64,000 nucleotides of DNA from assembly GCF_016863275.1 (NCBI RefSeq), contig NZ_BOOO01000004.1, positions 310,001 through 374,000 of the forward strand, written 5' to 3'. Positions 1 through 64,000 of this stretch are shown piece after piece (the first letter of the stretch is position 1; every line of letters starts with the position of its first letter). This DNA comes from Planotetraspora mira. Lineage in GTDB: Bacteria > Actinomycetota > Actinomycetes > Streptosporangiales > Streptosporangiaceae. The translations under genes and the position numbers were made by a program. The notes beneath the pieces are model-generated. The model had not been told where the DNA came from. It searched no databases and saw nothing but the letters and a program-made list of their open reading frames with translations.

Positions 1-682
1 AAGCCATTTCCCGAATACGGTCCCAGCGTGCGCGCAGTTCTGCGGCTCCAGCCGGCCCGGGCGTGGTGAGGAACGGCAGCCAGCCGTCTGCGCGTTTGGC
101 AATGCGCTCGACGGCCTTGGCGCTGCCACCGCCGCCCAGCATCACGGGGATTTTCGAAACAGGCTTGGGCAGGACCGAGGCGTTGTCGATGACTACGCGA
201 GGACTCCGGAAGGTCACCGGGTCCGGCCCCCACACGGCATCGAAGACGTCCAGCGTCTCGTCGAGGAAGCGGCCGCGATCCGCTCGGGTGGCGCCAGTGG
301 CCTGGAGTTCGTCGGTGGACCAGCCGGTGCCAATACCTGCGATCATGCGGCCGCCGCTGATCTGATCGATCGTGGCCAGCGTCTTCGCCAGCTGGATGGG
401 TGTGTGGAGTGCAGCGATCAGAACGGAAGTACCGAGGCGCACCTGTTCGGTTGCCACCGCCGCTGCCGTGAGGACTGCCAGGGGGTCGGCGGCCTGCCGC
501 TGGGTTTCCGGCCACGGCACGTTCGGCGGGGCATATGGTTCGGCGGGCGTCTCCGGGAAGAGCAGCCGTTCGTACGTCCACAAACTGGCGTATCCGGCCG
601 CTTCAGCCGTTCTAGCTGCTTCGACCAAGTCGTGTTGTAGGTCTACTCCCAATCTCTGGGGCAGACGAAGTCCGAGTCTCAT
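1..682 (-). CDS. LLM-class F420-dependent oxidoreductase (3' end outside window)
   Basis: Luciferase-like (alpha/beta barrel) hydride-transfer enzyme of the kind that uses coenzyme F420, acting in the cytoplasm on an unknown substrate. The reverse strand reads from an ATG at 682, preceded by GGAGG, for 227 codons and runs off the left edge. It shows the family N-terminus RLGLRLPQ, the signature GGRMIAGIGTGW near residues 105-116, and the downstream VMLGGGG...AKRADGWLP pattern seen in LLM oxidoreductases. A MerR-type promoter drives it, divergent from the merR gene at 849, so it is probably that regulator's target. F420 use is inferred from the family; FMN cannot be excluded. Confidence 0.85.
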   Translation of the reverse strand, partial: MRLGLRLPQRLGVDLQHDLVEAARTAEAAGYASLWTYERLLFPETPAEPYAPPNVPWPETQRQAADPLAVLTAAAVATEQVRLGTSVLIAALHTPIQLAKTLATIDQISGGRMIAGIGTGWSTDELQATGATRADRGRFLDETLDVFDAVWGPDPVTFRSPRVVIDNASVLPKPVSKIPVMLGGGGSAKAVERIAKRADGWLPFLTTPGPAGAAELRARWDRIREMA

Positions 683-800
683 TTGAGACCTCCGATGTAG
701 TCGTGAATGTCGTGCCGCCGCAGGAACTGAGCCGAGCCCCACCTACCCCCGCTTTCCCGGCAGAGGGCAGATTTCGGCTGTTCTCGGCCCACCCAGCGAG

Positions 801-831
801 TCTTAAACACTCACATTGATGTGAAGGTCAA
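801..831 (-). promoter_or_regulatory. MerR-type promoter/operator with long spacer and central dyad
   Basis: On the reverse strand TTGACC (826-831) serves as a -35 box and TTAAGA (801-806) as a -10 box, separated by 19 bp. Between them lies the perfect dyad TCACATTGATGTGA (811-824). A 19-20 bp spacer carrying a dyad is the hallmark of promoters untwisted by MerR regulators. It reads toward the F420-type oxidoreductase and overlaps the region upstream of merR at 849. Confidence 0.7.
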
Positions 832-848
832 GGCGTAGGCTTGAGCAC

Positions 849-1241
849 ATGAGGATCGGAGAGCTCGCGGAGCGTACCGGCGTATCCCGCCGGCTACTGC
901 GCTACTACGAGGAGCAGGGGCTGATCACATCCAGCCGCGCTCTCAATGGTTACCGTGAGTACAAAGAGTCACACGTGGACGTCGTGCTGCAGATCAAGGG
1001 ACTGCTCGATGCCGGGCTGCCGACCCGAATCATTCAGCAACTCCTGCCGTGCCTGGACAAGCCGCAGACCATCTACGTCCCCAATGTGACACCCGAAATG
1101 ATCGTCACACTGCAATGCGAACAAGCTCGGCTGTCCGAACGCATCGAGTCCCTGACCCGCAACAGAGACGCAATCGCCGACTACCTCGACACGGTTCTCA
1201 GCGTCAAGTCAGCGAACGCCAAGAGCAGGGCCACGTCATGA
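849..1241 (+). CDS. MerR family transcriptional regulator
   Basis: A 130-residue DNA-binding activator/repressor. The N-terminus MRIGELAERTGVSRRLLRYY (residues 1-20) is a canonical MerR winged helix-turn-helix, followed by a second wing with GYREY and then a coiled-coil dimerisation helix (about residues 80-115). The C-terminal effector region is short, so the ligand cannot be predicted; the two cysteines (LLPCL, LQCEQ) are not in a recognised metal-binding pattern. It is divergent from the oxidoreductase at 1-682, and the dyad promoter between them is its likely operator. The ATG at 849 lies close to that promoter and has no strong ribosome binding site. Confidence 0.9.
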   Translation: MRIGELAERTGVSRRLLRYYEEQGLITSSRALNGYREYKESHVDVVLQIKGLLDAGLPTRIIQQLLPCLDKPQTIYVPNVTPEMIVTLQCEQARLSERIESLTRNRDAIADYLDTVLSVKSANAKSRATS

Positions 1242-1280
1242 TTTGACGAGCGTCTCGCGGTCGGTCACCCGGCATCGTAG

Positions 1281-1415
1281 ATGCGCGTAGCGCGCAGCAA
1301 GTGGGCGCAAGCCAATCGCGGGCTCTGGACTCAACCTCGGGACTGCATCGCGACTCTCGGAGGTTTCGCCACCGTCGCGTCAGGCGTGACGGCGATTATC
1401 GCGCTGATGAAGTAG
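1281..1415 (+). CDS. Possible 44-residue membrane peptide or gene remnant
   Basis: An ATG at 1281 opens 44 codons ending at TAG 1413-1415. The last 20 residues (GGFATVASGVTAIIALMK) would form a single hydrophobic helix. There is no ribosome binding site, and the ORF overlaps the end of the opposing flavoprotein gene by 36 bp. It may be the tail of a lost gene; no function can be given. Confidence 0.22.
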   Translation: MRVARSKWAQANRGLWTQPRDCIATLGGFATVASGVTAIIALMK

Positions 1416-1946
1416 AGCATCGAGATCATCCAACGATCGCCGCCATGGATATGTATCGATGCGGTCGGCCCCGGTGCTGGGGGCGTGTGGCTCGAACTCG
1501 CCAGGGCCAAGGAGGATTCGAACGCCTTCAGCACGGAGCAGTTCGACAGCCTGCCGGAATGGTGCACGAGTAGCTAGAGCGCTGTTGACGAAGGGCAACA
1601 CCACCACGGGAATGCCGAGTCCTGGTGCTTCAGCGAGGAGCCCGAGAGCGTAGGTATCGGCGATGCCTTGGGCGAACTTGTTGATGGTGTTGTACGTCGC
1701 GGGGGCGACGATGATGGCGTCCGCCCGTGGGGGCTTGGGTTCGTCTGGCTTGCGGTACTGGCTCCGGACGGGGCGGCCGGCCTGCTTTTCCAGCGCGGGG
1801 ACGTCGATGAAGTCGAGCGCGGGCGGGGTGGCGACGATCTGGACGGTCCATCCCTCATCTTGGGCCATGGTGACGAGGCGGCCGACGTCGCCGGCAGGTC
1901 CGGCAGCGCACACGATCACATAGAGAACCTTGCCGGGCTGGGTCAC
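1380..1946 (-). CDS. Flavoprotein (HFCD/PPC-decarboxylase-like family)
   Basis: A 188-residue protein with a Rossmann-like flavin-binding fold of the flavoprotein/phosphopantothenoylcysteine decarboxylase type. The N-terminus VLYVIVCAAGPA carries the first phosphate-binding turn. ADAIIVAPATYNTINKFAQG (about residues 75-94) is the conserved PAT.NT..K.A.G motif of the family, followed by VVVLPFVNSALA. Free-standing copies like this one are common in actinomycete accessory regions and are of unknown reaction; a role in pantothenate synthesis is unlikely. It starts at GTG 1946, overlapping by GTGA the stop of the broken small gene upstream, so the pair was translationally coupled. Confidence 0.85.
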   Translation of the reverse strand: MTQPGKVLYVIVCAAGPAGDVGRLVTMAQDEGWTVQIVATPPALDFIDVPALEKQAGRPVRSQYRKPDEPKPPRADAIIVAPATYNTINKFAQGIADTYALGLLAEAPGLGIPVVVLPFVNSALATRAPFRQAVELLRAEGVRILLGPGEFEPHAPSTGADRIDTYPWRRSLDDLDALLHQRDNRRHA

Positions 1947-2103
1947 GCGGTCACTCCTAGAGATTCGGCGTACTCGTGTGCCTCGCGCCTGACGCTGATG
2001 GGTGCTGTGGTGAGAATCTCGCGGACAAGCCGACGGGTTGCTGGGCGTCTGGTGATCTCCTCAGGGGCGGCTTACGGAAGAGTCCGAACACCCCGGGGAT
2101 CAT
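1943..2103 (-). pseudogene. Frameshifted small gene coupled to the flavoprotein
   Basis: ATG at 2103 opens a frame encoding MIPGVFGLFRKPP. At a run of four C (reverse strand, 2064-2067) the coding-like frame moves, continuing as ITRRPATRRLVREILTTAPI and ending AHEYAESLGVTA at the TGA of 1943-1945. That stop overlaps the flavoprotein GTG. The span is 161 nt, one base short of 54 codons, so restoring one C would give a 53-residue protein. The second half has no start codon of its own. The family was not recognised. A sequencing error in the C run is an alternative to a real mutation. Confidence 0.5.
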
Positions 2104-2231
2104 ACTGATCGACCCAACACCCTCCAAACGTCCTGAACAAATCGGCCTTCGACGGCCAGAATGACGATCCTGGGCCGGAGTACTCTATTGCTGATCTAGC
2201 ACGTAATGGCGACGCCAGGGCGGGGGCGGCG

Positions 2232-2894
2232 ATGAACGCCGAAGACCGGATCGAACGGGCCAAGACGCTCTATGAACGGGCAGTGTTCAGCGGCGACGCC
2301 AGCGTGCTGACCAACGCCGAACGGGGCCTGGACGCGGTGGAGGCCGATGCCGCGTTGGCCCGTGGGCGGATCCTGCATGCGCGGTTTCTCAACGAGCGCG
2401 CCAGCGCCGGCTCGTCACCCGTCGAGGACCCGGCTGAACTGCCGTTGTTTGAGCGCGCGATCGAGCTGTACCGGGCGCTGGGCGACGCGCGCGGCGAGGC
2501 CGAGGCGTTGTTCTGGATCGGCTGCCTCCATCAGGTCATCCGGCGTGACAACGAGACTGCGGTTCCGGAACTGGAGCAGTCCTGCCAGCTGGCGGCGCAG
2601 GTCGGCGACAAGCAGACCCAGTCCGAGGCCCTGCGGCACTTGGGCATCGCGGCACACATGGCCGGTCGGCTGGATGAAGCGCGCGAGCGGCTGGAGGAGT
2701 CGTCGCGGCTGCGCCGGGAGGTCGGGGCCCTGCCGGGCGTGGCCGCCAACATGGTCGGGCTGGCCTACATCGCCGCCGCCCAGGACCGCCGGGCGGACGC
2801 GCTCGCGACACTCGACGAGGCGCACGCAATCGCACAGGCGCATGGCGCCCATGCCATCGTGCGGCAAGTCGAGCAGGCGAGAACGGAGATCTAG
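2232..2894 (+). CDS. TPR-repeat protein
   Basis: A 220-residue, almost wholly helical protein with tetratricopeptide repeats. Helix pairs such as ALGDARGEAEALFWIGCLHQ, TQSEALRHLGIAAHMAGRLD and VAANMVGLAYIAAAQDRRAD show the TPR spacing of small and large residues (about residues 80-205). No signal peptide or membrane helix, so it is a cytoplasmic scaffold or interaction protein; the partner is unknown. It is divergent from the broken small gene/flavoprotein pair with 128 bp between them. The ATG at 2232 follows a G-rich stretch (GGGCGGGGGCGG). Confidence 0.8.
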   Translation: MNAEDRIERAKTLYERAVFSGDASVLTNAERGLDAVEADAALARGRILHARFLNERASAGSSPVEDPAELPLFERAIELYRALGDARGEAEALFWIGCLHQVIRRDNETAVPELEQSCQLAAQVGDKQTQSEALRHLGIAAHMAGRLDEARERLEESSRLRREVGALPGVAANMVGLAYIAAAQDRRADALATLDEAHAIAQAHGAHAIVRQVEQARTEI

Positions 2895-2910
2895 TTAGCC
2901 GCCCCTGGGG

Positions 2911-3030
2911 TCACCACACACCGGGCGCCTTCAGGTACCACGTCACGTGGATGGACGGCTTCGTCTGGATCTGGACCGGCTCCTGACTCTCGTCCTCGAA
3001 CCACAGGGTGAGCCCTTCGGCGCTTGCGTC
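2911..3030 (-). pseudogene. C-terminal remnant of an unidentified gene
   Basis: On the reverse strand 39 codons ending at TGA 2911-2913 encode a protein-like tail, DASAEGLTLWFEDESQ followed by ...SIHVTWYLKAPGVW. An in-frame stop lies just upstream, before the coding-like part, and there is no start codon. It sits between the 3' ends of the TPR gene and the MFS gene, as if a longer gene had been cut off. The family was not recognised. Confidence 0.35.
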
Positions 3031-3101
3031 AGTGGGGAGGAGGCCGCAGGATCGGGCACTCCATCAAGGGCCGTACGCGCGGGGAGAGGCGATTGCCGAG
3101 C

Positions 3102-4388
3102 TCACGAGCCTGGTCGCGCCCGGCGACACCAGCCGCTGAACCGCGTTCCTTGCTCCTTCTCGGCGGCAGCGGCCGTTCCGTGGCGCATCATGCTCGAACC
3201 ATTCTCAGCGACAACGGCGGAGGCGGAGAGAAGAGTCACGGCGGCGAGGCTGCCCCAGAGGGCAGCCGGGCCCTGCGGTGCGAGAGTGGTGATGACCGCC
3301 GGGGAGACCGCGAGGCCGAAACCCGTGGAGAGCTGGAAGCGGGCGAGAGCGCCTCCCAGGGCAGGGGCCGGGGCGAGTGCGGTGACGAGCGCGGTGGCGC
3401 TGCCTGCATAGATGATCTCGCCGAGGGTGCAGACCACGGACACCGCGGCGATGGCCGGGGCACCCCAGCCGTGTCCCAGTGAGGTGGCGGCGAGGAAGCC
3501 GAGGTAGGACGCGGTGAGCACCAAGCCGGCGAATGCCAGCACGGACCGGCGGGGGAAACGTGACGTCAGGAGGGTGACCGGAACCTGCAGGGTGACCACC
3601 AGCACCGTGTTGGCCACAAAGATGGCCGCCGACCACACCGGGGAGGCGTGCATCTGCGTCACCAGGACCAGAGGGAGGGCGACTTCGGGGACGTTGAGGC
3701 AGAAGACGTAGATCACGTTGGCGGCCAGCAGCGCACGCATCCGGGGTGTCGGCTCGTCGTCCCTGTCCTCGGCAGCGGCAGCGGCCGGACGCGCGTGCAC
3801 GTGGACCGACCACGCCAAGGCCGCCGCCGCGAGGTAGGCGAGCCCGGTCACGCCTGCCAACGTTCTCAATGCGGTGGTTCCGCCCGCCAGGCAGGCGGTG
3901 GCGACGAGTGCACCAGCACCCAGGGCGGCGTTGCGCAGGGCGCGGCCCCCTGCGAGGGCGGCGTCGCGTTCCCGGCCGTGGGCGACCGTGGCCACGAGGG
4001 CGGCGTGGGCGGCCGGCCATGCCTGGTTGCCGATGCCGAGGAAGAGCGCCGCTGTCGCGAACAGCCAGACGTTCCCCGTCGGCGTTGCCAGCAGCAGCGC
4101 CACGCCCAGTACCCGCACCAGCATCGATGCCGCCACAACCGTGCTGCGTGCGCCCTGGTCCAGCCATCGGCCCACCACAGGCATGCACACCAGGCCCGCG
4201 ACGACGCCGGCCGTCATGGCGGTGCCAGTGACCGGCGTGGACAGCCTCAGCACCGTTACTCCGTAGAGCAGCAGAAAGGGCCGCAGCAGACCGGTGCCGA
4301 GCGCGTCCACGGCCAGGGCGACGGCGTAGCGGGGGCCTCCGGAGGCATAGAGGAGGGCGCGGGGCTGGATTCTGGTGGTGGTTGCCAT
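3102..4388 (-). CDS. MFS transporter
   Basis: Major facilitator superfamily membrane transporter, 428 residues, with about 12 hydrophobic helices in two halves separated by a charged loop (AAAAEDRDDEPTPRMRA, near the middle). The helix 2-3 loop contains GRWLDQGARS, the MFS motif A region. Substrate unknown; efflux is likely given the dedicated regulator. Upstream in-frame codons extend to 4511, but the ATG at 4388 (MATTTRIQPR) fits family N-termini and leaves the operator at 4425-4453 outside the gene. It is divergent from the ArsR-like regulator at 4489. The C-terminal 30 residues are polar and of low complexity. Confidence 0.88.
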   Translation of the reverse strand: MATTTRIQPRALLYASGGPRYAVALAVDALGTGLLRPFLLLYGVTVLRLSTPVTGTAMTAGVVAGLVCMPVVGRWLDQGARSTVVAASMLVRVLGVALLLATPTGNVWLFATAALFLGIGNQAWPAAHAALVATVAHGRERDAALAGGRALRNAALGAGALVATACLAGGTTALRTLAGVTGLAYLAAAALAWSVHVHARPAAAAAEDRDDEPTPRMRALLAANVIYVFCLNVPEVALPLVLVTQMHASPVWSAAIFVANTVLVVTLQVPVTLLTSRFPRRSVLAFAGLVLTASYLGFLAATSLGHGWGAPAIAAVSVVCTLGEIIYAGSATALVTALAPAPALGGALARFQLSTGFGLAVSPAVITTLAPQGPAALWGSLAAVTLLSASAVVAENGSSMMRHGTAAAAEKEQGTRFSGWCRRARPGS

Positions 4389-4424
4389 GGCGCCTACGGT
4401 TGTGCCGGGCCGCCGGATGCGGCA

Positions 4425-4453
4425 CGTCGGTTGACGGACATCGTCAACCGACG
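4425..4453. promoter_or_regulatory. 12-bp inverted repeat operator between MFS gene and ArsR-like gene
   Basis: CGTCGGTTGACG (4425-4436) and CGTCAACCGACG (4442-4453) form a perfect inverted repeat around GACAT. It lies in the 100-bp gap between divergent transporter and regulator genes, so it is the likely binding site of the 4489 regulator. Confidence 0.65.
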
Positions 4454-4488
4454 CCGCCGCCAGCCGTCCGACCAGCAATGATGGGGGG

Positions 4489-5574
4489 ATGACGCTGCGC
4501 ATCGACATCACCGGGCTGCCGGCCGAGCGGCTGCGGTTCGCCGCCTCCCCGCTGGCCGAGTTGACCGCGATGTTGCACGTCCTGGCCGAACCCGGGCATC
4601 ACCCGCGGCTGGCCGGCTGGGCCGGGGAAGTCTGGTCCGGGCTGCGGCCGGAGCTGGCCGAGCGGTTGCGGGAGGCGGAGTTCCTCTGGCGTTCCTCACG
4701 AGCCGATTTCCTGGTCCCCGCCCGACCTCGGCAGACCCTCGCCGAGGAGTTGGACGATGTGGACCGGATCGACGACGAGACCTATGTGGCCGCCGCGCTC
4801 ACCACCACGTGCGGCAGCAATCGGGTCCACTTCGCCGCGCCGTCGCCGCTCTCTGACGCAACCGCGCGCGAGCGGGCCCTGGACCTGGCCCAGGCCCGCG
4901 GCGCACTCCAAGAAGCATTCGCGGAGCGGCTGCTCGCGGACCCGGCCGCGGTGCGGGCGCGTGTGCGCCACACCCTCGAACAGTGCGCAGAGGCGTTCTT
5001 CGACGCCGCCTGGGCGCGCGTCTCCGTGCGACTGGCCACCGACCTGCGTCTCAAGAACGACCTGCTGAAACGCCAGGGCATCGGGGCCGCACTCTCCTCG
5101 GTCTCCGGCGCCGTAACCTTGGCATCGGACGGCGACTGCATCATCGTGGACAAGCTGCAGGACAACGCAACCGCCGCACACGGCACCGGGGTCACCTTCA
5201 TCCCCAGCGACTTCGGCCGCCCGCATCTGGTGGTGATCCACGCGCCTGGATGGCAGCCGGTGGTGCAGTATCCCGTGGCCGAGCCGAGTCCGTCAGAGCC
5301 GGTACCGCTGGAAACGGTCACCCTCCGGCTGGAGGCACTCGCACATCCGGTACGAATGCGGCTGCTGCGCACCCTGGCCCGCGGCCCGCACACCACCGGC
5401 GAACTGGCCCACGCCTGGGAGCTCTCTCCCCCGGAGGTCTCCCGCCACCTCGCCGTCCTGCGCCGCGCGGGCCTCCTCACAACCCGGCGGCGCGGGCGCT
5501 ACGTCCACTACACCCTCAATCTGCCCGAGATGACGACGCTGGGCACAGACCTGCTGGCGGCCGTCCTGCGCTAA
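4489..5574 (+). CDS. ArsR-like winged-helix regulator with DUF5937-type N-terminus
   Basis: A 361-residue regulator. The last 85 residues (LEALAHPVRMRLLRTLARGP ... SPPEVSRHLAVLRRAGLL ... RRGRYVHYTLN) are an ArsR-type winged helix. The N-terminal 270 residues resemble the DUF5937 module found ahead of such HTH domains in actinomycetes, probably a sensing region. No metal-binding CxC motif of classical ArsR is seen, so a metal ligand is unlikely. It is divergent from the MFS gene and probably represses it through the inverted repeat at 4425-4453. The ATG follows GGGGGG at short distance. Confidence 0.85.
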   Translation: MTLRIDITGLPAERLRFAASPLAELTAMLHVLAEPGHHPRLAGWAGEVWSGLRPELAERLREAEFLWRSSRADFLVPARPRQTLAEELDDVDRIDDETYVAAALTTTCGSNRVHFAAPSPLSDATARERALDLAQARGALQEAFAERLLADPAAVRARVRHTLEQCAEAFFDAAWARVSVRLATDLRLKNDLLKRQGIGAALSSVSGAVTLASDGDCIIVDKLQDNATAAHGTGVTFIPSDFGRPHLVVIHAPGWQPVVQYPVAEPSPSEPVPLETVTLRLEALAHPVRMRLLRTLARGPHTTGELAHAWELSPPEVSRHLAVLRRAGLLTTRRRGRYVHYTLNLPEMTTLGTDLLAAVLR

Positions 5575-5776
5575 GCAGCTGCGGTATGCCACAACACGGG
5601 GCGACTGCCGCTTTCGCAGCATCGTCCGACTCAGCTCCGCACGCTTACCTGGTCAGGGTGAGTTACCCCTGGTTTCCACCGCTGATGGACTCGTACGAGC
5701 GGCTCGGTTCAGACAGCATTGACCAGCGTTAAGGTCTGTTCTCTTCGACGAGGCACCCAAGTAGCGAAGGCACGAC

Positions 5777-6301
5777 ATGGATGTCGATCACATCATCGAG
5801 CAACTCGACACCGTCGTACGCGCTCTCCTTGCGGACTTCGAGAGCAAGTACGGGTACCCGCCAGGCACTAATGCGACGGTGCTGAGCGATGGAGACGAAG
5901 AGCTCCGTGTCTTGTCGCAGCAGCTAGGAGCTCCCCTCCCATCTGACATATCAGCCTTCTTTAGCGCCATCGCCGAAGTGAGTCTTCCGGACTTGTGGAA
6001 CGGCTACTTCATCGAGCTGCACAGCTCCCAGGACCCGAGGTTCATCCGCCATGGCGCCACAATTCAGGAAGTGATGATCGTCGCTTCGAACGGTGGCGGC
6101 GTGCTCTACGCGGCTCCCTTGCCTGATGGTCGGCCGATCCTGGCGCTACCGAACAGTGCAATCCAGAACGGCATCTACGATGCCGACGTCACAGGCTTCG
6201 GACCAGTAGCCGCCAATCTCGACGAGTTCATGCGAACGTTGATCGCCGCAGCACTCGCTGAGGATTCCATAGATCCATTCGACCCGTACCAGCAGAACTA
6301 A
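5777..6301 (+). CDS. SMI1/KNR4 (SUKH) family protein, probable immunity protein
   Basis: A 174-residue acidic protein with SUKH-superfamily features: LGAPLPSDISAFFSAIAEVS (about residues 50-69) matches the LP..l..fl...nG segment, followed by VASNGGGVLYAAPLPDGRPI and a C-terminal LDEFMRTLI helix. SUKH proteins commonly neutralise nuclease or deaminase toxins of contact-dependent or polymorphic systems; no such toxin is in the window. Base composition is less GC-rich than the flanks, and codon use includes AT-ending codons. Immunity function is inference from the family. Confidence 0.7.
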   Translation: MDVDHIIEQLDTVVRALLADFESKYGYPPGTNATVLSDGDEELRVLSQQLGAPLPSDISAFFSAIAEVSLPDLWNGYFIELHSSQDPRFIRHGATIQEVMIVASNGGGVLYAAPLPDGRPILALPNSAIQNGIYDADVTGFGPVAANLDEFMRTLIAAALAEDSIDPFDPYQQN

Positions 6302-6493
6302 TTCGCCAAGTCCACAAAGCAGAGCGGACTGACCTCCACGGCCAACGATTACCACGAAGCAACCTCACGACGACGCCACTGCGGTGTACTGCATAGCCTG
6401 ATATCTGGTTCACGCGTATTTCTTTTATGAGTGAAGCAGAGACAGTAATGTTCGACCTCCAACTCCCCGATCGAAGATGAAGGAGGCGCCGAA

Positions 6494-6865
6494 ATGCCTG
6501 GTTCGCCCGAAATTTGCGAACGTCGCGATAGGGCGTTAGGGGAAGCCGAACATGGGCTACGAGAGGCCTACGGAGACATAATCAGAGAAGTCTTTTCGTA
6601 TGGCGCATTAGAGATTGATCCTCGCCATTTGGTCGTGTGGATACTGCTCGACATCTCGCCAGACGAGCTTCCTAGCTGGTTCTTTCCGGACAGGGTCCCG
6701 CTGGACGACGAAGAAGGACTAGTAGCTCAAGTGCGTGAAATGCGCAGTCTTGTAATCGCTTGCTTCCAAGAGGCGCAGTGGCCGAACCCGGAGAACCTGA
6801 GAGTGGGCTTCGAATCACGCGAGAGGGTTATAAGTGGCGGCGGGGGCTGGGTCTATTTCCATTAG
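6494..6865 (+). CDS. Hypothetical protein, possible second immunity-type protein
   Basis: A 123-residue acidic protein of a family I cannot name with certainty. Visible blocks are IDPRHLVVWILLDISPDELP (about residues 41-60), an amphipathic helix LVAQVREMRSLVIACFQEAQWP, and a C-terminal RVGFESRERVISGGGGWVYF. Small acidic proteins with this kind of layout often follow polymorphic toxins as immunity genes, and the SUKH gene lies 190 bp upstream. There is a GAAGGAGG ribosome binding site before ATG 6494. The gene is clearly lower in GC than the rest of the window, a sign of transfer. Confidence 0.55.
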   Translation: MPGSPEICERRDRALGEAEHGLREAYGDIIREVFSYGALEIDPRHLVVWILLDISPDELPSWFFPDRVPLDDEEGLVAQVREMRSLVIACFQEAQWPNPENLRVGFESRERVISGGGGWVYFH

Positions 6866-7439
6866 ATTATTGGATGGATATATAAAAACCGGGCTTGACG
6901 AAACTCTTTGGTATCGGCCGAATCGATGCCTTACGAGAGCATGGAACCCTGATTGAAACATTCGAGTCGCGGACTCGACATCCGAGATCATTCGGATAGA
7001 CGACGAATAAGAGCGCCTGCATTTGTCACATATTTCCGCTGATCCATTCCCAACTCGCCTGATCGCCACAGTAGTGATATTCACACCGTCATCAGTACGA
7101 TCGTCAGCGCTCTCGAGTCAAGCTTCCAGGACGAGTTCGACAGGCCAATCCCTGAACCGGAAGGAGACTGCCAACGTCCCTACCGCACGCAACAGATTCG
7201 CGTCAGCCCCTGGGCTCCGAGAGGGCGGTTCAAGGCACGCTGATCCCGTCTGCCTCGATTCACCGCAATAGGACGGCAGCGGTTCAGCCTGCTCAGAGGG
7301 CCATCGGATTAGAAGTGGATCACCGTTTCTGGGCCTGGGGACGCGCTGACCTGCGGGTGATCGCTCGGTCCCTCTCGGCTGGAGCAAGGTCATTCCGGGC
7401 ATGTTCCGGATCTTGTTCCTGTATGACGACCAGGGGTGA
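6866..7439. other. Gene-free, lower-GC stretch
   Basis: This 574-bp interval contains AT-rich runs (for example near 6868-6890) and no reading frame with coding-like codon use on either strand. Short ORFs here lack ribosome binding sites and recognisable sequence. It may be decayed accessory DNA. Confidence 0.5.
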
Positions 7440-7991
7440 TCAGGTCTGCCTCAGCCGCTTAGGATCCGCGCGCTTGCGGTACAGCACGCACCGGCGCAGC
7501 GGACCGTCGTCCACCTCGGGGTCGTCGAAGTCCTCAGTCGGGTCCGTGGTCATGCCGATCCGGCGCATCACGGCCTGCGAGCGCACGTTCGTCCTTGTGG
7601 TTACCGCCAAGATCTCGGTCAACCCGAGCTTGTCAAAGCCGTATTGCAACACCGCGAGCGCCGCCTCCGTGGCGTACCCGTGCCCCCAAGCCGACCGGGA
7701 CAGTCGCCAGCCAACCTCCACGCCGGTGAACGGCATTCCCTCATCCACCACGTCGAGGCCAGTGAACCCGATGAACTCCCCCGTGTCGCGAACCTCCACA
7801 GCCCAGAAGCTGAAGCCGTTCCGGTCTAGGTCTTCCTGGAAACTGCGCATCGAGGCCGCGGCCTGCTCCGAAGTAAGAAGCGGCCCGAGGTGCTCTCGGA
7901 CCTCCGGGTCGGCGTTCATGGCCGCCCACGGCGACAGGTCGGAGTCTCGCCAGTCCCGCAGGGTGAGTCGCTCGGTGTTGATTTCTACCAT
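7440..7991 (-). CDS. GNAT acetyltransferase, RimJ/RimL type
   Basis: A 183-residue N-acetyltransferase (acetyl-CoA to an amine on a protein, peptide or small molecule). It starts with the subfamily hallmark ERLTLRDWRDSDL and continues with VEVGWRLSRSAWGHGYATEA (about residues 91-110), where WGHGYATEA is the acetyl-CoA pyrophosphate-binding motif A. It ends with NVRSQAVMRRIGM, the typical N..S..vmeklGm motif B. Target unknown. Monocistronic, facing away from the hypothetical gene at 6494. Confidence 0.88.
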   Translation of the reverse strand: MVEINTERLTLRDWRDSDLSPWAAMNADPEVREHLGPLLTSEQAAASMRSFQEDLDRNGFSFWAVEVRDTGEFIGFTGLDVVDEGMPFTGVEVGWRLSRSAWGHGYATEAALAVLQYGFDKLGLTEILAVTTRTNVRSQAVMRRIGMTTDPTEDFDDPEVDDGPLRRCVLYRKRADPKRLRQT

Positions 7992-8425
7992 CCGGCAAAA
8001 TTATGCAACCCGTCCGAGTTCGGCAAAGCAATATCCGAGCCCTCTACGCAACTTCGCCAATCCACCCTTACCGCTGAACGGTAGGGAGTGTGCGGAGAAG
8101 CCCGGCCAGAGGCCCCGCTCCTGATTCGATCTCCGAGCGTAAGCCGACCGACCTTGCTCGGCCCGCGTTCCTGCCGCTCCACGATCGGACCACCCTCCTG
8201 AGCGGTGATGGACGCCGGTGGCTATGAGCGGCCATGTGCCCGCGTTGCAGTACTCGGTGCAGTACTGCACAGCCAGGGGCGCATGCCCGCACGTCCTCCC
8301 TGTTGATCTTCCCGTCGCAACCACCTATGGCCCCGACTTGTGCGCAGGCGATCATCCCGGAGCCGGAGGCCCCCGCCGGAGGCGGTCTTTCTTGTCCTGT
8401 CGGAGGCGTATGCCAGGCTGCGGCC
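7992..8425. other. Intergenic region between two GNAT genes
   Basis: A 434-bp stretch separating divergent acetyltransferase genes. Apart from the duplicated GCAGTACT motif at 8247-8266 I see no gene, RNA or terminator. A frame continuous with the downstream gene extends to 8234, but its residues are not family-like. Confidence 0.45.
8247..8266. repeat. Two GCAGTACT copies, 12 bp apart
   Basis: GCAGTACT occurs at 8247-8254 and 8259-8266, each containing the palindrome AGTACT. Spacing of about one helical turn would suit a dimeric repressor. No regulator gene is adjacent, so this is only a candidate operator. Confidence 0.3.
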
Positions 8426-8968
8426 ATGATGCACGAGGAGACTCCTGAGTTCCTGCAGATCACCAGCCCACTTGAGATGTCGTCCGACTTGCGACGGGAG
8501 ATGATCGAGTGCTGGGTCACGGTGACCAACGCCGGGGGCGCGGCCGGTTTTCCCTTCCCACCTGTCAACTTCGATCAGGTGGCGGTGGTCGCTGATCAGA
8601 TCATTGCCGGCCTCGCTCCACAACGCAGTCGATTCCTCCTGGCCTGCGTCGATGGGACGCTCGCTGGGTGGCTGAACGTGCGCAGCGACGCCAACCCGTT
8701 GATCGCTCACTGGGGCACGGTCCATCACGTCCAGACACATACCGGCTTCCGCGGCAGGGGCATCGGGGCCGCGCTGATGCACCGTCTGCGCCGCCTTGCG
8801 CGCGAAGAGATGGCGCTCGAACAGCTCCATCTCGCCGCCCGGGGTGGAGTAGGGCTCGAAGACTTCTATGGGCGGCTGGGCTGGAAAGAGATCGGCCGGT
8901 GGCCTGGTGCGCTCCGGCTCGCGCCCGGTGACGATCGCGACGAGATCCTGATGGTGCTTGAGCTCTGA
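8426..8968 (+). CDS. GNAT acetyltransferase
   Basis: A 180-residue GNAT protein. Motif A is HVQTHTGFRGRGIGAALMHR (about residues 108-127), containing the R-G-x-G-I-G acetyl-CoA loop, followed by LEDFYGRLGWKEIGRWPGAL, the usual FY.k.GF..... segment. The frame is open from 8234, but the ATG at 8426 gives the normal domain length; a second ATG at 8429 is equally possible. The substrate is unknown; the fold resembles small-molecule or antibiotic acetyltransferases. Confidence 0.82.
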   Translation: MMHEETPEFLQITSPLEMSSDLRREMIECWVTVTNAGGAAGFPFPPVNFDQVAVVADQIIAGLAPQRSRFLLACVDGTLAGWLNVRSDANPLIAHWGTVHHVQTHTGFRGRGIGAALMHRLRRLAREEMALEQLHLAARGGVGLEDFYGRLGWKEIGRWPGALRLAPGDDRDEILMVLEL

Positions 8969-9204
8969 CTACGTTTGGCGGTGGCGCGGGGGGCTGGCGT
9001 CGGCGAGTTCGCTTGGTACGGCGGCGCGCCGCGCCGCCGCTTGATCTTTAATAAGCACAATTCGGCAGACTGAACGTTGTCCTAGCTGTCTGTCCCGGGA
9101 CATGCCTGACGTATGTGGCTGGCGTGCGTCAGCGTCGCCAGTGGCACCCAGTACATGCCATCGACGCGCCAGTGACCAAGCACGACCGCAGTACCAGGAT
9201 CAAG

Positions 9205-9453
9205 CTAGATCCACTGCACACGGACGATGTACACCTGGCGTTGAGACTCCAGCACCAGATAGGTCATGAGCCCACGTTCTCCGAACGGCATGACCCGCAT
9301 GTTGCCATCGGGCTTACTCGGCGCTTACGGTCCGCCGGCCCACGGCTCCAACTCAATCAAGTCCAGCACTCCGACCAGATACCGCAAGGCATCCTCGGGA
9401 AGGGCCGCGATCTGGTCTTGGGCGACAGGATCGGGCTCGACGATCGAGTACAC
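9205..9453 (-). pseudogene. RelE/ParE-like toxin with internal stop codon
   Basis: Begins at GTG 9453, directly abutting the stop of the DUF6247 gene. Codons 1-42 read MYSIVEPDPVAQDQIAALPE ... LIELEPWAGGP, then a TAA (9325-9327) interrupts. The same frame continues APSKPDGNMRVMPFGERG ... TYLVLESQRQVYIVRVQWI to TAG at 9205-9207. The pattern (polar N-terminus, ALPEDAL helix, PW..P, MR..PFG, LI/YLV strands, VYIVRVQW) matches small RelE-like toxins paired with DUF6247 proteins. One point mutation (for example from TAC/TAT) explains the stop, so the toxin appears inactivated while the partner survives. Confidence 0.65.
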
Positions 9454-9798
9454 CTACCGCTCGACCCCGCGATCAGCCAGTAGTTGACGCCACGTCTTGT
9501 CGCCTCGCGGGATCGGCCGACCGGCATCGCTCGGTTCCTGGACACGAGCAGCCCGCTCGTAAAGATCTCTGCGACCCTGCTGATCCTTGATCGAATCGCA
9601 CGCGACAAGCCACCAGGTATGGATGAACTCGTTCAGCCGACCAAGGTCCAAACTGGCGCGAACCTCAGCCAAGACGACGTTCAACCCTGCGTCGAACCCA
9701 TCTCGGTCCTGCGGCACGACCAACGCTCTACGGATGGCGCGCAGGTTCTTCTCCGGTAGGGAGCCTTCGGGGGTGAACTCGTGTGGTTGCGCGCTCAT
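9454..9798 (-). CDS. DUF6247 family protein, probable antitoxin
   Basis: A 114-residue protein starting at ATG 9798. Central sequence RDGFDAGLNVVLAEVRASLD (about residues 31-50) followed by LGRLNEFIHTWWLVACDSIKD is typical of the DUF6247 family, which in actinomycetes precedes small RelE-like genes. The next gene (9453, no gap) is a disrupted RelE-like toxin, so this looks like the antitoxin half of a degenerate type II module. The open frame extends upstream to 9960, but that region is not family-like. Antitoxin role is inference from gene order. Confidence 0.65.
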   Translation of the reverse strand: MSAQPHEFTPEGSLPEKNLRAIRRALVVPQDRDGFDAGLNVVLAEVRASLDLGRLNEFIHTWWLVACDSIKDQQGRRDLYERAARVQEPSDAGRPIPRGDKTWRQLLADRGVER

Positions 9799-10042
9799 GC
9801 CGTCACTGTATGTACAGGTCCTCAGCGCGGCCCAGCCAATCAGAGGACTTGAGCAGGCGATTCGGCCTGCCGACAAACGCGCGCGTCTCCCCAGGTGATC
9901 GCGCCCTCGCCGCCTCCACCGCGTTGATCTGTCAGCACAGGACACCGAGGCCAACCGCACGATTCGCCAATGCGGTGAACGGCAAGATCACAAAGTGGTC
10001 GCGCCCAAGGCGAGTGGTGTCCAAGCGAGATCATCCGCGCCC

Positions 10043-10064
10043 GCTAATGGCACGCTAATGACAC
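10043..10064. repeat. Tandem 11-bp repeat beside the tRNA fragment
   Basis: GCTAATGGCAC (10043-10053) is followed directly by GCTAATGACAC (10054-10064), differing at one base. It lies 16 bp from the tRNA-Val fragment. Short tandem repeats next to an att core are typical arm-type binding sites of tyrosine integrases; that role is inferred from position. Confidence 0.4.
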
Positions 10065-10079
10065 GCGCCCCGTTTTCCA

Positions 10080-10123
10080 GGTGGGCGGTACTGGGTTCGA
10101 ACCAGTGACCCCTCGCTTGTAAG
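10080..10123 (-). repeat. Partial tRNA-Val copy, candidate attachment site
   Basis: These 44 bp are identical to 14497-14540 and correspond to tRNA-Val from the first base of the anticodon loop through the 3' end plus CC of CCA. After 10123 the sequence diverges, so no functional tRNA exists here. A duplicated tRNA 3' end in direct orientation is the usual mark of tRNA-targeted integration. The interval between copies carries no integrase. Confidence 0.8.
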
Positions 10124-10305
10124 TCAAGCCTAGAGGCATCTGGCACCGGGTCTTCACCCATCTCCAGTCCGGGGCTGATGCGCGGGGGTGCGATCACGTG
10201 GGACCTGAGCGTTGGCACCCGGCCCGTCCACGTCGGGACTGCCGCCGGGGCAGGGGAGCTGAGACTGCGGCGGGACCAGCGCCGCCGCGTCATCGTGAAT
10301 CTCGC

Positions 10306-11325
10306 CTATGCGGTCAGCCTCACGATGACGTTGCCGCGGTGTACGCCGGCGAGGAGCTCGTCCTGCGCGGTGATGACGCGCTGGAGGGTGCCTTCGAGGA
10401 GGGTGTGCGCGAACCTGATCCGGCCTTCGTCGTACCACTGGGCATAGTGGGTGTTCCAGGCCTGGACCTGGTCGGGGGTGTGCCTGGTGGTGAAGGGGCG
10501 GATCTGCACCTCGTGAACCAGCGCGGTCATGATGTCGAAGCGGGGGTGCCCGCCGTCGCCGCCGCTGACCTGCCCGGCGAGGGTGCCGCACAGCGCGAAG
10601 CGGGCGCCGAACGCCGTGTGCCGGAGTGCTGCTTCGAACTGGGAGCCGCCGATGGTGTCGAAGAAGGCGGTGATCCCGTCGGGGGCGAGCTCGGTGAGCC
10701 GGTCGTCGAGGTCGTCGTTGCGATAGTCGATGGCGGCATCGAGGCCGAGCTCTTCGACGAGGTAGCGGGTCTTCTCGGGCCCGCCGGCAATGCCGATGAC
10801 GTACGCGGCGCCACGTGCCTTGGCGATCTGCGCGGCCATCGACCCGACGCCGCCGGCGGCTCCGCTGACGAGGACGACGTCACCGTCGCCGACGGCGGCG
10901 ATGTCGACGATGCCGTGGTAGGCGGGCACGCCCTGGTTGAGCAGGTACTCGGGACCGGGGAAGACGCTGTCGGGCACGGGGAACGCCTTGCCCGGCCCCA
11001 GGATGCTCTCCTCGCGCCAGCCCGACATGTGCAGCACGACGGTTCCCACCGGCAGGCCGTCGACACGTGACTCGACGACCGTGCCGATCGCGGTGCCGTA
11101 GACCGGCTCGCCGACCCGGAAGGCGGGCACCGGGATTTGAGTGGTCTCGAACATCAGGTCGCCGTTCGCCGCGATCACCTGCTGGTACAGGTTCCGCACC
11201 CGGACCTGGCCGGCGGCCAGCTTCTGCGGAGGGAGCGTGACCACCTCGAGCAGTGAGCTGGGCGGCTGAGCCAGATCCCTGCGATGCTCGCGCAGGACGA
11301 CGGCGTATGGTCTCTGGACAGTCAT
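10306..11325 (-). CDS. NADP-dependent medium-chain oxidoreductase (CurA/PTGR-like)
   Basis: A zinc-independent MDR reductase of 339 residues, probably reducing alpha,beta-unsaturated carbonyls with NADPH in the cytoplasm. VVLVSGAAGGVGSMAAQIAK (about residues 150-169) is the nucleotide-binding AxxGxxG motif of this branch. YLLNQGVPAYHGIVDI and FFDTIGGSQFEAAL are further CurA/PTGR-type segments. ATG 11325 is chosen because GAGAG precedes it and it matches family N-termini; an upstream ATG at 11349 is possible. It is last in a row of three reductase genes on this strand, 62 bp after the SDR gene. Confidence 0.88.
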   Translation of the reverse strand: MTVQRPYAVVLREHRRDLAQPPSSLLEVVTLPPQKLAAGQVRVRNLYQQVIAANGDLMFETTQIPVPAFRVGEPVYGTAIGTVVESRVDGLPVGTVVLHMSGWREESILGPGKAFPVPDSVFPGPEYLLNQGVPAYHGIVDIAAVGDGDVVLVSGAAGGVGSMAAQIAKARGAAYVIGIAGGPEKTRYLVEELGLDAAIDYRNDDLDDRLTELAPDGITAFFDTIGGSQFEAALRHTAFGARFALCGTLAGQVSGGDGGHPRFDIMTALVHEVQIRPFTTRHTPDQVQAWNTHYAQWYDEGRIRFAHTLLEGTLQRVITAQDELLAGVHRGNVIVRLTA

Positions 11326-11387
11326 GATGGAAGTCTCTCGGTCGGTCATGGCCGGGCCTGAGCCCATGGCAGAGCGGCAGGGCGAGC

Positions 11388-12131
11388 TCAGAGCTGGGTT
11401 TCGCCGCCGTCCACGGCCAGCTCGATACCGGTGGTGTACGTGGCGTCGAAGGCGAGGAACGCGGCCGCCTTGGCGAACTCCTCGACGGTGCCGTAACGCT
11501 CCATGGGGTTACTCGCGATCCGCTCCGCCCTGAACTGGTCGGCGGCCTCTTTGGACATCATCGTTTCCAGAATCCCCGAGTCGATGGGACCCGGGCTGAT
11601 CGCATTGACACGAATTCCTCGCGGAAGCAGCTCGGCGGAGAAGGTGCGGGCCATCGAGCGCAGCGCCGCTTTGCCGGCCGCATAGACGCTGGTGTCCACC
11701 ATGCCGATGACGTTCGCGATCGAGGTGGTGAGGACGACGCCGGCGTTCGTGCTCAGCAGCGGGGCGAGCTTCTGCACAGCGAAGAAGGCGCCCTTGACGT
11801 TGATCGCGAACAGTTCGTCGTACACCTCCTCGGTCGTCGACTCAAGGGGCGTGTGGGGTGCGATGCCGGCGTTGACGAACAGAGCCTCGATCGAGCCGAG
11901 CTCGCTCTTCACACGGCCGGCGAGCGAATCCAGGTCGGACAGTGAGGCCACATCGCCCCGGACGGCCACGGCATTCTCACCGAGCCGCTTGCGCGCCGCG
12001 TCGAGCGTGGCCTGAGAACGGCCGGTAATCACCACGCGGGCTCCGCCTTGCGCCAGCAGCTCCGCTACCGCGAGCCCCATGCCGCTGCTGCCACCCGTGA
12101 TCACCACATTCTTGTCGCTGTACCTACCCAT
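11388..12131 (-). CDS. SDR family oxidoreductase
   Basis: Classical short-chain dehydrogenase/reductase, 247 residues. NVVITGGSSGMGLAVAELLA carries the TGxxxGxG cofactor motif near the N-terminus, VNAGIAPHTP the NAG motif, and VYAAGKAALRSMARTFSAEL the catalytic YxxxK, with the catalytic Ser in LTTSIANV. It ends with the usual TGIELAVDGGETQL. NADPH preference is likely from the absence of an acidic residue after strand 2 (ITGRSQ). ATG 12131 (MGRYSDK) is preferred over 12158. It lies between the AKR and MDR genes, so the three may form one oxidoreductive pathway or detoxification set. Confidence 0.9.
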   Translation of the reverse strand: MGRYSDKNVVITGGSSGMGLAVAELLAQGGARVVITGRSQATLDAARKRLGENAVAVRGDVASLSDLDSLAGRVKSELGSIEALFVNAGIAPHTPLESTTEEVYDELFAINVKGAFFAVQKLAPLLSTNAGVVLTTSIANVIGMVDTSVYAAGKAALRSMARTFSAELLPRGIRVNAISPGPIDSGILETMMSKEAADQFRAERIASNPMERYGTVEEFAKAAAFLAFDATYTTGIELAVDGGETQL

Positions 12132-12200
12132 GCCGAGGTTGCTCCGTTCCATCATCAAAAACGTGGTGCTATGTCTGGATGTTGCCGTTCATGAAGTGGA

Positions 12201-13271
12201 TCAGCTGCGGGTTTCGATCTTCATGTCGCCTGTGGTGACCGTGCGGATGTGGTCGCTGGCGAGCAGGCCGTGCGGAATGCCGAGGTCGATGGCGCTGACC
12301 TCGCCGAGGCGGGCCAGCTGGGAAGGAGTGAGGTCGACCTGCAGGGCGCCCAGGTTGTCTTCCAGCTGCGCGATAGTGCGGGCGCCGATGATGGGTGCCG
12401 TCACGCCCGGGGCGTTCAGGGTCCAGGCCAGTGCGACCTGGGCGGGTGTGTGGCCCAGCTCCGAGGCCACCTCCTTCACCACATCAGCGATGGCAAGGGT
12501 ACGTTCGGTGACCATTCCCAGGGCGGCGTTGAGGCTCTTGCGGCTGCTGGCGGTTTCGCCGGCAACGGGGCCCGTCGGGTTCAGGTCCTCCCGGCTGTAC
12601 TTGCCGGTGAGCACCCCGCCGCCCAGCGGGGAGAAGGAGACTACGCCCAGTCCCATCTCGCGTGCCATGGGGATCAGGTCACGCTCCCCGGTACGCTCGA
12701 TCAGGCTGTACTCGATCTCCAGTGCGACCAGCGGCGACCAGCCGCGCAGGTCGGCGATCGTCTGCATGCGCGACACCTGCCAGGCCGGCGCGCTGGAGAT
12801 CGCCACGTACAGAACCTTGCCCTGCCTCACCAGGTCGTCCAGGCCGCGCAGGATCTCCTCCACCGGCGTCCTGAAGTCCCATACGTTCAGATAGAGCAGA
12901 TCGATGTAGTCCGTGTTCAGCTGCCGCAGACTGGATTCCACCGACGCCAGCATGCTCTTGCGATGCGTACCCCCGGAATTGGGGTCACCGGGCTGGCGCA
13001 GCGTCGAGTACTTCGTCGCCAGCACCAGTCCGTCGCGGTTGGTGCGGGTGAACTCGCCCAGCAGCCGCTCGGAACTGCCGTTGGTGTAGGTGCTGGCGGT
13101 GTCGAAGAAGTTGCCGCCTAGCTCGGTGTAACGATCGAACAGCTTGCGCGCCTCCTCGCGCTCGGCGCCCCAGCCCCACTCGGTGCCGAAGGTCGCCGCG
13201 CCCAGCGCCAGCGGTGAGACCCGCAGCCCGGAGCGGCCCAGCAGCCGGTAGGTGTCGAGGGTCAGCGACAT
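12201..13271 (-). CDS. Aldo/keto reductase
   Basis: NADPH-dependent aldo/keto reductase (TIM barrel), 356 residues. FFDTASTYTNGSSERLLGEF contains the catalytic D and Y of the AKR signature; VLATKYSTL supplies the catalytic Lys; IDLLYLNVWD replaces the usual YqlHwpD, so the active-site His appears to be Asn here, as in some subfamilies. The cofactor end is APIIGARTIAQLEDNLGAL. The start ATG 13271 has AGGAGA. It is divergent from the XRE regulator at 13389, the likely controller of this reductase row. Confidence 0.9.
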   Translation of the reverse strand: MSLTLDTYRLLGRSGLRVSPLALGAATFGTEWGWGAEREEARKLFDRYTELGGNFFDTASTYTNGSSERLLGEFTRTNRDGLVLATKYSTLRQPGDPNSGGTHRKSMLASVESSLRQLNTDYIDLLYLNVWDFRTPVEEILRGLDDLVRQGKVLYVAISSAPAWQVSRMQTIADLRGWSPLVALEIEYSLIERTGERDLIPMAREMGLGVVSFSPLGGGVLTGKYSREDLNPTGPVAGETASSRKSLNAALGMVTERTLAIADVVKEVASELGHTPAQVALAWTLNAPGVTAPIIGARTIAQLEDNLGALQVDLTPSQLARLGEVSAIDLGIPHGLLASDHIRTVTTGDMKIETRS

Positions 13272-13388
13272 CGTGTTCTCCTGTGCTCGTGATCCAACGT
13301 CGGCTACCAGCCTGCGACCGCCAGCAGCCAGGGGTAAGGGAAGACGCTTCCTGGGAACACCACTCCCACCCAGCCTGTTGGACAGGGC

Positions 13389-14222
13389 ATGACGACCCGC
13401 GCCGTGGACCCGGCCCAGGAGCTGGCTGCGTTCCTGCGCACCCGACGCGAGCGCCTTGACCCGCGTGACGTCGGTCTGCCCGTGCGCCGGCAGGCCCGGC
13501 GCACCCCCGGACTGCGCCGCGAAGAGGTCGCCGAACTGGCCGGGATCAGCATCGACTACCTTGTGCGGCTGGAGCAGGCCCGCCCGCTGCGGCCCTCAGC
13601 CGACGTGGTCGAAGCGCTGGCCCGCGCCCTGCGCCTGGCCCCCGACGAACGCACCTACCTCTACGACCTCACCCGGCAACGCCCCCGCACCACCGCCAAG
13701 CCCCCCACCACGGCGGCACCGCCGCTGGCCCGGCTGGTCACCGACCTGTCCCCGCTGCCGGCCATGGTGCTGAACCACCGCTACGACATCCTGGCCTGGA
13801 ATCCCGAAATGGGGAGGCTGCTCATCGATTTCGACACCCTGCCGCCCCAGCAGCGCAACTCGATGTGGCTGTGCCTGATCCATCCGGAAACACGCGAGTA
13901 CTACGTCGACCGCGAACGCGTCGTGCGGGAGGGAATCGCCTACCTGCGCGCCGCGTGGGCCGCATATCCGGAGGACCAGGTTCTGAACGAACTCATCTCC
14001 CAGTGCATCACTCACAACGAGCAGTTCGCACGCTTGTGGGCCCAACGCGACGTCAAAATCAACGGCCGCGGACACAAGGTGATACGGCATCCCGACGCCG
14101 GAGAAATCGCAGTCCACTTCGAAGTACTCATGCCACTTCAAGACCCCGACCAACGGCTGATGATCTGCCGCGCCGCGGACGACGACAGCCAAGCAGCAAT
14201 GGACCGGCTGCACACACGGTGA
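13389..14222 (+). CDS. XRE-family regulator with MmyB-like ligand domain
   Basis: A 277-residue DNA-binding protein. Residues 30-95 form an XRE helix-turn-helix (TPGLRREEVAELAGISIDYL, then LRLAPDERTYLY). The C-terminal 170 residues match the MmyB-like domain (VLNHRYDILAWNP, then LIHPETREYY, RLWAQRDV, HPDAGEIAVHFEVLMPLQDP). This architecture is abundant in actinomycetes next to SDR and aldo/keto reductase genes and is thought to sense a small, possibly fatty-acid-like ligand. It is divergent from the AKR gene with 117 bp between. Confidence 0.9.
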   Translation: MTTRAVDPAQELAAFLRTRRERLDPRDVGLPVRRQARRTPGLRREEVAELAGISIDYLVRLEQARPLRPSADVVEALARALRLAPDERTYLYDLTRQRPRTTAKPPTTAAPPLARLVTDLSPLPAMVLNHRYDILAWNPEMGRLLIDFDTLPPQQRNSMWLCLIHPETREYYVDRERVVREGIAYLRAAWAAYPEDQVLNELISQCITHNEQFARLWAQRDVKINGRGHKVIRHPDAGEIAVHFEVLMPLQDPDQRLMICRAADDDSQAAMDRLHTR

Positions 14223-14496
14223 TAATGCTGACACGCCTCCGGTGTGGGGCCTGACGCCCGATTCGGAGGCGCTGGTTTCCCGGGACCGAGAAGCCCGGGG
14301 TACGCCCGCTGCTGGACCGCCTGGGGTGCGTTTCAAAAGTGCTTGTCACAGCCACTCACTGATGGCTGCTATCAGCCTCGATCCACCGCGTGAATTCTGG
14401 CATCTTGCGACAGAAAGATCCGACCGAGCGGCCTCACGTGCCGACCAGTGTCACATACAGCCGGGGAAAACAAGATCAGAAAGGTGCGTTTTGCCT

Positions 14497-14540
14497 GGTG
14501 GGCGGTACTGGGTTCGAACCAGTGACCCCTCGCTTGTAAG
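14497..14540 (-). repeat. Intact-tRNA copy of the 44-bp direct repeat (attachment site)
   Basis: Identical to 10080-10123. The repeat starts exactly at the first base of the anticodon loop of tRNA-Val and ends in its encoded CCA, the crossover zone commonly used by tyrosine integrases. Bases beyond both ends differ, although a short CGTTTT occurs just outside both copies. Confidence 0.8.
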
Positions 14541-14570
14541 GCGAGTGCTCTACCGCTGAGCTAACCGCCC
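14499..14570 (-). tRNA. tRNA-Val (anticodon TAC)
   Basis: A full 72-nt cloverleaf reads on the reverse strand. Acceptor GGGCGGT pairs with ACCGCCC, the D stem is GCTC/GAGC, the anticodon stem CTCGC/GCGAG encloses CTTACAA, and the T arm is ACTGG-TTCGAAC-CCAGT. The anticodon TAC decodes GUA. Discriminator A is followed by an encoded CCA (14496-14498). Its 3' half is duplicated at 10080. Confidence 0.97.
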
Positions 14571-14585
14571 GGACGGGACTACACC

Positions 14586-15575
14586 TTACGACACACCGCC
14601 GCCTCTCAGCACATCGAGCGACCAGCCTCGCCCCACGTCGAACGCCCCCGCCGCACGCCATCCGAGAAGGGCCGCGCCGAGCATTCCGGCACGCATGCCG
14701 AGGGCCGCCTGACGCAGCGGAGGCGCATCCCGGAAGGTCAGCCGTCCGGCCAGTTGCTCCTCCAAGGGGTCGAACAGGACCCGGCCTGCCTCCCCCAGCC
14801 CGCCACCCAGCACGATCACCGAAGGATCGAGCAGCAGGACGTACGTCGCGAGCGAGATCGACAGCGCCTCGACGGCTTCACCGAAGACCTGGGCGGCCAC
14901 CTGGTCGCCGGCCGCCGCCAGGGCCACGACCTCCTTCGCGGTCGCCGAACGGCCGGTGCGGGTCTCGAAGCGCCGGGCCACGGCGGAAGCCGAGGCATAG
15001 GTCTCCAGGCAGCCGATCTGGCCGCAGGCGCACTTCTCCCCCGTCGGCCACACCGGCGCGTGGCCGATCTCGCCGCCCCAGCCCCGGGAGCCGCCGTACG
15101 GCTCGCCCTTGATGATCACGGCGCCGGCGATGCCGGTGCCGATCGGCAGGAACAGGAAGTCGTCGGCCTCACGGCCGGCGCCGAGCACGCTCTCGGCGAG
15201 TCCGCCGGTCTGGACGTCGTGGCCTAGCCGTGTGGGGATGCCTTCGGGGACGAACGCGGACGCCGGGATGTTCCGCCAGCCGATGTTCGCGGAGTAGACG
15301 GCCGTGGAGGCGGTCACGATGCCGGGTACGGCCAGGCCGATGCCGGCCGGTGGAGCCCCGAACTGGGAGGTGCCGAGTTCGACCAGTTCGCCCGAGTAGG
15401 CGCGGACGGCCTCCACCACGGCCTGGGGACCTTCCTCACGCCCGGTGGGACGTCCCTCGAAGGCCGTCACCTCGCCGTCGCGCGTGACCAGGCCACCCTT
15501 CATCGTCGTACCGCCCACGTCGAGCCCGACGACATAGTCCACGTGTGTGACTCCTGGGGTTTCAGTGGTGGTCAC
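14586..15575 (-). CDS. ROK family sugar kinase (glucokinase-like)
   Basis: ATP-dependent sugar kinase of the ROK family, 329 residues. GLDVGGTTMKGGLV (residues 17-30) is the phosphate 1 loop. IGTGIAGAVI is a sugar-binding segment, and the ROK zinc motif CACGQIGCLE is complete at residues 182-191. VIVLGGGLGEAG near residue 255 is the adenosine site. There is no N-terminal HTH, so it is an enzyme and not a ROK repressor; glucose or N-acetylglucosamine is the likely substrate. Its ATG overlaps the stop of the upstream zinc-ribbon gene (ATGA), showing translational coupling. Confidence 0.9.
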   Translation of the reverse strand: MTTTETPGVTHVDYVVGLDVGGTTMKGGLVTRDGEVTAFEGRPTGREEGPQAVVEAVRAYSGELVELGTSQFGAPPAGIGLAVPGIVTASTAVYSANIGWRNIPASAFVPEGIPTRLGHDVQTGGLAESVLGAGREADDFLFLPIGTGIAGAVIIKGEPYGGSRGWGGEIGHAPVWPTGEKCACGQIGCLETYASASAVARRFETRTGRSATAKEVVALAAAGDQVAAQVFGEAVEALSISLATYVLLLDPSVIVLGGGLGEAGRVLFDPLEEQLAGRLTFRDAPPLRQAALGMRAGMLGAALLGWRAAGAFDVGRGWSLDVLRGGGVS

Positions 15576-15901
15576 GAGCGTCCGAGCACACGGTCGAGGG
15601 CGGCCTCCACCTCGGCGGGCAGCCCCGGCGCGCCGGTGGACCTACTCGGCTTCCCCGTCGCGACGTGCGGCTCTTCGGGCCGCGCCTGCCGTACGGAACC
15701 GCACGAGCGGCATTCGACCTCGCCGAGGCGGCGGATCAGGGAAGTGGACGCGCACGAAGGGCACGCGTCGAGATCGAGGTCGCAGGCGCGCTGACAGTCC
15801 GGGCAGATCAGGACCTGCGTCTCGTCGCGCACTCCACGCTTCCAGGGGCTGGCGCCACGGACAGGGTCTGTCTGCCGGGCCCCGCACCGATAGCAGGGCA
15901 T
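15572..15901 (-). CDS. Small zinc-ribbon protein
   Basis: A 109-residue protein with three CxxC pairs: MPCYRCGARQ at the N-terminus, LICPDCQRACDLDLDACPSC in the middle and VECRSCGSVRQ later. These would bind one or two zinc ions in rubredoxin-like ribbons. The C-terminal third is polar and unstructured-looking. ATG 15901 is preferred to one ten codons upstream because the first CxxC follows it directly. Its stop overlaps the ROK kinase start. Function unknown; nucleic acid or protein binding is possible. Confidence 0.7.
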   Translation of the reverse strand: MPCYRCGARQTDPVRGASPWKRGVRDETQVLICPDCQRACDLDLDACPSCASTSLIRRLGEVECRSCGSVRQARPEEPHVATGKPSRSTGAPGLPAEVEAALDRVLGRS

Positions 15902-16024
15902 GTTCGCCTCCCATAAAGGCAGTCCGGGCAAGGAGACCCGGACACAAGATTCAGGTAACTCGAACGAGGTCCAGAAGACAAGCTTCGGCCGGTTAAGACG
16001 CGATAAATCACGAGAAATAGCTGA

Positions 16025-16480
16025 TCAGATGCCGTCGAGCACCTTCTGGTACTCGACGACATCCCTCGCGGAGCCGATCTCGTTGACGATCTTCCAGCGG
16101 ACGACACCCTGCGCATCGATGATGAACGTTCCGCGCAGAGCGAGCCCCTTCTCCTCGTCGAACACGCCGTAGGACCTGGCCACCTCTCCGTGTGGCCAGA
16201 AGTCCGACAACAAGGAGAAGGTATATCCCTCCTGGTCCGCCCAGACCCGGTGGCTGAACATCGAGTCGACCGAGATCGTCAGCACCTGGACGTCGTCAGC
16301 CGCCGAGACGACGAACTCGTCCCGGATCGCGGACAGCTCTCCCTGGCAGACGTGGCTGAACGCCAGCGGGTAGAAGACGAGCACAATCCTCCTGCCCCGA
16401 AGGCCGGAAAGCCTGACAGGGGCACCGTGCTGATCTTTGAGCTCGAAGTCCGGGGCCATCGCCCCGACCTCTACCGCCAT
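16025..16480 (-). CDS. AhpE-like 1-Cys peroxiredoxin
   Basis: Thiol peroxidase of 151 residues that reduces hydrogen peroxide and organic peroxides. P38-L-A-F-S-H-V-C45 fits the PxxxT/SxxC active site; the Thr is Ser here. The peroxidatic Cys45 lies at the same position as in mycobacterial AhpE. No resolving Cys is seen in the C-terminal part, so a low-molecular-weight thiol (mycothiol) or a redoxin would recycle it. ATG 16480 follows GGGAGGA; an upstream ATG at 16513 lacks a binding site. It is downstream of DUF3052 on the same strand, separated by a hairpin. Confidence 0.88.
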   Translation of the reverse strand: MAVEVGAMAPDFELKDQHGAPVRLSGLRGRRIVLVFYPLAFSHVCQGELSAIRDEFVVSAADDVQVLTISVDSMFSHRVWADQEGYTFSLLSDFWPHGEVARSYGVFDEEKGLALRGTFIIDAQGVVRWKIVNEIGSARDVVEYQKVLDGI

Positions 16481-16514
16481 GAACTGTCCTCCCGGACGTC
16501 GTCCGCACACCATT

Positions 16515-16548
16515 CCTGCCGTACGGCGCAGCCGAGCCGTACGGCAGG
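16515..16548 (-). terminator. 13-bp perfect hairpin between DUF3052 and peroxiredoxin genes
   Basis: CCTGCCGTACGGC (16515-16527) pairs perfectly with GCCGTACGGCAGG (16536-16548) across an 8-base loop. There is no long T run after it on the reverse strand, so it may act as an attenuator or an RNA-processing site instead of a full terminator. Confidence 0.55.
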
Positions 16549-16554
16549 GTCAGC

Positions 16555-16989
16555 TCAGCGGCGAGCCTTCGGGGCGACGAGCCGGGTCCCCGACCAGTCC
16601 CTGGCAGCACTCACACTGCTCGTCTGGGACAGTCCCGCGGTCGTCGCGTCCTCGCCGATGTCACTGGGCTCGACATGGCCGTCACGCCCCGCCTTCGGGG
16701 TCAGCAGCCAGATCTGGCCTCCGTCTGCGAGTGCGGTCATCGCGTCGCTGAGGGCGTCGAACAGATCACCGTCCTCATCGCGCCACCACAGCAGCACGAC
16801 GTCGACGACGTCCTCGTAGTCCTCATCGACCATCTCGTTGCCGGTCAGCTCCTCGATGGACTGGCGCAGCGCCTCGTCGCTGTCCTCGTCCCAGCCGACT
16901 TCCTGCACCACCTGACCGGCTTTGAGGCCGAGTCTTTCGGCCAGGCCGCGCTCGCCTTGCGCCTGACCCGCGGTCGCGCTCACGTTCAT
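16555..16989 (-). CDS. DUF3052 family protein
   Basis: A 144-residue actinobacterial protein of unknown function. Recognisable blocks are LAERLGLKAGQVVQEVGWDE, a very acidic centre (VDEDYEDVVDVVLLWWRDED) and GGQIWLLTPKAGRDGHVEPS. Position next to aceE and a peroxiredoxin is conserved in actinomycetes. It has no membrane segment or signal. The ATG at 16989 has a strong AGGAGGG site; the frame is open to 17046 but that start lacks one. Confidence 0.88.
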   Translation of the reverse strand: MNVSATAGQAQGERGLAERLGLKAGQVVQEVGWDEDSDEALRQSIEELTGNEMVDEDYEDVVDVVLLWWRDEDGDLFDALSDAMTALADGGQIWLLTPKAGRDGHVEPSDIGEDATTAGLSQTSSVSAARDWSGTRLVAPKARR

Positions 16990-17121
16990 CCCTCCTGCTT
17001 GGGTGACCCCGCTCTTTTGTGCGGTCGTCCGGCTCCGGAGAGCCATGCTTCGGCACAGTCCACACGCTGTGACCCATCGTCGTCAACGGTCGCCACGGCC
17101 GGTGACCCGCACCGTTATCTG

Positions 17122-17529
17122 TTAATTGGACAAAAACGACAAACGAACACGCCTGTTCGGGTTGTCCACGTTGAGATCGATCACGGCGACCGACTGCCAC
17201 GTCCCCAGAGCGAGCCTTCCGCCCAGCACGGGAACCGTCGCATACGGCGGAATGAACGCGGGCATGACATGTGATCGCCCATGCCCCCGAGATCCGTGCG
17301 CATGCCGCCAGCGGTCGTCGGCGGGAAGCAGATCACCGAGAGCGGCGAGCAGATCATCGTCACTGCCCGATCCGAGCTCGATCACCGCGATGCCCGCCGT
17401 CGCGTGCGGCACGAACACGTGCAGCAGCCCGTCTTCGCCGGACTCGCGCGCGAAATCCGCACACTCCTGGGTGATGTCGTGGACCCGCTCGCGCGAGCCG
17501 GTGCGCACCTGGATCTCCCTCGACTTCAC
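17122..17529 (-). CDS. YjbQ family protein (UPF0047)
   Basis: A 135-residue protein of the YjbQ family, small trimeric beta-sandwich proteins reported to have weak thiamine phosphate synthase activity. Conserved residues are visible: VFVPHATAGIAVIE near residues 40-53, HAHGSRGHGRSHVMPAFIPP (77-96) and LGTWQSVAVIDL near the C-terminus, where the His and Gln line the pocket. The start ATG at 17529 is followed downstream by DUF1918 oriented the same way. The true physiological role is not established. Confidence 0.85.
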   Translation of the reverse strand: MKSREIQVRTGSRERVHDITQECADFARESGEDGLLHVFVPHATAGIAVIELGSGSDDDLLAALGDLLPADDRWRHAHGSRGHGRSHVMPAFIPPYATVPVLGGRLALGTWQSVAVIDLNVDNPNRRVRLSFLSN

Positions 17530-17538
17530 AGCGTGATA

Positions 17539-17733
17539 CTACGATCCCCTCTGGCCTTGCTCGATCACAGCGTCGGGGCCCGGGAAGACCAGCGCCTGGT
17601 GCCCGTCCTCGAAGAGGACCACGAAGGGTGGCCCGCCACCAGACCCGCGCACTTCGATGATCTCGCCGCACTTGTCGTGCTCTCCGACGACGGCACCGTG
17701 CACCACGAGCCTGTCGCCAACGGTTGCGTGCAT
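17539..17733 (-). CDS. DUF1918 domain protein
   Basis: A 64-residue protein that is entirely a DUF1918 domain: VGDRLVVHGAVVGEHDKCGE at the N-terminus, then PPFVVLFEDGHQALVFPGPD. DUF1918 folds as a small SH3-like beta barrel and is widespread in actinobacteria without known function. ATG 17733 has AGGGAGGGG. The stop lies 9 bp before the YjbQ start, so the two are co-transcribed. It is divergent from aceE. Confidence 0.85.
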   Translation of the reverse strand: MHATVGDRLVVHGAVVGEHDKCGEIIEVRGSGGGPPFVVLFEDGHQALVFPGPDAVIEQGQRGS

Positions 17734-18185
17734 CTCGATCCCCTCCCTCTCTGAGCCTGATACGGCTATCGCCACCTGGAAAGAGGAGAAACCCCACCCT
17801 CTCGAGAGGAGGGGACAACACATACCAAAACGTTACGCTGCGGATATGGGCCCGGCCGCCGTCGCCGTCATGATCACAGCGGCCGCCCCCTCGACGCCTC
17901 TCCTGCCGTTCCGGGGACCCGCCGGCGCCGGGACGAAACGGCGGACGCCTCGCCCTGAAAATCTGCGAAAACCGGCATCCCGGACCGCCCGGCGACCCAC
18001 CGATGTTTACGCCACCAGAGAAGGGGCCCGTCAGCCATTTAGAGGGCGGTCCCGGGGGGAAGTACCCGACGGGAGTCGTATAGCGTCCACGGGCACGAGC
18101 CCCGCAGACGGCTTACATCGGCCCCACCGCACGGAGCAAGTGTGCGGTTTGCCAAAATCGTCCTACCATCGGTGGTCTAAGCCAT

Positions 18186-18216
18186 CCAAGCCCTGCTGCC
18201 AGCAGGGACATTTTGG
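18186..18216 (+). promoter_or_regulatory. Stem-loop in the aceE leader
   Basis: CCCTGC (18191-18196) pairs with GCAGGG (18202-18207) around TGCCA, extended outside by CCAA (18186-18189) with TTGG (18213-18216). A short inverted repeat, ACCA-TCGG-TGGT (18165-18176), lies just upstream. The rest of the 500-bp gap from 17734 shows no gene. The stem-loop sits immediately before a ribosome binding site and a short ORF, as in leader-mediated control. Confidence 0.4.
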
Positions 18217-18232
18217 TTACCGGGGAGTAGAG

Positions 18233-18334
18233 ATGCGCTTTCTGGACCGAAGAGCAAGGATGGAAGACCAAGAGGAGCGGCGATCCAGCAGGACGCACCC
18301 CCAGCCGGCAAGAGTTCAGCAAGATCCGACGTGA
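18233..18334 (+). CDS. Possible 33-residue leader ORF upstream of aceE
   Basis: GGGGAG (18222-18227) stands five bases before ATG 18233, a better ribosome binding site than that of aceE itself. The ORF encodes 33 residues rich in Arg, Gln and Glu and ends at TGA 18332-18334, 30 bp before the aceE GTG. It could couple or attenuate aceE translation. No homologue was recognised and it may be fortuitous. Confidence 0.35.
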   Translation: MRFLDRRARMEDQEERRSSRTHPQPARVQQDPT

Positions 18335-18364
18335 CCAATGTCCATTCTCGGAAGGCGAGACCCA

Positions 18365-21118
18365 GTGGCTTCCGGACGCCAGCGTTTCTCGATCATCAGC
18401 GACGGCCTACCCAGCCAGTTGCCTGATGTCGATCCGAGCGAGACCCAGGAATGGCTCGAATCGCTCGACAACGTCATCAAGACCGAGGGCCGCACCCGTG
18501 CCCGCTATCTGATGCTCCGCCTGCTGGAGCGCGCCCGTGAACACCAGGTCGGTGTCCCCGGCCTGCGCAGCACGGACTACATCAACACCATCCCGCCGGA
18601 GAAGGAACCGTGGTTCCCCGGCGACGAGCACGTCGAGCGCCGGATCCGGGCCTACATCCGGTGGAACGCGGCGGTCATGGTGAGCCGCGCCAACGCGCAC
18701 ACCAACGTCGGCGGCCACATCGCCACCTACGCCTCCGCGGCGTCGCTGTACGAGGTGGGCTTCAACCACTTCTTCCGCGGCAAGGACCACGGCGAGTCGG
18801 GCGACCAGGTCTTCATCCAGGGTCACGCGGCGCCGGGCATCTACGCCCGCTCCTTCCTGGAGGGCCGCCTGTCGGCGACCGACCTCGATGCGTTCCGGCA
18901 GGAGTTGTCGCACGGCTTCCACGGCCTGCCCTCCTACCCGCACCCCCGCCTGATGCAGGACTTCTGGGAGTTCCCCACGGTGTCCATGGGCCTCGGCCCG
19001 CTCGCCGCGATCTACCAGGCGCGGTTCAACCGCTACCTGCTCAGCCGCAAGATCAAGGACACCAGCCGCAGCCATGTCTGGTGCTTCCTCGGCGACGGCG
19101 AGATGGACGAGCCTGAGTCGCTCGGTCCCATCGGGGTCGCCTCGCGTGAGGAGCTCGACAACCTCACCTTCGTGATCAACTGCAACCTCCAGCGGCTCGA
19201 CGGCCCGGTGCGCGGCAACGGCAAGATCATCCAGGAGCTGGAGTCGTACTTCCGCGGCGCGGGCTGGAACGTCATCAAGGTCGTCTGGGGCCGCGACTGG
19301 GACCCGCTGCTCGCGGCGGACGTCGACGGTGTGCTGGTCAACCAGATGAACACCACCCCTGACGGGCAGTTCCAGACCTACTCGGTCGAGTCGGGCGGCT
19401 ACATCCGGGACAACTTCTTCGGCGGCGACCCCCGGCTGCGCAAGATGGTCGAGCACATGTCGGACGACGACATCCGCAAGCTGTCGCGCGGCGGCCACGA
19501 CTACCGCAAGGTCTACGCGGCCTTCAAGGCGGCCCGCGAGCACGTCGGCCAGCCGACCGTCATCCTCGCCCAGACCATCAAGGGCTGGACGCTCGGCAAG
19601 GACTTCGAGGCGCGCAACGCCACGCACCAGATGAAGAAGATGAGCAAGGCGGAGCTCAAGGAGTTCCGCGACCGGCTCTACCTGCCGATCCCGGACAAGG
19701 ACCTCGAGGGCGACCTGCCGCCCTACTACCACCCGGGTCCGGACAACGAAGAGATCGCTTACATGAAGGAGCGCCGTGCCGCGCTCGGCGGGTTCCTGCC
19801 GAAGCGCGTAGTACGGGCCAAGCCGCTCAAGCTGCCCGGCGACGACGTCTACAAGCAGCTGTCCAAGGGCTCGGGCAAGCAGAACGTCGCGACCACGATG
19901 GCGTTCGTCCGCCTCCTGAAGGACCTCATGCGCGACAAGGAGATCGGCCACCGTTTCGTGCCGGTCATCCCCGACGAGGCGCGCACGTTCGGCGTGGACG
20001 CGATGTTCCCCACCGCCAAGATCTACTCTCCGCACGGGCAGACGTACGAGGCGGTCGACCGCGACCTCCTGCTGTCCTACAAGGAGTCGACCGAGGGTCA
20101 GATCCTCCACGAGGGCATCAGCGAGGCCGGCTCGATGGGGTCGGTGATGGCCGCGGGCAGTGCCTACGCCACCCACGGCGAGCACATGATCCCGGTCTAC
20201 ATCTTCTACTCGATGTTCGGGTTCCAGCGCACCGCCGACCAGATGTGGCAGCTCGGTGACCAGATGGGCCGCGGCTTCCTGCTCGGCGCCACCGCGGGCC
20301 GCACGACGCTGAACGGTGAGGGCCTCCAGCACGAGGACGGCCACTCGCCGCTCATCGCCTCGACGAACCCCGCCGCCGTGTCGTACGACCCGGCGTGGGC
20401 GTTCGAGATCGCGCACATCGTCAAGGACGGTCTGCGGCGGATGTACGGGGACCAGCCCGAGAACGTCTTCTACTACCTCACCGTCTACAACGAGCCCTAC
20501 CAGCAGCCGGCCCAGCCGGCCGACCTCGACGTCGAGGGTGTGCTCAAGGGTCTCTACCTCTTCGCTCCCGCGACGGGTGACGGGCCGAAGGCGAACATCG
20601 TCGCCTCGGGCGTCGCCGGGCCGTGGGCGCTGGAGGCGCAGCGCCTGCTGGCCGACGACTGGGGCGTCTCGGCGGCCGTGTGGTCGGCCACGTCGTGGTC
20701 GGAGCTGCGCAGGGACGCCCTCGCGGTCGATGAGCACAACCTGCTCAACCCCGAGGCCGAGCAGCGCATCCCGTACGTGACGAGCAAGCTGGCCGGCGTG
20801 CCGGGGCCGCTCGTGGGCGTCAGCGACTACATGCGTGCGGTTCCCGACCAGATCGCGCAGTGGGTGCCGGGAGACTGGTCCTCGCTGGGCACCGACGGCT
20901 TCGGCCTGTCGGACACCCGGTCGGCACTGCGCCGCCACTTCCACGTGGACGCGGCCTCGATCACGCTGGCGGTGCTGACCCAGCTGGTCAAGCGTGGCGA
21001 GATGAAGCAGGAAGTGCTTCAGGAGGCCGTCGCCCGCTACCACCTCAAGAACGGCGTGACCGAGGTGGTCGGCCACCCGACTCCGGAGACCAACGACACC
21101 CAGTCGATGGGCGTCTGA
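18365..21118 (+). CDS. aceE: Pyruvate dehydrogenase E1 component, homodimeric type
   Basis: Thiamine-diphosphate enzyme that decarboxylates pyruvate and acetylates the lipoyl domain of E2, linking glycolysis to acetyl-CoA. 917 residues, the normal length for Ace[15 protein letters not shown]...[12 protein letters not shown] is the ThDP/Mg motif (GDG...N). [20 protein letters not shown] and the C-terminal transketolase-like domain are intact. GTG 18365 is chosen because GGAAGG lies nine bases upstream and residues from there match AceE N-termini; ATG 18338, nine codons earlier, has no binding site. Acetyl-CoA from this enzyme feeds the fab operon at 30.3 kb. Confidence 0.95.
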
Positions 21119-21143
21119 CCTCTCCGAGGGTTCACTCAGCAGT

Positions 21144-21178
21144 ACGGCTCCCGCCACGGCGGGGGCCGTTTCTGTTTT
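21144..21178 (+). terminator. Rho-independent terminator after aceE
   Basis: ACGGCTCCCGCC pairs with GGCGGGGGCCGT in a 12-bp stem with one G-T pair and a very short loop, followed by TTCTGTTTT. It begins 26 bp after the aceE stop. Confidence 0.8.
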
Positions 21179-21399
21179 GCGGGCCCGACGTACCGCGTCT
21201 TCTTCTTAGCCCGGCGTCATCCCGCGCCTGCGCGACGGGGCGTACCGCGCCGAAACGCGGGAGGGGCCGAACGCGGGAGGGGCCGTCCGATCGCCCTCTC
21301 GGCCCGGTGGCAGGTCGCCGTGGGGGGAAGTGCCGGAGGGGGAAGCACAGGAACGGGGTCCCGGCGGGCGATCGGACGGCCCAGGATCGCTTCAGCGGG

Positions 21400-21786
21400 T
21401 CAGGAACCCGCCTCGGCGAAGATCTGGACGAGGTTGCCCGACGTGTCCTGCACGTAGGCGAGGTCGGGCCCGTGGGCGTTGCCCACGACCTGGGAGACCA
21501 CCTTGCCGCCGAGAGACTCGACCCTCTCGCAGGTGGCGGTCACATCCGCCACGAGAACGGTGAAGACCGCGTGGCCCGGCCGCGAACCTCCGGTGCTGAA
21601 GACGCCGCCGCGGGCCTTCTCGTCATCGGAGTATCTGATGATCTGGTAGTCCACTCCCCCGGCCGCGGAATCCTCATCGATCTGGAACCGCCAGCCGAAC
21701 AGGTCGCCGTAGAAACGCCGCACGGCGGCCGGGTCGTCGCTCGCCACCTCGAACCACGCCACGGTGTTGATCGCAGGCACGCTCAT
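21400..21786 (-). CDS. VOC family (glyoxalase-like) protein
   Basis: A 128-residue vicinal-oxygen-chelate protein with two beta-alpha-beta-beta-beta halves. NTVAWFEVASDDPAAVRRFY opens the first half, and the second ends in GPDLAYVQDTSGNLVQIFAE, the usual D..GN...... closing strand with the metal-site Glu. Possible roles are glyoxalase, dioxygenase or antibiotic binding; no substrate can be assigned. ATG 21786 follows GGAGG. It sits downstream of the WYL regulator at 21907 on the same strand with a 120-bp gap and may be its target. Confidence 0.88.
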   Translation of the reverse strand: MSVPAINTVAWFEVASDDPAAVRRFYGDLFGWRFQIDEDSAAGGVDYQIIRYSDDEKARGGVFSTGGSRPGHAVFTVLVADVTATCERVESLGGKVVSQVVGNAHGPDLAYVQDTSGNLVQIFAEAGS

Positions 21787-21906
21787 GGGCGGCCTCCTCA
21801 CTGCTGTAGATGCTCCAAGCCGTCGGGATCAAGCTTCCCAGCGAGTGGCGACAACCCCCTGTCGGTGTTTCGGTCGGAGTTGTTTCCTCTGTTCGGTCCC
21901 GCCCTT

Positions 21907-22620
21907 TCAGTCCAGGGCGGGGTGCCGGACGATCATGTCGGAGAGATCGGACTCGAAGGTCTCCAGCGGACGGGCGGGCGCCCGTTGCCGGGTGAGCGCC
22001 GCGGCCATGATCCGGTCCAGCCGGAACACGCGGACGGCCTCTCTGAGCCTGCACCAGCCCACCAGATACCACGAGCCTGTGCGCCCGCCGACGAACATGC
22101 CGGGCTCGACCTGCCGCGCCGTCAGCGTGCCCTCGGCGTCGGCGTACTCGATCTCGAGGACGACACCCTGCAGGACGGCCTCCTCGACGACTCTCGTGAC
22201 CAGGCCGTCTCCCGGCCTCTCGGGCGTATCGGAGGTCATGATCTGCACGCGGCCCGCCAGTTGCCGCGCCCGGTCCCCCTCGTGACCGGGCATCGCGGCG
22301 ACGAGTTTGCGCAACGCGCTCCGGGCGTCGTCCGCGAACGGCTGCCGGTCGGCCCCGTTGAGCGCGATCGCGACGGCCACGGCCTCCGCGGGGGTGAAGT
22401 TGAGCGGGGGCAGCGACATGCTCTTGTCGAGCGCGTAGCCCCCCTTACGCCCCACCTCGGCGTAGACGGGGACCCCGGCCTGTTGCAGGGCCGCGATGTC
22501 CCGCTCGATGGTGCGCGAGCTGACCTCGAACCGGCGGGCGAGATCACGGGCGGACCTGCAGCGTGGGGAGATCGCCCGCAGGTCTTCGACGATCGCGTAG
22601 AGCCGGTCGGTACGGTTCAC
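21907..22620 (-). CDS. HTH-WYL transcriptional regulator (YafY-like)
   Basis: A 237-residue regulator: N-terminal HTH_11 winged helix (TDRLYAIVEDLRA, then RRFEVSSRTIERDIAALQQA, KGGYAL) and a C-terminal WYL ligand-binding domain (EIEYADAEGTLTARQVEP, GSWYLVGWCRLREAVRVFRL). WYL domains bind nucleic acid or nucleotide-like ligands. The frame opens at ATG 22650, but GTG 22620 gives the family N-terminus; neither has a good binding site. The VOC gene downstream is the probable regulated partner. Confidence 0.88.
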   Translation of the reverse strand: MNRTDRLYAIVEDLRAISPRCRSARDLARRFEVSSRTIERDIAALQQAGVPVYAEVGRKGGYALDKSMSLPPLNFTPAEAVAVAIALNGADRQPFADDARSALRKLVAAMPGHEGDRARQLAGRVQIMTSDTPERPGDGLVTRVVEEAVLQGVVLEIEYADAEGTLTARQVEPGMFVGGRTGSWYLVGWCRLREAVRVFRLDRIMAAALTRQRAPARPLETFESDLSDMIVRHPALD

Positions 22621-22690
22621 AGGCGAGACGGTAGGCCACCCCACCGACATTTACGGCGGCCGCGCGTCCCCCCGGGCCGCGCGGGTCCGG

Positions 22691-24721
22691 TCACCGCTGG
22701 ATCTCGATGTAGTCCACGTTGGGACCGCCGCCGGCCGTCGTGGCGGTGGCTCTGACCGTGTTCGTCCCGGCGTTCAGGTTGACGGTCAGCGTCCGGGTCT
22801 GCCAGGTGGTCCACGCTCCGGTGCCGTCGAAGGCCACGCCCGCGGCCGCCGTCGCGCCGTTGACGGCGATGTCCATGGGCCGGCCGGTGGTCGTGCCGTT
22901 GGCGTACCGCACCCTGAGCGTCGCCGCGCCCGCGGCCGCGGCGTTCACCGTCCACTGCACGTAGCTTCCCGCGGCGTTGTCGTAGTTCACGAAGCCGGTG
23001 CCGGAGAACCCGGCGTGGTTCGACTCGGCCACCCCGCGCGAGATGACGGCGTTCTCCGCCTCGTACCGCACGGCCCCCTGGCCCTCGGTGGCCCACGGCA
23101 CCTGGGGCGACCGGTAGAAGCCGATCCCCATGATCGTCCAGCGCGGCCCCTGGGCGCCCAGCCGCTGGCGGAAGGCCGTCCAGTTGTGCGTGGACCACGG
23201 AGACCAGCCGAGTTCGGCGATCGCCGGCAGCCGAGGGAAGGCCATGGACTCGATGTGGTCCTCGGTGACGACGGTCTCGGTCCACAGGGGCGCCTCGACG
23301 CCGAGCACGGCGGTCTCCGGAACTCCGCTGAGGTAGGTCCCGGGGTTCCACTCGTAGGCCGTCTGCACCTCGATGTAGCCCGCCCAGCTCTGCCCGGGCG
23401 TCGTCGCCGAGGTGTACTTCATGTCGAGGTACGCCTTGTTGGCCGGGGACATCACGACCTTCGCGCCCTTCGACACGGCGTTGGTCACCAGGGAGTCCGA
23501 GGTGGTCAGGCCCCAATACTGCGTGACGCGGCCCGGCGAGTGCTGCACGGCCGACGCGCCGATCTGGTGCCAGCCCATGACCGCCTTGCCGGTCGCGGCG
23601 ACGAGCGGCTGCGCCCGGTTCACGAAGGTCGCGTACTGGGACGCGGAGGTCGCGCTCGCCTCGTCACCCCCGATGTGCAGGTACGGCCCCGGCGTCATCG
23701 CCGCGAGTTCGCTCAGCACGTTCTGCGCGAAGGTGTAGGTCGTCTCCTTGGAGGTGCACAGCGAGCTGAAGCCGACGTCCGTGCCGGTGTAGAGGGCGGG
23801 CGCCACCCCGTTGCAGTTCAGCTCGGCGTACGACGCGAGGGCGGCGTTGGTGTGCCCGGGCATGTCGATCTCGGGCACGATCGTGATCTGCCGCTGCGCG
23901 GCGTAGGCGACGATGTCCTGGTACTGGGCCTTGGTGTAGTAGCCGCCCACCCCGCCGCCCACCTGGGTGCTGCCGCCGTACGTCGCGAGCCGGGGCCACG
24001 CGTCCACGACGATCCGCCAGCCCTGGTCGTCCGACAGGTGCAGGTGCAAATAGTTGATCTTGTAGAGGGCGATCCTGTCGATGTAGCGCTTGACCGTCGC
24101 CACCGGGTGGAAGTGCCTCGCGACGTCGAGCATGGTCCCCCGGTAGGCGAAGCGGGGGTAGTCCACGATCCGCCCTCCGGGCACCGTCCACGGGCCGGGG
24201 CGGACCGTCGTGCTCTCGACCTCGGCGGGGAGCAGCTGCCGGAGCGTCTGCACACCGTTGAACAGGCCGGTGACCGTCCGCGCCCGGATCACCACGGCGG
24301 CCGACGTCACGTCGAGTTGGTAGCCCTGCTGCCCCACGCTCGCGTCCGCGCCGCTGAGCAGGAGCGAGATGCCGCTCACGGGCGTACCCGTCCCCGCGGC
24401 GGAGACCGGCAGCGCGTAGCCCGTCGAGGGCCGCAGGATCCCGGCCAGGTAGGTCCCGACGTCGGCGGCCTGGGCGGATCCCGCCTCGGTGAGGATGCCG
24501 GCGCCGGCGGGCAGCGTGTAGGTCGTCCCGCTCGCCGGCTGGGCCGAGACGGGCGCGGGCACCACGTCGCCGAACGCCGCGGCGTCCGCCGGCTCGGCGC
24601 CGGTCAGCACGGCGACGCCCGCTCCGGCGGTGAGCAGCGCGGCCGTGAACGACACCATGGCGAGCCGGGCGAGCCGGGAGCCGCGCCCCGAGGCCCGATC
24701 GTGCCGTACGGCAGGCCTCAT
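22691..24721 (-). CDS. Secreted beta-N-acetylhexosaminidase (GH20) with C-terminal CBM
   Basis: Extracellular exo-hydrolase of 676 residues that releases GlcNAc from chitin oligomers or other glycans. A twin-arginine-free but basic signal peptide (RLARLAMVSFTAALLTAGAG, cleavage near ADAAA) is followed by a GH20b domain, then the TIM barrel beginning GGRIVDYPRFAYRGTMLDVA. The catalytic pair is in YLHIGGDEA (about residues 345-353). The last 130 residues, from YEAENAVISRGVAES, are a CBM6/35-type carbohydrate-binding module. ATG 24721 has GGAGG. An AT-rich palindromic element lies 30 bp upstream. It may work with the ROK kinase at 14.6 kb on aminosugars. Confidence 0.93.
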   Translation of the reverse strand: MRPAVRHDRASGRGSRLARLAMVSFTAALLTAGAGVAVLTGAEPADAAAFGDVVPAPVSAQPASGTTYTLPAGAGILTEAGSAQAADVGTYLAGILRPSTGYALPVSAAGTGTPVSGISLLLSGADASVGQQGYQLDVTSAAVVIRARTVTGLFNGVQTLRQLLPAEVESTTVRPGPWTVPGGRIVDYPRFAYRGTMLDVARHFHPVATVKRYIDRIALYKINYLHLHLSDDQGWRIVVDAWPRLATYGGSTQVGGGVGGYYTKAQYQDIVAYAAQRQITIVPEIDMPGHTNAALASYAELNCNGVAPALYTGTDVGFSSLCTSKETTYTFAQNVLSELAAMTPGPYLHIGGDEASATSASQYATFVNRAQPLVAATGKAVMGWHQIGASAVQHSPGRVTQYWGLTTSDSLVTNAVSKGAKVVMSPANKAYLDMKYTSATTPGQSWAGYIEVQTAYEWNPGTYLSGVPETAVLGVEAPLWTETVVTEDHIESMAFPRLPAIAELGWSPWSTHNWTAFRQRLGAQGPRWTIMGIGFYRSPQVPWATEGQGAVRYEAENAVISRGVAESNHAGFSGTGFVNYDNAAGSYVQWTVNAAAAGAATLRVRYANGTTTGRPMDIAVNGATAAAGVAFDGTGAWTTWQTRTLTVNLNAGTNTVRATATTAGGGPNVDYIEIQR

Positions 24722-24750
24722 GGCGTCCTCCACGAGCCGGAGTAAATAAT

Positions 24751-24767
24751 TAGTAAGCTTTACTTAC
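24751..24767 (-). promoter_or_regulatory. AT-rich palindromic element upstream of GH20 gene
   Basis: The sequence TAGTAAGCTTTACTTAC contains AGTAA and TTACT arms around a 3-base centre and sits in the only AT-rich patch of this neighbourhood. It resembles the TTAGTAAA-type sites bound by ROK or LacI regulators of sugar hydrolase genes in actinomycetes. The cognate regulator is not in the window. Confidence 0.45.
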
Positions 24768-24807
24768 AGATGAGGGAGCGTCAAGGATCGCGTGAAGCCG
24801 GAGATTC

Positions 24808-25266
24808 TCAGACTCCGACGGCGTTCGCGAGGTCCGCGAGACGGTCGGGCGCGGGCTCCGGATAACGCTCACGGGTGACTGCCGCCGACACGATCCGATC
24901 CAGGCGGAAGACCCGGACGTCGTCCCGCAGGCGGCACCACGCCACCAGGTACCAGTGGCCGCCCCTGCCGCCGAGGCAGATGCCGGGCTCGACGTCCCGG
25001 GACGTCACCGCGCCCCGCCCGTCGCCGTACTCGATCCGCAGGACCCGCCGTCCGAGCAGCGCCTGGTCGATCGACCGCTTGACCGACTCCAGCCCCGTGA
25101 TGGTGTATCCGCCGGGGTCGAGCCGGATGGGCACGCCCGCCTCACGCAGCCGCGCGACGTCCCGGATGACGGTGCGACTGCTCACTCCGAGGCGCGACGC
25201 CAGCTCGCGGGCGGAGAGCCGGCCGCCGGTGCGGAGCTCCTCCACCAGGGCGTCGCGGCGGTCCAT
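24808..25266 (-). CDS. Short HTH-WYL regulator
   Basis: A 152-residue protein: N-terminal HTH (LSARELASRLGVSSRTVIRD, VARLREAGVPI) and a compact WYL domain (LRIEYGDGRGAVTSRDVEPG, GHWYLVAWCRLRDDVRVFRL). It is shorter than usual WYL regulators (about 230-330 residues) because the linker and C-terminal extension are missing. The start ATG 25266 is clean. It is close to the GH20 gene on the same strand but transcribed ahead of it. Target unknown. Confidence 0.85.
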   Translation of the reverse strand: MDRRDALVEELRTGGRLSARELASRLGVSSRTVIRDVARLREAGVPIRLDPGGYTITGLESVKRSIDQALLGRRVLRIEYGDGRGAVTSRDVEPGICLGGRGGHWYLVAWCRLRDDVRVFRLDRIVSAAVTRERYPEPAPDRLADLANAVGV

Positions 25267-25359
25267 GATTCGAAGCTACGCCGACGAGCCCGGTGAAACC
25301 CCACGAAAACGTCTCACCCAGACGCCACACCACCATCACCCCGAGACGACCTCGCGACA

Positions 25360-26400
25360 TCACCCGGGGGCGTCGCGCGAGGCGTGCCGTTCGTCCCACG
25401 GTCGCGTGTTGACGACGCGGTCGGCACCGATCCCGCACTGTACGGCTCTCGCGCAACCGAACCGCTGCCAGTCGAGCTGACCGGGAGCGTGCGCGTCGGA
25501 GTCGATGGAGAAGGAGCAGCCCATCTCGTAGGCGAGCCGCAGCAGCCGCTTCGGCGGGTCCAGCCGGTCGGGCCTCGAGTTGATCTCGACGGCGACGCCG
25601 AACCGCCTGCACGCCTCGAACACGATCTCCGCGTCGAACGCCGACTCCGGCCGCAGCCCGCCCCGTTTGCCGCCCGCCTGCACGATCCTGCCCGTGCAGT
25701 GGCCGAGCACGTCGACGTGCGGGTTCGCGATGGCCGTCACCATGCGCCGCGTCATGTCGCCCGCACCCATCTTCAGCTGCGAGTGCACGCTCGCCACCAC
25801 GACGTCGAGCCGCTCCAGCAGGCCGGGCTCCTGGTCGAGGGAGCCGTCCGCGTTGATGTCGACCTCGATCCCGGTGAGGATCCGGAACGCCCCGCCCTCG
25901 GCCGCGAAGCCGGCGTTGAGCTCCTCGACGACGTCGAGTTGTGCGCGGAGCCGGTCCGCGGACAGGCCGTTCGCGACCGTCAGCCGGGGCGAGTGGTCGG
26001 TGAGCGCCAGATACTCATGGCCGAGCGCCCGCGCCGCGGCCGCCATCTCCTCGATCGGCGACCCGCCGTCGGACCAGTCGGAGTGGCTGTGCAGGTCGCC
26101 CCTGAGCGCCGCGCGCAGCGCGGACGTCGCCTCGTCCAGGTCGACGTCGGCGGTGTCCTCCAGGCGCCGTAGGTAGGTGGGCACGTCGCCGTTCAGCGCC
26201 TCGGTGACGGCGAGAGCGGTGACCTTGCCGATGCCCTTGAGGTCGCCGAGCCCGCCGTTTCGCGCGAGCCGTACGAGCTCGTCATGCGGGAGACCTCCGA
26301 CAGTGGCGGCCGCCCCGCGGAACGCGCGGACGCGATAGGTGGGCTCGCCCGCCCGTTCCAAAAGGAAGGCGATCCGTTTCAGCGCGTCGACCGGATCCAC
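25360..26400 (-). CDS. PHP-domain phosphoesterase with HhH N-terminus (PolX-derived)
   Basis: A 346-residue protein. Residues 1-85 are helix-hairpin-helix repeats like the 8-kDa region of family X polymerases (LLERAGEPTYRVRAFRGAA, GLGDLKGIGKVTALAV). Residues 100-340 form a PHP metal-dependent phosphoesterase: DLHSHSDWSDGG, LALTDHSPRL, GIEVDINADG, VVASVHSQL, NPHVDVLGHCTG and DSDAHAPG supply the metal ligands. The polymerase palm of PolX is absent, so this is a phosphatase or exonuclease-like enzyme, perhaps in DNA repair. It is divergent from the membrane protein gene at 26546. Confidence 0.87.
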   Translation of the reverse strand: MDPVDALKRIAFLLERAGEPTYRVRAFRGAAATVGGLPHDELVRLARNGGLGDLKGIGKVTALAVTEALNGDVPTYLRRLEDTADVDLDEATSALRAALRGDLHSHSDWSDGGSPIEEMAAAARALGHEYLALTDHSPRLTVANGLSADRLRAQLDVVEELNAGFAAEGGAFRILTGIEVDINADGSLDQEPGLLERLDVVVASVHSQLKMGAGDMTRRMVTAIANPHVDVLGHCTGRIVQAGGKRGGLRPESAFDAEIVFEACRRFGVAVEINSRPDRLDPPKRLLRLAYEMGCSFSIDSDAHAPGQLDWQRFGCARAVQCGIGADRVVNTRPWDERHASRDAPG

Positions 26401-26545
26401 ACCGGCACGCTACCCGAGGGCGGGTCCGGCGCGCGCGGGCCATACCCGTGCGGCCACCCGGGAACCAAACACCGCCCTGTCCCGTTCGTCTGGCTGGCGC
26501 TATCGTTCGACTGATCTGCACAGATTCACTACTGGGGGGAGCTCT

Positions 26546-27208
26546 ATGACGGAATCCGGGGAGAACCCCCCGCAGAATCCCACCCCTGACGACCCCACCC
26601 CGCACGACGCCGCCCCCAAGGACACCGCCCCCAAGGACGCCCAAGCCGAGGACACCACCTCCGAGGGTGCTCCGCCAAAGGGCGCCGTTCCCGAGGACAC
26701 CCCGCCCGAGGACACCGCCCCGCCCAAAGACGCCGCCGAGGAGGACGCCGCTCCGAAGGAGGGACCTCCACAAGGTCCCCCTCGGCAGGAGCCGCCTCTC
26801 CGGGCGCCCGCTCCCCCGCCGATGGGGATGGCCCCGCCCATCCATCGGCGGACGGGCGGCCTCAAGAAGTCGAGCGTAATCAAGCTCGGCATGATCGGCG
26901 GTCTGTCCACCCTGGTCGTCGGATTCTGCGTCGCGCAGAACCGCTACGAAGAGGTGAACGCGGACTGTGTCGACACCTCGAGCCGCCAGGCTGACGGCTC
27001 GTACACCGTGGTCGGCGACGACTACTGCGACGACACGCGCTACCACGGCTCCCACGGCGCCTACGGGTGGTACTACGGCGGCGCCCGCCTGGCCGGGCGG
27101 GTCCTCAACGGGACGATGATCAAGCCGTCCGGCTCGCAGATATCGACGCGGTCGGGGCGGGTCATCCAGCGCGGCGGATTCGGCTTCCACGTCGGCGGCG
27201 GCGGCTGA
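26546..27208 (+). CDS. Membrane protein with low-complexity N-terminus (DUF1190-like)
   Basis: A 220-residue protein. Residues 1-95 are a Pro/Asp/Glu/Lys-rich low-complexity tract, followed by one membrane helix (LGMIGGLSTLVVGFCVAQN, about 115-133). A C-terminal extracytoplasmic part carries two cysteines (VNADCVDTSS, VGDDYCDDTRYHG) and a Gly-rich end (RGGFGFHVGGGG). The Cys pair and RGGFG tail, with a GspS-like gene next to it, recall the YgiB/DUF1190 family. GGGGGGAG precedes ATG 26546. Its stop overlaps the next start (TGATG). The family call is inference. Confidence 0.6.
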   Translation: MTESGENPPQNPTPDDPTPHDAAPKDTAPKDAQAEDTTSEGAPPKGAVPEDTPPEDTAPPKDAAEEDAAPKEGPPQGPPRQEPPLRAPAPPPMGMAPPIHRRTGGLKKSSVIKLGMIGGLSTLVVGFCVAQNRYEEVNADCVDTSSRQADGSYTVVGDDYCDDTRYHGSHGAYGWYYGGARLAGRVLNGTMIKPSGSQISTRSGRVIQRGGFGFHVGGGG

Positions 27209-28371
27209 TGCGCAGGGAGGCGTCACGGCCCAGGGACGACTGGGCCGCCACCGTGGAGTCGCAGGGCCTCGCGTTCCACCGGTCGGCCCACCCCGAGGGC
27301 CTGTCCCGGCCCTACTGGGACGAGGGCGTCCACTACGTCTTCACCATGGACGAGGTCCTCGATCTGGAGGAGCAGGTCGAGGAGTTGCACCGGATGTGCC
27401 TCGCAGCCGCGGAGCACGTGGTCGCCCACGACCGGCTCGCCGACTTCGCCGTCCCGCCCGCCTGGCGCGGGGCCGTCGCGGAGTCCTGGCGGCGGCGTGA
27501 CCAGCACGTCTTCGGCAGGTTCGACCTGCGTTACGACGGGACGGGGCCGGCCAAGCTGCTGGAGTACAACGCGGACACCCCGACCAGCCTGGTGGAGAGC
27601 TCCATCGTCCAGTGGTTCTGGTTACGCGACGTCTTCCCCGACGACGACCAGTGGAACTCCATCCACGAACGGCTGATCGACCGGTGGAAGGCGCTGACGT
27701 TGCCGACGGGCCCGGTCCACTTCGCCTGGACGAGCGCCGACGAGACGGGCGAGGAGGTGATGACGCTCGCCTACCTCCAGGAGACCGCCGAGCAGGCCGG
27801 GCTGAAGACGGTCGCGATCGCCATGGAGGACATCGGCTGGGACGCCCTCAACCGGCGCTTCGTCGACATGGAGCACCGAGTGGTCCGTTCCCTATGCAAG
27901 CTCTACCCCTGGGAGTGGATCGTCGCCGAGCCGTTCGGGCCGCACGCCATGGCCCAGCAGATCTCGATGGCCTGGATCGAGCCCCTGTGGAAGATGTTGT
28001 TGTCCAACAAGGCGCTGCTGGCCGTCCTGTGGGAGCTCTACCCGGGCCACCCGAACCTGCTCCCCGCCTACCTCGACGGCCCGCGTGACCTCGCAGAAGG
28101 CCCCGGATACGTCGAGAAGCCGCTGCTCGGCCGCGAGGGCGCGTCCATGCGCGTCGTGTCCCCCGGCGTCACGGTCGAGACCGACGGCGACTACGGCGCC
28201 GAGGGATTCGTCTACCAGGAGTTCCTTCCGCTGCCGGACTTCTCCGGCTGGCGGCCGGTCCTCGGCGCCTGGGTGGTCGACGACGAGTCGGCCGGGCTCG
28301 GCATCCGCGAGACCTCCGGCCTGATCACCGACGACACCTCCTCCTTCGTCCCCCATCGAATCCACGGATGA
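27208..28371 (+). CDS. Glutathionylspermidine synthase family (ATP-grasp) protein
   Basis: A 387-residue homologue of the C-terminal synthetase domain of GspS, like E. coli YgiC/YjfC. RYDGTGPAKLLEYNADTPTS (about residues 108-127) is the hallmark EYNADTPT segment, and VEKPLLGREGASMRVV with GFVYQEFLPLP are the ATP-grasp nucleotide and metal sites. Actinomycetes lack glutathione, so the true reaction is probably amide-bond formation with another substrate. ATG 27208 overlaps the preceding stop, and a DUF350 gene follows 13 bp later, as in other GspS-like loci. Confidence 0.88.
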   Translation: MRREASRPRDDWAATVESQGLAFHRSAHPEGLSRPYWDEGVHYVFTMDEVLDLEEQVEELHRMCLAAAEHVVAHDRLADFAVPPAWRGAVAESWRRRDQHVFGRFDLRYDGTGPAKLLEYNADTPTSLVESSIVQWFWLRDVFPDDDQWNSIHERLIDRWKALTLPTGPVHFAWTSADETGEEVMTLAYLQETAEQAGLKTVAIAMEDIGWDALNRRFVDMEHRVVRSLCKLYPWEWIVAEPFGPHAMAQQISMAWIEPLWKMLLSNKALLAVLWELYPGHPNLLPAYLDGPRDLAEGPGYVEKPLLGREGASMRVVSPGVTVETDGDYGAEGFVYQEFLPLPDFSGWRPVLGAWVVDDESAGLGIRETSGLITDDTSSFVPHRIHG

Positions 28372-28384
28372 AAGCGACCGCTCG

Positions 28385-28837
28385 ATGAATCCCGCACCCC
28401 CCGCCACATCGTTCGCCGAGGTCCTGGGACACGGCTCGCTGGCGATCCTGGCCTACGCGATCCTCGGTGTGCTGCTGCTCATCGCCGGCTTCTACGTCAT
28501 CGACCTGGCCACGCCCGGACGGCTGAGCAAGGTGATCCGCACGGAGCGCAACCCGAACGCGACCTTGCTCGCCTCCTCCAGCCTCGCGGCCGTCGGCCTG
28601 ATCGTGGCGGCCTCGATCTGGTCGTCGGGGGGTGTTCTTCGGGAGGGACTGCTCGCCACGCTCGTGTTCGGCCTGGTCGGCATCGTCGCGCAGACGCTCG
28701 GAATGGTGGTGTTCGACCGGGTCGCCGGGATCTCCGTCCGCGAGCTCGTCCAGGAGCCCACCCTCCAGCCGGCCGCCCTCCTGTTGTCCGTCACCCACTT
28801 CGTCATCGGCCTGGTCACCGCGGTCGCGGTCATCTAG
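28385..28837 (+). CDS. DUF350 family membrane protein
   Basis: A 150-residue integral membrane protein with four predicted helices (about residues 20-42, 62-82, 87-112 and 128-150) and a short charged loop after the first. This matches DUF350, which usually contains paired two-helix repeats (SLAILAYAILGVLLLIAGFY; LATLVFGLVGIVAQTLGMVV). DUF350 genes cluster with GspS-like ATP-grasp genes in many bacteria, suggesting a membrane-associated modification or stress system. It starts 13 bp after the GspS-like gene, so one operon with 26546 and 27208. Confidence 0.85.
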   Translation: MNPAPPATSFAEVLGHGSLAILAYAILGVLLLIAGFYVIDLATPGRLSKVIRTERNPNATLLASSSLAAVGLIVAASIWSSGGVLREGLLATLVFGLVGIVAQTLGMVVFDRVAGISVRELVQEPTLQPAALLLSVTHFVIGLVTAVAVI

Positions 28838-29019
28838 GACCTGTACGGATGACCGCCGCAAACGGCCTCCCCGGCCCGCCGTGCCGCGCCGGGTGCCGCA
28901 GCACCCCGGATGACCTGGCACGCTAGAGACGTGAGCGAGCGGGAGAGCAGGACGGCCGACAGGCGCACGACGATGGGCACGATGACACCGCCGCTCGCGT
29001 GGCCGGCCGGGGAGGCGTC

Positions 29020-30168
29020 ATGAACGTGAAGGTCCAGGAGGACACGGCGCGCCGGCTCGACCGTGCGATGGGCAGCCTGGGCACGGCTGCGATGGCCCGC
29101 ATGGAGGAGCAGCTCGCCTGGTATCGGGCGCTGTCCGCGGAGGACAGGTCGTGGGTCGGCCTGGTCGCCCAGGCGGGCATCGCGGCGTTCGTCGAATGGT
29201 TCGGCCACGCAGGCGAGGGACGGCCCACGCCGAGCATCGAGTTCTTCGGCACCGCTCCGCGCGAGCTCAAGCGCAGCGTGTCCCTCCAGCAGACCGTCGA
29301 CCTCGTCCGCATCGTCGTGGAGGTCGTGGAGGCCCAGGTCGAAGAGCTCGCCGCGCCCGGCGGGGCGGACGTGCTCCGCCACGCGATGCTCCGCTACACC
29401 CGCGACGTCGCCTTCGCCGCGGCCCAGGTGTACGCGCGGGAGGCCGAGGCACGCGGCTCCTGGGACGCCCGGCTGGAGGCGCTCATCGTCGACGCCCTGG
29501 TGCGCGGGCAGGTGGACGACGGCCTGCACTCCTGGGCCGCGGCACTCGGCTGGACGTCCGCGCCCGTCATGGTCTTCGCGGGCCACGCGCCCGACGACGA
29601 CCCGCAGAGCATCATCGACGGGCTCCGCGACAAGGGCCGCAGGGTGGGCCACGAGTTGCTCGCCGGAGTGCAGGGCGACCGCCTGATCGTGATCGTCGGT
29701 GGCGCCGCGAGCGTCAAGGAAGCGGCCCGCAGCGTCGTCCCCCGGTTCGGCCCGGGGCCCATCGTGATCGGCCCGGAGGTGCCCGACCTGCACGCCGCGG
29801 CGAGTTCGGCGCGCGCCGCCATCGCCGGGTTGCGGGCGGCCTCCGGCTGGCCGGACGCGCCCAGGCCTGTCCTCGCCGAGGACCTGCTGGCCGAGCGCGC
29901 CCTCGACGGCGACGACGACGCCAGGGCCCAGCTTGTGGAGAACGTCTACAAACCCCTCGCGGGCACGCCGCTCCTGGACACTCTGGCGACCTATCTCGAG
30001 CAGGGAACCTCACTGGAGGCCACCGCGCGGCTATTGTTCGTCCATCCGAACACCGTGCGCTACCGGCTCAAGAAGATCACCGAGCTGACCGGATACCAGC
30101 CCACGGAGGGCAGATCCGCTTTCACGCTTCAGGTGGGGCTCATACTCGGCCGCCTGTCCGTAATGTAG
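29020..30168 (+). CDS. fasR: PucR-type regulator of fatty acid synthesis
   Basis: A 382-residue regulator with a central GGDEF-like segment and a C-terminal PucR helix-turn-helix (LFVHPNTVRYRLKKITELTG, then SAFTLQVGLILGRL). It lies directly upstream of fabD-fabH-acpP-fabF, the position and domain layout of FasR, the activator of these genes in Streptomyces. It likely binds the 117-bp gap before fabD and responds to acyl-CoA or acyl-ACP. ATG 29020 has GGGGAGG; the frame opens seven codons earlier without one. Confidence 0.88.
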   Translation: MNVKVQEDTARRLDRAMGSLGTAAMARMEEQLAWYRALSAEDRSWVGLVAQAGIAAFVEWFGHAGEGRPTPSIEFFGTAPRELKRSVSLQQTVDLVRIVVEVVEAQVEELAAPGGADVLRHAMLRYTRDVAFAAAQVYAREAEARGSWDARLEALIVDALVRGQVDDGLHSWAAALGWTSAPVMVFAGHAPDDDPQSIIDGLRDKGRRVGHELLAGVQGDRLIVIVGGAASVKEAARSVVPRFGPGPIVIGPEVPDLHAAASSARAAIAGLRAASGWPDAPRPVLAEDLLAERALDGDDDARAQLVENVYKPLAGTPLLDTLATYLEQGTSLEATARLLFVHPNTVRYRLKKITELTGYQPTEGRSAFTLQVGLILGRLSVM

Positions 30169-30285
30169 TGGGCCCGCGTTAACCGCAGCGAAACGGAAAC
30201 TGTAGGTACCCCACAAACCAGCGGGCCCAAAGTTCGTTCGGATCTCCATCAGTGTGGCGAACCTCTACAGGGCAGGGTTAACTAC
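30169..30285 (+). promoter_or_regulatory. fasR-fabD intergenic regulatory region
   Basis: Contains the inverted repeat TGGGCCCGC (30169-30177) and GCGGGCCCA (30221-30229), with an AT-richer centre between them holding GAAACGGAAAC. Two GTTAAC hexamers also occur (30178-30183, and just before the fabD GTG). It is the likely FasR-controlled promoter of the fab operon; the repeats could alternatively end the fasR transcript. Confidence 0.5.
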
Positions 30286-31182
30286 GTGCTCGTCATCGCC
30301 GCCCCGGGCCAGGGTGCCCAGACTCCAGGCTTCCTCAACCCATGGCTTGAGATCCCCGAGTTCCGTGACCGTATCTCCGCGTGGTCGGAGATCGCCGGCC
30401 TTGATCTCATCGCGTACGGCACGACCGCGGACGCCGACGAGATCCGCGACACCGCGGTCGCGCAGCCGCTGCTCGTGGCCGCCGCCCTCGCCGCCTACGA
30501 CGTGCTCGGCGTGACGCCCGACCTGGTCGCGGGACACAGCGTGGGCGAGCTCGCCGCCGCCGCGATCGCGGGTGTGCTCACCCGCGAGGAGGCGCTCGGC
30601 CTCGTCCGGGAACGCGGCCAGGCGATGGCCAAGGCCGCGGCCGTCACCGAGACCGGCATGCTGGCCGTCCTCGGCGGCGCCGAGGACGAGGTGCTCGCCG
30701 CCATCGCCGGGCAGGGCCTCACGCCCGCCAACATCAACGGCGCCGGCCAGATCGTCGCGGGCGGCACCCTGGAGCAGCTCGAGGCCTTCAAAGCCGATCC
30801 TCCGGCCAAGGCCCGTCTGATCCCCCTGTCGGTGGCGGGCGCGTTCCACACGGTCCACATGGCCCCCGCGGTCGACCACCTGCGTCAGGCCGCCGACGGC
30901 ATCACCCCGGGCGACCCGACGGTGAGGCTGCTGTCCAACGCGGACGGCGCCCTGGTCGCAACCGGCCCCGACTTCGTCGACCGCCTCGTCAAGCAGGTCG
31001 CCAACCCCGTCCGGTGGGACGCCTGCATGGCTACCATGGCGGCGGAGGGCGTCACCGCGATGATCGAACTGCTGCCCGGCGGCACTCTGACCGGACTCGC
31101 GCGCCGCGGCCTTCCCGGCGTGAAGACCGTCGCACTCAAGACTCCCGACAATCTCGACGCCGCCCGAGAGGTGCTCAAGTGA
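30286..31182 (+). CDS. fabD: Malonyl-CoA:ACP transacylase
   Basis: Transfers malonyl groups from CoA to acyl carrier protein for type II fatty acid synthesis. 298 residues; the nucleophile is Ser85 in AGHSVGELAAAAIAGVL, GQGAQTPG sits at the N-terminus, and the catalytic His is in AGAFHTVHM (about residue 190). ERGQAM carries the conserved Arg that binds the malonyl carboxylate. GTG start at 30286 gives the MLVIAAPGQG N-terminus. Its stop overlaps the fabH GTG, so FabD and FabH are translationally coupled. Confidence 0.96.
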   Translation: MLVIAAPGQGAQTPGFLNPWLEIPEFRDRISAWSEIAGLDLIAYGTTADADEIRDTAVAQPLLVAAALAAYDVLGVTPDLVAGHSVGELAAAAIAGVLTREEALGLVRERGQAMAKAAAVTETGMLAVLGGAEDEVLAAIAGQGLTPANINGAGQIVAGGTLEQLEAFKADPPAKARLIPLSVAGAFHTVHMAPAVDHLRQAADGITPGDPTVRLLSNADGALVATGPDFVDRLVKQVANPVRWDACMATMAAEGVTAMIELLPGGTLTGLARRGLPGVKTVALKTPDNLDAAREVLK

Positions 31183-32135
31183 GGCTCAGCCAAGGTTCTC
31201 CCGGCGCGAGGGTTCTCGCGTTCGGCGGCTACCAGCCCGCCGATGTCGTGACCAACGACGACCTCGCGCAGCGGATCGAGACCAGCGACGAGTGGATCCA
31301 GAGCCGCGTCGGCATCAAGGAGCGACGCGTCGCGGGCCCGCAGGAGTCGGAGATCGACCTCGCGGTCCAGGCCGGAGGCAAGGCCCTCGCCGCGAGTGGC
31401 CTGTCCAGCAGCGACATCGACCTGGTCATCGTGGCGACCTGCACCCTCGAGGCGCAGATCCCGAACGCGGCCGGCCGGGTCGCGCACCGCCTCGGCATCG
31501 AGGCGCCGGGCGCCTTCGACGTCAACGCCGCGTGCGCGGGCTTCTGCTACGGGCTCGCCGCGGCGAACGACGCCGTACGTGCGGGGTCGGCCACGAACGT
31601 GCTGGTCATCGGCACCGAGAAGCTCAGCCAGTGGGTCGACTGGGACGACCGCACCACCGCCGTCATCTTCGCCGACGGAGCGGGCGCGGCGGTCGTGGGC
31701 CCGTCGGAGACACCCCGCATCGGCCCGGTGGCCTGGGGCAGCGCCGGCGACAAGTCTGAAGCGATCATGGTCAGGGACCGCAACTCCTTCCTCCAGCAGG
31801 AAGGCCAGACCGTGTTCCGCTGGGCGACCACCGCGCTCCACCCGGTCGCCAAGGCCGCGTGCGAGCGTGCGGGCGTCGACCCCGCCGAACTCGCCGCGTT
31901 CATCCCCCACCAGGCCAACCTCCGCATCGTCGAGGCGATCGCCCGCAAGCTCGGCGCCGACAACGCGGTCATCGCCAGGGACATCGTCCTGGCGGGCAAC
32001 ACCTCGGCCGCGTCGATCCCGCTGGCGCTGTCCCGCATGATCGAGCGCGGCGAGGTGCCCTCGGGCGGACTCGCCCTGCTGCTCGGCTTCGGCGCGGGCC
32101 TCACCTACGCCTCCCAGGTGATCGAGCTCCCGTAA
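31179..32135 (+). CDS. fabH: 3-oxoacyl-ACP synthase III
   Basis: Primes fatty acid synthesis by condensing a short acyl-CoA with malonyl-ACP. 318 residues with the Cys-His-Asn triad: Cys119 in DVNAACAGFCYGL, His in FIPHQANLRIVEAIA, Asn in LAGNTSAASIPLAL. In actinomycetes FabH prefers branched primers, giving iso/anteiso chains. GTG 31179 overlaps the fabD stop by 4 bp and is preferred over the open frame reaching back to 31014, which lies inside fabD. Confidence 0.96.
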   Translation: MRLSQGSPGARVLAFGGYQPADVVTNDDLAQRIETSDEWIQSRVGIKERRVAGPQESEIDLAVQAGGKALAASGLSSSDIDLVIVATCTLEAQIPNAAGRVAHRLGIEAPGAFDVNAACAGFCYGLAAANDAVRAGSATNVLVIGTEKLSQWVDWDDRTTAVIFADGAGAAVVGPSETPRIGPVAWGSAGDKSEAIMVRDRNSFLQQEGQTVFRWATTALHPVAKAACERAGVDPAELAAFIPHQANLRIVEAIARKLGADNAVIARDIVLAGNTSAASIPLALSRMIERGEVPSGGLALLLGFGAGLTYASQVIELP

Positions 32136-32139
32136 TGCT

Positions 32140-32159
32140 TTGTACGGCTTGCCGTACAA
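32140..32159 (+). promoter_or_regulatory. Hairpin between fabH and acpP
   Basis: TTGTACGGC and GCCGTACAA form a perfect 9-bp stem with a minimal loop, starting 5 bp after the fabH stop. No T run follows (AGATCCAG), so transcription probably continues. It may stabilise or process the mRNA so that acpP is expressed more strongly than fabH. Confidence 0.5.
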
Positions 32160-32197
32160 GATCCAGATAATCCATGAATTCAAGGAGAACTAGCGAC

Positions 32198-32437
32198 ATG
32201 GCACTGACCGAGCAGGAGATCCTGGCTGGCCTCGGCAAGATCGTCAACGAGATCACCGGCATCCCGGCGGTCGAGGTCACCCCGGAGAAGAGCTTCGTGG
32301 ACGACCTCGACATCGACTCGCTCTCCATGGTCGAGATCGCCGTCGCCGCGCAGGACGAGTTCGGCGTTGAGATCCCCGACGACCAGCTCAAGCACCTGAA
32401 GACCGTCAAGGACGTCATCAACTTCATCCAGGCCTAG
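32198..32437 (+). CDS. acpP: Acyl carrier protein
   Basis: A 79-residue carrier protein holding growing acyl chains on 4'-phosphopantetheine. The attachment Ser41 is in the canonical DDLDIDSLSMVEI motif. The protein is acidic and four-helical, ending KHLKTVKDVINFIQA. ATG 32198 has AAGGAG; an in-frame ATG eight codons upstream (32174) would add a non-family extension. It lies between fabH and fabF as in Streptomyces. Confidence 0.97.
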   Translation: MALTEQEILAGLGKIVNEITGIPAVEVTPEKSFVDDLDIDSLSMVEIAVAAQDEFGVEIPDDQLKHLKTVKDVINFIQA

Positions 32438-32511
32438 CCGGTCGGCGCGGGCCCGGTGAACGTGCCGGGTCCGGCACGTTCCCCCAATCCACCAAAGAGG
32501 AGTGCAGAAAC

Positions 32512-33741
32512 GTGAGTAAGGACCGGGTAGTGGTCGTCACCGGGATCGGCGCGACGACGCCCGTCGGTGGGGACGCCGCCTCGACCTGGTCGGCGCTCCT
32601 CGACGGGCGGTCGGGAGTCCGCACGATCACTGAGGACTGGATCGACTCCGTGCCGGTGAAGTTCGCCGGCCTGTCGGCGGTCGACCCCGGGGACGTGCTC
32701 CCCAGGCCTGAGGCGAGGCGGCTCGACCGTGCCGAGCAGTTCGCGTTGATCGCGGCCCGCGAGGCATGGCAGGACGCCGGCAAGCCGGAGGTCGAGCCGA
32801 CGCGGCTGGGGGTCGCCGTCGGTAGCGGCATCGGCGGCATCACGACGATCCTGGCGGCTTACGACGTGTTCAAGGAGAAGGGCTGGAACCGGCTCTCGCC
32901 GTTCACCGTGCCCATGCTCATGCCGAACGGGTCCGCCGGATGGATCAGCATCGAGATCGGCGCGCAGGCGGGCACCCATTCGCCTGTCAGCGCCTGCGCC
33001 ACCGGCGCGGAGGGCATCGCCTACGGCGTCCAGATGATCAAGGACGGCCGGGCGGACGTGGTGGTCGCGGGTGGCACGGAGGCCGCCATCCACCCGCTCA
33101 ACATCGGCTCCTTCGCGGCGATGCGGGCCATGTCGACCCGCAACGACGAGCCGGACCGCGCGTCGCGGCCGTTCGACAAGGGACGTGACGGGTTCGTCCT
33201 CGGTGAGGGCGCGGGCATCGTCGTGCTGGAGTCCGAGGAGCACGCGCGGGCTCGCGGCGCCAAGATCTACGCCGTGGCGGCGGGAGCCGGATACTCCTCC
33301 GACGCCCACCACATCGCCCAGCCCGAGCCCAGCGGCGCCGGCATTCAGAGCGCGATGCGCCGGGCACTGGAGAGCGCCGGGCTGACCGGCGCCGACATCG
33401 TCCACGTCAACGCGCACGCGACCTCCACCCCCGCCGGCGACGTCGTCGAGACGATCGCCATCAAGGAGGCGGTCGGCACGCACCCGCTGGTGACCTCGAC
33501 CAAGTCGATGACCGGTCACCTCCTCGGCGGAGCGGGCGGCATCGAGTCGGTCTTCACCATCCTCGCGCTGACCGAGCGCATCGTTCCTCCGACCATCAAC
33601 CTGGACGATCTGGACGACGGCATCGACGTGGACATCGTCCGCGCCGAGCCGCGCAAGCTTCCCGGCGGGCAGATCGCCGCGGTCAACAACTCGTTCGGGT
33701 TCGGCGGGCACAACGTCGCTGTTGCCTTCACATCTGTTTGA
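32512..33741 (+). CDS. fabF: 3-oxoacyl-ACP synthase II
   Basis: Elongating condensing enzyme, 409 residues. Cys162 in SPVSACATGAEGIAYG is the nucleophile, and the two His are in VHVNAHATSTPAGD and KSMTGHLLGGAGG, the standard KAS I/II triad. NNSFGFGGHNVAVAF closes the active site. GTG 32512 follows an AAAGAGG site. It ends 14 bp before the carboxyltransferase gene, so both are in the same transcript. Confidence 0.96.
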   Translation: MSKDRVVVVTGIGATTPVGGDAASTWSALLDGRSGVRTITEDWIDSVPVKFAGLSAVDPGDVLPRPEARRLDRAEQFALIAAREAWQDAGKPEVEPTRLGVAVGSGIGGITTILAAYDVFKEKGWNRLSPFTVPMLMPNGSAGWISIEIGAQAGTHSPVSACATGAEGIAYGVQMIKDGRADVVVAGGTEAAIHPLNIGSFAAMRAMSTRNDEPDRASRPFDKGRDGFVLGEGAGIVVLESEEHARARGAKIYAVAAGAGYSSDAHHIAQPEPSGAGIQSAMRRALESAGLTGADIVHVNAHATSTPAGDVVETIAIKEAVGTHPLVTSTKSMTGHLLGGAGGIESVFTILALTERIVPPTINLDDLDDGIDVDIVRAEPRKLPGGQIAAVNNSFGFGGHNVAVAFTSV

Positions 33742-33755
33742 CCAAGGAGTCTCGC

Positions 33756-35174
33756 ATGACTGTGCTCGACAACAGGACGGTGACCGGGGACTCCGAACAG
33801 GAGTCCGTCGACCCCCGCGACCCCAGCGCGCGTCTCGGCCACCTCCTCGATGAGGGCTCCGTCCGGCCGATCTCCCCCGAGGACAAGAGTGGTGTGCTGG
33901 CCGTCACCGGCCGCATCGAGGGCGTGCCCGTCGTCGCCTTCTGCAGCGACGCCCGGGTTCAGGGCGGCGCGATGGGCGCCGAGGGTTGTGAGCACATCGT
34001 CCACGCCTACGACGTCGCGGTGCGGGAACGCGTTCCCGTGATCGGCGTCTGGCACTCCGGCGGCGCCCGCCTGGCCGAAGGCGTGGAGTCCCTCCACGCG
34101 GTCGGCCGCGTGTTCGCCGCCATGACGAAGGCCTCCGGCGTCGTTCCCCAGATCTCCGTCGTCGTGGGTCCGGCGGCCGGCGGCGCGGCGTACGGCCCCG
34201 CCCTGACCGACATCGTGATCCTGGCCGACAACGGCCGCATCTTCGTCACCGGGCCCGACGTCGTCCGCAGCGTCACCGGCGAGCAGATCGACATGGCGGC
34301 GCTCGGCGGCCCCGAGCCGCACAGCAAGCGCAGCGGCGTCGTCCACGTGGTCACCAAGGACGAGCCGGAGGCGCTGCTCAAGGCTCGCCAGCTCGCCACC
34401 CTGCTCGGTCACCAGGGCCGGGTCCGCGAGGTCGACGAGGTCGACTTCGGCAGCCTGCTCCCGGACAACCCCCGCCGGGCCTACGACGTCCACCCCCTCG
34501 TGAACGGCCTGCTCGACGAGCCGGGTGTGGAACTGCACCCCAAGTGGGCGCCGAACATGGTCACCACGCTCGGCCGTCTCGGCGGCCGCACGGTCGGCGT
34601 CGTCGCGAACAACCCGATGCGGCTCGGTGGCTGCCTCGACTCCACCTCGGCAGAGAAGGCCGCCCGGTTCGTGCGGATGTGTGATGCCTTCGGCGTCCCG
34701 CTGGTGGTCCTCGTCGACGTGCCCGGCTACCTTCCCGGGGTCGGTCAGGAACACGACGGCGTGGTGCGCCGCGGCGCCAAGCTGCTGCACGCCTTCGCCG
34801 AGGCGTCGGTGCCGCGGGTCACGCTGGTCACCCGCAAGGCGTACGGCGGCGCCTACATCGCGATGAACTCCCGCTCCCTCGGCGCGACCCGGGTCTTCGG
34901 CTGGCCGACCACCGAGGTGGCCGTCATGGGCGCGGTCGCGGCCGTCCGCGTCCTCAAGCGGCGCGAACTCGCGGCGGTCTCCGAGGAGGAGCGTCCCGCT
35001 CTGGAGGCCCGCCTGGCCGAGGAGCACGAGAAGGTCGCCGGCGGCCTCCAGCGCGCCATCGACCTCGGGGTGATCGACGAGGTGATCGAGCCGGCCAAGA
35101 CGCGCGGCACGATCGCCCGGGTCATCGCACAGGCCACGCCGGCGCGCGGCGCCCACGGCAACATCCCGCTCTGA
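33756..35174 (+). CDS. accD6: Acyl-CoA carboxylase carboxyltransferase (beta) subunit
   Basis: A 472-residue carboxyltransferase with two crotonase-like halves (N half VWHSGGARLAEGVESLHAVG, VVVGPAAGGAAYGPALTD; C half LVDVPGYLPGVGQEHDGVVR, TRKAYGGAYIAMNSRSLGA). It transfers carboxyl groups from a biotinylated alpha subunit (not in the window) to acetyl-CoA or propionyl-CoA, supplying malonyl-CoA for FabD. Location at the end of the fab operon parallels accD6 of mycobacteria. It is somewhat shorter than stand-alone AccD5 types. ATG 33756 has AAGGAG; the symbol is by position and should be read as accD6-like. Confidence 0.88.
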   Translation: MTVLDNRTVTGDSEQESVDPRDPSARLGHLLDEGSVRPISPEDKSGVLAVTGRIEGVPVVAFCSDARVQGGAMGAEGCEHIVHAYDVAVRERVPVIGVWHSGGARLAEGVESLHAVGRVFAAMTKASGVVPQISVVVGPAAGGAAYGPALTDIVILADNGRIFVTGPDVVRSVTGEQIDMAALGGPEPHSKRSGVVHVVTKDEPEALLKARQLATLLGHQGRVREVDEVDFGSLLPDNPRRAYDVHPLVNGLLDEPGVELHPKWAPNMVTTLGRLGGRTVGVVANNPMRLGGCLDSTSAEKAARFVRMCDAFGVPLVVLVDVPGYLPGVGQEHDGVVRRGAKLLHAFAEASVPRVTLVTRKAYGGAYIAMNSRSLGATRVFGWPTTEVAVMGAVAAVRVLKRRELAAVSEEERPALEARLAEEHEKVAGGLQRAIDLGVIDEVIEPAKTRGTIARVIAQATPARGAHGNIPL

Positions 35175-35219
35175 TCAGGCGACGGTTCCGGCGGTGATCC
35201 GCCGCTGATCCGCACCCAT

Positions 35220-35270
35220 ACGACGCCGAAGGCGCCGGTCCCGTGGGGGGGCCGGCGCCTTCGGCGTCGT
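35220..35270. terminator. Strong 19-bp bidirectional terminator hairpin
   Basis: ACGACGCCGAAGGCGCCGG pairs perfectly with its complement at 35252-35270 around a 13-base loop. It stands between the convergent accD and DUF3145 genes and can end both transcripts. Confidence 0.82.
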
Positions 35271-35314
35271 CGTACGGTGATCGGCGAATCGGCCCCGCCG
35301 GGGTCAGCCGGTGA

Positions 35315-35812
35315 TCACACGGCGGCGTGCAGCCAGCGGACCGGCGCACCCTCTCCCGCGTAGCGGAACGACTCGAGCTCCTCGTCCCACTGCTTGCCGA
35401 GCAGACGGTCGAGCTCGTCCTCGAGGACGGCACGGCCCTGCGCGGCCATCAGCATGACGTTGCGCAGGCGATCCTCGGGGATGAGGATGTCGCCGTTCGC
35501 GCCCACCACGGCCGTGAAGGCGCCGAGCGTCGGCGTGTAGGCCTGCCGGGAACCGTCCACGCCCGGTGAGGCGTCCTCGGTGATCTCGAATCGGATGCGC
35601 TGCCAGCCCATGAACGAGGACGTGATCGCGGCAGCCGTGCCAGGACGGCCTTCCCACTCGGCCTGGGCCCGTAAGGTCCCCGGCGCAGCGGGCTGAGCTG
35701 TCCACGTCAGGTCGACGGGTACGCCAATAACGCCTGCGACCGCCCACTCAATGTGCGGGCACAACGCAGGCTGAGCCGAGTGGACGTACAGGACGCCACG
35801 AGCAGCAGCCAC
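35315..35812 (-). CDS. DUF3145 family protein
   Basis: A 165-residue actinobacterial protein with the family signature GVLYVHSAQPALCPHIEWAV at the N-terminus, and LTWTAQPAAPGTLRAQAEWE, ITSSFMGWQRIRFEITEDAS and KQWDEELESFRYAG further on. Function unknown. It is conserved next to the fab operon in actinomycetes, suggesting a link to lipid synthesis. GTG 35812 with GGGAGG four bases before it is chosen; a TTG at 35824 would add four residues. It is convergent with accD. Confidence 0.88.
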   Translation of the reverse strand: MAAARGVLYVHSAQPALCPHIEWAVAGVIGVPVDLTWTAQPAAPGTLRAQAEWEGRPGTAAAITSSFMGWQRIRFEITEDASPGVDGSRQAYTPTLGAFTAVVGANGDILIPEDRLRNVMLMAAQGRAVLEDELDRLLGKQWDEELESFRYAGEGAPVRWLHAAV

Positions 35813-36016
35813 CGGACCTCCCAAATCCCATGAGGTGCGCCTTCCCCAACGGCCTCATAGTTTGGGATGATCACAAGTTTCAAACGTAAGAGAGACTACC
35901 GTCCGTCGTGGCCCGGCACCAGAGGGAGGTCATAGCGAATCAGGCTTGTTAACGCTCCGGATCGGGAAAGGCACCTATCGTGATCTACTCGTGACTCCCC
36001 CACGAAGGATGTCCGG

Positions 36017-37024
36017 ATGCGCGCCCGGCTGGTAAAGCACCTCCCCGACCGGCCCGCCCTCATCCGGCCCGGCGAGCTTCTCACCTCGTCCCCGGCCGCC
36101 GTCTCGCGCTGGGCCGACGACGCCGCCCCGGCCGGCCCCCTCCACCACGTACGGCTCTCGCCCGGCGTGGACGTGCTCGACCTCACCGCCACGTTGCGGG
36201 ACGGGGGCCACGTCGCCTCGCCCAACCACCTCATCGTCGGTCAGCCGCTGTACTTCGGCGGCCCGGGCAGCCGGCCGACGCCCGCGCCCGCGGTGCCGTA
36301 CGAGAAGGGGGAGGCCTGTGACGTCACGGTCGGCGTGCTCGACACGGGCCTGGCGCCGCACCCGTGGCTGCTCGACTGGTATCGGGACGACATCGCCGAG
36401 ACGCCGGACGCGGACGGCGACGGCGCGCTCGACGAGCAGGCCGGGCACGGCACGTTCGTCGCCGGGCTGATCCTCCGGCAGGCTCCGGGGGTGCGCCTGC
36501 GCGCCCTGCGACTGCTGGACAGTCACGGCGTCGGCGACGAGGCCGCCCTGTTGCGGGCCCTGGCCGGATTGCGGCACGACCGGGTCGACGTCCTCAACCT
36601 CTCCTTCGGGGGTCACACCTTCGACGACCGGCCTCCCGTGGGGCTGGAGGACGCGCTGAGCGCCTTTCCCGCCGCCATCGCCTGCGCCGGCAACACCGGC
36701 TCCGCACGTCCTTTCTGGCCCGCCGCGCTTCCCGGGGTGCTCGCGGTCGGCGCCCTCGACGGGGACGCCAGGGCGGACTTCTCCGCGCATGGGCCATGGG
36801 TGGACGCCTGCGCCGAGGGCGTCGGCCTGACGAGCAGCTTCTTGGAGCATTCCGGTTTCCACGGCTACGCCGCCTGGAGCGGCACGTCGTTCGCGACCGC
36901 CGTCGTCACCGGAGCCGTCGCCCGCCTGTGCCGGGACATGCCGCCCCGCGACGCCGTACGGCACGTGCTCGAGGGCGGCCGGCGAATTCCGGATCTCGGG
37001 GTCATGGTCACTCAGGATCGATAG
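36017..37024 (+). CDS. Subtilisin-like (S8) serine protease, cytoplasmic
   Basis: A 335-residue S8 peptidase with an intact triad: Asp109 in TVGVLDTGL, His144 in GHGTFVAGLIL, Ser291 in WSGTSFATAVVTGAVA; Asn226 in CAGNTG completes the oxyanion hole. There is no signal peptide and no cleavable prodomain of usual length, so it should act in the cytoplasm. Residues 1-100 are a variable N-terminal region. It is first in an operon with a sigma-70-family factor, a protein of unknown function and a TPR-CHAT protease. Regulated cleavage of an operon partner is a plausible but untested role. Confidence 0.9.
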   Translation: MRARLVKHLPDRPALIRPGELLTSSPAAVSRWADDAAPAGPLHHVRLSPGVDVLDLTATLRDGGHVASPNHLIVGQPLYFGGPGSRPTPAPAVPYEKGEACDVTVGVLDTGLAPHPWLLDWYRDDIAETPDADGDGALDEQAGHGTFVAGLILRQAPGVRLRALRLLDSHGVGDEAALLRALAGLRHDRVDVLNLSFGGHTFDDRPPVGLEDALSAFPAAIACAGNTGSARPFWPAALPGVLAVGALDGDARADFSAHGPWVDACAEGVGLTSSFLEHSGFHGYAAWSGTSFATAVVTGAVARLCRDMPPRDAVRHVLEGGRRIPDLGVMVTQDR

Positions 37025-37068
37025 TGTGCTCACGCAGCGTTCCCCCCTCGATGCGCGAAGTGACGTCC

Positions 37069-37590
37069 ATGACCGTAGAAAAGTCGCTCGGCTGTCTCGA
37101 CCAGGCCGCGTGGGAAGACCTCGTCGCCCGCTTCGGCGCCAGGATGTGGGCGGTCGCCCGGGCCTTCGGGCTGAACCACACCGACGCCGCGGACGCGGTC
37201 CAGGGCGCCTGGCTGCGTATGGTCGAGAACCTCGACGGCATCCGCGATCCCGAGCGGATCGGCGCGTGGCTCGTCACCACCACCCGGCACGAGGCGCTCC
37301 GGCTGAGCCGCGGACGCCGGGGAGAGGTGGCGTCGGGCCACGACCTGCCCGACGCCGTGCTGCCGGATCCGGCCGCGGCGATCGTCGACGCGGACTTCGG
37401 CCGGCATGTCTGGGAGCGGCTCGACACCCTCGGCGAGCCCTGCCGCTCGCTTCTGCGCATGTCCGTGTTGCGGCCGGAGGCCACGTACGCCCAGATCGCG
37501 ATCCGCCTCGACATCTCGCCCGGCAGCATCGGCCCGACCCGGGCACGCTGCATGTCGCGCCTGCGTGGTCTGCTGGAGGAGCCCGCATGA
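37069..37590 (+). CDS. Sigma-70 family (ECF-like) RNA polymerase sigma factor
   Basis: A 173-residue sigma factor with region 2 (WEDLVARFGARMWAVARAFG, then DAADAVQGAWLRMVENLDGI, IGAWLVTTTRHEALRLSRGR) and region 4 (LRPEATYAQIAIRLDISPGS, GPTRARCMSRLRGLL). No anti-sigma factor of a known type is adjacent; the partners are proteases. Upstream in-frame starts exist at ATG 37051 and GTG 37060; none has a good ribosome binding site. It follows the S8 gene by 44 bp and overlaps the next gene by ATGA. Confidence 0.88.
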   Translation: MTVEKSLGCLDQAAWEDLVARFGARMWAVARAFGLNHTDAADAVQGAWLRMVENLDGIRDPERIGAWLVTTTRHEALRLSRGRRGEVASGHDLPDAVLPDPAAAIVDADFGRHVWERLDTLGEPCRSLLRMSVLRPEATYAQIAIRLDISPGSIGPTRARCMSRLRGLLEEPA

Positions 37591-38105
37591 GGGACGAGTA
37601 CCTGCTCGCCGCGCTCCGGATGGCCGCCGGCGCCGATCCCGTGCCCGGCCGTGTCTCGGCCGACGCCCGTGCGGCCTTCCATCTGCGCCTGCCCGGGGGG
37701 ATCGTCGCAACGCCCGTCGAGATCTCCGGGCCGCGAGGCGCCAGGTCCGGAGGCGGGGCGCCGGACATCCCTGAGGACGAAGGCCCGGGGGTGCGCCGGT
37801 TCGCGGTGACCGGGCTCACCATCGACGTGGAGGCCGTCGTCGCCGACGGCCGCCTGGAGGTGGCCGGGCAGGTCTCCCCCGCTTCCGGTGCCGAAACCGA
37901 CGCCCGCCCCGATTCCGGTCCGAGCGCCGAACCCGGCACCGGCTGGCAGGTCGAGATCCGCACGTCGCACCTCAGCAAGACACGTGATCTGTCGGAGAAC
38001 GGCCGGTTCGCGGTCGGGGGCCTGCCGACGGGCTGGGTCAGCGTGGTCTGCCACCGTCCCGGCGAGCCGCCGGTGTCCACCCGGTGGATGCACGTCCGCC
38101 CGTGA
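37587..38105 (+). CDS. Protein of unknown function in the protease-sigma operon
   Basis: A 172-residue protein. The first 30 residues (MRDEYLLAALRMAAGADPVP) are amphipathic. Two beta-rich parts (AAFHLRLPGGIVATPVEI; FAVTGLTIDVEAVVADGRLE) follow, then a Gly/Pro-rich linker. A C-terminal beta sandwich-like stretch ends RFAVGGLPTGWVSVVCHRPG, resembling carboxypeptidase-regulatory-like domains. No membrane segment. Coupling to both neighbours (ATGA with the sigma gene, GTGA with CHAT) suggests a stoichiometric partner, perhaps an inhibitor or protease substrate. Function not established. Confidence 0.65.
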   Translation: MRDEYLLAALRMAAGADPVPGRVSADARAAFHLRLPGGIVATPVEISGPRGARSGGGAPDIPEDEGPGVRRFAVTGLTIDVEAVVADGRLEVAGQVSPASGAETDARPDSGPSAEPGTGWQVEIRTSHLSKTRDLSENGRFAVGGLPTGWVSVVCHRPGEPPVSTRWMHVRP

Positions 38106-40627
38106 CCCCCGCCGCGCCCGAACCCGTCACACCCGAACCCGTCACACCCGAACCCGTCACGCCCGAGCCCGTCACGCCTGAGCCCGTCGCGCCGGAGGGG
38201 GCGGCCGGCCTCGTCTCGCGTGCGGAGGCGGCGGTCCTGCTCTCCGGCACCGACCCTCGTGTGGCACTGGCGGAGGCGAGAGCCGTACTGGCGGAGACGG
38301 CGGGCGAGCCGTGCGCCGAGGCGGTCTCGATCGCGCTGCGCGCGTCGGCCCTCGCGACACGGGAGTTGGGCGACCTCGCGCTGGCCGAGGAGCGGCTCCT
38401 TCAGGCGATCACCGCCGGGGAGGGGTGGCCGCGACGGGTGGCGCAGGCCCGGATGTCGCTGGTGACGATCCGCGCCCAACTCGGGGATCCCGAGGGCGGG
38501 CTCCGCCTCGCCGACCTGGCGGAGCGGGACCTGGCGGGCGGCGACCTGGCGCGGCTCGGCGTGCAGCGCTCGGTGGCGCTCATCCTCCTCGGACGCCACG
38601 GGGAGGCCGTCCGTCACTGTGACGACGCGATCGAGTCGCTGGACGGCGATCCCAAGTTCCAGGCGGGCGGCCTGCTCAACCGCGGCCTGGCACGCACCTT
38701 CCTCGAGGAGTACGGCGCGGCGGAGGCGGACCTGTCGGCATGCGCGGACCTGGCCAGACAGGCCGGTCTCGACCACGTGGCCATGCTGGCGGAGGGGAAC
38801 CTCCCCTTCGTCGCCGCCCGGCGAGGTGACATCCCTTCGTCCTTCGAGAGGTACCACGCCGCGGAGTCGGCGCTGTTCGGCTACCCCGAACGCCTCGCGG
38901 CGATGCGGACGGACTACGCGGAGGCGCTGCTGGCGGCACGCCTGCCCGGCGAGGCTCGGGCGGTCGCGGAACAGGCCGTGCCCGATCTGGAGGCGGCCGG
39001 AGCGCACGCGGCGCTCCCTGAGGCCCGGCTCCTGCTGGCCCGGGCGGAGCTCCTCACCGGCGACGGCCACCGGGCCGCCACGACGGCCGAGACCGCACTC
39101 GCCGAGCTCCTCGGCCAGGGACGGGCCGCGTGGGCGCCCCTGGCGACGGAGGTCGTTCTGCGTGCCCGCGTCCTCCAGGAGGAGCCGGGTCACGAACTGC
39201 TGGCCGATCTCCTCGCGTGCGCCGGGCGCCTGGCCGGGTCCGGCTGGACCGGCGCCTCCTGCGCGCTCCGGCTCACCGCCGCCGGTCTGGCCTGCCGCCT
39301 GGGCGACCTCGGGACCGCGCGGGACCAGCTCGACCTGCTGGCCGGATCTCCGTCCACGGCCTTGATCGGGCAGCACGCCAGGGCGATGCGTCTGCACCTC
39401 GACGGTGACGTCGACGGCGCCCTCGAGGCCGCGGCGGCGGGCCTGGAGGCGGTCGCGGCGCCCGTCCGCGACGGCGAGGCGGCCGAGCCCGCGATGCGGG
39501 CGCACGCGGCCCGGCCGGCGGAGGATCTCGCCGCGTTCGGCCTGCGGACGGCGCTCGGCCGCGGTGATCCCTGGACGGTCCTCACGTGGGCGGAGCGGTG
39601 GCGGGCGATCGTGCGGGGCGCGCCGCCCCCCGCCGCATTCACCCGTCACCCGGTGCCGGACGGCACCCTCCTGGAGCTGGTGCGGGACGGCGACGATCTC
39701 TGGGGGATCGCCGTCGGCTCACGGGGATGCACGCTGCACTCGCTCGGCTCGTACACCGCCGCGGCGGAGGCGACGGTCCGGATCAGGTACGGCCTGCGCC
39801 GGCGCAACCTGCGGGACGCCGAGGCCGCGGAGGGGCTGGACCACGAGCTGGACCTGCTCGGCCGGCGACTGCTCGGGCCCGTCGAACCGGTCGGGGGTTC
39901 CGTGCTCGTCGTCCCCACGGGGTCGCTGTGCACGTTGCCGTGGCCGTTGCTTCCCGTCCTTCGCGGGCGGGCGGTGTCGGTGGCGGCCGAGGGCGCCTCC
40001 TGGTTCACACGGGTCCGCTCCCAGGGCACGGGCGACCCGTACGGCCCGCCTGTGGTCGTCGCGCTGGCCGGGCCGGGACTGGCGCACGCCGGACCTGAGG
40101 TGGACCTGGTCGTCAGGACGCATCCGGGAGCCGAGCGGGCCGATGGGACCAGGTCCGGGATGCTCACGGCGCTGGAGCGGGCCGACGTGCTGCATGTGGC
40201 CGCGCACGGGATGTTCTCGCCGCGCAGCCCCATGTTGTCGCGGATCACCCTGGAGGACGGTCCCCTCATGGCGTACGAGCTGCGACGGCTCCGGGCCGTA
40301 CCTCGACTGGTGATCCTCTCCGCGTGCGACGCGGGGATGGCGCACGCGCCGGTGGACGGTGCGGTGCTCGGCCTGGCCGGGGCCTTCGTCGATCGCGGCG
40401 CCGCCTGTGTGGTCGCCGGGGTCGCCCCGGTGCGCGACGACGAGGCCGCGGCCCTGATGACCGTCTTCCACGCCTTCCTCGCCGACGGCCGCTCCCCCGC
40501 TGAGGCGCTGGCCGCGGCCGCGGCGAAGACCGGCGTCGGCGGCTTCGTCTGCTTCGGCGCGGGAGACGAGCCGATCGGCCGAACGGGCCACGGCCCGCCG
40601 GAGCGGGGTGAGCCGAGGGCTCGGTAA
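38102..40627 (+). CDS. TPR-CHAT domain (caspase-like) protease
   Basis: An 841-residue cytoplasmic protein. The N-terminus is a PEPVT pentapeptide tract (residues about 6-30) from a 15-bp tandem repeat. It is followed by about 500 residues of TPR-like helical repeats, then a C-terminal CHAT domain. The caspase dyad is present: His near residue 702 in VLHVAAHGMFSPR and Cys near 742 in LVILSACDAGMAHAPVDGAV. The tail ADGRSPAEALAAAAAK is also CHAT-typical. CHAT proteases cleave specific protein partners in conflict or stress pathways. GTG 38102 overlaps the preceding stop. Confidence 0.88.
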   Translation: MTPAAPEPVTPEPVTPEPVTPEPVTPEPVAPEGAAGLVSRAEAAVLLSGTDPRVALAEARAVLAETAGEPCAEAVSIALRASALATRELGDLALAEERLLQAITAGEGWPRRVAQARMSLVTIRAQLGDPEGGLRLADLAERDLAGGDLARLGVQRSVALILLGRHGEAVRHCDDAIESLDGDPKFQAGGLLNRGLARTFLEEYGAAEADLSACADLARQAGLDHVAMLAEGNLPFVAARRGDIPSSFERYHAAESALFGYPERLAAMRTDYAEALLAARLPGEARAVAEQAVPDLEAAGAHAALPEARLLLARAELLTGDGHRAATTAETALAELLGQGRAAWAPLATEVVLRARVLQEEPGHELLADLLACAGRLAGSGWTGASCALRLTAAGLACRLGDLGTARDQLDLLAGSPSTALIGQHARAMRLHLDGDVDGALEAAAAGLEAVAAPVRDGEAAEPAMRAHAARPAEDLAAFGLRTALGRGDPWTVLTWAERWRAIVRGAPPPAAFTRHPVPDGTLLELVRDGDDLWGIAVGSRGCTLHSLGSYTAAAEATVRIRYGLRRRNLRDAEAAEGLDHELDLLGRRLLGPVEPVGGSVLVVPTGSLCTLPWPLLPVLRGRAVSVAAEGASWFTRVRSQGTGDPYGPPVVVALAGPGLAHAGPEVDLVVRTHPGAERADGTRSGMLTALERADVLHVAAHGMFSPRSPMLSRITLEDGPLMAYELRRLRAVPRLVILSACDAGMAHAPVDGAVLGLAGAFVDRGAACVVAGVAPVRDDEAAALMTVFHAFLADGRSPAEALAAAAAKTGVGGFVCFGAGDEPIGRTGHGPPERGEPRAR
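38116..38190 (+). repeat. Five 15-bp tandem repeats in the CHAT gene
   Basis: Units such as ACCCGAACCCGTCAC repeat five times (38116-38190) with one to three changes, encoding PEPVT repeats. The array is in frame, so copy-number change would alter the linker length without breaking the gene. Confidence 0.85.
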
Positions 40628-40669
40628 GCCCGTGGCGCCGCGGCCGGCGGGATCGGGCGCGGGGTCCGG

Positions 40670-41482
40670 TCAGCCCGTGGCGACGGGACGGGTGGGGTCG
40701 GTCACCCAGTTGGACCAGGAACCTGCGTAGAGGCCGGCCGTGATCCCCGCCACCTCCAGCGCGAGGACCTCGTGAGCGGCCGTGACGCCGGACCCGCAGT
40801 AGGCGCCGACCTGGACGCCCTCGACCGCACCGAACGTGTTGAACCGCTCGCGGAGGAATCCCCTCGACCGGAACCGGCCTCCCGGCTCGACGTTCTGGGC
40901 CGTGGGGGCGCTGATCGCACCGGGGATGTGGCCGGCCACCGGGTCCACGGGCTCGACCTCGCCCCGGTAGCGTTCGCCGGCCCTGGCGTCGAGCAGGACC
41001 CCGTTGTCGGCGAGCGCCGCGGCCTGGTCCGCGTCGAGGACCGGCATCCCGCCGGGAGCCGCCTCGAAGTCGCCGGGCGGCACGGCGGCGGTGTCCTTCA
41101 CGACGGGCAGCCCGGCCCGGTCCCAGGCCCGCAGCCCTCCGTCGAGCACGCGGACGTCGCCGTGGCCGTAGTAGCGCAGCGTCCACCACGCCCTGGCCGC
41201 GGCCGTGGAGTCCGCGTCGTCGTAGACCACGACCGTGCGGGCCCCGGACACGCCCAGCCGGCGCATCGCGGCCTGGAAGGCGTCGGCGGTGGGCAGCGGA
41301 TGACGGCCGCCTGGCCCGGCCGGAGACGCGAGGTCGGCCTCGAGGTCGCAGAAGACGGCGCCGGGGATGTGCCCTTCCGCGTACGAGTCGGCCCCGGGCG
41401 GACCGCCGAGCCGCCATCGCACGTCGAGGACGCTGACGTCGTGGAGTGCGGCCAGCTCCTCCGGGGTGATCAGTGGGCTCAT
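40670..41482 (-). CDS. Thiosulfate/3-mercaptopyruvate sulfurtransferase (rhodanese)
   Basis: A two-domain rhodanese of 270 residues. The N domain has VLDVRWRLGG and GHIPGAVFCDLEADLA; the active Cys is in VGAYCGSGVTAAHEVLALE (C domain, about residue 235). The CGSGVTA loop favours mercaptopyruvate or a related sulfur donor. ATG 41482 has AGGAGGGA; the frame is open further upstream without a good site. Same strand as the phosphodiesterase gene 55 bp upstream. Confidence 0.92.
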   Translation of the reverse strand: MSPLITPEELAALHDVSVLDVRWRLGGPPGADSYAEGHIPGAVFCDLEADLASPAGPGGRHPLPTADAFQAAMRRLGVSGARTVVVYDDADSTAAARAWWTLRYYGHGDVRVLDGGLRAWDRAGLPVVKDTAAVPPGDFEAAPGGMPVLDADQAAALADNGVLLDARAGERYRGEVEPVDPVAGHIPGAISAPTAQNVEPGGRFRSRGFLRERFNTFGAVEGVQVGAYCGSGVTAAHEVLALEVAGITAGLYAGSWSNWVTDPTRPVATG

Positions 41483-41537
41483 CGGAACGTCCCTCCTGAA
41501 GCGTTGTGCCTCGTCATTGTGCCCTTCCGCGGCGCCG

Positions 41538-42701
41538 TCACCGGCGGATCCCGAGCAGCGGCACACTCTGTTCGGCCACCGTCAGCGAACCGTGGTAGCC
41601 GACGAGCGACGATTCGAGCGGTTCGGCGCGCGAGGCGACGATCACGCAGTCGCCGTACGGCACCGCCATGACGTCGCCGATCCGGCCGAGCCACTCTTTC
41701 CGTACGGTGCGGCCGAACCAGCCCTCGGCGACGGCCTCCTCGCGCGAGACCACCCAGGCACGGCCGTGGAAGATCTCGCGCCACGTCTCGAGGACGGCGT
41801 CCGCCGCACCGGGGGCGGTGTAGACGTGGCGGGCGCGCGCGTCGCCGCCCAGCATGACGACGCCCTCCTGGAGCACGGGCGACTCGTCCACGTCGACCTT
41901 GTCGACGGCGTTGATCATGCCGTGGTCGGCCGTCACGTACAGGGCCGATCCCGCGGGCAGCCCCTCGGCGATCCGCTCGGCCATGCGGTCGACGATCGTC
42001 AGTTGCTCCAGCCAATGGGCGCTGCCCCACCCGGTCATGTGGCCCATGGCGTCGAGGTCGCCGTAGTAGACGATCACGTAGGAGGTCTCCGCCAGGGCCT
42101 GCCGTACGCCCTCGACCCGCTCGTCGACGGTCTCCGCGGCCCGGTAGCGCACTCCCCGGTAGACGGCCCGGGTCAGCCCTGTGCCGTCGAAGGCCCCGGG
42201 AGCGACGTAGATCGGCTGGATTCCGTGGGAGTCCATCCGCTGGTAGACGGTGTCGGCCGGCTGCCAGAGGTCGGGGTCGACGGGCAGGCCCGGCGCCGTC
42301 CAGCGCAGGCAGTTGAGCATTCGCCCCTCACCTGGGATCGCCATGGAGATGCCGATCATGCCGTGCTCACCCGGCGGGGTGCCGGTGCCGAGCGTGGCCA
42401 GGCTCGTGGGGGTCGACGACGGGAAGCCCGCCGTGAGCGTCCGCCGGAGATGGGCGGACAGGAACGGCGCCGCGCCGGGATGGGCGGCGAGCAGCTCGGC
42501 CCCGAGCCCGTCGACGAGGAACAGGCACACCCGTTCCGCGGGATCGAGACCGAGGACGTTGGCGGTGGGCATCCCCAGGGAGGCGAGCAGGGACCCCGGC
42601 AGGTCCGCGAGCGACGCGGTGCCGTACGCCGGCACGAAGGGCACGGCCGTCGTCGTCTCAGACGTCGCGGGCCGCGGTCCGGGGGTCCCTGGCTCGGTCA
42701 C
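41538..42701 (-). CDS. Alkaline phosphatase superfamily nucleotide pyrophosphatase/phosphodiesterase
   Basis: A 387-residue metal-dependent hydrolase of the type I phosphodiesterase/nucleotide pyrophosphatase family. FLVDGLGAELL carries the first metal Asp, GFPSSTPTSLATLGTGTPPG the nucleophile Thr, and YVTADHGMINAVDKVD the second metal site DHGM. VYYGDLDAMGHMTG supplies further ligands. No signal peptide, so cytoplasmic; substrate unknown. GTG 42701 has GGAGG. Downstream of DUF5998, a conserved actinomycete neighbour. Confidence 0.88.
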   Translation of the reverse strand: MTEPGTPGPRPATSETTTAVPFVPAYGTASLADLPGSLLASLGMPTANVLGLDPAERVCLFLVDGLGAELLAAHPGAAPFLSAHLRRTLTAGFPSSTPTSLATLGTGTPPGEHGMIGISMAIPGEGRMLNCLRWTAPGLPVDPDLWQPADTVYQRMDSHGIQPIYVAPGAFDGTGLTRAVYRGVRYRAAETVDERVEGVRQALAETSYVIVYYGDLDAMGHMTGWGSAHWLEQLTIVDRMAERIAEGLPAGSALYVTADHGMINAVDKVDVDESPVLQEGVVMLGGDARARHVYTAPGAADAVLETWREIFHGRAWVVSREEAVAEGWFGRTVRKEWLGRIGDVMAVPYGDCVIVASRAEPLESSLVGYHGSLTVAEQSVPLLGIRR

Positions 42702-42731
42702 ATCGCCTCCATGCTCACATGCGAGCGGTCA

Positions 42732-43322
42732 TCAGGTGGCGGCGCGGGCGGTGGCCTCGGAAAGCGCCTTGGCGAAGGCGAGCACGTGGACGACCGCCTC
42801 GGGGCCGTCGGCCGCCTCGCTCACCCGCAGGGACAGGTCGTCGGCCGTGATCGCGCCGGTGTAGCCGTGGTCGGCCTCGCAGTTCTCGTCTCCGCAGGTC
42901 GCCGGCTCGAGATCGAGATGCGAGATGGCGCCCCAGCCGATCGTGAGCGTGACCTCGCTGGGGGCGACCCCCGGCACGTAGGTCGCCGGGTCGGGAACGA
43001 CCCTGGTCACCGCGACCGACTGGATCCGGCTGAGCCGCACGGCCTCTGTGGTGGTGGAGGCGTGTGAGGCGGGCATGCCCTCCGCGGGCGGGTGCTCGTC
43101 GGTGTGGCAGACGAGCAGCCGGCTGGACGACAGCACCAGGACGGTGACGTGCCTGCGGACTTCCATCGCCGGGTCGAACGTGGCCTCGTGATGCACGACA
43201 TACGCCGTGACCTGCTCCTTGCCGAGCGCGGAGTCCACGGCGTCAGCCACCAGGTCGGGGTAGTAGCCGCTGCGGTCGATGGCCTCACGCATGCCCGCGG
43301 CGGAGACTCGGGTTTCCCTCAT
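42732..43322 (-). CDS. DUF5998 family protein
   Basis: A 196-residue protein of the actinobacterial DUF5998 family, recognised from AIDRSGYYPDLVADAVDSAL, AYVVHHEATFD, TVLVLSSSRLLVCHTDEHPP and the cysteine-containing ATCGDENCEADHGYTG, which could bind a metal. The protein is soluble and mixed alpha/beta. Function unknown; the gene is a usual neighbour of the phosphodiesterase that follows 30 bp later. ATG 43322 is preferred over one 12 codons upstream. Confidence 0.82.
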   Translation of the reverse strand: MRETRVSAAGMREAIDRSGYYPDLVADAVDSALGKEQVTAYVVHHEATFDPAMEVRRHVTVLVLSSSRLLVCHTDEHPPAEGMPASHASTTTEAVRLSRIQSVAVTRVVPDPATYVPGVAPSEVTLTIGWGAISHLDLEPATCGDENCEADHGYTGAITADDLSLRVSEAADGPEAVVHVLAFAKALSEATARAAT

Positions 43323-43378
43323 GGGTCCATCCTGCCCTGTAAGGGACACCGGTTTCACACCCGAGCGGTCTCCGCCCC

Positions 43379-46027
43379 TCAGCCCAGGCGGCGGGGACCC
43401 CCGTCCGGGCGCAACGCGGAAGCGGGCCGCAGAACCGCGCGGGCGCCGAGGACCACCACCCCGGACGTGCCCACCAGGACCGGGTCGAGGTCCATCCTGA
43501 CCACCTCGGGCAGCGCGTCGGCCAGCAGCCCCACCCGGACGAGCAGGTCGTTCAGCGCTCCCACGTCCACCGGCGGGTAGCCGTACCGGCCGAACAGGAG
43601 CGGCGCGGTGCGGACGGAGCGGACCAGGCCCTCGGCGTCCTCCGCCGTCAGGGGGGCCAGGCGGTACACACGATCACCGAGGAGGCGGGCGGCGACCTCG
43701 GCCAGCCCGAACGACACGACCCCGCCGAAATGGCCGTCCTGGACCACGCCGACGACGGTGGGCACCGCCGGTTGCGGGGCCATGCGCTGGACGGCGAGGG
43801 TCGCTCCCGGCCCGAGGAGACCGGCCAGGCCGGTGTACGCCTGCCGGACGCCGGACGGCTCGCCGAGGCCGATCCGGACGGTCCCCGCCCGGTGGGAGGC
43901 GTCGGGATCGGTGGCCTTGACCACCACCGGCCAGCCCGCCCGCTCGGCCGCCGCCACGGCTTCGTCGGCCGAGGCGACCTCTTGCGCGGGCCACACCTCC
44001 ACGCCGAAGCAGGCCAGCAGCCCGGTCGCGTCGATCTCCCGGTCCCGGCCGTCCTCATCGACCGCGGCGGCGACCAGTTCCCGTGCCCCGGCGGCGTCGA
44101 TGCCGTCGAGGTCGGGAACGGTGCCCGCGGGCCGTTCGCGCCAGCGGGCGTGCCGTACGACATGGGCGAGAGCCCGTACGGCCTCCTCCGGAGCGGGATA
44201 GGAGGGGATGGATCCCTTTCCCGGGGCCGCCTGGCCCGGCGCACCGGCGGCGTCCCCGGGGGCCGCAGGCGTGCGGAGGGCGACCGGCATGCCCATCTCG
44301 CCCTGGAATGTGGCCAGGACCGGCTTGCCCGACTCCCGGGCGACCCGCACCAGCCCGGCGGCGATCTCGTCGGACCTGCCGGGGATCGGGGGCATGTAGA
44401 CGGCCACGGCCGCGTCCACGGTGGTGAGGACCTCCGACAACGCCCCGGCGAACTCGGCGGCCCGGGCCTGGGCGCCCAGGTTCACCGGCGGAGCCGGCTC
44501 CAGACCGGCGGAGACGCAGGCTTCGACGGCGAGCAACGCCAGGGCGTCGGAGTTGCTCACCACGCCGACGCGGGGACCGGCGGGAAGCGGCTGGTAGGCC
44601 AGGAGTTGGGCGACGTCGAACAGCTGGGTGAGATCGTCCACGCGGATCACCCCCGCCTCCTCGAACAGCGAGCTCAGCGCCGTGTCGGGCAGGTTGAGCA
44701 CGGGCGCGGCGTGGCCGCCGGGGACTCCGCGGCTCTTGACGACCACGATCGGCTTGCTCCGCGAGATCCGGCGGGCCAGCCGGGTGAACTTGCGCGGATT
44801 TCCCAGAGATTCGAGGTAGAGCAGGATCACGTCGGTGGCGGGGTCCTCCTCCCAGTACTGGAGGAGGTCGTTGCCGGAGACGTCGGCCCGGTTGCCCGCG
44901 GACACGAAGGTCGAGATGCCCATGCCCCGCTGGGCCACCCTCTGGAGCAGGGCCGTGCCGAGCGCCCCGGACTGGCTGAAGAACCCCACCCTGCCGCGGC
45001 CGGGCAGGGTCGCCGCCAGGGTCGCGTTGAGCCGCACCGAAGGGTCGGTGTTCGCGATGCCGAGGCAGTTGGGGCCGACCACGCGCAGGCCGTACGCCCG
45101 GGAGATGCTCACCAGTTCCTCCTGGCGTAACCGCCCGTCGTCGCCGGTCTCGCCGAAGCCCGACGAGACCACGACGAGGCCCTTGACGCCCTTCTCCGCG
45201 CATTCCCTGACCACGTCCAGCACGCCCTCGGCGGGCACGGCCACCACGGCCAGGTCGACGTCGCCCTCGATCGCGGAGACGCTCTTGTACGCGCGCACGC
45301 CCGCGACGGCCCGCGCGTGCCGATGGACCGGGTAGACCGGTCCGGAGAAGTCGGCGCCGAGCAGGTTGCGCAGGACGGTCTGCCCGATCCCGCCGGGCTC
45401 TCTGCTGGCCCCGACGACCGCGACCGACTCCGGCGTCAGCAGGCGCTCGATGGACCGGGCCTCGGAGCGGTGCTCGCGGGCCAGCCTGACCTCGAGTGCG
45501 GTCTCCGTGGTCGCGAGGTCGAGCGTCATGCGGACGACGCCGTCCTCGAACTGGCTCTGCGCCGTGTAGCCGGCCTGCCGGAGCAGGCCGGTCATCCGGT
45601 GGTTGCCCGGCAGGATGTCGGCGATGAAGGTCCTGATCCCGCGCTCCCGCGCCGCGGCCCTGAGATGCTCCATCAGGATCGACGCCATGCCCCTGCCCTG
45701 GTGGGCGTCCTCGACGAGGAAGGCGACCTCGGCGTGGTCCCTGGGCTCGACCCGGTCGTACCGTACGACCGCGACCATCTCGGTGCCGATCGTGGCGATG
45801 AGCGCCACGCGGTCGGAGTAGTCGACGTTGGTGAACCAGGCGATCTCGCGGTCGGTGAGCCTGGGCCGGGGGCCGAAGAACCGGAAGAAGATCGACTGCT
45901 CGGAGAGCCGGGAGTAGAAGGAGCGCAGCAGATCGGCGTCGTCCGGCCTGATCGGGCGCAGGTGTGCCGTGCCCCCGTCGGACAGGACGACGTCCGCTTC
46001 CCAGTGAGCGGGGTAATGAGGTCGCAC
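43379..46027 (-). CDS. GNAT / acyl-CoA synthetase (ADP-forming-like) fusion, Pat-type protein acetyltransferase
   Basis: An 882-residue multidomain protein. Residues 1-165 form a GNAT domain (AEVAFLVEDAHQGRGMASIL with the acetyl-CoA loop), then come CoA-binding (VAVVGASREPGGIGQTVLRN) and ligase-CoA (FFSQSGALGTALLQ) domains. A C-terminal ATP-grasp domain carries WPVVVKATDPDASHRAGTVR. The loop that holds the catalytic His (SHTG) in true ADP-forming synthetases reads VPGGHAAPVLNLPD here, so synthetase activity is doubtful. A lysine acetyltransferase role, like bacterial Pat enzymes, is more likely, possibly controlling acyl-CoA synthetases. GTG 46027 matches family N-termini. Confidence 0.85.
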   Translation of the reverse strand: MRPHYPAHWEADVVLSDGGTAHLRPIRPDDADLLRSFYSRLSEQSIFFRFFGPRPRLTDREIAWFTNVDYSDRVALIATIGTEMVAVVRYDRVEPRDHAEVAFLVEDAHQGRGMASILMEHLRAAARERGIRTFIADILPGNHRMTGLLRQAGYTAQSQFEDGVVRMTLDLATTETALEVRLAREHRSEARSIERLLTPESVAVVGASREPGGIGQTVLRNLLGADFSGPVYPVHRHARAVAGVRAYKSVSAIEGDVDLAVVAVPAEGVLDVVRECAEKGVKGLVVVSSGFGETGDDGRLRQEELVSISRAYGLRVVGPNCLGIANTDPSVRLNATLAATLPGRGRVGFFSQSGALGTALLQRVAQRGMGISTFVSAGNRADVSGNDLLQYWEEDPATDVILLYLESLGNPRKFTRLARRISRSKPIVVVKSRGVPGGHAAPVLNLPDTALSSLFEEAGVIRVDDLTQLFDVAQLLAYQPLPAGPRVGVVSNSDALALLAVEACVSAGLEPAPPVNLGAQARAAEFAGALSEVLTTVDAAVAVYMPPIPGRSDEIAAGLVRVARESGKPVLATFQGEMGMPVALRTPAAPGDAAGAPGQAAPGKGSIPSYPAPEEAVRALAHVVRHARWRERPAGTVPDLDGIDAAGARELVAAAVDEDGRDREIDATGLLACFGVEVWPAQEVASADEAVAAAERAGWPVVVKATDPDASHRAGTVRIGLGEPSGVRQAYTGLAGLLGPGATLAVQRMAPQPAVPTVVGVVQDGHFGGVVSFGLAEVAARLLGDRVYRLAPLTAEDAEGLVRSVRTAPLLFGRYGYPPVDVGALNDLLVRVGLLADALPEVVRMDLDPVLVGTSGVVVLGARAVLRPASALRPDGGPRRLG

Positions 46028-46325
46028 GAACGAGAGGTTAGCGTTGTCCGGCTTGCTGTTGATTGAGGTGATTCTTACTTTTACGAAACCCAGGGAGTCC
46101 CTCGCTCCGGGGTGACCCGGATTGCCCTGGAAAAAGACAACTCGCCAGCTGGTGAGTTGGGCAACGCTTGTGCATCGACTATGCCCCGGTGTCCGCTCTA
46201 TGCCCCACGGCACCCCCGGAAACTGTTAGGTTTCTTCGCGTCAGCCTCACAGCACGGAGAGGACGCCGCCCCTCCATAGGCATCGGCGGCCTCGCCTCCA
46301 CAGCAGTCGGCAAGGTGGTGACATC

Positions 46326-47219
46326 ATGACGCGGGTCGTCGTGGTGGGCGATCTCATGACGGACGCGGTCGCCCGCGCCAAGTTCCCTCTCGCGAGGGCG
46401 AGCGACACCCCGGCCGTTGTGACCATGCACGGTGGGGGCTCCGGTGCCAACGTCGCCTCCTGGCTGGCCGTGGAGGGCTCGGAGGTGGCCTTCATCGGCC
46501 GCCGCGGTGCCGACATCACCGGCCGGAACCGCGACATGGAACTCATGGGCTACGGCGTGGACGCCCGTCTCGTGATGGATCCCGAGCGGCCCACCGGCAC
46601 CTGTGTCGTCCTCGTGACGCACAAGGGTGAGCGGACCATGCTCTCGGACCCGGGCGCCAACGCCGCGCTCTCCCCCGAGGACCTGCCCCGTGACCTCTTC
46701 TCGGGCGGCAGCCATCTGCACATGTCCGGCTACACGCTGATCAACGAAGGCTCCCGGGACGCCGGCATGGCCGCGCTGGACCTCGCCCGCAGGACCGGGA
46801 TGTCGATCTCGGTCGACTGCGCGTCGTCGGCCCCCGTCGAGCGCATCGGCGCGGAGCCGTTCCTCGAGTGGACACACGGCGCGAAGCTGCTGTTCGCCAA
46901 CACCGACCAGGCGAAGGTCCTGACCGGCCGCGACGAGCCCGAATCCGCGGCCAAGGTGCTGACGGCCTGGTTCCCGCAGGTCGTGATCAAGCTGAACGAC
47001 GAAGGCTCGCTCTGGTACACCAACAACCGGGCTGAGCCGGTGCGCGTGCCGGCCGAGTCCGTCGACCGGATCGTGGACGGCACAGGTGCGGGCGACGCCT
47101 TCACCGCGGGCTTCCTTCCCCCGTGGCTGGACGGCAAGCCGCCCACCGAGGCCCTGGCCGCGGGCAACGCGCTGGCCGCCAGGTGCATCTCCTACCTCGG
47201 CGCCCGTCCCCGCCTCTGA
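46326..47219 (+). CDS. PfkB family carbohydrate kinase
   Basis: A 297-residue ribokinase-fold sugar or nucleoside kinase. The first signature is GGGSGANVASWLAVEGSEVAFIG, in two parts (GGGSGANVASWLAV, SEVAFIGRRG); the second, VDGTGAGDAFTAGFLPPWLD, holds the catalytic Asp. Phosphate acceptor unknown; ribose, 2-keto-3-deoxygluconate or adenosine-like substrates all fit. ATG 46326 has AAGGTGGTG. It is divergent from the GNAT fusion gene across a 298-bp gap with promoter-like AT-rich patches but no gene. Confidence 0.9.
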   Translation: MTRVVVVGDLMTDAVARAKFPLARASDTPAVVTMHGGGSGANVASWLAVEGSEVAFIGRRGADITGRNRDMELMGYGVDARLVMDPERPTGTCVVLVTHKGERTMLSDPGANAALSPEDLPRDLFSGGSHLHMSGYTLINEGSRDAGMAALDLARRTGMSISVDCASSAPVERIGAEPFLEWTHGAKLLFANTDQAKVLTGRDEPESAAKVLTAWFPQVVIKLNDEGSLWYTNNRAEPVRVPAESVDRIVDGTGAGDAFTAGFLPPWLDGKPPTEALAAGNALAARCISYLGARPRL

Positions 47220-47231
47220 TCTGACTTCTCC

Positions 47232-47265
47232 GGAAGGGCTCCCGCCTCGTGGCGGGGGCCCTTCC
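47232..47265. terminator. 15-bp terminator hairpin after the PfkB kinase gene
   Basis: GGAAGGGCTCCCGCC and GGCGGGGGCCCTTCC pair around TCGT, with one G-T pair. It lies between the convergent kinase and RecQ genes and may serve both. Confidence 0.8.
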
Positions 47266-47277
47266 GTCGTCCTGCTC

Positions 47278-49386
47278 TCAGGTGGTCGTGGCCAGCGCCA
47301 GGGGCAACACCGCGGGGGCGCCCGCGTGCCGGATCTGGGCGGCGGCGAGGGCCATCGTCCAGCCGGTGTCGACGCGGTCGTCCACGAGGAGCACGGGGCC
47401 GCCCAGCTCGGCGATCCTGCCGCCCAGCTCTCGCGGCATCGCCAGGGTGTTCCGGATGGCGGCCACCCGCTGCGCGCTGTTGTACTGACGGCCCGGTGAT
47501 CCGCTGCGGTAACCCAGCTCGCCCAGGTAGGTCAGCCGGCCGATCCGCGCGATCCCCTCGCCGAGGCTGCGGACCAGCTCGGGACGGCCGGCCGAGGGGA
47601 CGCCCACCACGGCGACGGGCCGCTCCGCCCAGCTCCACGACGTGAGCACCTCGACGACCGCGGCCAGCACCTCGCCCGGCACGGGGGCGTCACCCGCCGC
47701 GAGCAGCTCCCTGAGCCGGGTGCCCCAGCCGATGTCGGTCAGCCGGCCGAGCGCGCGCCCGGAGTCGGCCGCCAGGTCCGGCTTGATCCGGCCCTTGAGG
47801 TCGGCCAGCCCGGTCGGCCACTGCCGTCGCGGCTCGATCTCGATCCCCGGCCGTGTGAGCCGGGCCCGGGCGGCCTCGACGGCCTCCTGCGCGATCTCCG
47901 CGGAGCGATGGGCGCCGGTGCAGTTGTCGCAGCGGCCGCACGGGGTCGCGGCGTCGTCGTCCAGGTGGCGGCGGAGGAACTCCTCGCGGCAGTCGGCCGT
48001 CGTGATGTAGCCGAGCATGGCGTCCTGCTCGGCCTTGCGCTCCGCCGCGACCCGCGCGTAACGATCGGCGTCGTAGGCCCACGGTTCGCCGGTCGCCTCC
48101 CATCCGCCCTTGACCCTGCGGACCGCGCCGTCCACGTCGAGCACCTTGAGCATCATCTCCATGCGGCTGCGGCTGAGGTCGACGCGCGTCTCCAGGGCGG
48201 CGGTCGACATGATCTCCGCCTCGGCGAGCGCGTCCAGGGTCGTGCGGACCACCGGCTCGGGCGGGAACGCCAGCGAGCCGAAATAGCTCCAGATCTCCTG
48301 ATCCTCGGAGCCGGGCAGGAGGATCACCTCGGCCTGCTCGACCCCGCGCCCCGCTCTGCCGACCTGCTGGTAGTACGCCACCGGCGACGGCGGAGCGCCC
48401 ACATGCACGACGAAGCCGAGGTCGGGCTTGTCGAACCCCATGCCGAGGGCCGAGGTGGCGACCAGCGCCTTGATCCTGTTGGCGAGCAGATCCTCCTCGG
48501 CGGCCAGCCGCTCGGCGGGCTCGGTCTGCCCGGTGTAGGCCGCGACGGGATGCCCCTGCTCGCGCAGGTAGGCGGCGATCTCCTGCGCCGCCGCCACGGT
48601 CAGCGTGTAGACGATCCCCGACCCGGGCAGCTCGTGGAGCGTCCTGGCCAGCCACGCGAGCCGCTGCTCCGCACCGCGGAGCCGTACGACGCCGAGGTGG
48701 AGGCTCTCACGCTCCAGCGGCCCCCGAAGGACCAGGACGTCACCGAGATCGGCCTCCTCCGCGTCCGCGACCACGGCCAGTTGCTCGGCCACGTCACGGG
48801 TCACCCGCGCGTTGGCGGTCGCGGTGGTGGCGAGCACGGGGATGCCCGGCGGAAGCTCGGCGAGCATCGTGCGGAGCCGGCGGTAGTCGGGACGGAAGTC
48901 ATGCCCCCAGTCGGAGATGCAGTGGGCCTCGTCGATCACGACGAGGCCCGCGCTCTCGGCCAGTTCGGGGAGGACCTGGTCACGGAACTCGGGGTTGTTC
49001 AGCCGCTCGGGGCTGACCAGGAGCACGTCGACCATGCCCTCGGCGACCTGGGCGTAGGTCTTCTCCCACTCCTCCGGGTTGGCCGAGTTGATGGTGGCGG
49101 CGTGGATGCCGGCGCGTTCGGCGGCGGCGATCTGGTTGCGCATGAGCGCCAGCAGCGGGGAGACGATGACCGTCGGGCCCTCGCCCAGCTCGCGCAGCAG
49201 AGCCGTCGCGATGAAGTAGACGGCGGACTTGCCCCAGCCCGTGCGCTGGACGACCAGCGCCCGCCGGCGGTCGACGACCAGCGCCTTGATCGCCGCCCAC
49301 TGGTCGTCACGCAGGCGCGCGCCGTCGCCGGCCAGCGCCCGCAACCGGGCCTCGGCCTCTTCTCTCAGGGACTCCTCTTCGCTCAC
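47278..49386 (-). CDS. recQ: RecQ family DNA helicase fused to a phosphoribosyltransferase-like domain
   Basis: A 702-residue ATP-dependent 3'-5' DNA helicase. Walker A is QRTGWGKSAV (residues 47-56), the DEAH box is in LVVIDEAHCISDWGHDFRPD, and motif VI is YYQQVGRAGRG. A zinc cluster (CREEFLRRHL, CGRCDNC) and winged helix follow. The last 100 residues add a phosphoribosyltransferase-like fold (PVAVVGVPSAGRPELV, PVLLVDDRVDTGWTMALAAA) with the PRPP-loop pattern. Such fusions occur in actinomycetes and their purpose is unclear. ATG 49386 is a clean start. Confidence 0.9.
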   Translation of the reverse strand: MSEEESLREEAEARLRALAGDGARLRDDQWAAIKALVVDRRRALVVQRTGWGKSAVYFIATALLRELGEGPTVIVSPLLALMRNQIAAAERAGIHAATINSANPEEWEKTYAQVAEGMVDVLLVSPERLNNPEFRDQVLPELAESAGLVVIDEAHCISDWGHDFRPDYRRLRTMLAELPPGIPVLATTATANARVTRDVAEQLAVVADAEEADLGDVLVLRGPLERESLHLGVVRLRGAEQRLAWLARTLHELPGSGIVYTLTVAAAQEIAAYLREQGHPVAAYTGQTEPAERLAAEEDLLANRIKALVATSALGMGFDKPDLGFVVHVGAPPSPVAYYQQVGRAGRGVEQAEVILLPGSEDQEIWSYFGSLAFPPEPVVRTTLDALAEAEIMSTAALETRVDLSRSRMEMMLKVLDVDGAVRRVKGGWEATGEPWAYDADRYARVAAERKAEQDAMLGYITTADCREEFLRRHLDDDAATPCGRCDNCTGAHRSAEIAQEAVEAARARLTRPGIEIEPRRQWPTGLADLKGRIKPDLAADSGRALGRLTDIGWGTRLRELLAAGDAPVPGEVLAAVVEVLTSWSWAERPVAVVGVPSAGRPELVRSLGEGIARIGRLTYLGELGYRSGSPGRQYNSAQRVAAIRNTLAMPRELGGRIAELGGPVLLVDDRVDTGWTMALAAAQIRHAGAPAVLPLALATTT

Positions 49387-49493
49387 CCGGTCATTGGTAC
49401 CAGGTTCAGGTGACGAAAGGCCCCGTGCCCGGCGGCCTCCCGGCCGAGGGGGCGGCCGAACGGGCGAGATGTCATGGTTTGATAAGGCCTGCT

Positions 49494-50069
49494 ATGGACG
49501 TGACCACGTGGTATCTCGAACAGACCAGCCCCGGCGACGTACGTCCCGGCCGCCCTCTTCCCACTCCCGCCGAGGTCGTCCGCGCGGAACGGCCGAGCCC
49601 TGAGTTCAGCCGGTTCCTCTACACCGCGGTGGGCGGCGACTGGCAGTGGACCATGCGGCTGCCGTGGACCTGGCGGCAGTGGATGGACTGGCTCAGCCGT
49701 CCCGGCGTCGAGACGTGGGTCGCCTGGTCGCAGGGGACGCCCGCCGGATACGTGGAGCTCGTCGCCCAGGAGGAAGGCGTGGTGGAGATCGCCAGCTTCG
49801 GGCTCCTGCCGTACGCCATCGGGCAGGGCCTCGGCGGGCACCTGCTGGCGACCGGGGCGGCCCGCGCCTGGGACCTCGCCGACCGCTGGCCCGGCCGGGA
49901 CGAGACGCGCCGCGTCTGGGTGCACACCTGCTCGCTGGACGGCCCGGCGGCCCTGGCGAACTACCAGGCCCGCGGCTTCCGGATCTACGACACCAGGCTG
50001 AACGTGCCCGGCGACGAGGACACGGGCGTGACGCCCGGTCCGTGGGCGGGCGCGGGCCCGCGCGACTGA
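49494..50069 (+). CDS. GNAT acetyltransferase
   Basis: A 191-residue acetyltransferase. The acetyl-CoA loop is GLLPYAIGQGLGGHLLATGA (about residues 102-121) with the Q-G-L-G-G turn, followed by VWVHTCSLDGPAALANYQAR, where A..NYq.rGF is the closing motif. WQWTMRLPWTWRQWMDWLSR is rich in Trp, a distinctive feature of this subgroup. Substrate unknown. ATG 49494 is chosen over 49410, whose extension is not family-like. It is divergent from recQ. Confidence 0.86.
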   Translation: MDVTTWYLEQTSPGDVRPGRPLPTPAEVVRAERPSPEFSRFLYTAVGGDWQWTMRLPWTWRQWMDWLSRPGVETWVAWSQGTPAGYVELVAQEEGVVEIASFGLLPYAIGQGLGGHLLATGAARAWDLADRWPGRDETRRVWVHTCSLDGPAALANYQARGFRIYDTRLNVPGDEDTGVTPGPWAGAGPRD

Positions 50070-50189
50070 CGTCCCGCCCGCCGGCCCGCGACGGCCGGCG
50101 GGGAATTCCGTCAGGCTCGGCTGAAACAATGCGGCCTCCGCCGGCATCCCATCCGTGACGCACCTGTCCGGATCACGACGGAGCAACGC

Positions 50190-51119
50190 ATGGACGCCTT
50201 CGACGCCGACACGCAGTGGGCCGACCTCAACAGCGACGGAACCGACGACACCCTTCTCGTCGACAACAACGGCGACGGCATCGCCGACCAGCAGTTCACC
50301 GATGGCAACAGCGACGGCATCGCCGACTCCGAGAGGTACGACCTCGACGCGGACGGCGTGGCGGACGTGGAGTACACCGACACCGACTACGACGGGACGG
50401 CCGACCAGGAGTTGTTCGACGTCGACAGCGACGGCCAGGCGGACATCCAGCTAGTCTCCGCTGATTACGCTCTGGACGACTCGTCCGGCTCCGATGACTC
50501 AGGGGACGCGGAGGACCACGAGGAAGACACCTCGGACTCCTCGGACTCGGAGACCTCAGACGACTCCGACGACTCGTACGAGTCCGTGTCCGACTCCGGG
50601 CCCGACTCCGACTCCGGCTCCGGCTCCGGCTCCGGCTCCGATGACGCTTCGGACTACTCCGGTTCCACCGGCTCGTCGGATTCATCGGACTACACGGGCT
50701 CGTCCGGCTCCTCCGACCTCACGGACGCGGCGACCCTCACCGCCGCCGAGGTCTCGCCGGCCTACGTCCCGCCGGACCCCGCTCCGCTGTTCCCCGAGGC
50801 GTCGACGGCCTACGTCCCGCCCGTGAGCGGCAGCATGGGCGGCTTCCTCGACAACCTCAACGCGCAGATGGCCGACGCCGGGACCGTCTACAGATCGGCT
50901 CTCGACCCGAACTCGGTCTCCTCCGGCGACCTGGCCGCGGCGGAGGAGCGGATCGACAACGTGGCGCAGAACTCGAGCGTGCTCGAGGGCTACACCTACC
51001 AGGACCAGGTCTACAACGACGTGATCCAGCACGACCGCGAGGTCCAGTGGTCGAACCAGGAACACCAGGCGACCACCGACGCGTGGATCGAGGCCGACCG
51101 CGCCGAGTCGGCCGAGTAG
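50190..51119 (+). CDS. Acidic protein with Ca-binding-type repeats and Ser/Asp tract
   Basis: A 309-residue, very acidic protein in three parts. Residues 5-85 hold six repeats of the D.N.DG..D type (LNSDGTDD, NNGDGIAD, GNSDGIAD, LDADGVAD, TDYDGTAD, VDSDGQAD), like dockerin or thrombospondin-3 calcium loops. Residues 95-180 are a Ser/Asp/Gly low-complexity tract. Residues 220-309 are helical. No signal peptide is visible, which is unusual for such loops. It precedes the GrpE-like gene by 53 bp and belongs to the dynamin/Hsp70 cluster. Function unknown. Confidence 0.7.
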   Translation: MDAFDADTQWADLNSDGTDDTLLVDNNGDGIADQQFTDGNSDGIADSERYDLDADGVADVEYTDTDYDGTADQELFDVDSDGQADIQLVSADYALDDSSGSDDSGDAEDHEEDTSDSSDSETSDDSDDSYESVSDSGPDSDSGSGSGSGSDDASDYSGSTGSSDSSDYTGSSGSSDLTDAATLTAAEVSPAYVPPDPAPLFPEASTAYVPPVSGSMGGFLDNLNAQMADAGTVYRSALDPNSVSSGDLAAAEERIDNVAQNSSVLEGYTYQDQVYNDVIQHDREVQWSNQEHQATTDAWIEADRAESAE

Positions 51120-51172
51120 GGCCCCGGAGGAGCCTCAGGCCAGGACAACCGGCTCGACAGGAGGACAAGGGC

Positions 51173-52357
51173 ATGAACCCCACTCGACCCGGTCACCGGG
51201 ACCGGCGAGGCCCCCGAGCGGCGACGTCCGCGTCGCCGGCGGTCAGATGCCGTCACCTCGCGGGGCCCGGCCTGCTGCTGATCGTCGTCGTCCTCACCGG
51301 TTGCGGGTCAGGAGGAACACAGGCGGAACTGGCCGCCCGCCAGGAGCCGGTGGCCGTCGTCACCACTCCGGAGAGGGAGCCGGCAGGTGACCGTGCATCT
51401 GCCGACCAGGCCGCCGCGACCCCCGGGAAGCTCCGTGGGATCACTCCCCTGAGCGTGGGCGGAGCGGCCGCCCCGGTCGAGCCTCCCCCGGTGACGTCCG
51501 ATTCCCGGGTGACGGTGAGGCCCAAGACGACCGGCGAGCCCGGGCAGGGAACCGGAGGGAAGACCAAGAAGCCGGAGGCCACCAAGAGCCCCGCGAAGGG
51601 TGGGGGTCCGGTCACGCCCGGCAAGAGCGCGACCCCGCGCGTCACCCCACCCACCGCCGACGCCACGAACCCGGCGCCCGCGACGACCCGGGTCACCACC
51701 CCTGTGCCGGTGACGCCCAGCGGCTCCTCCGGAGGCTGGCTGCTGGGCGGGCTCGCCCTCGTCCTCCTCGTCGGCGGGGTCGCTGTGGGCGCGGTCTTCG
51801 TCTCGCGCGGGCGGCGGGCGCCGCGGATGGAGGCCTGGCCTCCAGGAGTGCCCACCGTCCAGCCGTCCCATTCCGGGGGGCCCGCCTCCGTCGCGTCCGC
51901 ATGGGCGGCCGGCTCACCCGCGTCCGCGCCCACGGGAACGGCCGCACCCTCCTGGACGGCCGCACCCGGCGGGCTCGGTCATCTCGCCGGATCCCTGCGG
52001 GAGGTCGCGGACGGAGGAGTGAGCGAGGCACTGGCGCAGCAGATCGACCGGCTGCTCGCCTCCGAGCCCGGCAGGGACGCCCTCGTGGAGGCCTGCATCC
52101 GGTTCCGGGACCAACTCGGCGAGCGGCATCCCTTCCTGGCGGCCCGTCTGCTGGAGGCTCTCGGAACGGCCGGGGTCCACGAGATCCGCGCTGACGGGCA
52201 GCCGTTCGACGGGCGGGTGCACGAAGCGGTCGAGGTCGTCCCGACGGCCGACCCCCGCCTCCGGGACGTCGTCGCGAGCACCGAGCGCCCCGGATACGTC
52301 GACGGCGACCGCGTCGTGCGGGTGCCGAGGGTCGCCGTCTACCGGCTGGAACGCTGA
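51173..52357 (+). CDS. Membrane-anchored GrpE-like nucleotide exchange factor
   Basis: A 394-residue protein. The N-terminus carries a signal with lipobox-like LTGC (Cys44), then a Pro/Thr/Lys-rich linker and a membrane helix at about 188-210 (WLLGGLALVLLVGGVAVGAV). The C-terminal 130 residues are GrpE-like: LFxD-type helix region, then GQPFDGRVHEAVEVV and RPGYVDGDRVVRVPRVAVYRL, matching GrpE's F.P..HEAV... and GY...dRvlRpA.V.V. That part would face the cytoplasm and could reset the Hsp70 proteins encoded nearby. AGGAGG precedes ATG 51173. Confidence 0.78.
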   Translation: MNPTRPGHRDRRGPRAATSASPAVRCRHLAGPGLLLIVVVLTGCGSGGTQAELAARQEPVAVVTTPEREPAGDRASADQAAATPGKLRGITPLSVGGAAAPVEPPPVTSDSRVTVRPKTTGEPGQGTGGKTKKPEATKSPAKGGGPVTPGKSATPRVTPPTADATNPAPATTRVTTPVPVTPSGSSGGWLLGGLALVLLVGGVAVGAVFVSRGRRAPRMEAWPPGVPTVQPSHSGGPASVASAWAAGSPASAPTGTAAPSWTAAPGGLGHLAGSLREVADGGVSEALAQQIDRLLASEPGRDALVEACIRFRDQLGERHPFLAARLLEALGTAGVHEIRADGQPFDGRVHEAVEVVPTADPRLRDVVASTERPGYVDGDRVVRVPRVAVYRLER

Positions 52358-52367
52358 TGCGGCAGGC

Positions 52368-52913
52368 TCACGGCCGCCCGAGGGTCTCCCGCAGGGCCTT
52401 GCGCGCCCGGAAGATCCAGATCCTGACCGTGTTCAGCGGGACCTGGAGCGCGGCCGCGGTCTGCTCGTACGTGAGCCCGCCCGCCCACAGCAGGAGGGCC
52501 TCCTTGTGCGTCTCGGGGAGTGTGGCGAGCGCGCGGCGCAGGTCGACCAGGCCCGCGACGGTCTCGTCGAAACCGCTCTCCACGGCCTCCGGCTCCGCGG
52601 CCTCGGGGAACAGCAGGTCCTCGCGCGCCGCTCTGACCCGCCGCACCACCGAGCGGGCGGAGTTGCGCGCGATCACCATGACCCAGGCGGCGAACGGCGC
52701 CCGGCCCTCGAAGCGGTCGAGGTTGCGCCACACGGCGATCTGGGTCTCCTGGAGCGCGTCGAGCGCGTCCGCCCGGTTGTCCGTGAGGTGCAGGCAGAGG
52801 CCGAACGCCCTGCGCTCGAGGGGAGCCCACAGACGCCGGAAGGCCTCCGCGTCTCCCGCGCGTGCGGCCGGGAGAAGGATGTTCTCGTCGTCGCCGACTA
52901 TGGGGGCAGACAT
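52368..52913 (-). CDS. ECF sigma factor
   Basis: A 181-residue sigma-70-family factor: region 2 (LWAPLERRAFGLCLHLTDNR, LDALQETQIAVWRNLDRFEG, FAAWVMVIARNSARSVVRRV) and region 4 (LATLPETHKEALLLWAGGLT, YEQTAAALQVPLNTVRIWIF). It ends convergently 11 bp from the GrpE-like gene and starts 80 bp from the divergent small acidic gene at 52994, so it probably controls the dynamin/Hsp70 cluster. No anti-sigma gene is visible. ATG 52913 has GGGGAGG ten bases upstream; the frame is open to 53099. Confidence 0.88.
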   Translation of the reverse strand: MSAPIVGDDENILLPAARAGDAEAFRRLWAPLERRAFGLCLHLTDNRADALDALQETQIAVWRNLDRFEGRAPFAAWVMVIARNSARSVVRRVRAAREDLLFPEAAEPEAVESGFDETVAGLVDLRRALATLPETHKEALLLWAGGLTYEQTAAALQVPLNTVRIWIFRARKALRETLGRP

Positions 52914-52993
52914 CCGCCGACGACCTCCCCAGGTCCGGAAATCTGCCACGATGAGATCACGTGGAACGCCACACCGGCAGGGGATAAGCGGGC

Positions 52994-53293
52994 ATGATAT
53001 TCGACCGTAATCATGATCTCGACGGTGCGGAGCTAATGGAGTTCCAGCGTCTGCTTTACGACCCGGTCCTTTCTCCGACCGAGGAAGAAAGCACCGCAAT
53101 GTTCACTGAAACTGTCAATTCACCCGTAGACAGCCATTTCGATCCAGTCGAACATGATCCCTTCGTCTCCGATCCCGCCGAATCCGCTTACTGGGATCCC
53201 GGCGCGGAGTTCTCCCACGACGACCCCGCCGGGTGGCACGAGCACCATCACCCCCACGACGGCTACTCCGGAGACGGGGACGGCGACGGATGA
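52994..53293 (+). CDS. Small acidic His/Asp-rich protein
   Basis: A 99-residue acidic protein with no recognised family. The middle is FDPVEHDPFVSDPAESAYWD, and the C-terminus is rich in His, Asp and Gly (WHEHHHPHDGYSGDGDGDG), suggesting metal binding or an unstructured tether. AGGGGATAAG precedes ATG 52994. Its stop overlaps the start of the first dynamin gene (ATGA), so the two are made together. Codon use is slightly less GC-biased at the start of the gene. Confidence 0.65.
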   Translation: MIFDRNHDLDGAELMEFQRLLYDPVLSPTEEESTAMFTETVNSPVDSHFDPVEHDPFVSDPAESAYWDPGAEFSHDDPAGWHEHHHPHDGYSGDGDGDG

Positions 53294-55146
53294 CGCCGGA
53301 CCCCTGCGACCGGCTCAAGGAGTTGTGCGACGCCACGGCCGCCAAGCTGGCCGATCCCGGCCTGCGGGAGAAGGTCGCCCAGGTGCGGTCCAGGCTCGAC
53401 GCGCCGCTGAAGGTAGCGGTGGCCGGTTCGGTGAGCAGCGGCAAGTCCACGCTGGTCAACGCGCTTCTCGGCTACCCCGTCGCGCTGGTCGCCCCCGGTG
53501 AGTGCACGCCGTTCGTCACCCAGTACGAGTACGGCGCCGACCACGGCCGGATCGAGGTCGAGCTACGCGACGGCCGCGTCATGGTGTCGCGGCTGGAGCC
53601 GGACGACCGGCTGCCCGGCGACCTCGGCGCGCCCGTGACCGAGATCGTCCGTGCCCGCGTCCGGCTCTCCGCGGAGGCGTTGCGCGCCGTCACCGTCGTG
53701 GACACGCCGGGGATGAACACGCTCACCGCCGGGAACGAGCGTGCGGCGCGGCGGATGTTGTTCGGCACCACCGAGGACGACGACAGAGCCCAGGCGCTGA
53801 TCTACGTCCTGCGTTACGTGCAGCGGTTCGACGACGACATCCTCACCGAGTTCAAGAACCTGACCGAGGCGTGCGGCATGACGTGCGTCAACACGCTGGC
53901 CGTGCTGAGCCAGATCGACCGGCGGGGCGACGAGGACGATCCGTGGCCGACCGCGCGGAGGCTGGCCACACGGGCGTACGCGGACCTGCGCACGGCGGTG
54001 TACGACGTGGTCCCGGTGATCGGGCTGCTCGCGGAGACCGCCCGGACGCCCGTCGTCGGCCGTGAGGACATCGAGGCGCTGACCGCGCTGGCCGCGCTCG
54101 ACGAGCACAAGCTCGACTACCTGCTGCTCGACCTCAACGACTTCGCCGGCTCGCCCTACTCCCCCGTCCCCGCCGAGACGGGACGCCGTCTGGTCAGGCG
54201 GCTTCACCGGTACGGCATCCGCGCCGCCGTCTCCGCGCTCAGGAGCGGGCGGGCCGCCGACCCGGAGTCGCTCGGCCGCGTCCTGTTGGAGCGCTCCGGC
54301 TTCGGGGCGGGCACACCCCCGCAGGGCGGGACGGTCGCCGCCGGCATCACGCACTTCGCCCGCAGAGCCGGCCAGCTCAAGGCTCTGGCCGGGATCAACC
54401 AGCTCCGCCGGCTGGCCCGCGCCACGGCGTTCGGCTCGGACCGTACGACACTCGACGCACTGGCGGCCGAGCTCGACGAGACCCGGCCGATCGCGGCGGG
54501 GCTCGGCGGGCTGCGGATCTTCACGGCGGTGGAGGCGATGAGCCGCGGCCGGCTCGTGCTCGACGAGCGGGCGCAGGCGGAGTTGCTCCGGCTGGCCCGC
54601 TCGGACGACCCCGCGGCGCAGCTGGGACTGGCTCCCGGCGCGTCCCCGCAGGAGATCTCGGAGGCCGCCCGGGCTGCGTCCGCCCGCTGGCGAGGGCTCG
54701 CGACGATGGCCGAGGGCAGGGTGGGCGGCCAGCGGGCCCATGACGTGCTGCGTGTGCTGGAGGACCTGGCGTCGGCTTCTTCGGCGGCGGACGCACCCGC
54801 TCCGCCCGGGCGCGCGCCCGCGGTTCCCGCCGTGCCCGTGGACGGCGACGCCGTACGGCTGCTGCGTGCGTCACCCCTGATCACTCCGGAGGACCGGACG
54901 GCCCTCGACCACCTCATGGAGGGTAACGAGGGCGCCACCCAGGTCGGGGCTCCCGCGGGCACGGCATCCCAGGACGTCGCCGCCCTGGCCGCCGCCCTGA
55001 GCGCGCGGTTCCGCTCGCTCCTGCAGCGCCCGCTGCCGCTGCGGGTACGGCGGGCCGCCGAGACCGTGTGCGACACCTTCGCCGCCATCGCGCTCGCCGG
55101 CGCGCGGCCCGCCCAGGAGGATCCAGGACATGCCGACCATCGCTGA
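53290..55146 (+). CDS. Dynamin-like GTPase (IniA/IniC type), first of pair
   Basis: A 618-residue large GTPase. The P-loop is GSVSSGKST (residues 46-54), G3 is DTPG (138-141) and G4 is SQID (about 212-215). A long helical stalk follows. A segment LGLAPGASPQEISEAARAAS near residue 460 has the spacing of a J-domain first helix but no HPD loop. No clear membrane paddle is present, unlike its partner. ATG 53290 overlaps the previous stop, and its end overlaps the next dynamin gene by 17 bp, so the two likely form a heteromeric pair remodelling the cytoplasmic membrane. Confidence 0.87.
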   Translation: MTPDPCDRLKELCDATAAKLADPGLREKVAQVRSRLDAPLKVAVAGSVSSGKSTLVNALLGYPVALVAPGECTPFVTQYEYGADHGRIEVELRDGRVMVSRLEPDDRLPGDLGAPVTEIVRARVRLSAEALRAVTVVDTPGMNTLTAGNERAARRMLFGTTEDDDRAQALIYVLRYVQRFDDDILTEFKNLTEACGMTCVNTLAVLSQIDRRGDEDDPWPTARRLATRAYADLRTAVYDVVPVIGLLAETARTPVVGREDIEALTALAALDEHKLDYLLLDLNDFAGSPYSPVPAETGRRLVRRLHRYGIRAAVSALRSGRAADPESLGRVLLERSGFGAGTPPQGGTVAAGITHFARRAGQLKALAGINQLRRLARATAFGSDRTTLDALAAELDETRPIAAGLGGLRIFTAVEAMSRGRLVLDERAQAELLRLARSDDPAAQLGLAPGASPQEISEAARAASARWRGLATMAEGRVGGQRAHDVLRVLEDLASASSAADAPAPPGRAPAVPAVPVDGDAVRLLRASPLITPEDRTALDHLMEGNEGATQVGAPAGTASQDVAALAAALSARFRSLLQRPLPLRVRRAAETVCDTFAAIALAGARPAQEDPGHADHR

Positions 55147-57010
55147 ATCCGTCAACCAGGTGCTGCGGCTGGCCAACGAGGTGAACACCCTGGCCAGGAG
55201 GCACGGCCGCGAAGACCTGTCGGAGATCCTCGCCAAGGTGGCGGCGCGCTGGAAGGAGGACGAGACGACCATCGTGGTCGCCGGGGCGCAAAAACGCGGC
55301 AAGAGCCGGCTGATCAACTCGATGCTCGGCCGGCCGGGGCTGCTCCCCGTCGACGCCGACGTGGCGACCAACTGCTGCCTGGCCCTGCGGTACGGCCCCG
55401 CGCTGACCGCCGTCGTCACCGACCAGGTCGCGGGGAGCTTCCCGATCGACCCCGGGCAGCTCACCGACTACGCGTCGATGGCCGGCGACCCGTCACGGCG
55501 GCGCGACGTGGTGAGCGTCGACGTCACGATGAACCATCCGCTGCTGCGGGGTGTGCGCCTGCTGGACACCCCCGGCGTGGACAGCCTCACCGTCGGGCAC
55601 CGCCAGGTGACGGTCGCGACGCTCCAGCGCGCCGACGCGCTGCTGTTCACCCTCAGCGCCCAGGACCAGCCCGTGCTCCGGCACGAGCTGGAGTTCCTCG
55701 CCGAGGCCGCGGAGCGCGTGCAGGCCGTCGCGTTCGTCCTCACCAAGGTGGAGGACAGCGCCAACTGGCAGAGCCTCCTCACGGAGAACCGCGCCCGCCT
55801 GGCGGCCTTCGTCGGCGCGCCGGGCGAATCAGGAGGGCCGGGAGAGCGAATCCGGCACCTGCTCGACGCGCCCTGGCTGCCCGTCAGCGCGAAGCTCCAT
55901 GAGGCGTCGGCGGCCCTGCTGTCCATGGGAGACGCGGAGCGCGCCGACGCGCTGCGCGTCCGCAGCGGGATGGCGGCGCTGGAGGACTACATCCGCGGCT
56001 GCGCGGGCGCGCGCGAGCTCGCCAGGAGCGCCACCGTGCTCTCGGCCGCGACCTCGGTGTTGTCGGCGCTCGCCGCCGTCGCCCAGGACCGGGTCGCCGC
56101 CGGGTCCGACGACGGGACCGAGCCCGCGAACCGGCTGGCCGACGTCGAGAAGGCCCTGGCCGAGCTCGCCACGACGGCCCGGGAGCGCCGCAGGCTCGGC
56201 GCGGGCAACCAGTTCCTCGGGCAGGAGGTCGCCGGGCTCGTCCGGGCTCGTCTGGCCGAGATCCGGCGGCCGTACGAGGAGGCGATCAGCGAGCTGGACT
56301 CCCGGGCGAAGATCGACCGCTACCTGGACCAGCTTCCCGACAGCGTGGAACGCTCCCTCCAGGCCGCCTGGGACGAGATCCTCGATGAGGCGCACACGCT
56401 GACCACACAGGCGCTCAACGAATTCCTCGCGTCCCTGGGCCTCGCCCCGGCCGAGATGGACCTCGCCCGGGTCGCGATGCCCGCCGTACGAGCGCGCGAC
56501 CTGCGCATCGAGCCGTCCGCGCCCACGCGGTTCGACTTCTTCCGCGAGGGCGTCCCCGCCGCCTCGATGGCGGCCTCGATCGGGCTCATGCTCGCGCATC
56601 TCACGCCTGTGGGGTTCGTGATCGGCCCGGTGCTGGCGGCGGCGGTGATCGCCCGGCGCCGGGGCTGGGACGAGGTCCAGCGGAACCAGGCCTCGCTGCG
56701 GCGCCTGCTGACCGAGCAGTTCGCGCAGGCATCCGGCGACCTCGCGCTCGCGCTGCAGCGAGAAGTCGCGGGCTGGCGCACGGCGGTGGAGCAGACGGCC
56801 GACGAGGCGCTGGCCAAGCAGCGCCGTGAGCTGGAGAGCCGCCGGGCGGAGCTCAGGTCGGCGGCGGCCGGGGACCCGGCCGGCCGGGACCGGACCCGCG
56901 CGTCGGGCAGCGAGCGCCTCGAGACGATCACGGCGCTCAGCCGGCGGGCGGCGGACCTGCGCGCGGAGATCGCCGCCGCCGTCAACGCGATGAACGCGCC
57001 GCCCGCTTAG
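55130..57010 (+). CDS. Dynamin-like GTPase (IniA/IniC type), second of pair
   Basis: A 626-residue GTPase with P-loop GAQKRGKS (52-59), G3 DTPG (146-149) and G4 TKVE (about 207). The stalk contains coiled-coil-like helices, and a hydrophobic paddle (MAASIGLMLAHLTPVGFVIG, then PVLAAAVIA) lies near residues 478-510 for membrane insertion. A second coiled coil follows. It matches the two-gene bacterial dynamin pattern, in which one partner inserts and the other assembles. The overlap with the upstream gene shows coupling. Confidence 0.88.
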   Translation: MPTIAESVNQVLRLANEVNTLARRHGREDLSEILAKVAARWKEDETTIVVAGAQKRGKSRLINSMLGRPGLLPVDADVATNCCLALRYGPALTAVVTDQVAGSFPIDPGQLTDYASMAGDPSRRRDVVSVDVTMNHPLLRGVRLLDTPGVDSLTVGHRQVTVATLQRADALLFTLSAQDQPVLRHELEFLAEAAERVQAVAFVLTKVEDSANWQSLLTENRARLAAFVGAPGESGGPGERIRHLLDAPWLPVSAKLHEASAALLSMGDAERADALRVRSGMAALEDYIRGCAGARELARSATVLSAATSVLSALAAVAQDRVAAGSDDGTEPANRLADVEKALAELATTARERRRLGAGNQFLGQEVAGLVRARLAEIRRPYEEAISELDSRAKIDRYLDQLPDSVERSLQAAWDEILDEAHTLTTQALNEFLASLGLAPAEMDLARVAMPAVRARDLRIEPSAPTRFDFFREGVPAASMAASIGLMLAHLTPVGFVIGPVLAAAVIARRRGWDEVQRNQASLRRLLTEQFAQASGDLALALQREVAGWRTAVEQTADEALAKQRRELESRRAELRSAAAGDPAGRDRTRASGSERLETITALSRRAADLRAEIAAAVNAMNAPPA

Positions 57011-57066
57011 GACCCCTTTCGCGGGCTCGCCGCCTCCCGCCCATCCTGTACGGCCCTCGGCGGCTC

Positions 57067-59376
57067 CTACACGGCGATGCGCACCAACCGGGTGACGAAG
57101 GGACGGCTCACGCCGGGCGGGGTGTCGGGCAGGTGCAGGCAGAGCAGGCCGTGGGGGACCTTGGCCACCGGCTCGACCCATCCCGGCGCGCGGAACACCT
57201 CCGTGGCGCCCGAGGGCGTGACATGCAGGATGCGCGAGGTGCCGCCCTCACCCGATACCGCCATCCAGAGCGAGTCTCCGTCGGAGACGACCCGGGGGCG
57301 CTCCAGCGGGGCGCGGGAGGTCAGGTGCCCGAGCAGGCATTCGCGGTCATCCTGCGCGAGCACGCGGGCGCTTCCGCTCTCCGCGTCGTAGTGCAGCACG
57401 GACCAGCCCCGCGCCGGTACGACCGTGTCCATCCCGACGGCGTACATCTCCGTGCCCGCGGGGAACCACCGCAGGGCCCCGGCCCGCTGCCGCGGCACGA
57501 TCACCTGGGGCGGGGCGGGGGACGCGTCGATCTCCAGCCCGGCGTTGGTGGAGATGAACCACTTGCCGTCGTGCAGCACGACCTGCTGAAGCCAGTTGGG
57601 CGACCGGCGCTCGATACGGCTGATCTTGCCGCCGGGTTCCACCAGGCAGAGGACCTGCCAGGGGACGAAGTTCTGGTGAGCGCCGCCGAAGACGCCCTTC
57701 TTCGACTTGAACTGGCCGAGCACCACGACGCACCCCGACGATCCCACGGCGAGCGCGGCGAGGCCGCCCGTCGGGCTGTCCTGGTCGAGCAGCCGCCGCT
57801 GGCTGTTGTCCTCGTTCACGAACCACTGAGCGGTGTTGCCCAGGGGCACCGGAGGCGCCTCCTGCGCGAAGAAGCCGCCCAGGCTCACCTCGATGACGGA
57901 CAGGGATCCGGTCTCCCCCCAGGGCAGGCCGATCGCGTTGTTCACCAGCGTGGGCCGCCTGGGCTGGAAGAAGGCCCATCCGGCCGCGTCGCGGGCCAGC
58001 ACCCGCGGCTCGCTGCCGGGCGGGAGCAACTGGCCCGAACGGATGGTGAGCTCAGGCGTCAGCGTCCGCAGCCGTATGCCGTCAGGCGCCCGATCCGCCA
58101 CCACGACGCCCTCGCTCGACACCGCCCAGTCCACGACCTCACCGAACTGCAGCTCGCGATCGGCCCGCCCGGCGGCGAGGTCGATGCGCCGCAACACGTG
58201 GCGGCCCGCCTCGCCCGCGCACAGGGCGTAGACGCCCGCCGTGCTCGCGGCGACGTCGATCACGCCCTCCATGACGGGGACCATGTGGTTCTCGTGGTCG
58301 GACTTCAGCTTCCACGCGAGGCGGGCGGCACCAAGAGCGACGACGATCTTGGGATCGTCCGAGGTGTGGACCAGCTCTCCGTGGCGTTCGCGCAGGGTGG
58401 CGTGGACGAGCGGCATCCTGCTGGCGCCGCCCGTCAGGAAGATCCCGGCGAGGTCGGCCGCGGTCACCTTGGCACGTTCCAGGGTTTCGTCGAGCAGGTC
58501 GGCCGTACGCGTGACGTCGGCCTTCACCAGCCCGTCCAGATCGTCCTTCGTGATGGTGACGTCCACGTCCGCGCCGGCGATGTACTGGCTCGCGGTGCCG
58601 TACGCCGACAACGTCTCCTTGGCGATCCGCGCCTCCTCCAGGAGGTCGGCCGCGGCCGCCAGGAACCGCCTGTCGGGGTTGCCGGTCACGTCGGCGAAGA
58701 ACTCGGGCCGCGTCCGTTCCAACTGCTCTCCGAAGAAGCCATAGACCTGCTCGTCGAAGACCTCGCCACCGATCGCGTCGTCACCGCCGGGCTCGCCGAT
58801 GACCTTGAAGTCGTCGCCGTCGGCGGCGAGGACCGCGGCGTCGAACGTCCCGCCGCCGAGGTCGTAGACGGCGACCCGCTTCCCGCCGCTCACCCGATGC
58901 GTGGAGGCGTAGTGGAGGGCGGCGGCCACGGGTTCCTCGACGAGCACGATCCGCGCGTCCGGCACGACGGCCTCGCCTGCCGCCCTGAGGACGTCCCTGC
59001 GATCGTCGCGCCAGGCGACCGGGCAGGTCAGCACGACACACGACGGCATGGACCCGTTGAAGCGCACCCGGCCCTCGTTCACGAACAGCCCGAGAAGGGC
59101 GGCCAGCGCGTCCCCGACGTCGACGGGCACCCCGCCCAGGAGCATCGTCTTCTTGCCGACGTACCGCTTCGGATTGCGCTCCACCCGCTCCGGATACCGG
59201 GCCATCGACCGCTGAGCGACGCGCCCGGCGACCAGCACGCCCTGTTCATTGAGCAGAATTGTGGACGGTATCCGCTTTTCTCCACCTATTTCCAGAATTT
59301 CTATACGGTCGTCCGTCGCGATCGCTCCAGCGGAGAAACTCGTACCTAGATCGACTCCCAGGCACCACAAAGCCAT
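57067..59376 (-). CDS. Hsp70-like ATPase with a large beta-rich C-terminus
   Basis: A 769-residue protein. Residues 1-365 form a complete Hsp70/actin ATPase: phosphate 1 VDLGTSFSAG (8-17), phosphate 2 YDLGGGTFD (171-179), adenosine GIFLTGGASRMPLV (311-324). The C-terminal 400 residues are not a DnaK substrate-binding domain. They are beta-rich with recurring W/G blades (WAVSSEGVVVADRAPDG, GWAFFQPRRP, ALRWFPAGTEMYAVG, SLWMAVSGEGG), suggesting a beta-propeller. ATG 59376 is chosen; longer frames run antisense through parC. It is convergent with the dynamin pair and divergent from parC. Confidence 0.87.
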   Translation of the reverse strand: MALWCLGVDLGTSFSAGAIATDDRIEILEIGGEKRIPSTILLNEQGVLVAGRVAQRSMARYPERVERNPKRYVGKKTMLLGGVPVDVGDALAALLGLFVNEGRVRFNGSMPSCVVLTCPVAWRDDRRDVLRAAGEAVVPDARIVLVEEPVAAALHYASTHRVSGGKRVAVYDLGGGTFDAAVLAADGDDFKVIGEPGGDDAIGGEVFDEQVYGFFGEQLERTRPEFFADVTGNPDRRFLAAAADLLEEARIAKETLSAYGTASQYIAGADVDVTITKDDLDGLVKADVTRTADLLDETLERAKVTAADLAGIFLTGGASRMPLVHATLRERHGELVHTSDDPKIVVALGAARLAWKLKSDHENHMVPVMEGVIDVAASTAGVYALCAGEAGRHVLRRIDLAAGRADRELQFGEVVDWAVSSEGVVVADRAPDGIRLRTLTPELTIRSGQLLPPGSEPRVLARDAAGWAFFQPRRPTLVNNAIGLPWGETGSLSVIEVSLGGFFAQEAPPVPLGNTAQWFVNEDNSQRRLLDQDSPTGGLAALAVGSSGCVVVLGQFKSKKGVFGGAHQNFVPWQVLCLVEPGGKISRIERRSPNWLQQVVLHDGKWFISTNAGLEIDASPAPPQVIVPRQRAGALRWFPAGTEMYAVGMDTVVPARGWSVLHYDAESGSARVLAQDDRECLLGHLTSRAPLERPRVVSDGDSLWMAVSGEGGTSRILHVTPSGATEVFRAPGWVEPVAKVPHGLLCLHLPDTPPGVSRPFVTRLVRIAV

Positions 59377-59637
59377 TTCGCGGCTCCCCCACCCATATCC
59401 CACAAGCACTGAAGTGGATGGTCGCCCTTTTCCCTGAGGTTGGCAATGAATGTTGCTGAAATGATGTCCCGGGCACGGAATGTGAGATCTGCCCTTCCGG
59501 GACGAACGTGACCTCCTTGGCGAAGGCCACCTCCCGCCTTGACGCGAGCCACTCCCACCCCGGCACAAGCAGCACCAAATCGGGCAGGAACCCTGGCCAA
59601 GTCGCGACCACGCCTGGACATCGGCACAATGTTCGAT

Positions 59638-62205
59638 ATGGCCCGACGCACGACCACACCCACGCCCGACGAGGAGTTCGAGGAGCGGATCGTCGACATC
59701 GACGTATCCGCCGAGATGCGGACGAGCTTCCTGGAGTACGCGTACTCGGTCATCTACCAGCGCGCCCTCCCTGACGCCCGTGACGGACTGAAGCCGGTCC
59801 AGCGCCGCATCCTCTACTCGATGAGCGAACTGGGCCTGCGTCCGGACCGCGGCCACGTGAAGTCGTCCCGCGTCGTCGGCGAGGTGATGGGCAAGCTCCA
59901 CCCGCACGGCGACGGCGCGATCTACGACGCGCTCGTGCGGATGGCCCAGCCGTTCTCGATGCGGCTGCCCCTGGTCGACGGGCACGGCAACTTCGGCTCG
60001 CCCGACGACTCCCCCGCGGCGATGCGGTACACCGAGGCCAGGCTCGCCCCCGCGGCCATGCTCATGGTGCAGTCGATCGACGAGGAGACCGTCGACTTCC
60101 GGCCCAACTACGACGGCCAGGAGACCGAGCCCGGGGTCATGCCCTCGGCGTTCCCCAACCTGCTGGTCAACGGCGCCACCGGCATCGCGGTCGGGATGGC
60201 CACCAACATGGCGCCGCACAACCTCGGCGAGGTCATCGCGGCCGCGCGGCACCTCATCAAGCACCCGGGCGCGACACTCGACGAGCTGATGCGCTTCATC
60301 CCCGGGCCCGACCTGCCCACCGGCGGCCTGGTCATCGGCCTCGGCGGCATCAGGGACGCCTACGAGAACGGCCGCGGCACCTTCCGCATGCGGGCCAAGG
60401 CGACGATCGAGAACGTGACGCCGCGGCGCAAGGGCATCGTCGTCACCGAGCTTCCGTACAACGTCGGCCCTGAGCGGGTGGTCACCAAGATCAAGGAGCT
60501 GGTGACCGCCAAGAAGCTCACCGGGATCGCCGACCTCAAGGACCTCACCGACCGGCACAAGGGCCTGCAGCTGGTCATCGAGGTCAAGAACGGGTTCAAC
60601 CCCGAGGCCATCCTCGACGAGCTCTACCGGCTGACGCCGATGGAGGAGACCTTCGGCATCAACAACGTCGCGCTCGTCGACGGGCAGCCCCGGACGCTGG
60701 GCCTGCGCGAGCTGCTGACGGTCTACGTCGACCACCGCCTCGAGGTGGTGCGCAGGCGCTCGGCCTTCCGCCGCCGCAAGCGGGAGGAGCGCCTCCACCT
60801 GGTGGACGGCCTCATCATCGCGCTGCTGAACATCGACGAGGTCATCCAGGTCATCCGTTCCTCGGACGACTCGGCCCAGGCCCGGGCCCGGCTCATCGAG
60901 GTCTTCGAACTGAGCGAGATCCAGGCCAACTACGTCCTCGACACCCCGCTGCGCCGTCTCACCCGCTACGACAAGCTGGAGCTCGACCGGGAGAAGGAGA
61001 CCCTCCAGACCGAGATCGCCGAGCTCACCGCGATCCTCTCCTCGGAGGACCGTCTGCGCGCCGTCGTCTCGGGTGAGCTGGCCGAGATCGCCAAGACCTA
61101 CTCCACGCCGCGCAGGACCGTGCTGCTGGAGTCGTCGAACGTCGTCAGGACGGCCGCCGTTCCGCTGGAGGTGGCCGACGACCCGTGCCTCGTGCTGCTC
61201 TCGTCGACCGGCCTGCTCGCCCGTACGGCCGACGCCTCCCCCATCGGGGGCGAGGGTGAGCGGACGCAACACGACGTCCTGGTCTCCGTCGTCCGCGCGA
61301 CGATCCGCGGCGAGGTGGGAGCGGTCACGTCCCAGGGACGCATGATCCGCGTCTCCGTGCTGGACCTGCCCGCGCTGCCTCCTTCGGCGAACCCGCCCTC
61401 TCTGGCGGGCGGGCATCCCGTGTCCGAATACGTCACGCTCGAGCCGGGCGAGCACGTCGTCGGGCTCGGCGGGATCGACGTCGGCGGCCCCGGTCTCGCG
61501 ATCGGCACGGCCCAGGGCGTGGTCAAGCGGGTCCTGCCCGACTATCCCGTGAACCGCGACGACTTCGAGGTCATCGGCCTGCGCGAGGGCGACACCGTGG
61601 TGGGCGCCGTCGAGCTGACCTCCGCCGATCACGACCTCGTCTTCATCACCTCCGACGCCCAGATGCTCCGCTTCTCGGCGTCCCACGTGCGGCCGCAGGG
61701 CCGTCCGGCGGGCGGCATGGCGGGAATCCGCCTCGAGGACGACGCGCGGGTCGTCTGGTTCGGGTCGGTCGATCCGACGCAGGAGGCGCGGGTCGTGACG
61801 ATCGCGGGCTCGTCGACGGCCCTCGCCGGCACCCAGACGGGCGCGGGCAAGATGTCGGACTACGCGGAGTTCCCCGCCAAGGGCCGCGCGACCGGAGGCG
61901 TCCGCGCCCAGCGGTTCCTGAAGGGCGAGGACACGATCCTGCTCGCCTGGGCGGGTCCCGCCCCGGCCAAGGCCGTCTCCTCCACGGGCAAGCCCGTCCC
62001 GCTGCCCGAGGAACTCGGCCGCAGGGACGGCTCGGGCCTGCGGCTGCTGCACGGCGTCGCGGCGATCGGCGGCGCACTCGGAGCCGGGCCTGACGGCGCT
62101 GGTTCCGCGGACCCCGCCGGCTCGGGCTCTGACGGTGCGGGCGCCGACGGCTCACTCCTGGACGGCACGCAGGACGGCCAGGGGGAGGCGGCGCCGATCT
62201 TCTAG
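59638..62205 (+). CDS. parC: DNA topoisomerase IV / gyrase subunit A (ParC-like)
   Basis: Type IIA topoisomerase cleavage subunit of 855 residues that passes DNA duplexes for decatenation and needs ParE for ATPase. The catalytic Tyr131 is in [12 protein letters not shown]. The breakage-reunion core starts [20 protein letters not shown]; the C-terminal beta-pinwheel ([40 protein letters not shown]) lacks the gyrase-type GQRG.KG box, favouring topoisomerase IV. ATG 59638 (MARRTTTP) matches actinomycete ParC; in-frame ATG codons upstream at 59629 and 59539 have no binding site. The last 55 residues are Gly/Asp-rich. Confidence 0.9.
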
Positions 62206-62217
62206 GCCGACGTGCGG

Positions 62218-62589
62218 TCAGTCGTCGACGCAGAGACAGAACGGGTGACCCGCGGGGTCGAGGAAGACGGTGAAACCGTCGTCGGCGCCGGGTTGGTGCG
62301 CGTGCTTGACGGCCCCGAGGGCCAGTACCTCGGCCTCCGCCTCGGCCAGGTCGTCGACGGTCACGTCGATGTGGAACTGCTGCGGATGCTCGGGGTCGGG
62401 CCAGACCGGCGGCTTGTGGTCGGGAGCCCGCTGGAAGCACAGGCGGATCGGCCCGCCGTCGGACACCGTGATCCAGTCGTCATCCGACCAGACGACCTTC
62501 CACCCCACCAGCGCGGCGTAGAAGTCCGCCAGCGCCTTCGGGTCCGGGCAGTCCAGCACGATCGAGCGCATCCGTGCGATCCCACTCAT
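62218..62589 (-). CDS. VOC family (glyoxalase-like) protein
   Basis: A 123-residue VOC protein: IVLDCPDPKALADFYAALVG in the first half, FHIDVTVDDLAEAEAEVLAL and FTVFLDPAGHPFCLCVDD in the second, the last being the usual DP.GHpF.l closing motif of this subgroup. A resistance or metabolic dioxygenase role is possible; substrate unknown. AAGGAGG precedes ATG 62589. Convergent with parC, 12 bp from its end. Confidence 0.88.
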   Translation of the reverse strand: MSGIARMRSIVLDCPDPKALADFYAALVGWKVVWSDDDWITVSDGGPIRLCFQRAPDHKPPVWPDPEHPQQFHIDVTVDDLAEAEAEVLALGAVKHAHQPGADDGFTVFLDPAGHPFCLCVDD

Positions 62590-62675
62590 CGCCTACCTCC
62601 TTCGGCTCACCGGTCGAAAACGCTATACCGGTATTCCGCCCGGTGCCGGTGTGCCGGGAAAGGCCGCGTGAGTTC

Positions 62676-63905
62676 TCAGATCTCGTCCCGGGTGCGGGTC
62701 GGCAGGCCGTACGTCTCGGCCACCGGATTCCACAGGTCGACGAAGCTGCCCTTGGCGTCGCCGGCGTCCTCGGAATAGGAGATGCCGTCGTCGTAGGACG
62801 AGTAGTCCGTGATGCTGCCGCTGCAGTCGTCGTCCTGGTACGACTGGCCCGCCTCGTAGAACGCGTCGTCGGCGGCGCCGGAGGCCTCCAGAAACGCGAC
62901 CAGGTACTCCTGCAGAGACTCTCCGCCGTCGAGCGCGTCGACCTCCAGGTCGTCGGCACTGCTCGCCTGGTCGTCGCGGTCCTCGCCGATGCTCGACAGT
63001 GTGCCGAGCGCGCTGTCCATGTCCCGGCAGGCCGACAGGTCGCTGATGGCCGCGGCCAGGTCGGAGCGTGAGGAGGCGCTGTCGTCGAGGAGGTCGTCGA
63101 TCGCCTCCGCCTGCTCCTGGCCGTAGTCGTACTCCGGAGTGGGAGACGGGTCGACCACGGTCAGCCCGTCGGAGGAAGGGGATTCGTACGGGGACGGCGA
63201 CTCGGACTCCGACGGCGACTCCGACGGCGAGGCCGACGAACTCGACGACGGACTAGCGGACGGGTCCGGGGACGGACCGCTGTTGGCCGCCGCTATGCCG
63301 ACCACAAGCCCGATGACGGCGACCCCCGCCACCACGGACAACACGACGGGAAGTCTGCGGGTCCCCGTCGCGGAGGCGGACGGGTCCGGGGACGGGGCGG
63401 GGGCGCCGGCCAGGAAGTCGGACACGGGAGGCAGCCGGGCGGACGCCGGCTGCACCGGTTCCGGCTGCGTGTACGGCGGAAGCCCGGCGCCGGGCGGAGT
63501 CGGGGGGAGTTCCTCCAGCCGGGTCCTGGCCAGGATCGCCGCGCCGCGCGCCACCGCCTCCGCGTCGTCCGGTGACCTGCCGGCGCCCGCACCGAGGGCG
63601 GCGACCGCGGCGTCGGAGGTGTCGACGCGGACTTTGCTCCGGTCGAATCCGGCGGCCACGGCGGACTCCACCATCTGGCCGCGCCGCTGGGCGTCCCACG
63701 ACGCCGGGACGGCGATCACCACCATCGCCGGCGTTCCCGGGACCCGTGCCTGGGCCCGGACCCGGAGCAGGCCGAGCACGCGGGCGGGGATCTCGTTCTC
63801 GATCGGCTCGGGATCGCCGACCCCGGTGTAACTTCCGTGCGCCTCACCGACCACCAGGGCCGAACGCGTGGCGCCGAACTCGATTCCGTAAACGAGATCC
63901 GTCAC
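62676..63905 (-). CDS. Membrane-anchored protein with reduced Hsp70-like domain
   Basis: A 409-residue protein. The first 130 residues keep Hsp70-like pieces (YGIEFGATRSALVVGE as phosphate 1, VVIAVPASWDAQRRGQMVES, DTSDAAVAALGAG) but lack the phosphate 2 and adenosine motifs, so ATP hydrolysis is unlikely. A membrane helix follows (LPVVLSVVAGVAVIGLVVGI, about 185-207), then a Ser/Pro tract. A C-terminal extracytoplasmic domain of 150 acidic, helical residues contains two Cys. GTG 63905 has GGGAG. It could link the cytoplasmic chaperone partners to the cell envelope. Confidence 0.78.
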   Translation of the reverse strand: MTDLVYGIEFGATRSALVVGEAHGSYTGVGDPEPIENEIPARVLGLLRVRAQARVPGTPAMVVIAVPASWDAQRRGQMVESAVAAGFDRSKVRVDTSDAAVAALGAGAGRSPDDAEAVARGAAILARTRLEELPPTPPGAGLPPYTQPEPVQPASARLPPVSDFLAGAPAPSPDPSASATGTRRLPVVLSVVAGVAVIGLVVGIAAANSGPSPDPSASPSSSSSASPSESPSESESPSPYESPSSDGLTVVDPSPTPEYDYGQEQAEAIDDLLDDSASSRSDLAAAISDLSACRDMDSALGTLSSIGEDRDDQASSADDLEVDALDGGESLQEYLVAFLEASGAADDAFYEAGQSYQDDDCSGSITDYSSYDDGISYSEDAGDAKGSFVDLWNPVAETYGLPTRTRDEI

Positions 63906-64000
63906 GACTCTCCCTGAGTCTCACGGCGATCCAACGAGCCGGACGCCTGATATATCGGCGCGCTCCGCCCGGCCGCTACAGCACCGGCGCGCCGGCTACC

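Follow-up and report, generated by a model that had tools for sequence, protein, structure and literature searches.

Linkage of a dynamin pair to an Hsp70-like protein with a predicted propeller and to a GrpE-like protein in Planotetraspora mira

To our knowledge, the control of bacterial dynamins is largely open. A gene set of ~14 kb in Planotetraspora mira, in which two dynamin genes lie beside genes for Hsp70-like and GrpE-like proteins, raises the question of whether an Hsp70 relative and its exchange factor could serve as a switch for dynamins. The set occupies positions 50190-63905 of the window, the 64,000-nt stretch of DNA that was analysed (GCF_016863275.1, contig NZ_BOOO01000004.1, forward strand 310,001-374,000). 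An initial annotation had described it as a dynamin pair with a private chaperone set. Pfam searches and inspection of the sequence recovered every gene it had named, namely the dynamin pair and the genes for the Hsp70, the GrpE-like protein, the acidic protein, the small protein, the ECF sigma factor and a 409-aa protein. About six genes of the Hsp70 family, or ends of such genes, and two GrpE genes were counted in the whole 9.03-Mb genome; one of each is in the 14-kb set, a concentration beyond chance.

The dynamin pair and its neighbours

The genes for dynamin 1 (618 aa, 53290-55146, plus strand) and dynamin 2 (626 aa, 55130-57010, plus strand) overlap by 17 bp. Both proteins exceeded the Pfam Dynamin_N cut-off of 27 bits, with 42 bits for dynamin 1 and 58 bits for dynamin 2. 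The P-loop and the DTPG motif are present in both of these adjacent GTPases (alignments A1 and A2), identifying them as a pair of the IniA/IniC type, as annotated. A profile of dynamin 2, from position 11 to position 600, aligned with IniA (PDB 6j72) at E 2e-50, making this protein IniA-type over nearly its full length. The best solved structures for dynamin 1 were IniA 6j72, 5owv chain C and BDLP 2j68, with the GTPase part covered. Hydropathy analysis revealed a hydrophobic stretch at ~484-502 of dynamin 2, which is likely to be its membrane-binding part. IniB_NTERM had no match at E 1 in the ten proteins scanned, and so no iniB-type gene was found; in the same NCBIfam scan the small protein gave no IniB match, and its reading as an IniB was rejected.

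This small His/Asp-rich protein (99 aa, 52994-53293, plus strand) is encoded by a gene that overlaps dynamin 1 by 4 bp (ATGA). It is conserved in its N-terminal part and belongs to no family in Pfam or NCBIfam. Further upstream lies the gene for the acidic protein (309 aa, 50190-51119, plus strand), in which six D-x-N/D-x-DG repeats resembling Ca-binding repeats were counted by eye. The repeats are followed by an acidic Ser/Asp stretch and then by a further C-terminal region, no Pfam family was above cut-off, and many relatives are shorter (about 80-140 aa). The ECF-type sigma-70 factor (181 aa, 52368-52913, minus strand) matched Pfam Sigma70_r2 at 1e-12 and r4_2 at 2e-12.

Two genes at the far end of the set were not retained as members. 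The parC/gyrA-type topoisomerase gene (59629-62205, plus strand; Pfam DNA_topoisoIV 3e-153) is a bystander, as the annotation had supposed, being inside the fetched 20 kb at only 4 of the 14 closely related loci described below. In the larger named set of loci, parC accompanies one group of ten. The 409-aa protein (62676-63905, minus strand) had been described as a reduced, membrane-anchored Hsp70. It does have one hydrophobic stretch, and its truncated Hsp70-like N-terminus has a weak resemblance to Hsp70 in Pfam (10.6 bits against a cut-off of 20.6) and to HscA in NCBIfam (E 0.0017, 16.8 bits), with the DLGGGTFD region absent. It was found in three Planotetraspora species, as fragments in Microbispora and as one short match at a single other locus (L087). 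As a genus-level feature, it was rejected as a core part of the set and is classed as accessory.

An altered Hsp70 and a GrpE-like protein

The Hsp70-like protein (769 aa, 57067-59376, minus strand) matched the Pfam HSP70 family at E 1e-37, with the match limited to the nucleotide-binding domain (profile up to position 378 of 599). Its start was taken from an alignment of 14 relatives, since the gene caller, which also misses short genes, places the Hsp70 start too late. The nucleotide-binding domain spans residues 1 to ~360 and contains motifs that are invariant in the 14 sequences (alignment A3), which we take to be the Hsp70 ATPase motifs. The last ~400 aa belong to no Pfam family, and a peptide-binding domain was not found by Pfam, in the alignment of 14 or in a model of the C-terminal part. 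That model instead shows a beta-propeller at residues 363-769 (window 57067-58290) with a pLDDT of 91.9 and a pTM of 0.90, and Foldseek found PDB matches to it. The non-standard C-terminus noted in the initial annotation is thus confidently modelled as a beta-propeller that replaces the peptide-binding domain. Only the C-terminal model was used; the full-length model was poor (pLDDT 55.7), and its Foldseek matches, mostly of DnaK type with low TM-scores, were not relied on. Among ten dynamin-linked Hsp70s picked by hand for a Pfam scan, seven carried WD40 or PQQ_2 domains, so that propellers also occur in some other Hsp70s linked to dynamins. In a tree, 68 of 73 dynamin-linked Hsp70 rows (one gene being entered twice) clustered with one unlinked row, and DnaK and other Hsp70s split off at 100/100. 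On this tree the window's Hsp70 is a member of a group separate from DnaK. Because it has no peptide-binding domain, the chaperone function that the annotation had assigned to it is doubtful in the ordinary sense of the word.

The GrpE-like protein (394 aa, 51173-52357, plus strand) matched Pfam GrpE at E 7e-10, only over profile positions 98-163 of 165, which correspond to the beta-domain. This domain, at residues 323-389, places the protein in GrpE as a sequence family. GrpE exchange factors have a long dimerisation helix at the N-terminus; profile positions 1-97 went unmatched in the window's protein, though some short helix may lie ahead of its beta-domain. In GrpE, the beta-domain is the part that touches the DnaK ATPase domain and opens it. 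Nucleotide exchange on the linked Hsp70 is thus a putative activity of the GrpE-like protein, the profile match being to the beta-domain only. From the N-terminus, a reading of the sequence and a TM scan gave a lipobox-like signal (LTGC), a Pro/Thr-rich stretch, one hydrophobic transmembrane stretch and the C-terminal beta-domain. Two hydrophobic stretches were present in 12 of 13 close relatives and the lipobox pattern in 10. In contrast, most GrpE-like proteins whose genes are nested between dynamin genes elsewhere have no transmembrane stretch. Judged by these patterns, the membrane anchor that had been claimed for the GrpE-like factor is a trait of the window's lineage and not of the nested GrpE-like genes.

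Linkage and conservation across genomes

Close relatives of dynamin 1 were found in 14 of 121 genomes of the order, and Hsp70-like and GrpE-like genes lie within ~10 kb in all 14. The distribution within the order is patchy (19/121 genomes), and a genome of the same genus (G104) had no dynamin-1 match at E 1e-10. In a survey of the class, 41 of 52 dynamin pairs had a non-DnaK Hsp70-family gene no more than 8 kb away, and the other 11 had none linked to them; among pairs with at least 6 kb of sequence on both sides, the figure was 35/42. A linked Hsp70 occurred in 11 of the 12 pair-bearing families. GrpE-like genes were within 8 kb of 9 class pairs, leaving 43/52 without one. Neither gene accompanied any of eight unpaired dynamins (Hsp70 0/8, GrpE-like 0/8), a weak control, since they are only distantly related and just four of them have 6 kb of sequence to either side. 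In the named set, Hsp70 was found at 59 and GrpE-like genes at 48 of 77 pairs. The annotation had stated that its proposed association would be chance if dynamin pairs generally lacked these neighbours; the survey found Hsp70 generally present and the GrpE-like gene in a subset, and so did not refute the association.

The linkage persists through changes in gene order. At 15/77 named and 6/52 class pairs, the GrpE-like gene is nested between the dynamin genes and shares their strand. The order is dyn1-Hsp70-GrpE-dyn2 at one locus (L068) and dyn2-Hsp70-GrpE-dyn1 in an Oscillospiraceae MAG (L196), where the GrpE match is weak (E 1e-7). At two loci with ample flanks (L084 and L088), the dynamin genes enclose a GrpE-like gene, with no Hsp70 nearer than 8 kb. 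A J-domain protein was rejected as a member, there being one clear case outside a dnaK operon (L195) in 144 loci; the other matches were a DnaJ encoded in a dnaK operon (L118) and a match that was weak (L188). An Actinoplanes-type group (13/77 named pairs) has neither an Hsp70 nor a GrpE-like gene, and therefore dynamin pairs can do without the set.

Relatives of the acidic protein were found at 14/14 close loci and of the small protein at 12/14. The leader of the acidic-protein gene (50070-50189, plus strand) contains a conserved TGAAACAAT block similar to an ECF -35 element. At 23 close loci with 24 acidic-protein genes, TGNAACAA was present 64-83 bp upstream of the acidic-protein match in 21 cases; over every gene called at these loci, the acidic ones among them, the count was 19/390. 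Of the set's genes, the acidic-protein gene alone has a conserved ECF-like block of its own. A promoter common to the whole set was rejected, as an upstream dyad search found none that the genes for the acidic protein, the small protein and the Hsp70 have in common; matches that the small-protein and sigma genes owe to the overlap of their leaders, and matches of GC-rich acidic type, were uninformative. The sigma gene is within 8 kb of the dynamin pair at 12/14 close loci and near 46/77 named pairs, but near only 7/52 class pairs. Control by the sigma factor, as annotated, is consistent with the first of these counts and remains circumstantial given the last and the missing common motif.

Compared with two Planotetraspora species, the dynamins and the Hsp70 had a dN/dS of 0.11-0.30 and the sigma factor one of 0.06-0.15. 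For the GrpE-like gene the value was 0.36-0.53, and the 409-aa protein gave 0.46-0.63.

Possible function and relation to known systems

Co-location is not interaction. The analysis establishes the gene identities, the domain swap, the linkage and its conservation, whereas all physical interactions, the way in which the effect runs and the signal that induces the set are inferred. We give about an even chance to the set being a membrane-remodelling machine under two nucleotide switches. Dynamin-family pairs coat and bend or seal the cytoplasmic membrane, and the two dynamins would form a heterotypic GTPase pair that does so here. Since the Hsp70 relative keeps its ATPase domain and has a propeller in place of the peptide-binding domain, it may be an ATP/ADP-gated adaptor that no longer grips peptides. 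It would dock on the dynamin coat or on the coat's target, and it can fairly be inferred that it drives assembly or disassembly of dynamin filaments, as the annotation had suggested. The GrpE-like protein would be an exchange factor private to this Hsp70. The signal/lipobox and the transmembrane stretch that it has in the window's lineage may tether it at the membrane, so that resetting of the Hsp70 switch would be restricted to sites of contact between envelope and coat. Accessory roles are likely for the acidic protein with its Ca-type repeats and for the small protein, which is co-translated, and envelope stress probably leads the ECF sigma factor to induce the acidic-protein/GrpE unit. These features suggest that the dynamin pair and the altered Hsp70, in some lineages with the GrpE-like factor, are a dedicated ATP-driven membrane-remodelling switch. 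The broader proposal is tentative, and we hold it at somewhat less than even: that an Hsp70 lineage apart from DnaK, with an ATPase and an exchangeable propeller or tail, serves as a dynamin switch that is reset by a private GrpE beta-domain, membrane-anchored in the window's lineage, and that makes coat assembly by paired dynamins at the envelope depend on ATP, both in Actinomycetota and, sporadically, outside them. Hsc70 acts on clathrin coats, and the switch, if real, would be a bacterial counterpart. It would also give a testable handle on IniA/IniC-type dynamins and indicate that the Hsp70 ATPase can be re-aimed by exchanging its substrate domain for a propeller.

The set could instead be an antiphage or conflict system, with a dynamin effector acting on membranes like that of LeoA/LeoBC, a dynamin pair that we take to be the Eleos defence system, and with Hsp70-propellers as diversifying sensors. 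PADLOC matched dynamin 2 to LeoA (E 1e-19) and LeoBC (3e-14) and dynamin 1, partially, to LeoA (3e-12). In one genome, five tandem Hsp70 genes with at least two kinds of propeller lie near three dynamin pairs. The patchy distribution fits such a system, as do relatives of a DO-GTPase-like protein (above the Pfam cut-off) at 9 of the 144 loci compared and the HSP70 and GrpE of published DO-GTPase conflict systems (PMC7159879, in its available text). However, in the window's lineage the gene order is stable and most of the set is under purifying selection; a sigma factor is linked to the set, whose Pfam matches include no toxic effector domain. Moreover, neither dynamin 1 nor dynamin 2 matched the DO-GTPase models in Pfam at E 1, and an N-terminal CxxC..CxxC zinc-ribbon pattern was found in none of the surveyed dynamins. 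We regard defence as a possible, though unlikely, role.

Propellers are common scaffold or sensor domains, and the Hsp70-propeller might sense stress in the cytosol and report it to the sigma factor, with the genes forming one regulon and no contact with the dynamins. The sigma gene's frequency at close loci and named pairs agrees with this, but in the class it accompanies far fewer pairs than Hsp70 does (7/52 against 41/52) and GrpE-like genes are nested between dynamin genes, making a shared regulon alone very unlikely. Still less probable is a role for the Hsp70 and GrpE as ordinary chaperones, dedicated to the folding of dynamins that tend to aggregate; the conserved ATPase motifs would suit folding, which the lack of a peptide-binding domain and, as a rule, of a J-domain partner argues against. 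The Actinoplanes-type pairs that lack the set are what a chance neighbourhood would allow. At this genome's density, however, only ~0.013 Hsp70-family genes are expected per 20 kb, and chance clustering was rejected on the 14/14 close loci and the 41/52 class pairs, which leave it a negligible probability.

The proposed dynamin switch can be set beside several known systems. Like the DnaK-GrpE housekeeping machine, the set has an Hsp70 nucleotide-binding domain with DLGGGTFD and a GrpE beta-domain; unlike it, the set lacks a peptide-binding domain and a J-domain partner, its GrpE match covers only profile positions 98-163, and its Hsp70 falls in a separate tree group. Eleos shares the dynamin-like pair, and we know of no Hsp70 or GrpE in it. 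Mycobacterial iniBAC (IniR, IniB, IniA, IniC) shares the IniA/IniC-type pair, and the same profile found loci with an IniR-like neighbour (L089) and an IniB-domain neighbour (L111); the window's set has no IniB domain. The ini-type loci (family f6) differ further, in that their Hsp70 matches (15/17 pairs; best per locus E 3e-39 to 5e-19) are weak, usually begin ~100 residues late and are accompanied by a hydrophobic stretch; only 1/17 pairs has a GrpE-like gene nearby, and that gene is in a dnaK operon. In M. smegmatis, a dnaK-like gene lies beside iniR (PMC5760070, in part). In the cyanobacterial BDLP 'chaperone clade', compared by description only, some dynamins likewise adjoin a gene for a DnaK-domain protein, and the available text of that description does not include GrpE, a propeller or a sigma factor (PMC5827413); the dynamin adjoining BDLP1 is described as having a DnaJ-like domain (PMC6104087, in part). 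According to the available text on DO-GTPase/GAP1-N2 conflict systems of actinobacteria and firmicutes, these also combine GTPases, often paired, with HSP70 and GrpE, and a subset has a second HSP70 without a peptide-binding domain; they differ in having their own DO-GTPases, often with zinc ribbons, together with GAP1 and FNIII/DnaJ proteins (PMC7159879). The main text of that paper does not use the word 'dynamin'. Going by the available text of these sources, linkage of dynamins to DnaK (PMC5827413), of a dnaK-like gene to iniR (PMC5760070) and of HSP70/GrpE to DO-GTPases (PMC7159879) was thus already known, and the linkage to GrpE, the propeller swap and the breadth of the association are, as far as we have searched, new.

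A dynamin, Hsp70-like and GrpE-like gene set in Planotetraspora

In the 9.03-Mb genome of this actinomycete, positions 50190-63905 of the window encode, in order, an acidic repeat protein, a GrpE-like protein (51173-52357, forward strand), an ECF sigma factor (52368-52913), a small His/Asp-rich protein, dynamins 1 and 2, an Hsp70-like protein (57067-59376, reverse strand), ParC and a protein of 409 aa that begins with a truncated Hsp70-like region. The sigma factor and Hsp70-like genes lie on the opposite strand. Since the small protein gene overlaps the dynamin 1 gene by 4 bp, which in turn overlaps the dynamin 2 gene by 17 bp, these three are probably co-translated. The dN/dS values relative to P. 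silvatica and P. phitsanulokensis, respectively, were 0.30 and 0.23 for dynamin 1, 0.13 and 0.23 for dynamin 2, 0.11 and 0.11 for the Hsp70-like protein, 0.36 and 0.53 for the GrpE-like protein, 0.06 and 0.15 for the sigma factor, 0.13 and 0.67 for the acidic protein, 0.65 and 0.21 for the small protein and 0.63 and 0.46 for the 409-aa protein.

Dynamin 1 was matched at E 1e-10 in 19 of 121 genomes of the order that were searched, with no match at this threshold in G104, one of the two other genomes of the genus. In 14 of the 19 the match had at least 60% identity and spanned almost all of the protein. All 14 of these close loci carry the Hsp70, including its C-terminal domain, within ~10 kb of dynamin 1, together with both the GrpE-like gene and the acidic repeat protein. 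The small protein was found in 12/14, and the sigma gene within 8 kb in 12/14; one further locus, L053, shows a partial match to the sigma factor slightly beyond 8 kb. The window and P. silvatica encode the complete 409-aa protein and G097 carries fragments of it; parC, viewed as probably a bystander in the initial annotation, fell inside the examined 20 kb at four of the 14 loci. Conversely, 17 of the 18 loci with Hsp70 matches of at least 140 bits have dynamins, none being present in the 20 kb examined at the remaining locus, in G094. P. silvatica has a second dynamin-Hsp70 locus (L067:6272-7716, L216:13237-14681), in which a dynamin copy split over several frames lies beside an intact pair.

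The sigma gene accompanies the set in the window's lineage, being near 46 of 77 pairs in a survey of named genomes versus 7 of 52 in a survey of the class. No anti-sigma factor was found among the neighbouring genes scanned, and no shared motif was found in the leaders of the acidic-protein, small-protein and Hsp70 genes. A TGNAACAA block was present 64-83 bp upstream of 21/24 acidic-protein genes from 23 close loci, compared with 19/390 over all called genes of the same loci, acidic genes included. This block resembles an ECF -35 element, not necessarily one used by the sigma factor of the set.

The Hsp70-like and GrpE-like proteins

The motifs of the 769-aa Hsp70-like protein to which we assign nucleotide-binding roles are invariant in an alignment of 14 relatives. 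The Pfam match stops at profile position 378 of 599 with none after it, and the peptide-binding domain is absent. The whole protein was modelled poorly (pLDDT 55.7); a model of its C-terminal 407 residues, made with an alignment of 26 sequences, had a mean pLDDT of 91.9 and a pTM of 0.90. Foldseek against the PDB returned 355 matches to this C-terminal model at E 0.001, with E down to 5e-7. The best 50 are, judging from their descriptions, beta-propeller proteins (WD40, DDB1, LGI1, Rv3035, XusB and others), with TM-scores of ~0.5 at best and large rmsd. The model thus indicates that the C-terminal part is a beta-propeller without a close template. Among ten dynamin-linked Hsp70s of other loci, hand-picked after inspection of their tails, Pfam recognised propeller domains in seven (WD40 in two, BamB-type PQQ_2 in five); one of the other three had a sub-threshold Sel1 match and two no recognised domain. 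Further dynamin-linked Hsp70s consist almost entirely of the ATPase domain, or carry a hydrophobic segment and a Pro-rich stretch. A tree was built from 85 nucleotide-binding domains, 73 of them dynamin-linked rows (one G070 gene entered twice, from overlapping loci); 68 of these 73 grouped together, joined by a single unlinked row. A separate group (support 100/100) comprised seven DnaKs and four other Hsp70s, and the remaining five dynamin-linked rows, mostly long-branched, lay on the DnaK side.

GrpE is matched twice in the host genome, by the housekeeping protein and by the GrpE-like protein of the set, which matches the beta-domain only. N-terminal to this domain, an LTGC-containing signal-like sequence is followed by a Pro/Thr-rich region and a single hydrophobic stretch. 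A simple hydropathy scan of stop-to-stop frames, which is not a topology prediction, revealed two hydrophobic stretches in 12/13 close relatives, 10/13 having a lipobox pattern. In Acrocarpospora corrugata the GrpE-like ORF (L054:12229-13117) has no hydrophobic stretch and the next upstream ORF has two, so a separate gene may encode the membrane part.

Linkage of dynamin pairs to Hsp70 and GrpE-like genes

A dynamin-2 profile matched at least 73 of the 394 genomes of the class, a lower bound as three candidates were scored per genome. From 55 of the 66 matching genomes beyond the seven close ones already included we took 60 loci, leaving out 11 genomes, nine of them of family f6, which has ini-type loci. 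A dynamin-1/dynamin-2 pair was present in 52/60. Of these 52 pairs, 41 had a non-DnaK Hsp70-family gene (E below 1e-15, <50% identity to the genome's own DnaK) within 8 kb, 9 a GrpE-like gene, 44 at least one of the two and 6 both; among pairs flanked by 6 kb or more on each side, the counts were 35/42 for Hsp70 and 6/42 for GrpE. At the same cut-offs neither was found at the eight unpaired loci, but their dynamins are distant and only four of them have flanks of 6 kb on each side. For scale, the window's genome has six Hsp70-family genes or gene ends in 9.03 Mb, which corresponds to ~0.013 per random 20 kb, an estimate from one genome rather than a measured background. Linked Hsp70s occurred in 11 of the 12 families with pairs; in f6, where L111 has an IniB-domain neighbour, the matches were weak (15/17 pairs, best E 3e-39 to 5e-19).

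A contig scan of named genomes gave at least 78 loci, 77 with a pair. These are the best matches ranked by query similarity, a selection that over-represents close relatives; several of the genomes also occur in the other sets. Hsp70 was linked to 59 pairs, a GrpE-like gene to 48, both to 44 and neither to 14, namely 13 of the Actinoplanes/Paractinoplanes/Amorphoplanes group and one on a 6-kb contig (L180). The Actinoplanes-type pairs (L197, L198, L200-L202, L204, L205, L207, L210, L212, L213, L215, L217) adjoin a large ~900-aa protein, perhaps another control mode; in the single example scanned (L197:7208-9634), a LuxR-type HTH and AAA-like regions were matched. In Phytohabitans flavus, dynamin 1 (L158:8168-9954) is matched in two frames (8168-8578 and 8575-9954), a frameshift or sequencing error.

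Gene order varies. The GrpE-like gene lies ahead of the dynamins in the window's family, and between dynamins 1 and 2 in Actinomycetospora, Parafrankia, Nonomuraea and others (15/77 named and 6/52 class pairs), most of these nested-type proteins having no hydrophobic stretch. Most telling for linkage despite rearrangement are L068, ordered dyn1-Hsp70-GrpE-dyn2, and L196, of an Oscillospiraceae MAG, ordered dyn2-Hsp70-GrpE-dyn1 with a weak GrpE match (E 1e-7). Linkage kept across changing gene order makes it less likely that the genes are simply inherited together as a fixed block. Counting against linkage, L084 and L088 have a nested GrpE-like gene but no Hsp70 within 8 kb. At L195, a J-domain protein (5021-6286) adjoins a dynamin-GrpE-dynamin locus, with no Hsp70 within its 7.4-kb contig.

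Proposed role and comparison with known systems

The best reading of the set is a dynamin pair for membrane remodelling gated by a private Hsp70-type ATPase. The ATPase would be targeted by its propeller and, in the window's lineage, its GrpE-like exchange factor would be seated in the membrane. Hsc70 acting on clathrin coats offers an analogy, and in GrpE the beta-domain is what contacts the ATPase domain of DnaK. The data establish what the genes encode, the exchange of the peptide-binding domain for a propeller, the linkage and the conservation; physical binding, the direction of the effect and the signal are inferred. The main rival is that the set is a conflict system. Consistent with this, the window dynamins match the PADLOC LeoA/LeoBC models of the Eleos dynamin defence pair, relatives of a DO-GTPase-like protein occur at 9/144 loci (one of them Pfam-scanned), and one genome has three dynamin pairs beside five tandem Hsp70 genes. 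That cluster (L065/L066, G070:C1:3176001-3214000) is a second type; it also includes a GrpE-like gene flanked by dynamins, genes for a DO-GTPase-like protein and a Crp-type regulator, and one more Hsp70 gene; of two Hsp70s scanned, one has a WD40 and one a PQQ propeller.

Among the matches listed from the open-licence PMC literature, judged by title or opening of the abstract, no dynamin-GrpE linkage or dynamin-linked Hsp70-propeller was found. DO-GTPase systems include HSP70 and GrpE, in a paper whose main text does not contain the word dynamin (PMC7159879). Chaperone-type neighbours of dynamins have been described: the dynamin gene adjoining BDLP1 has a DnaJ-like domain (PMC6104087), a dnaK-like gene adjoins iniR in M. 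smegmatis (PMC5760070), and a 'chaperone' group of cyanobacterial dynamins has a DnaK-domain protein encoded downstream (PMC5827413).
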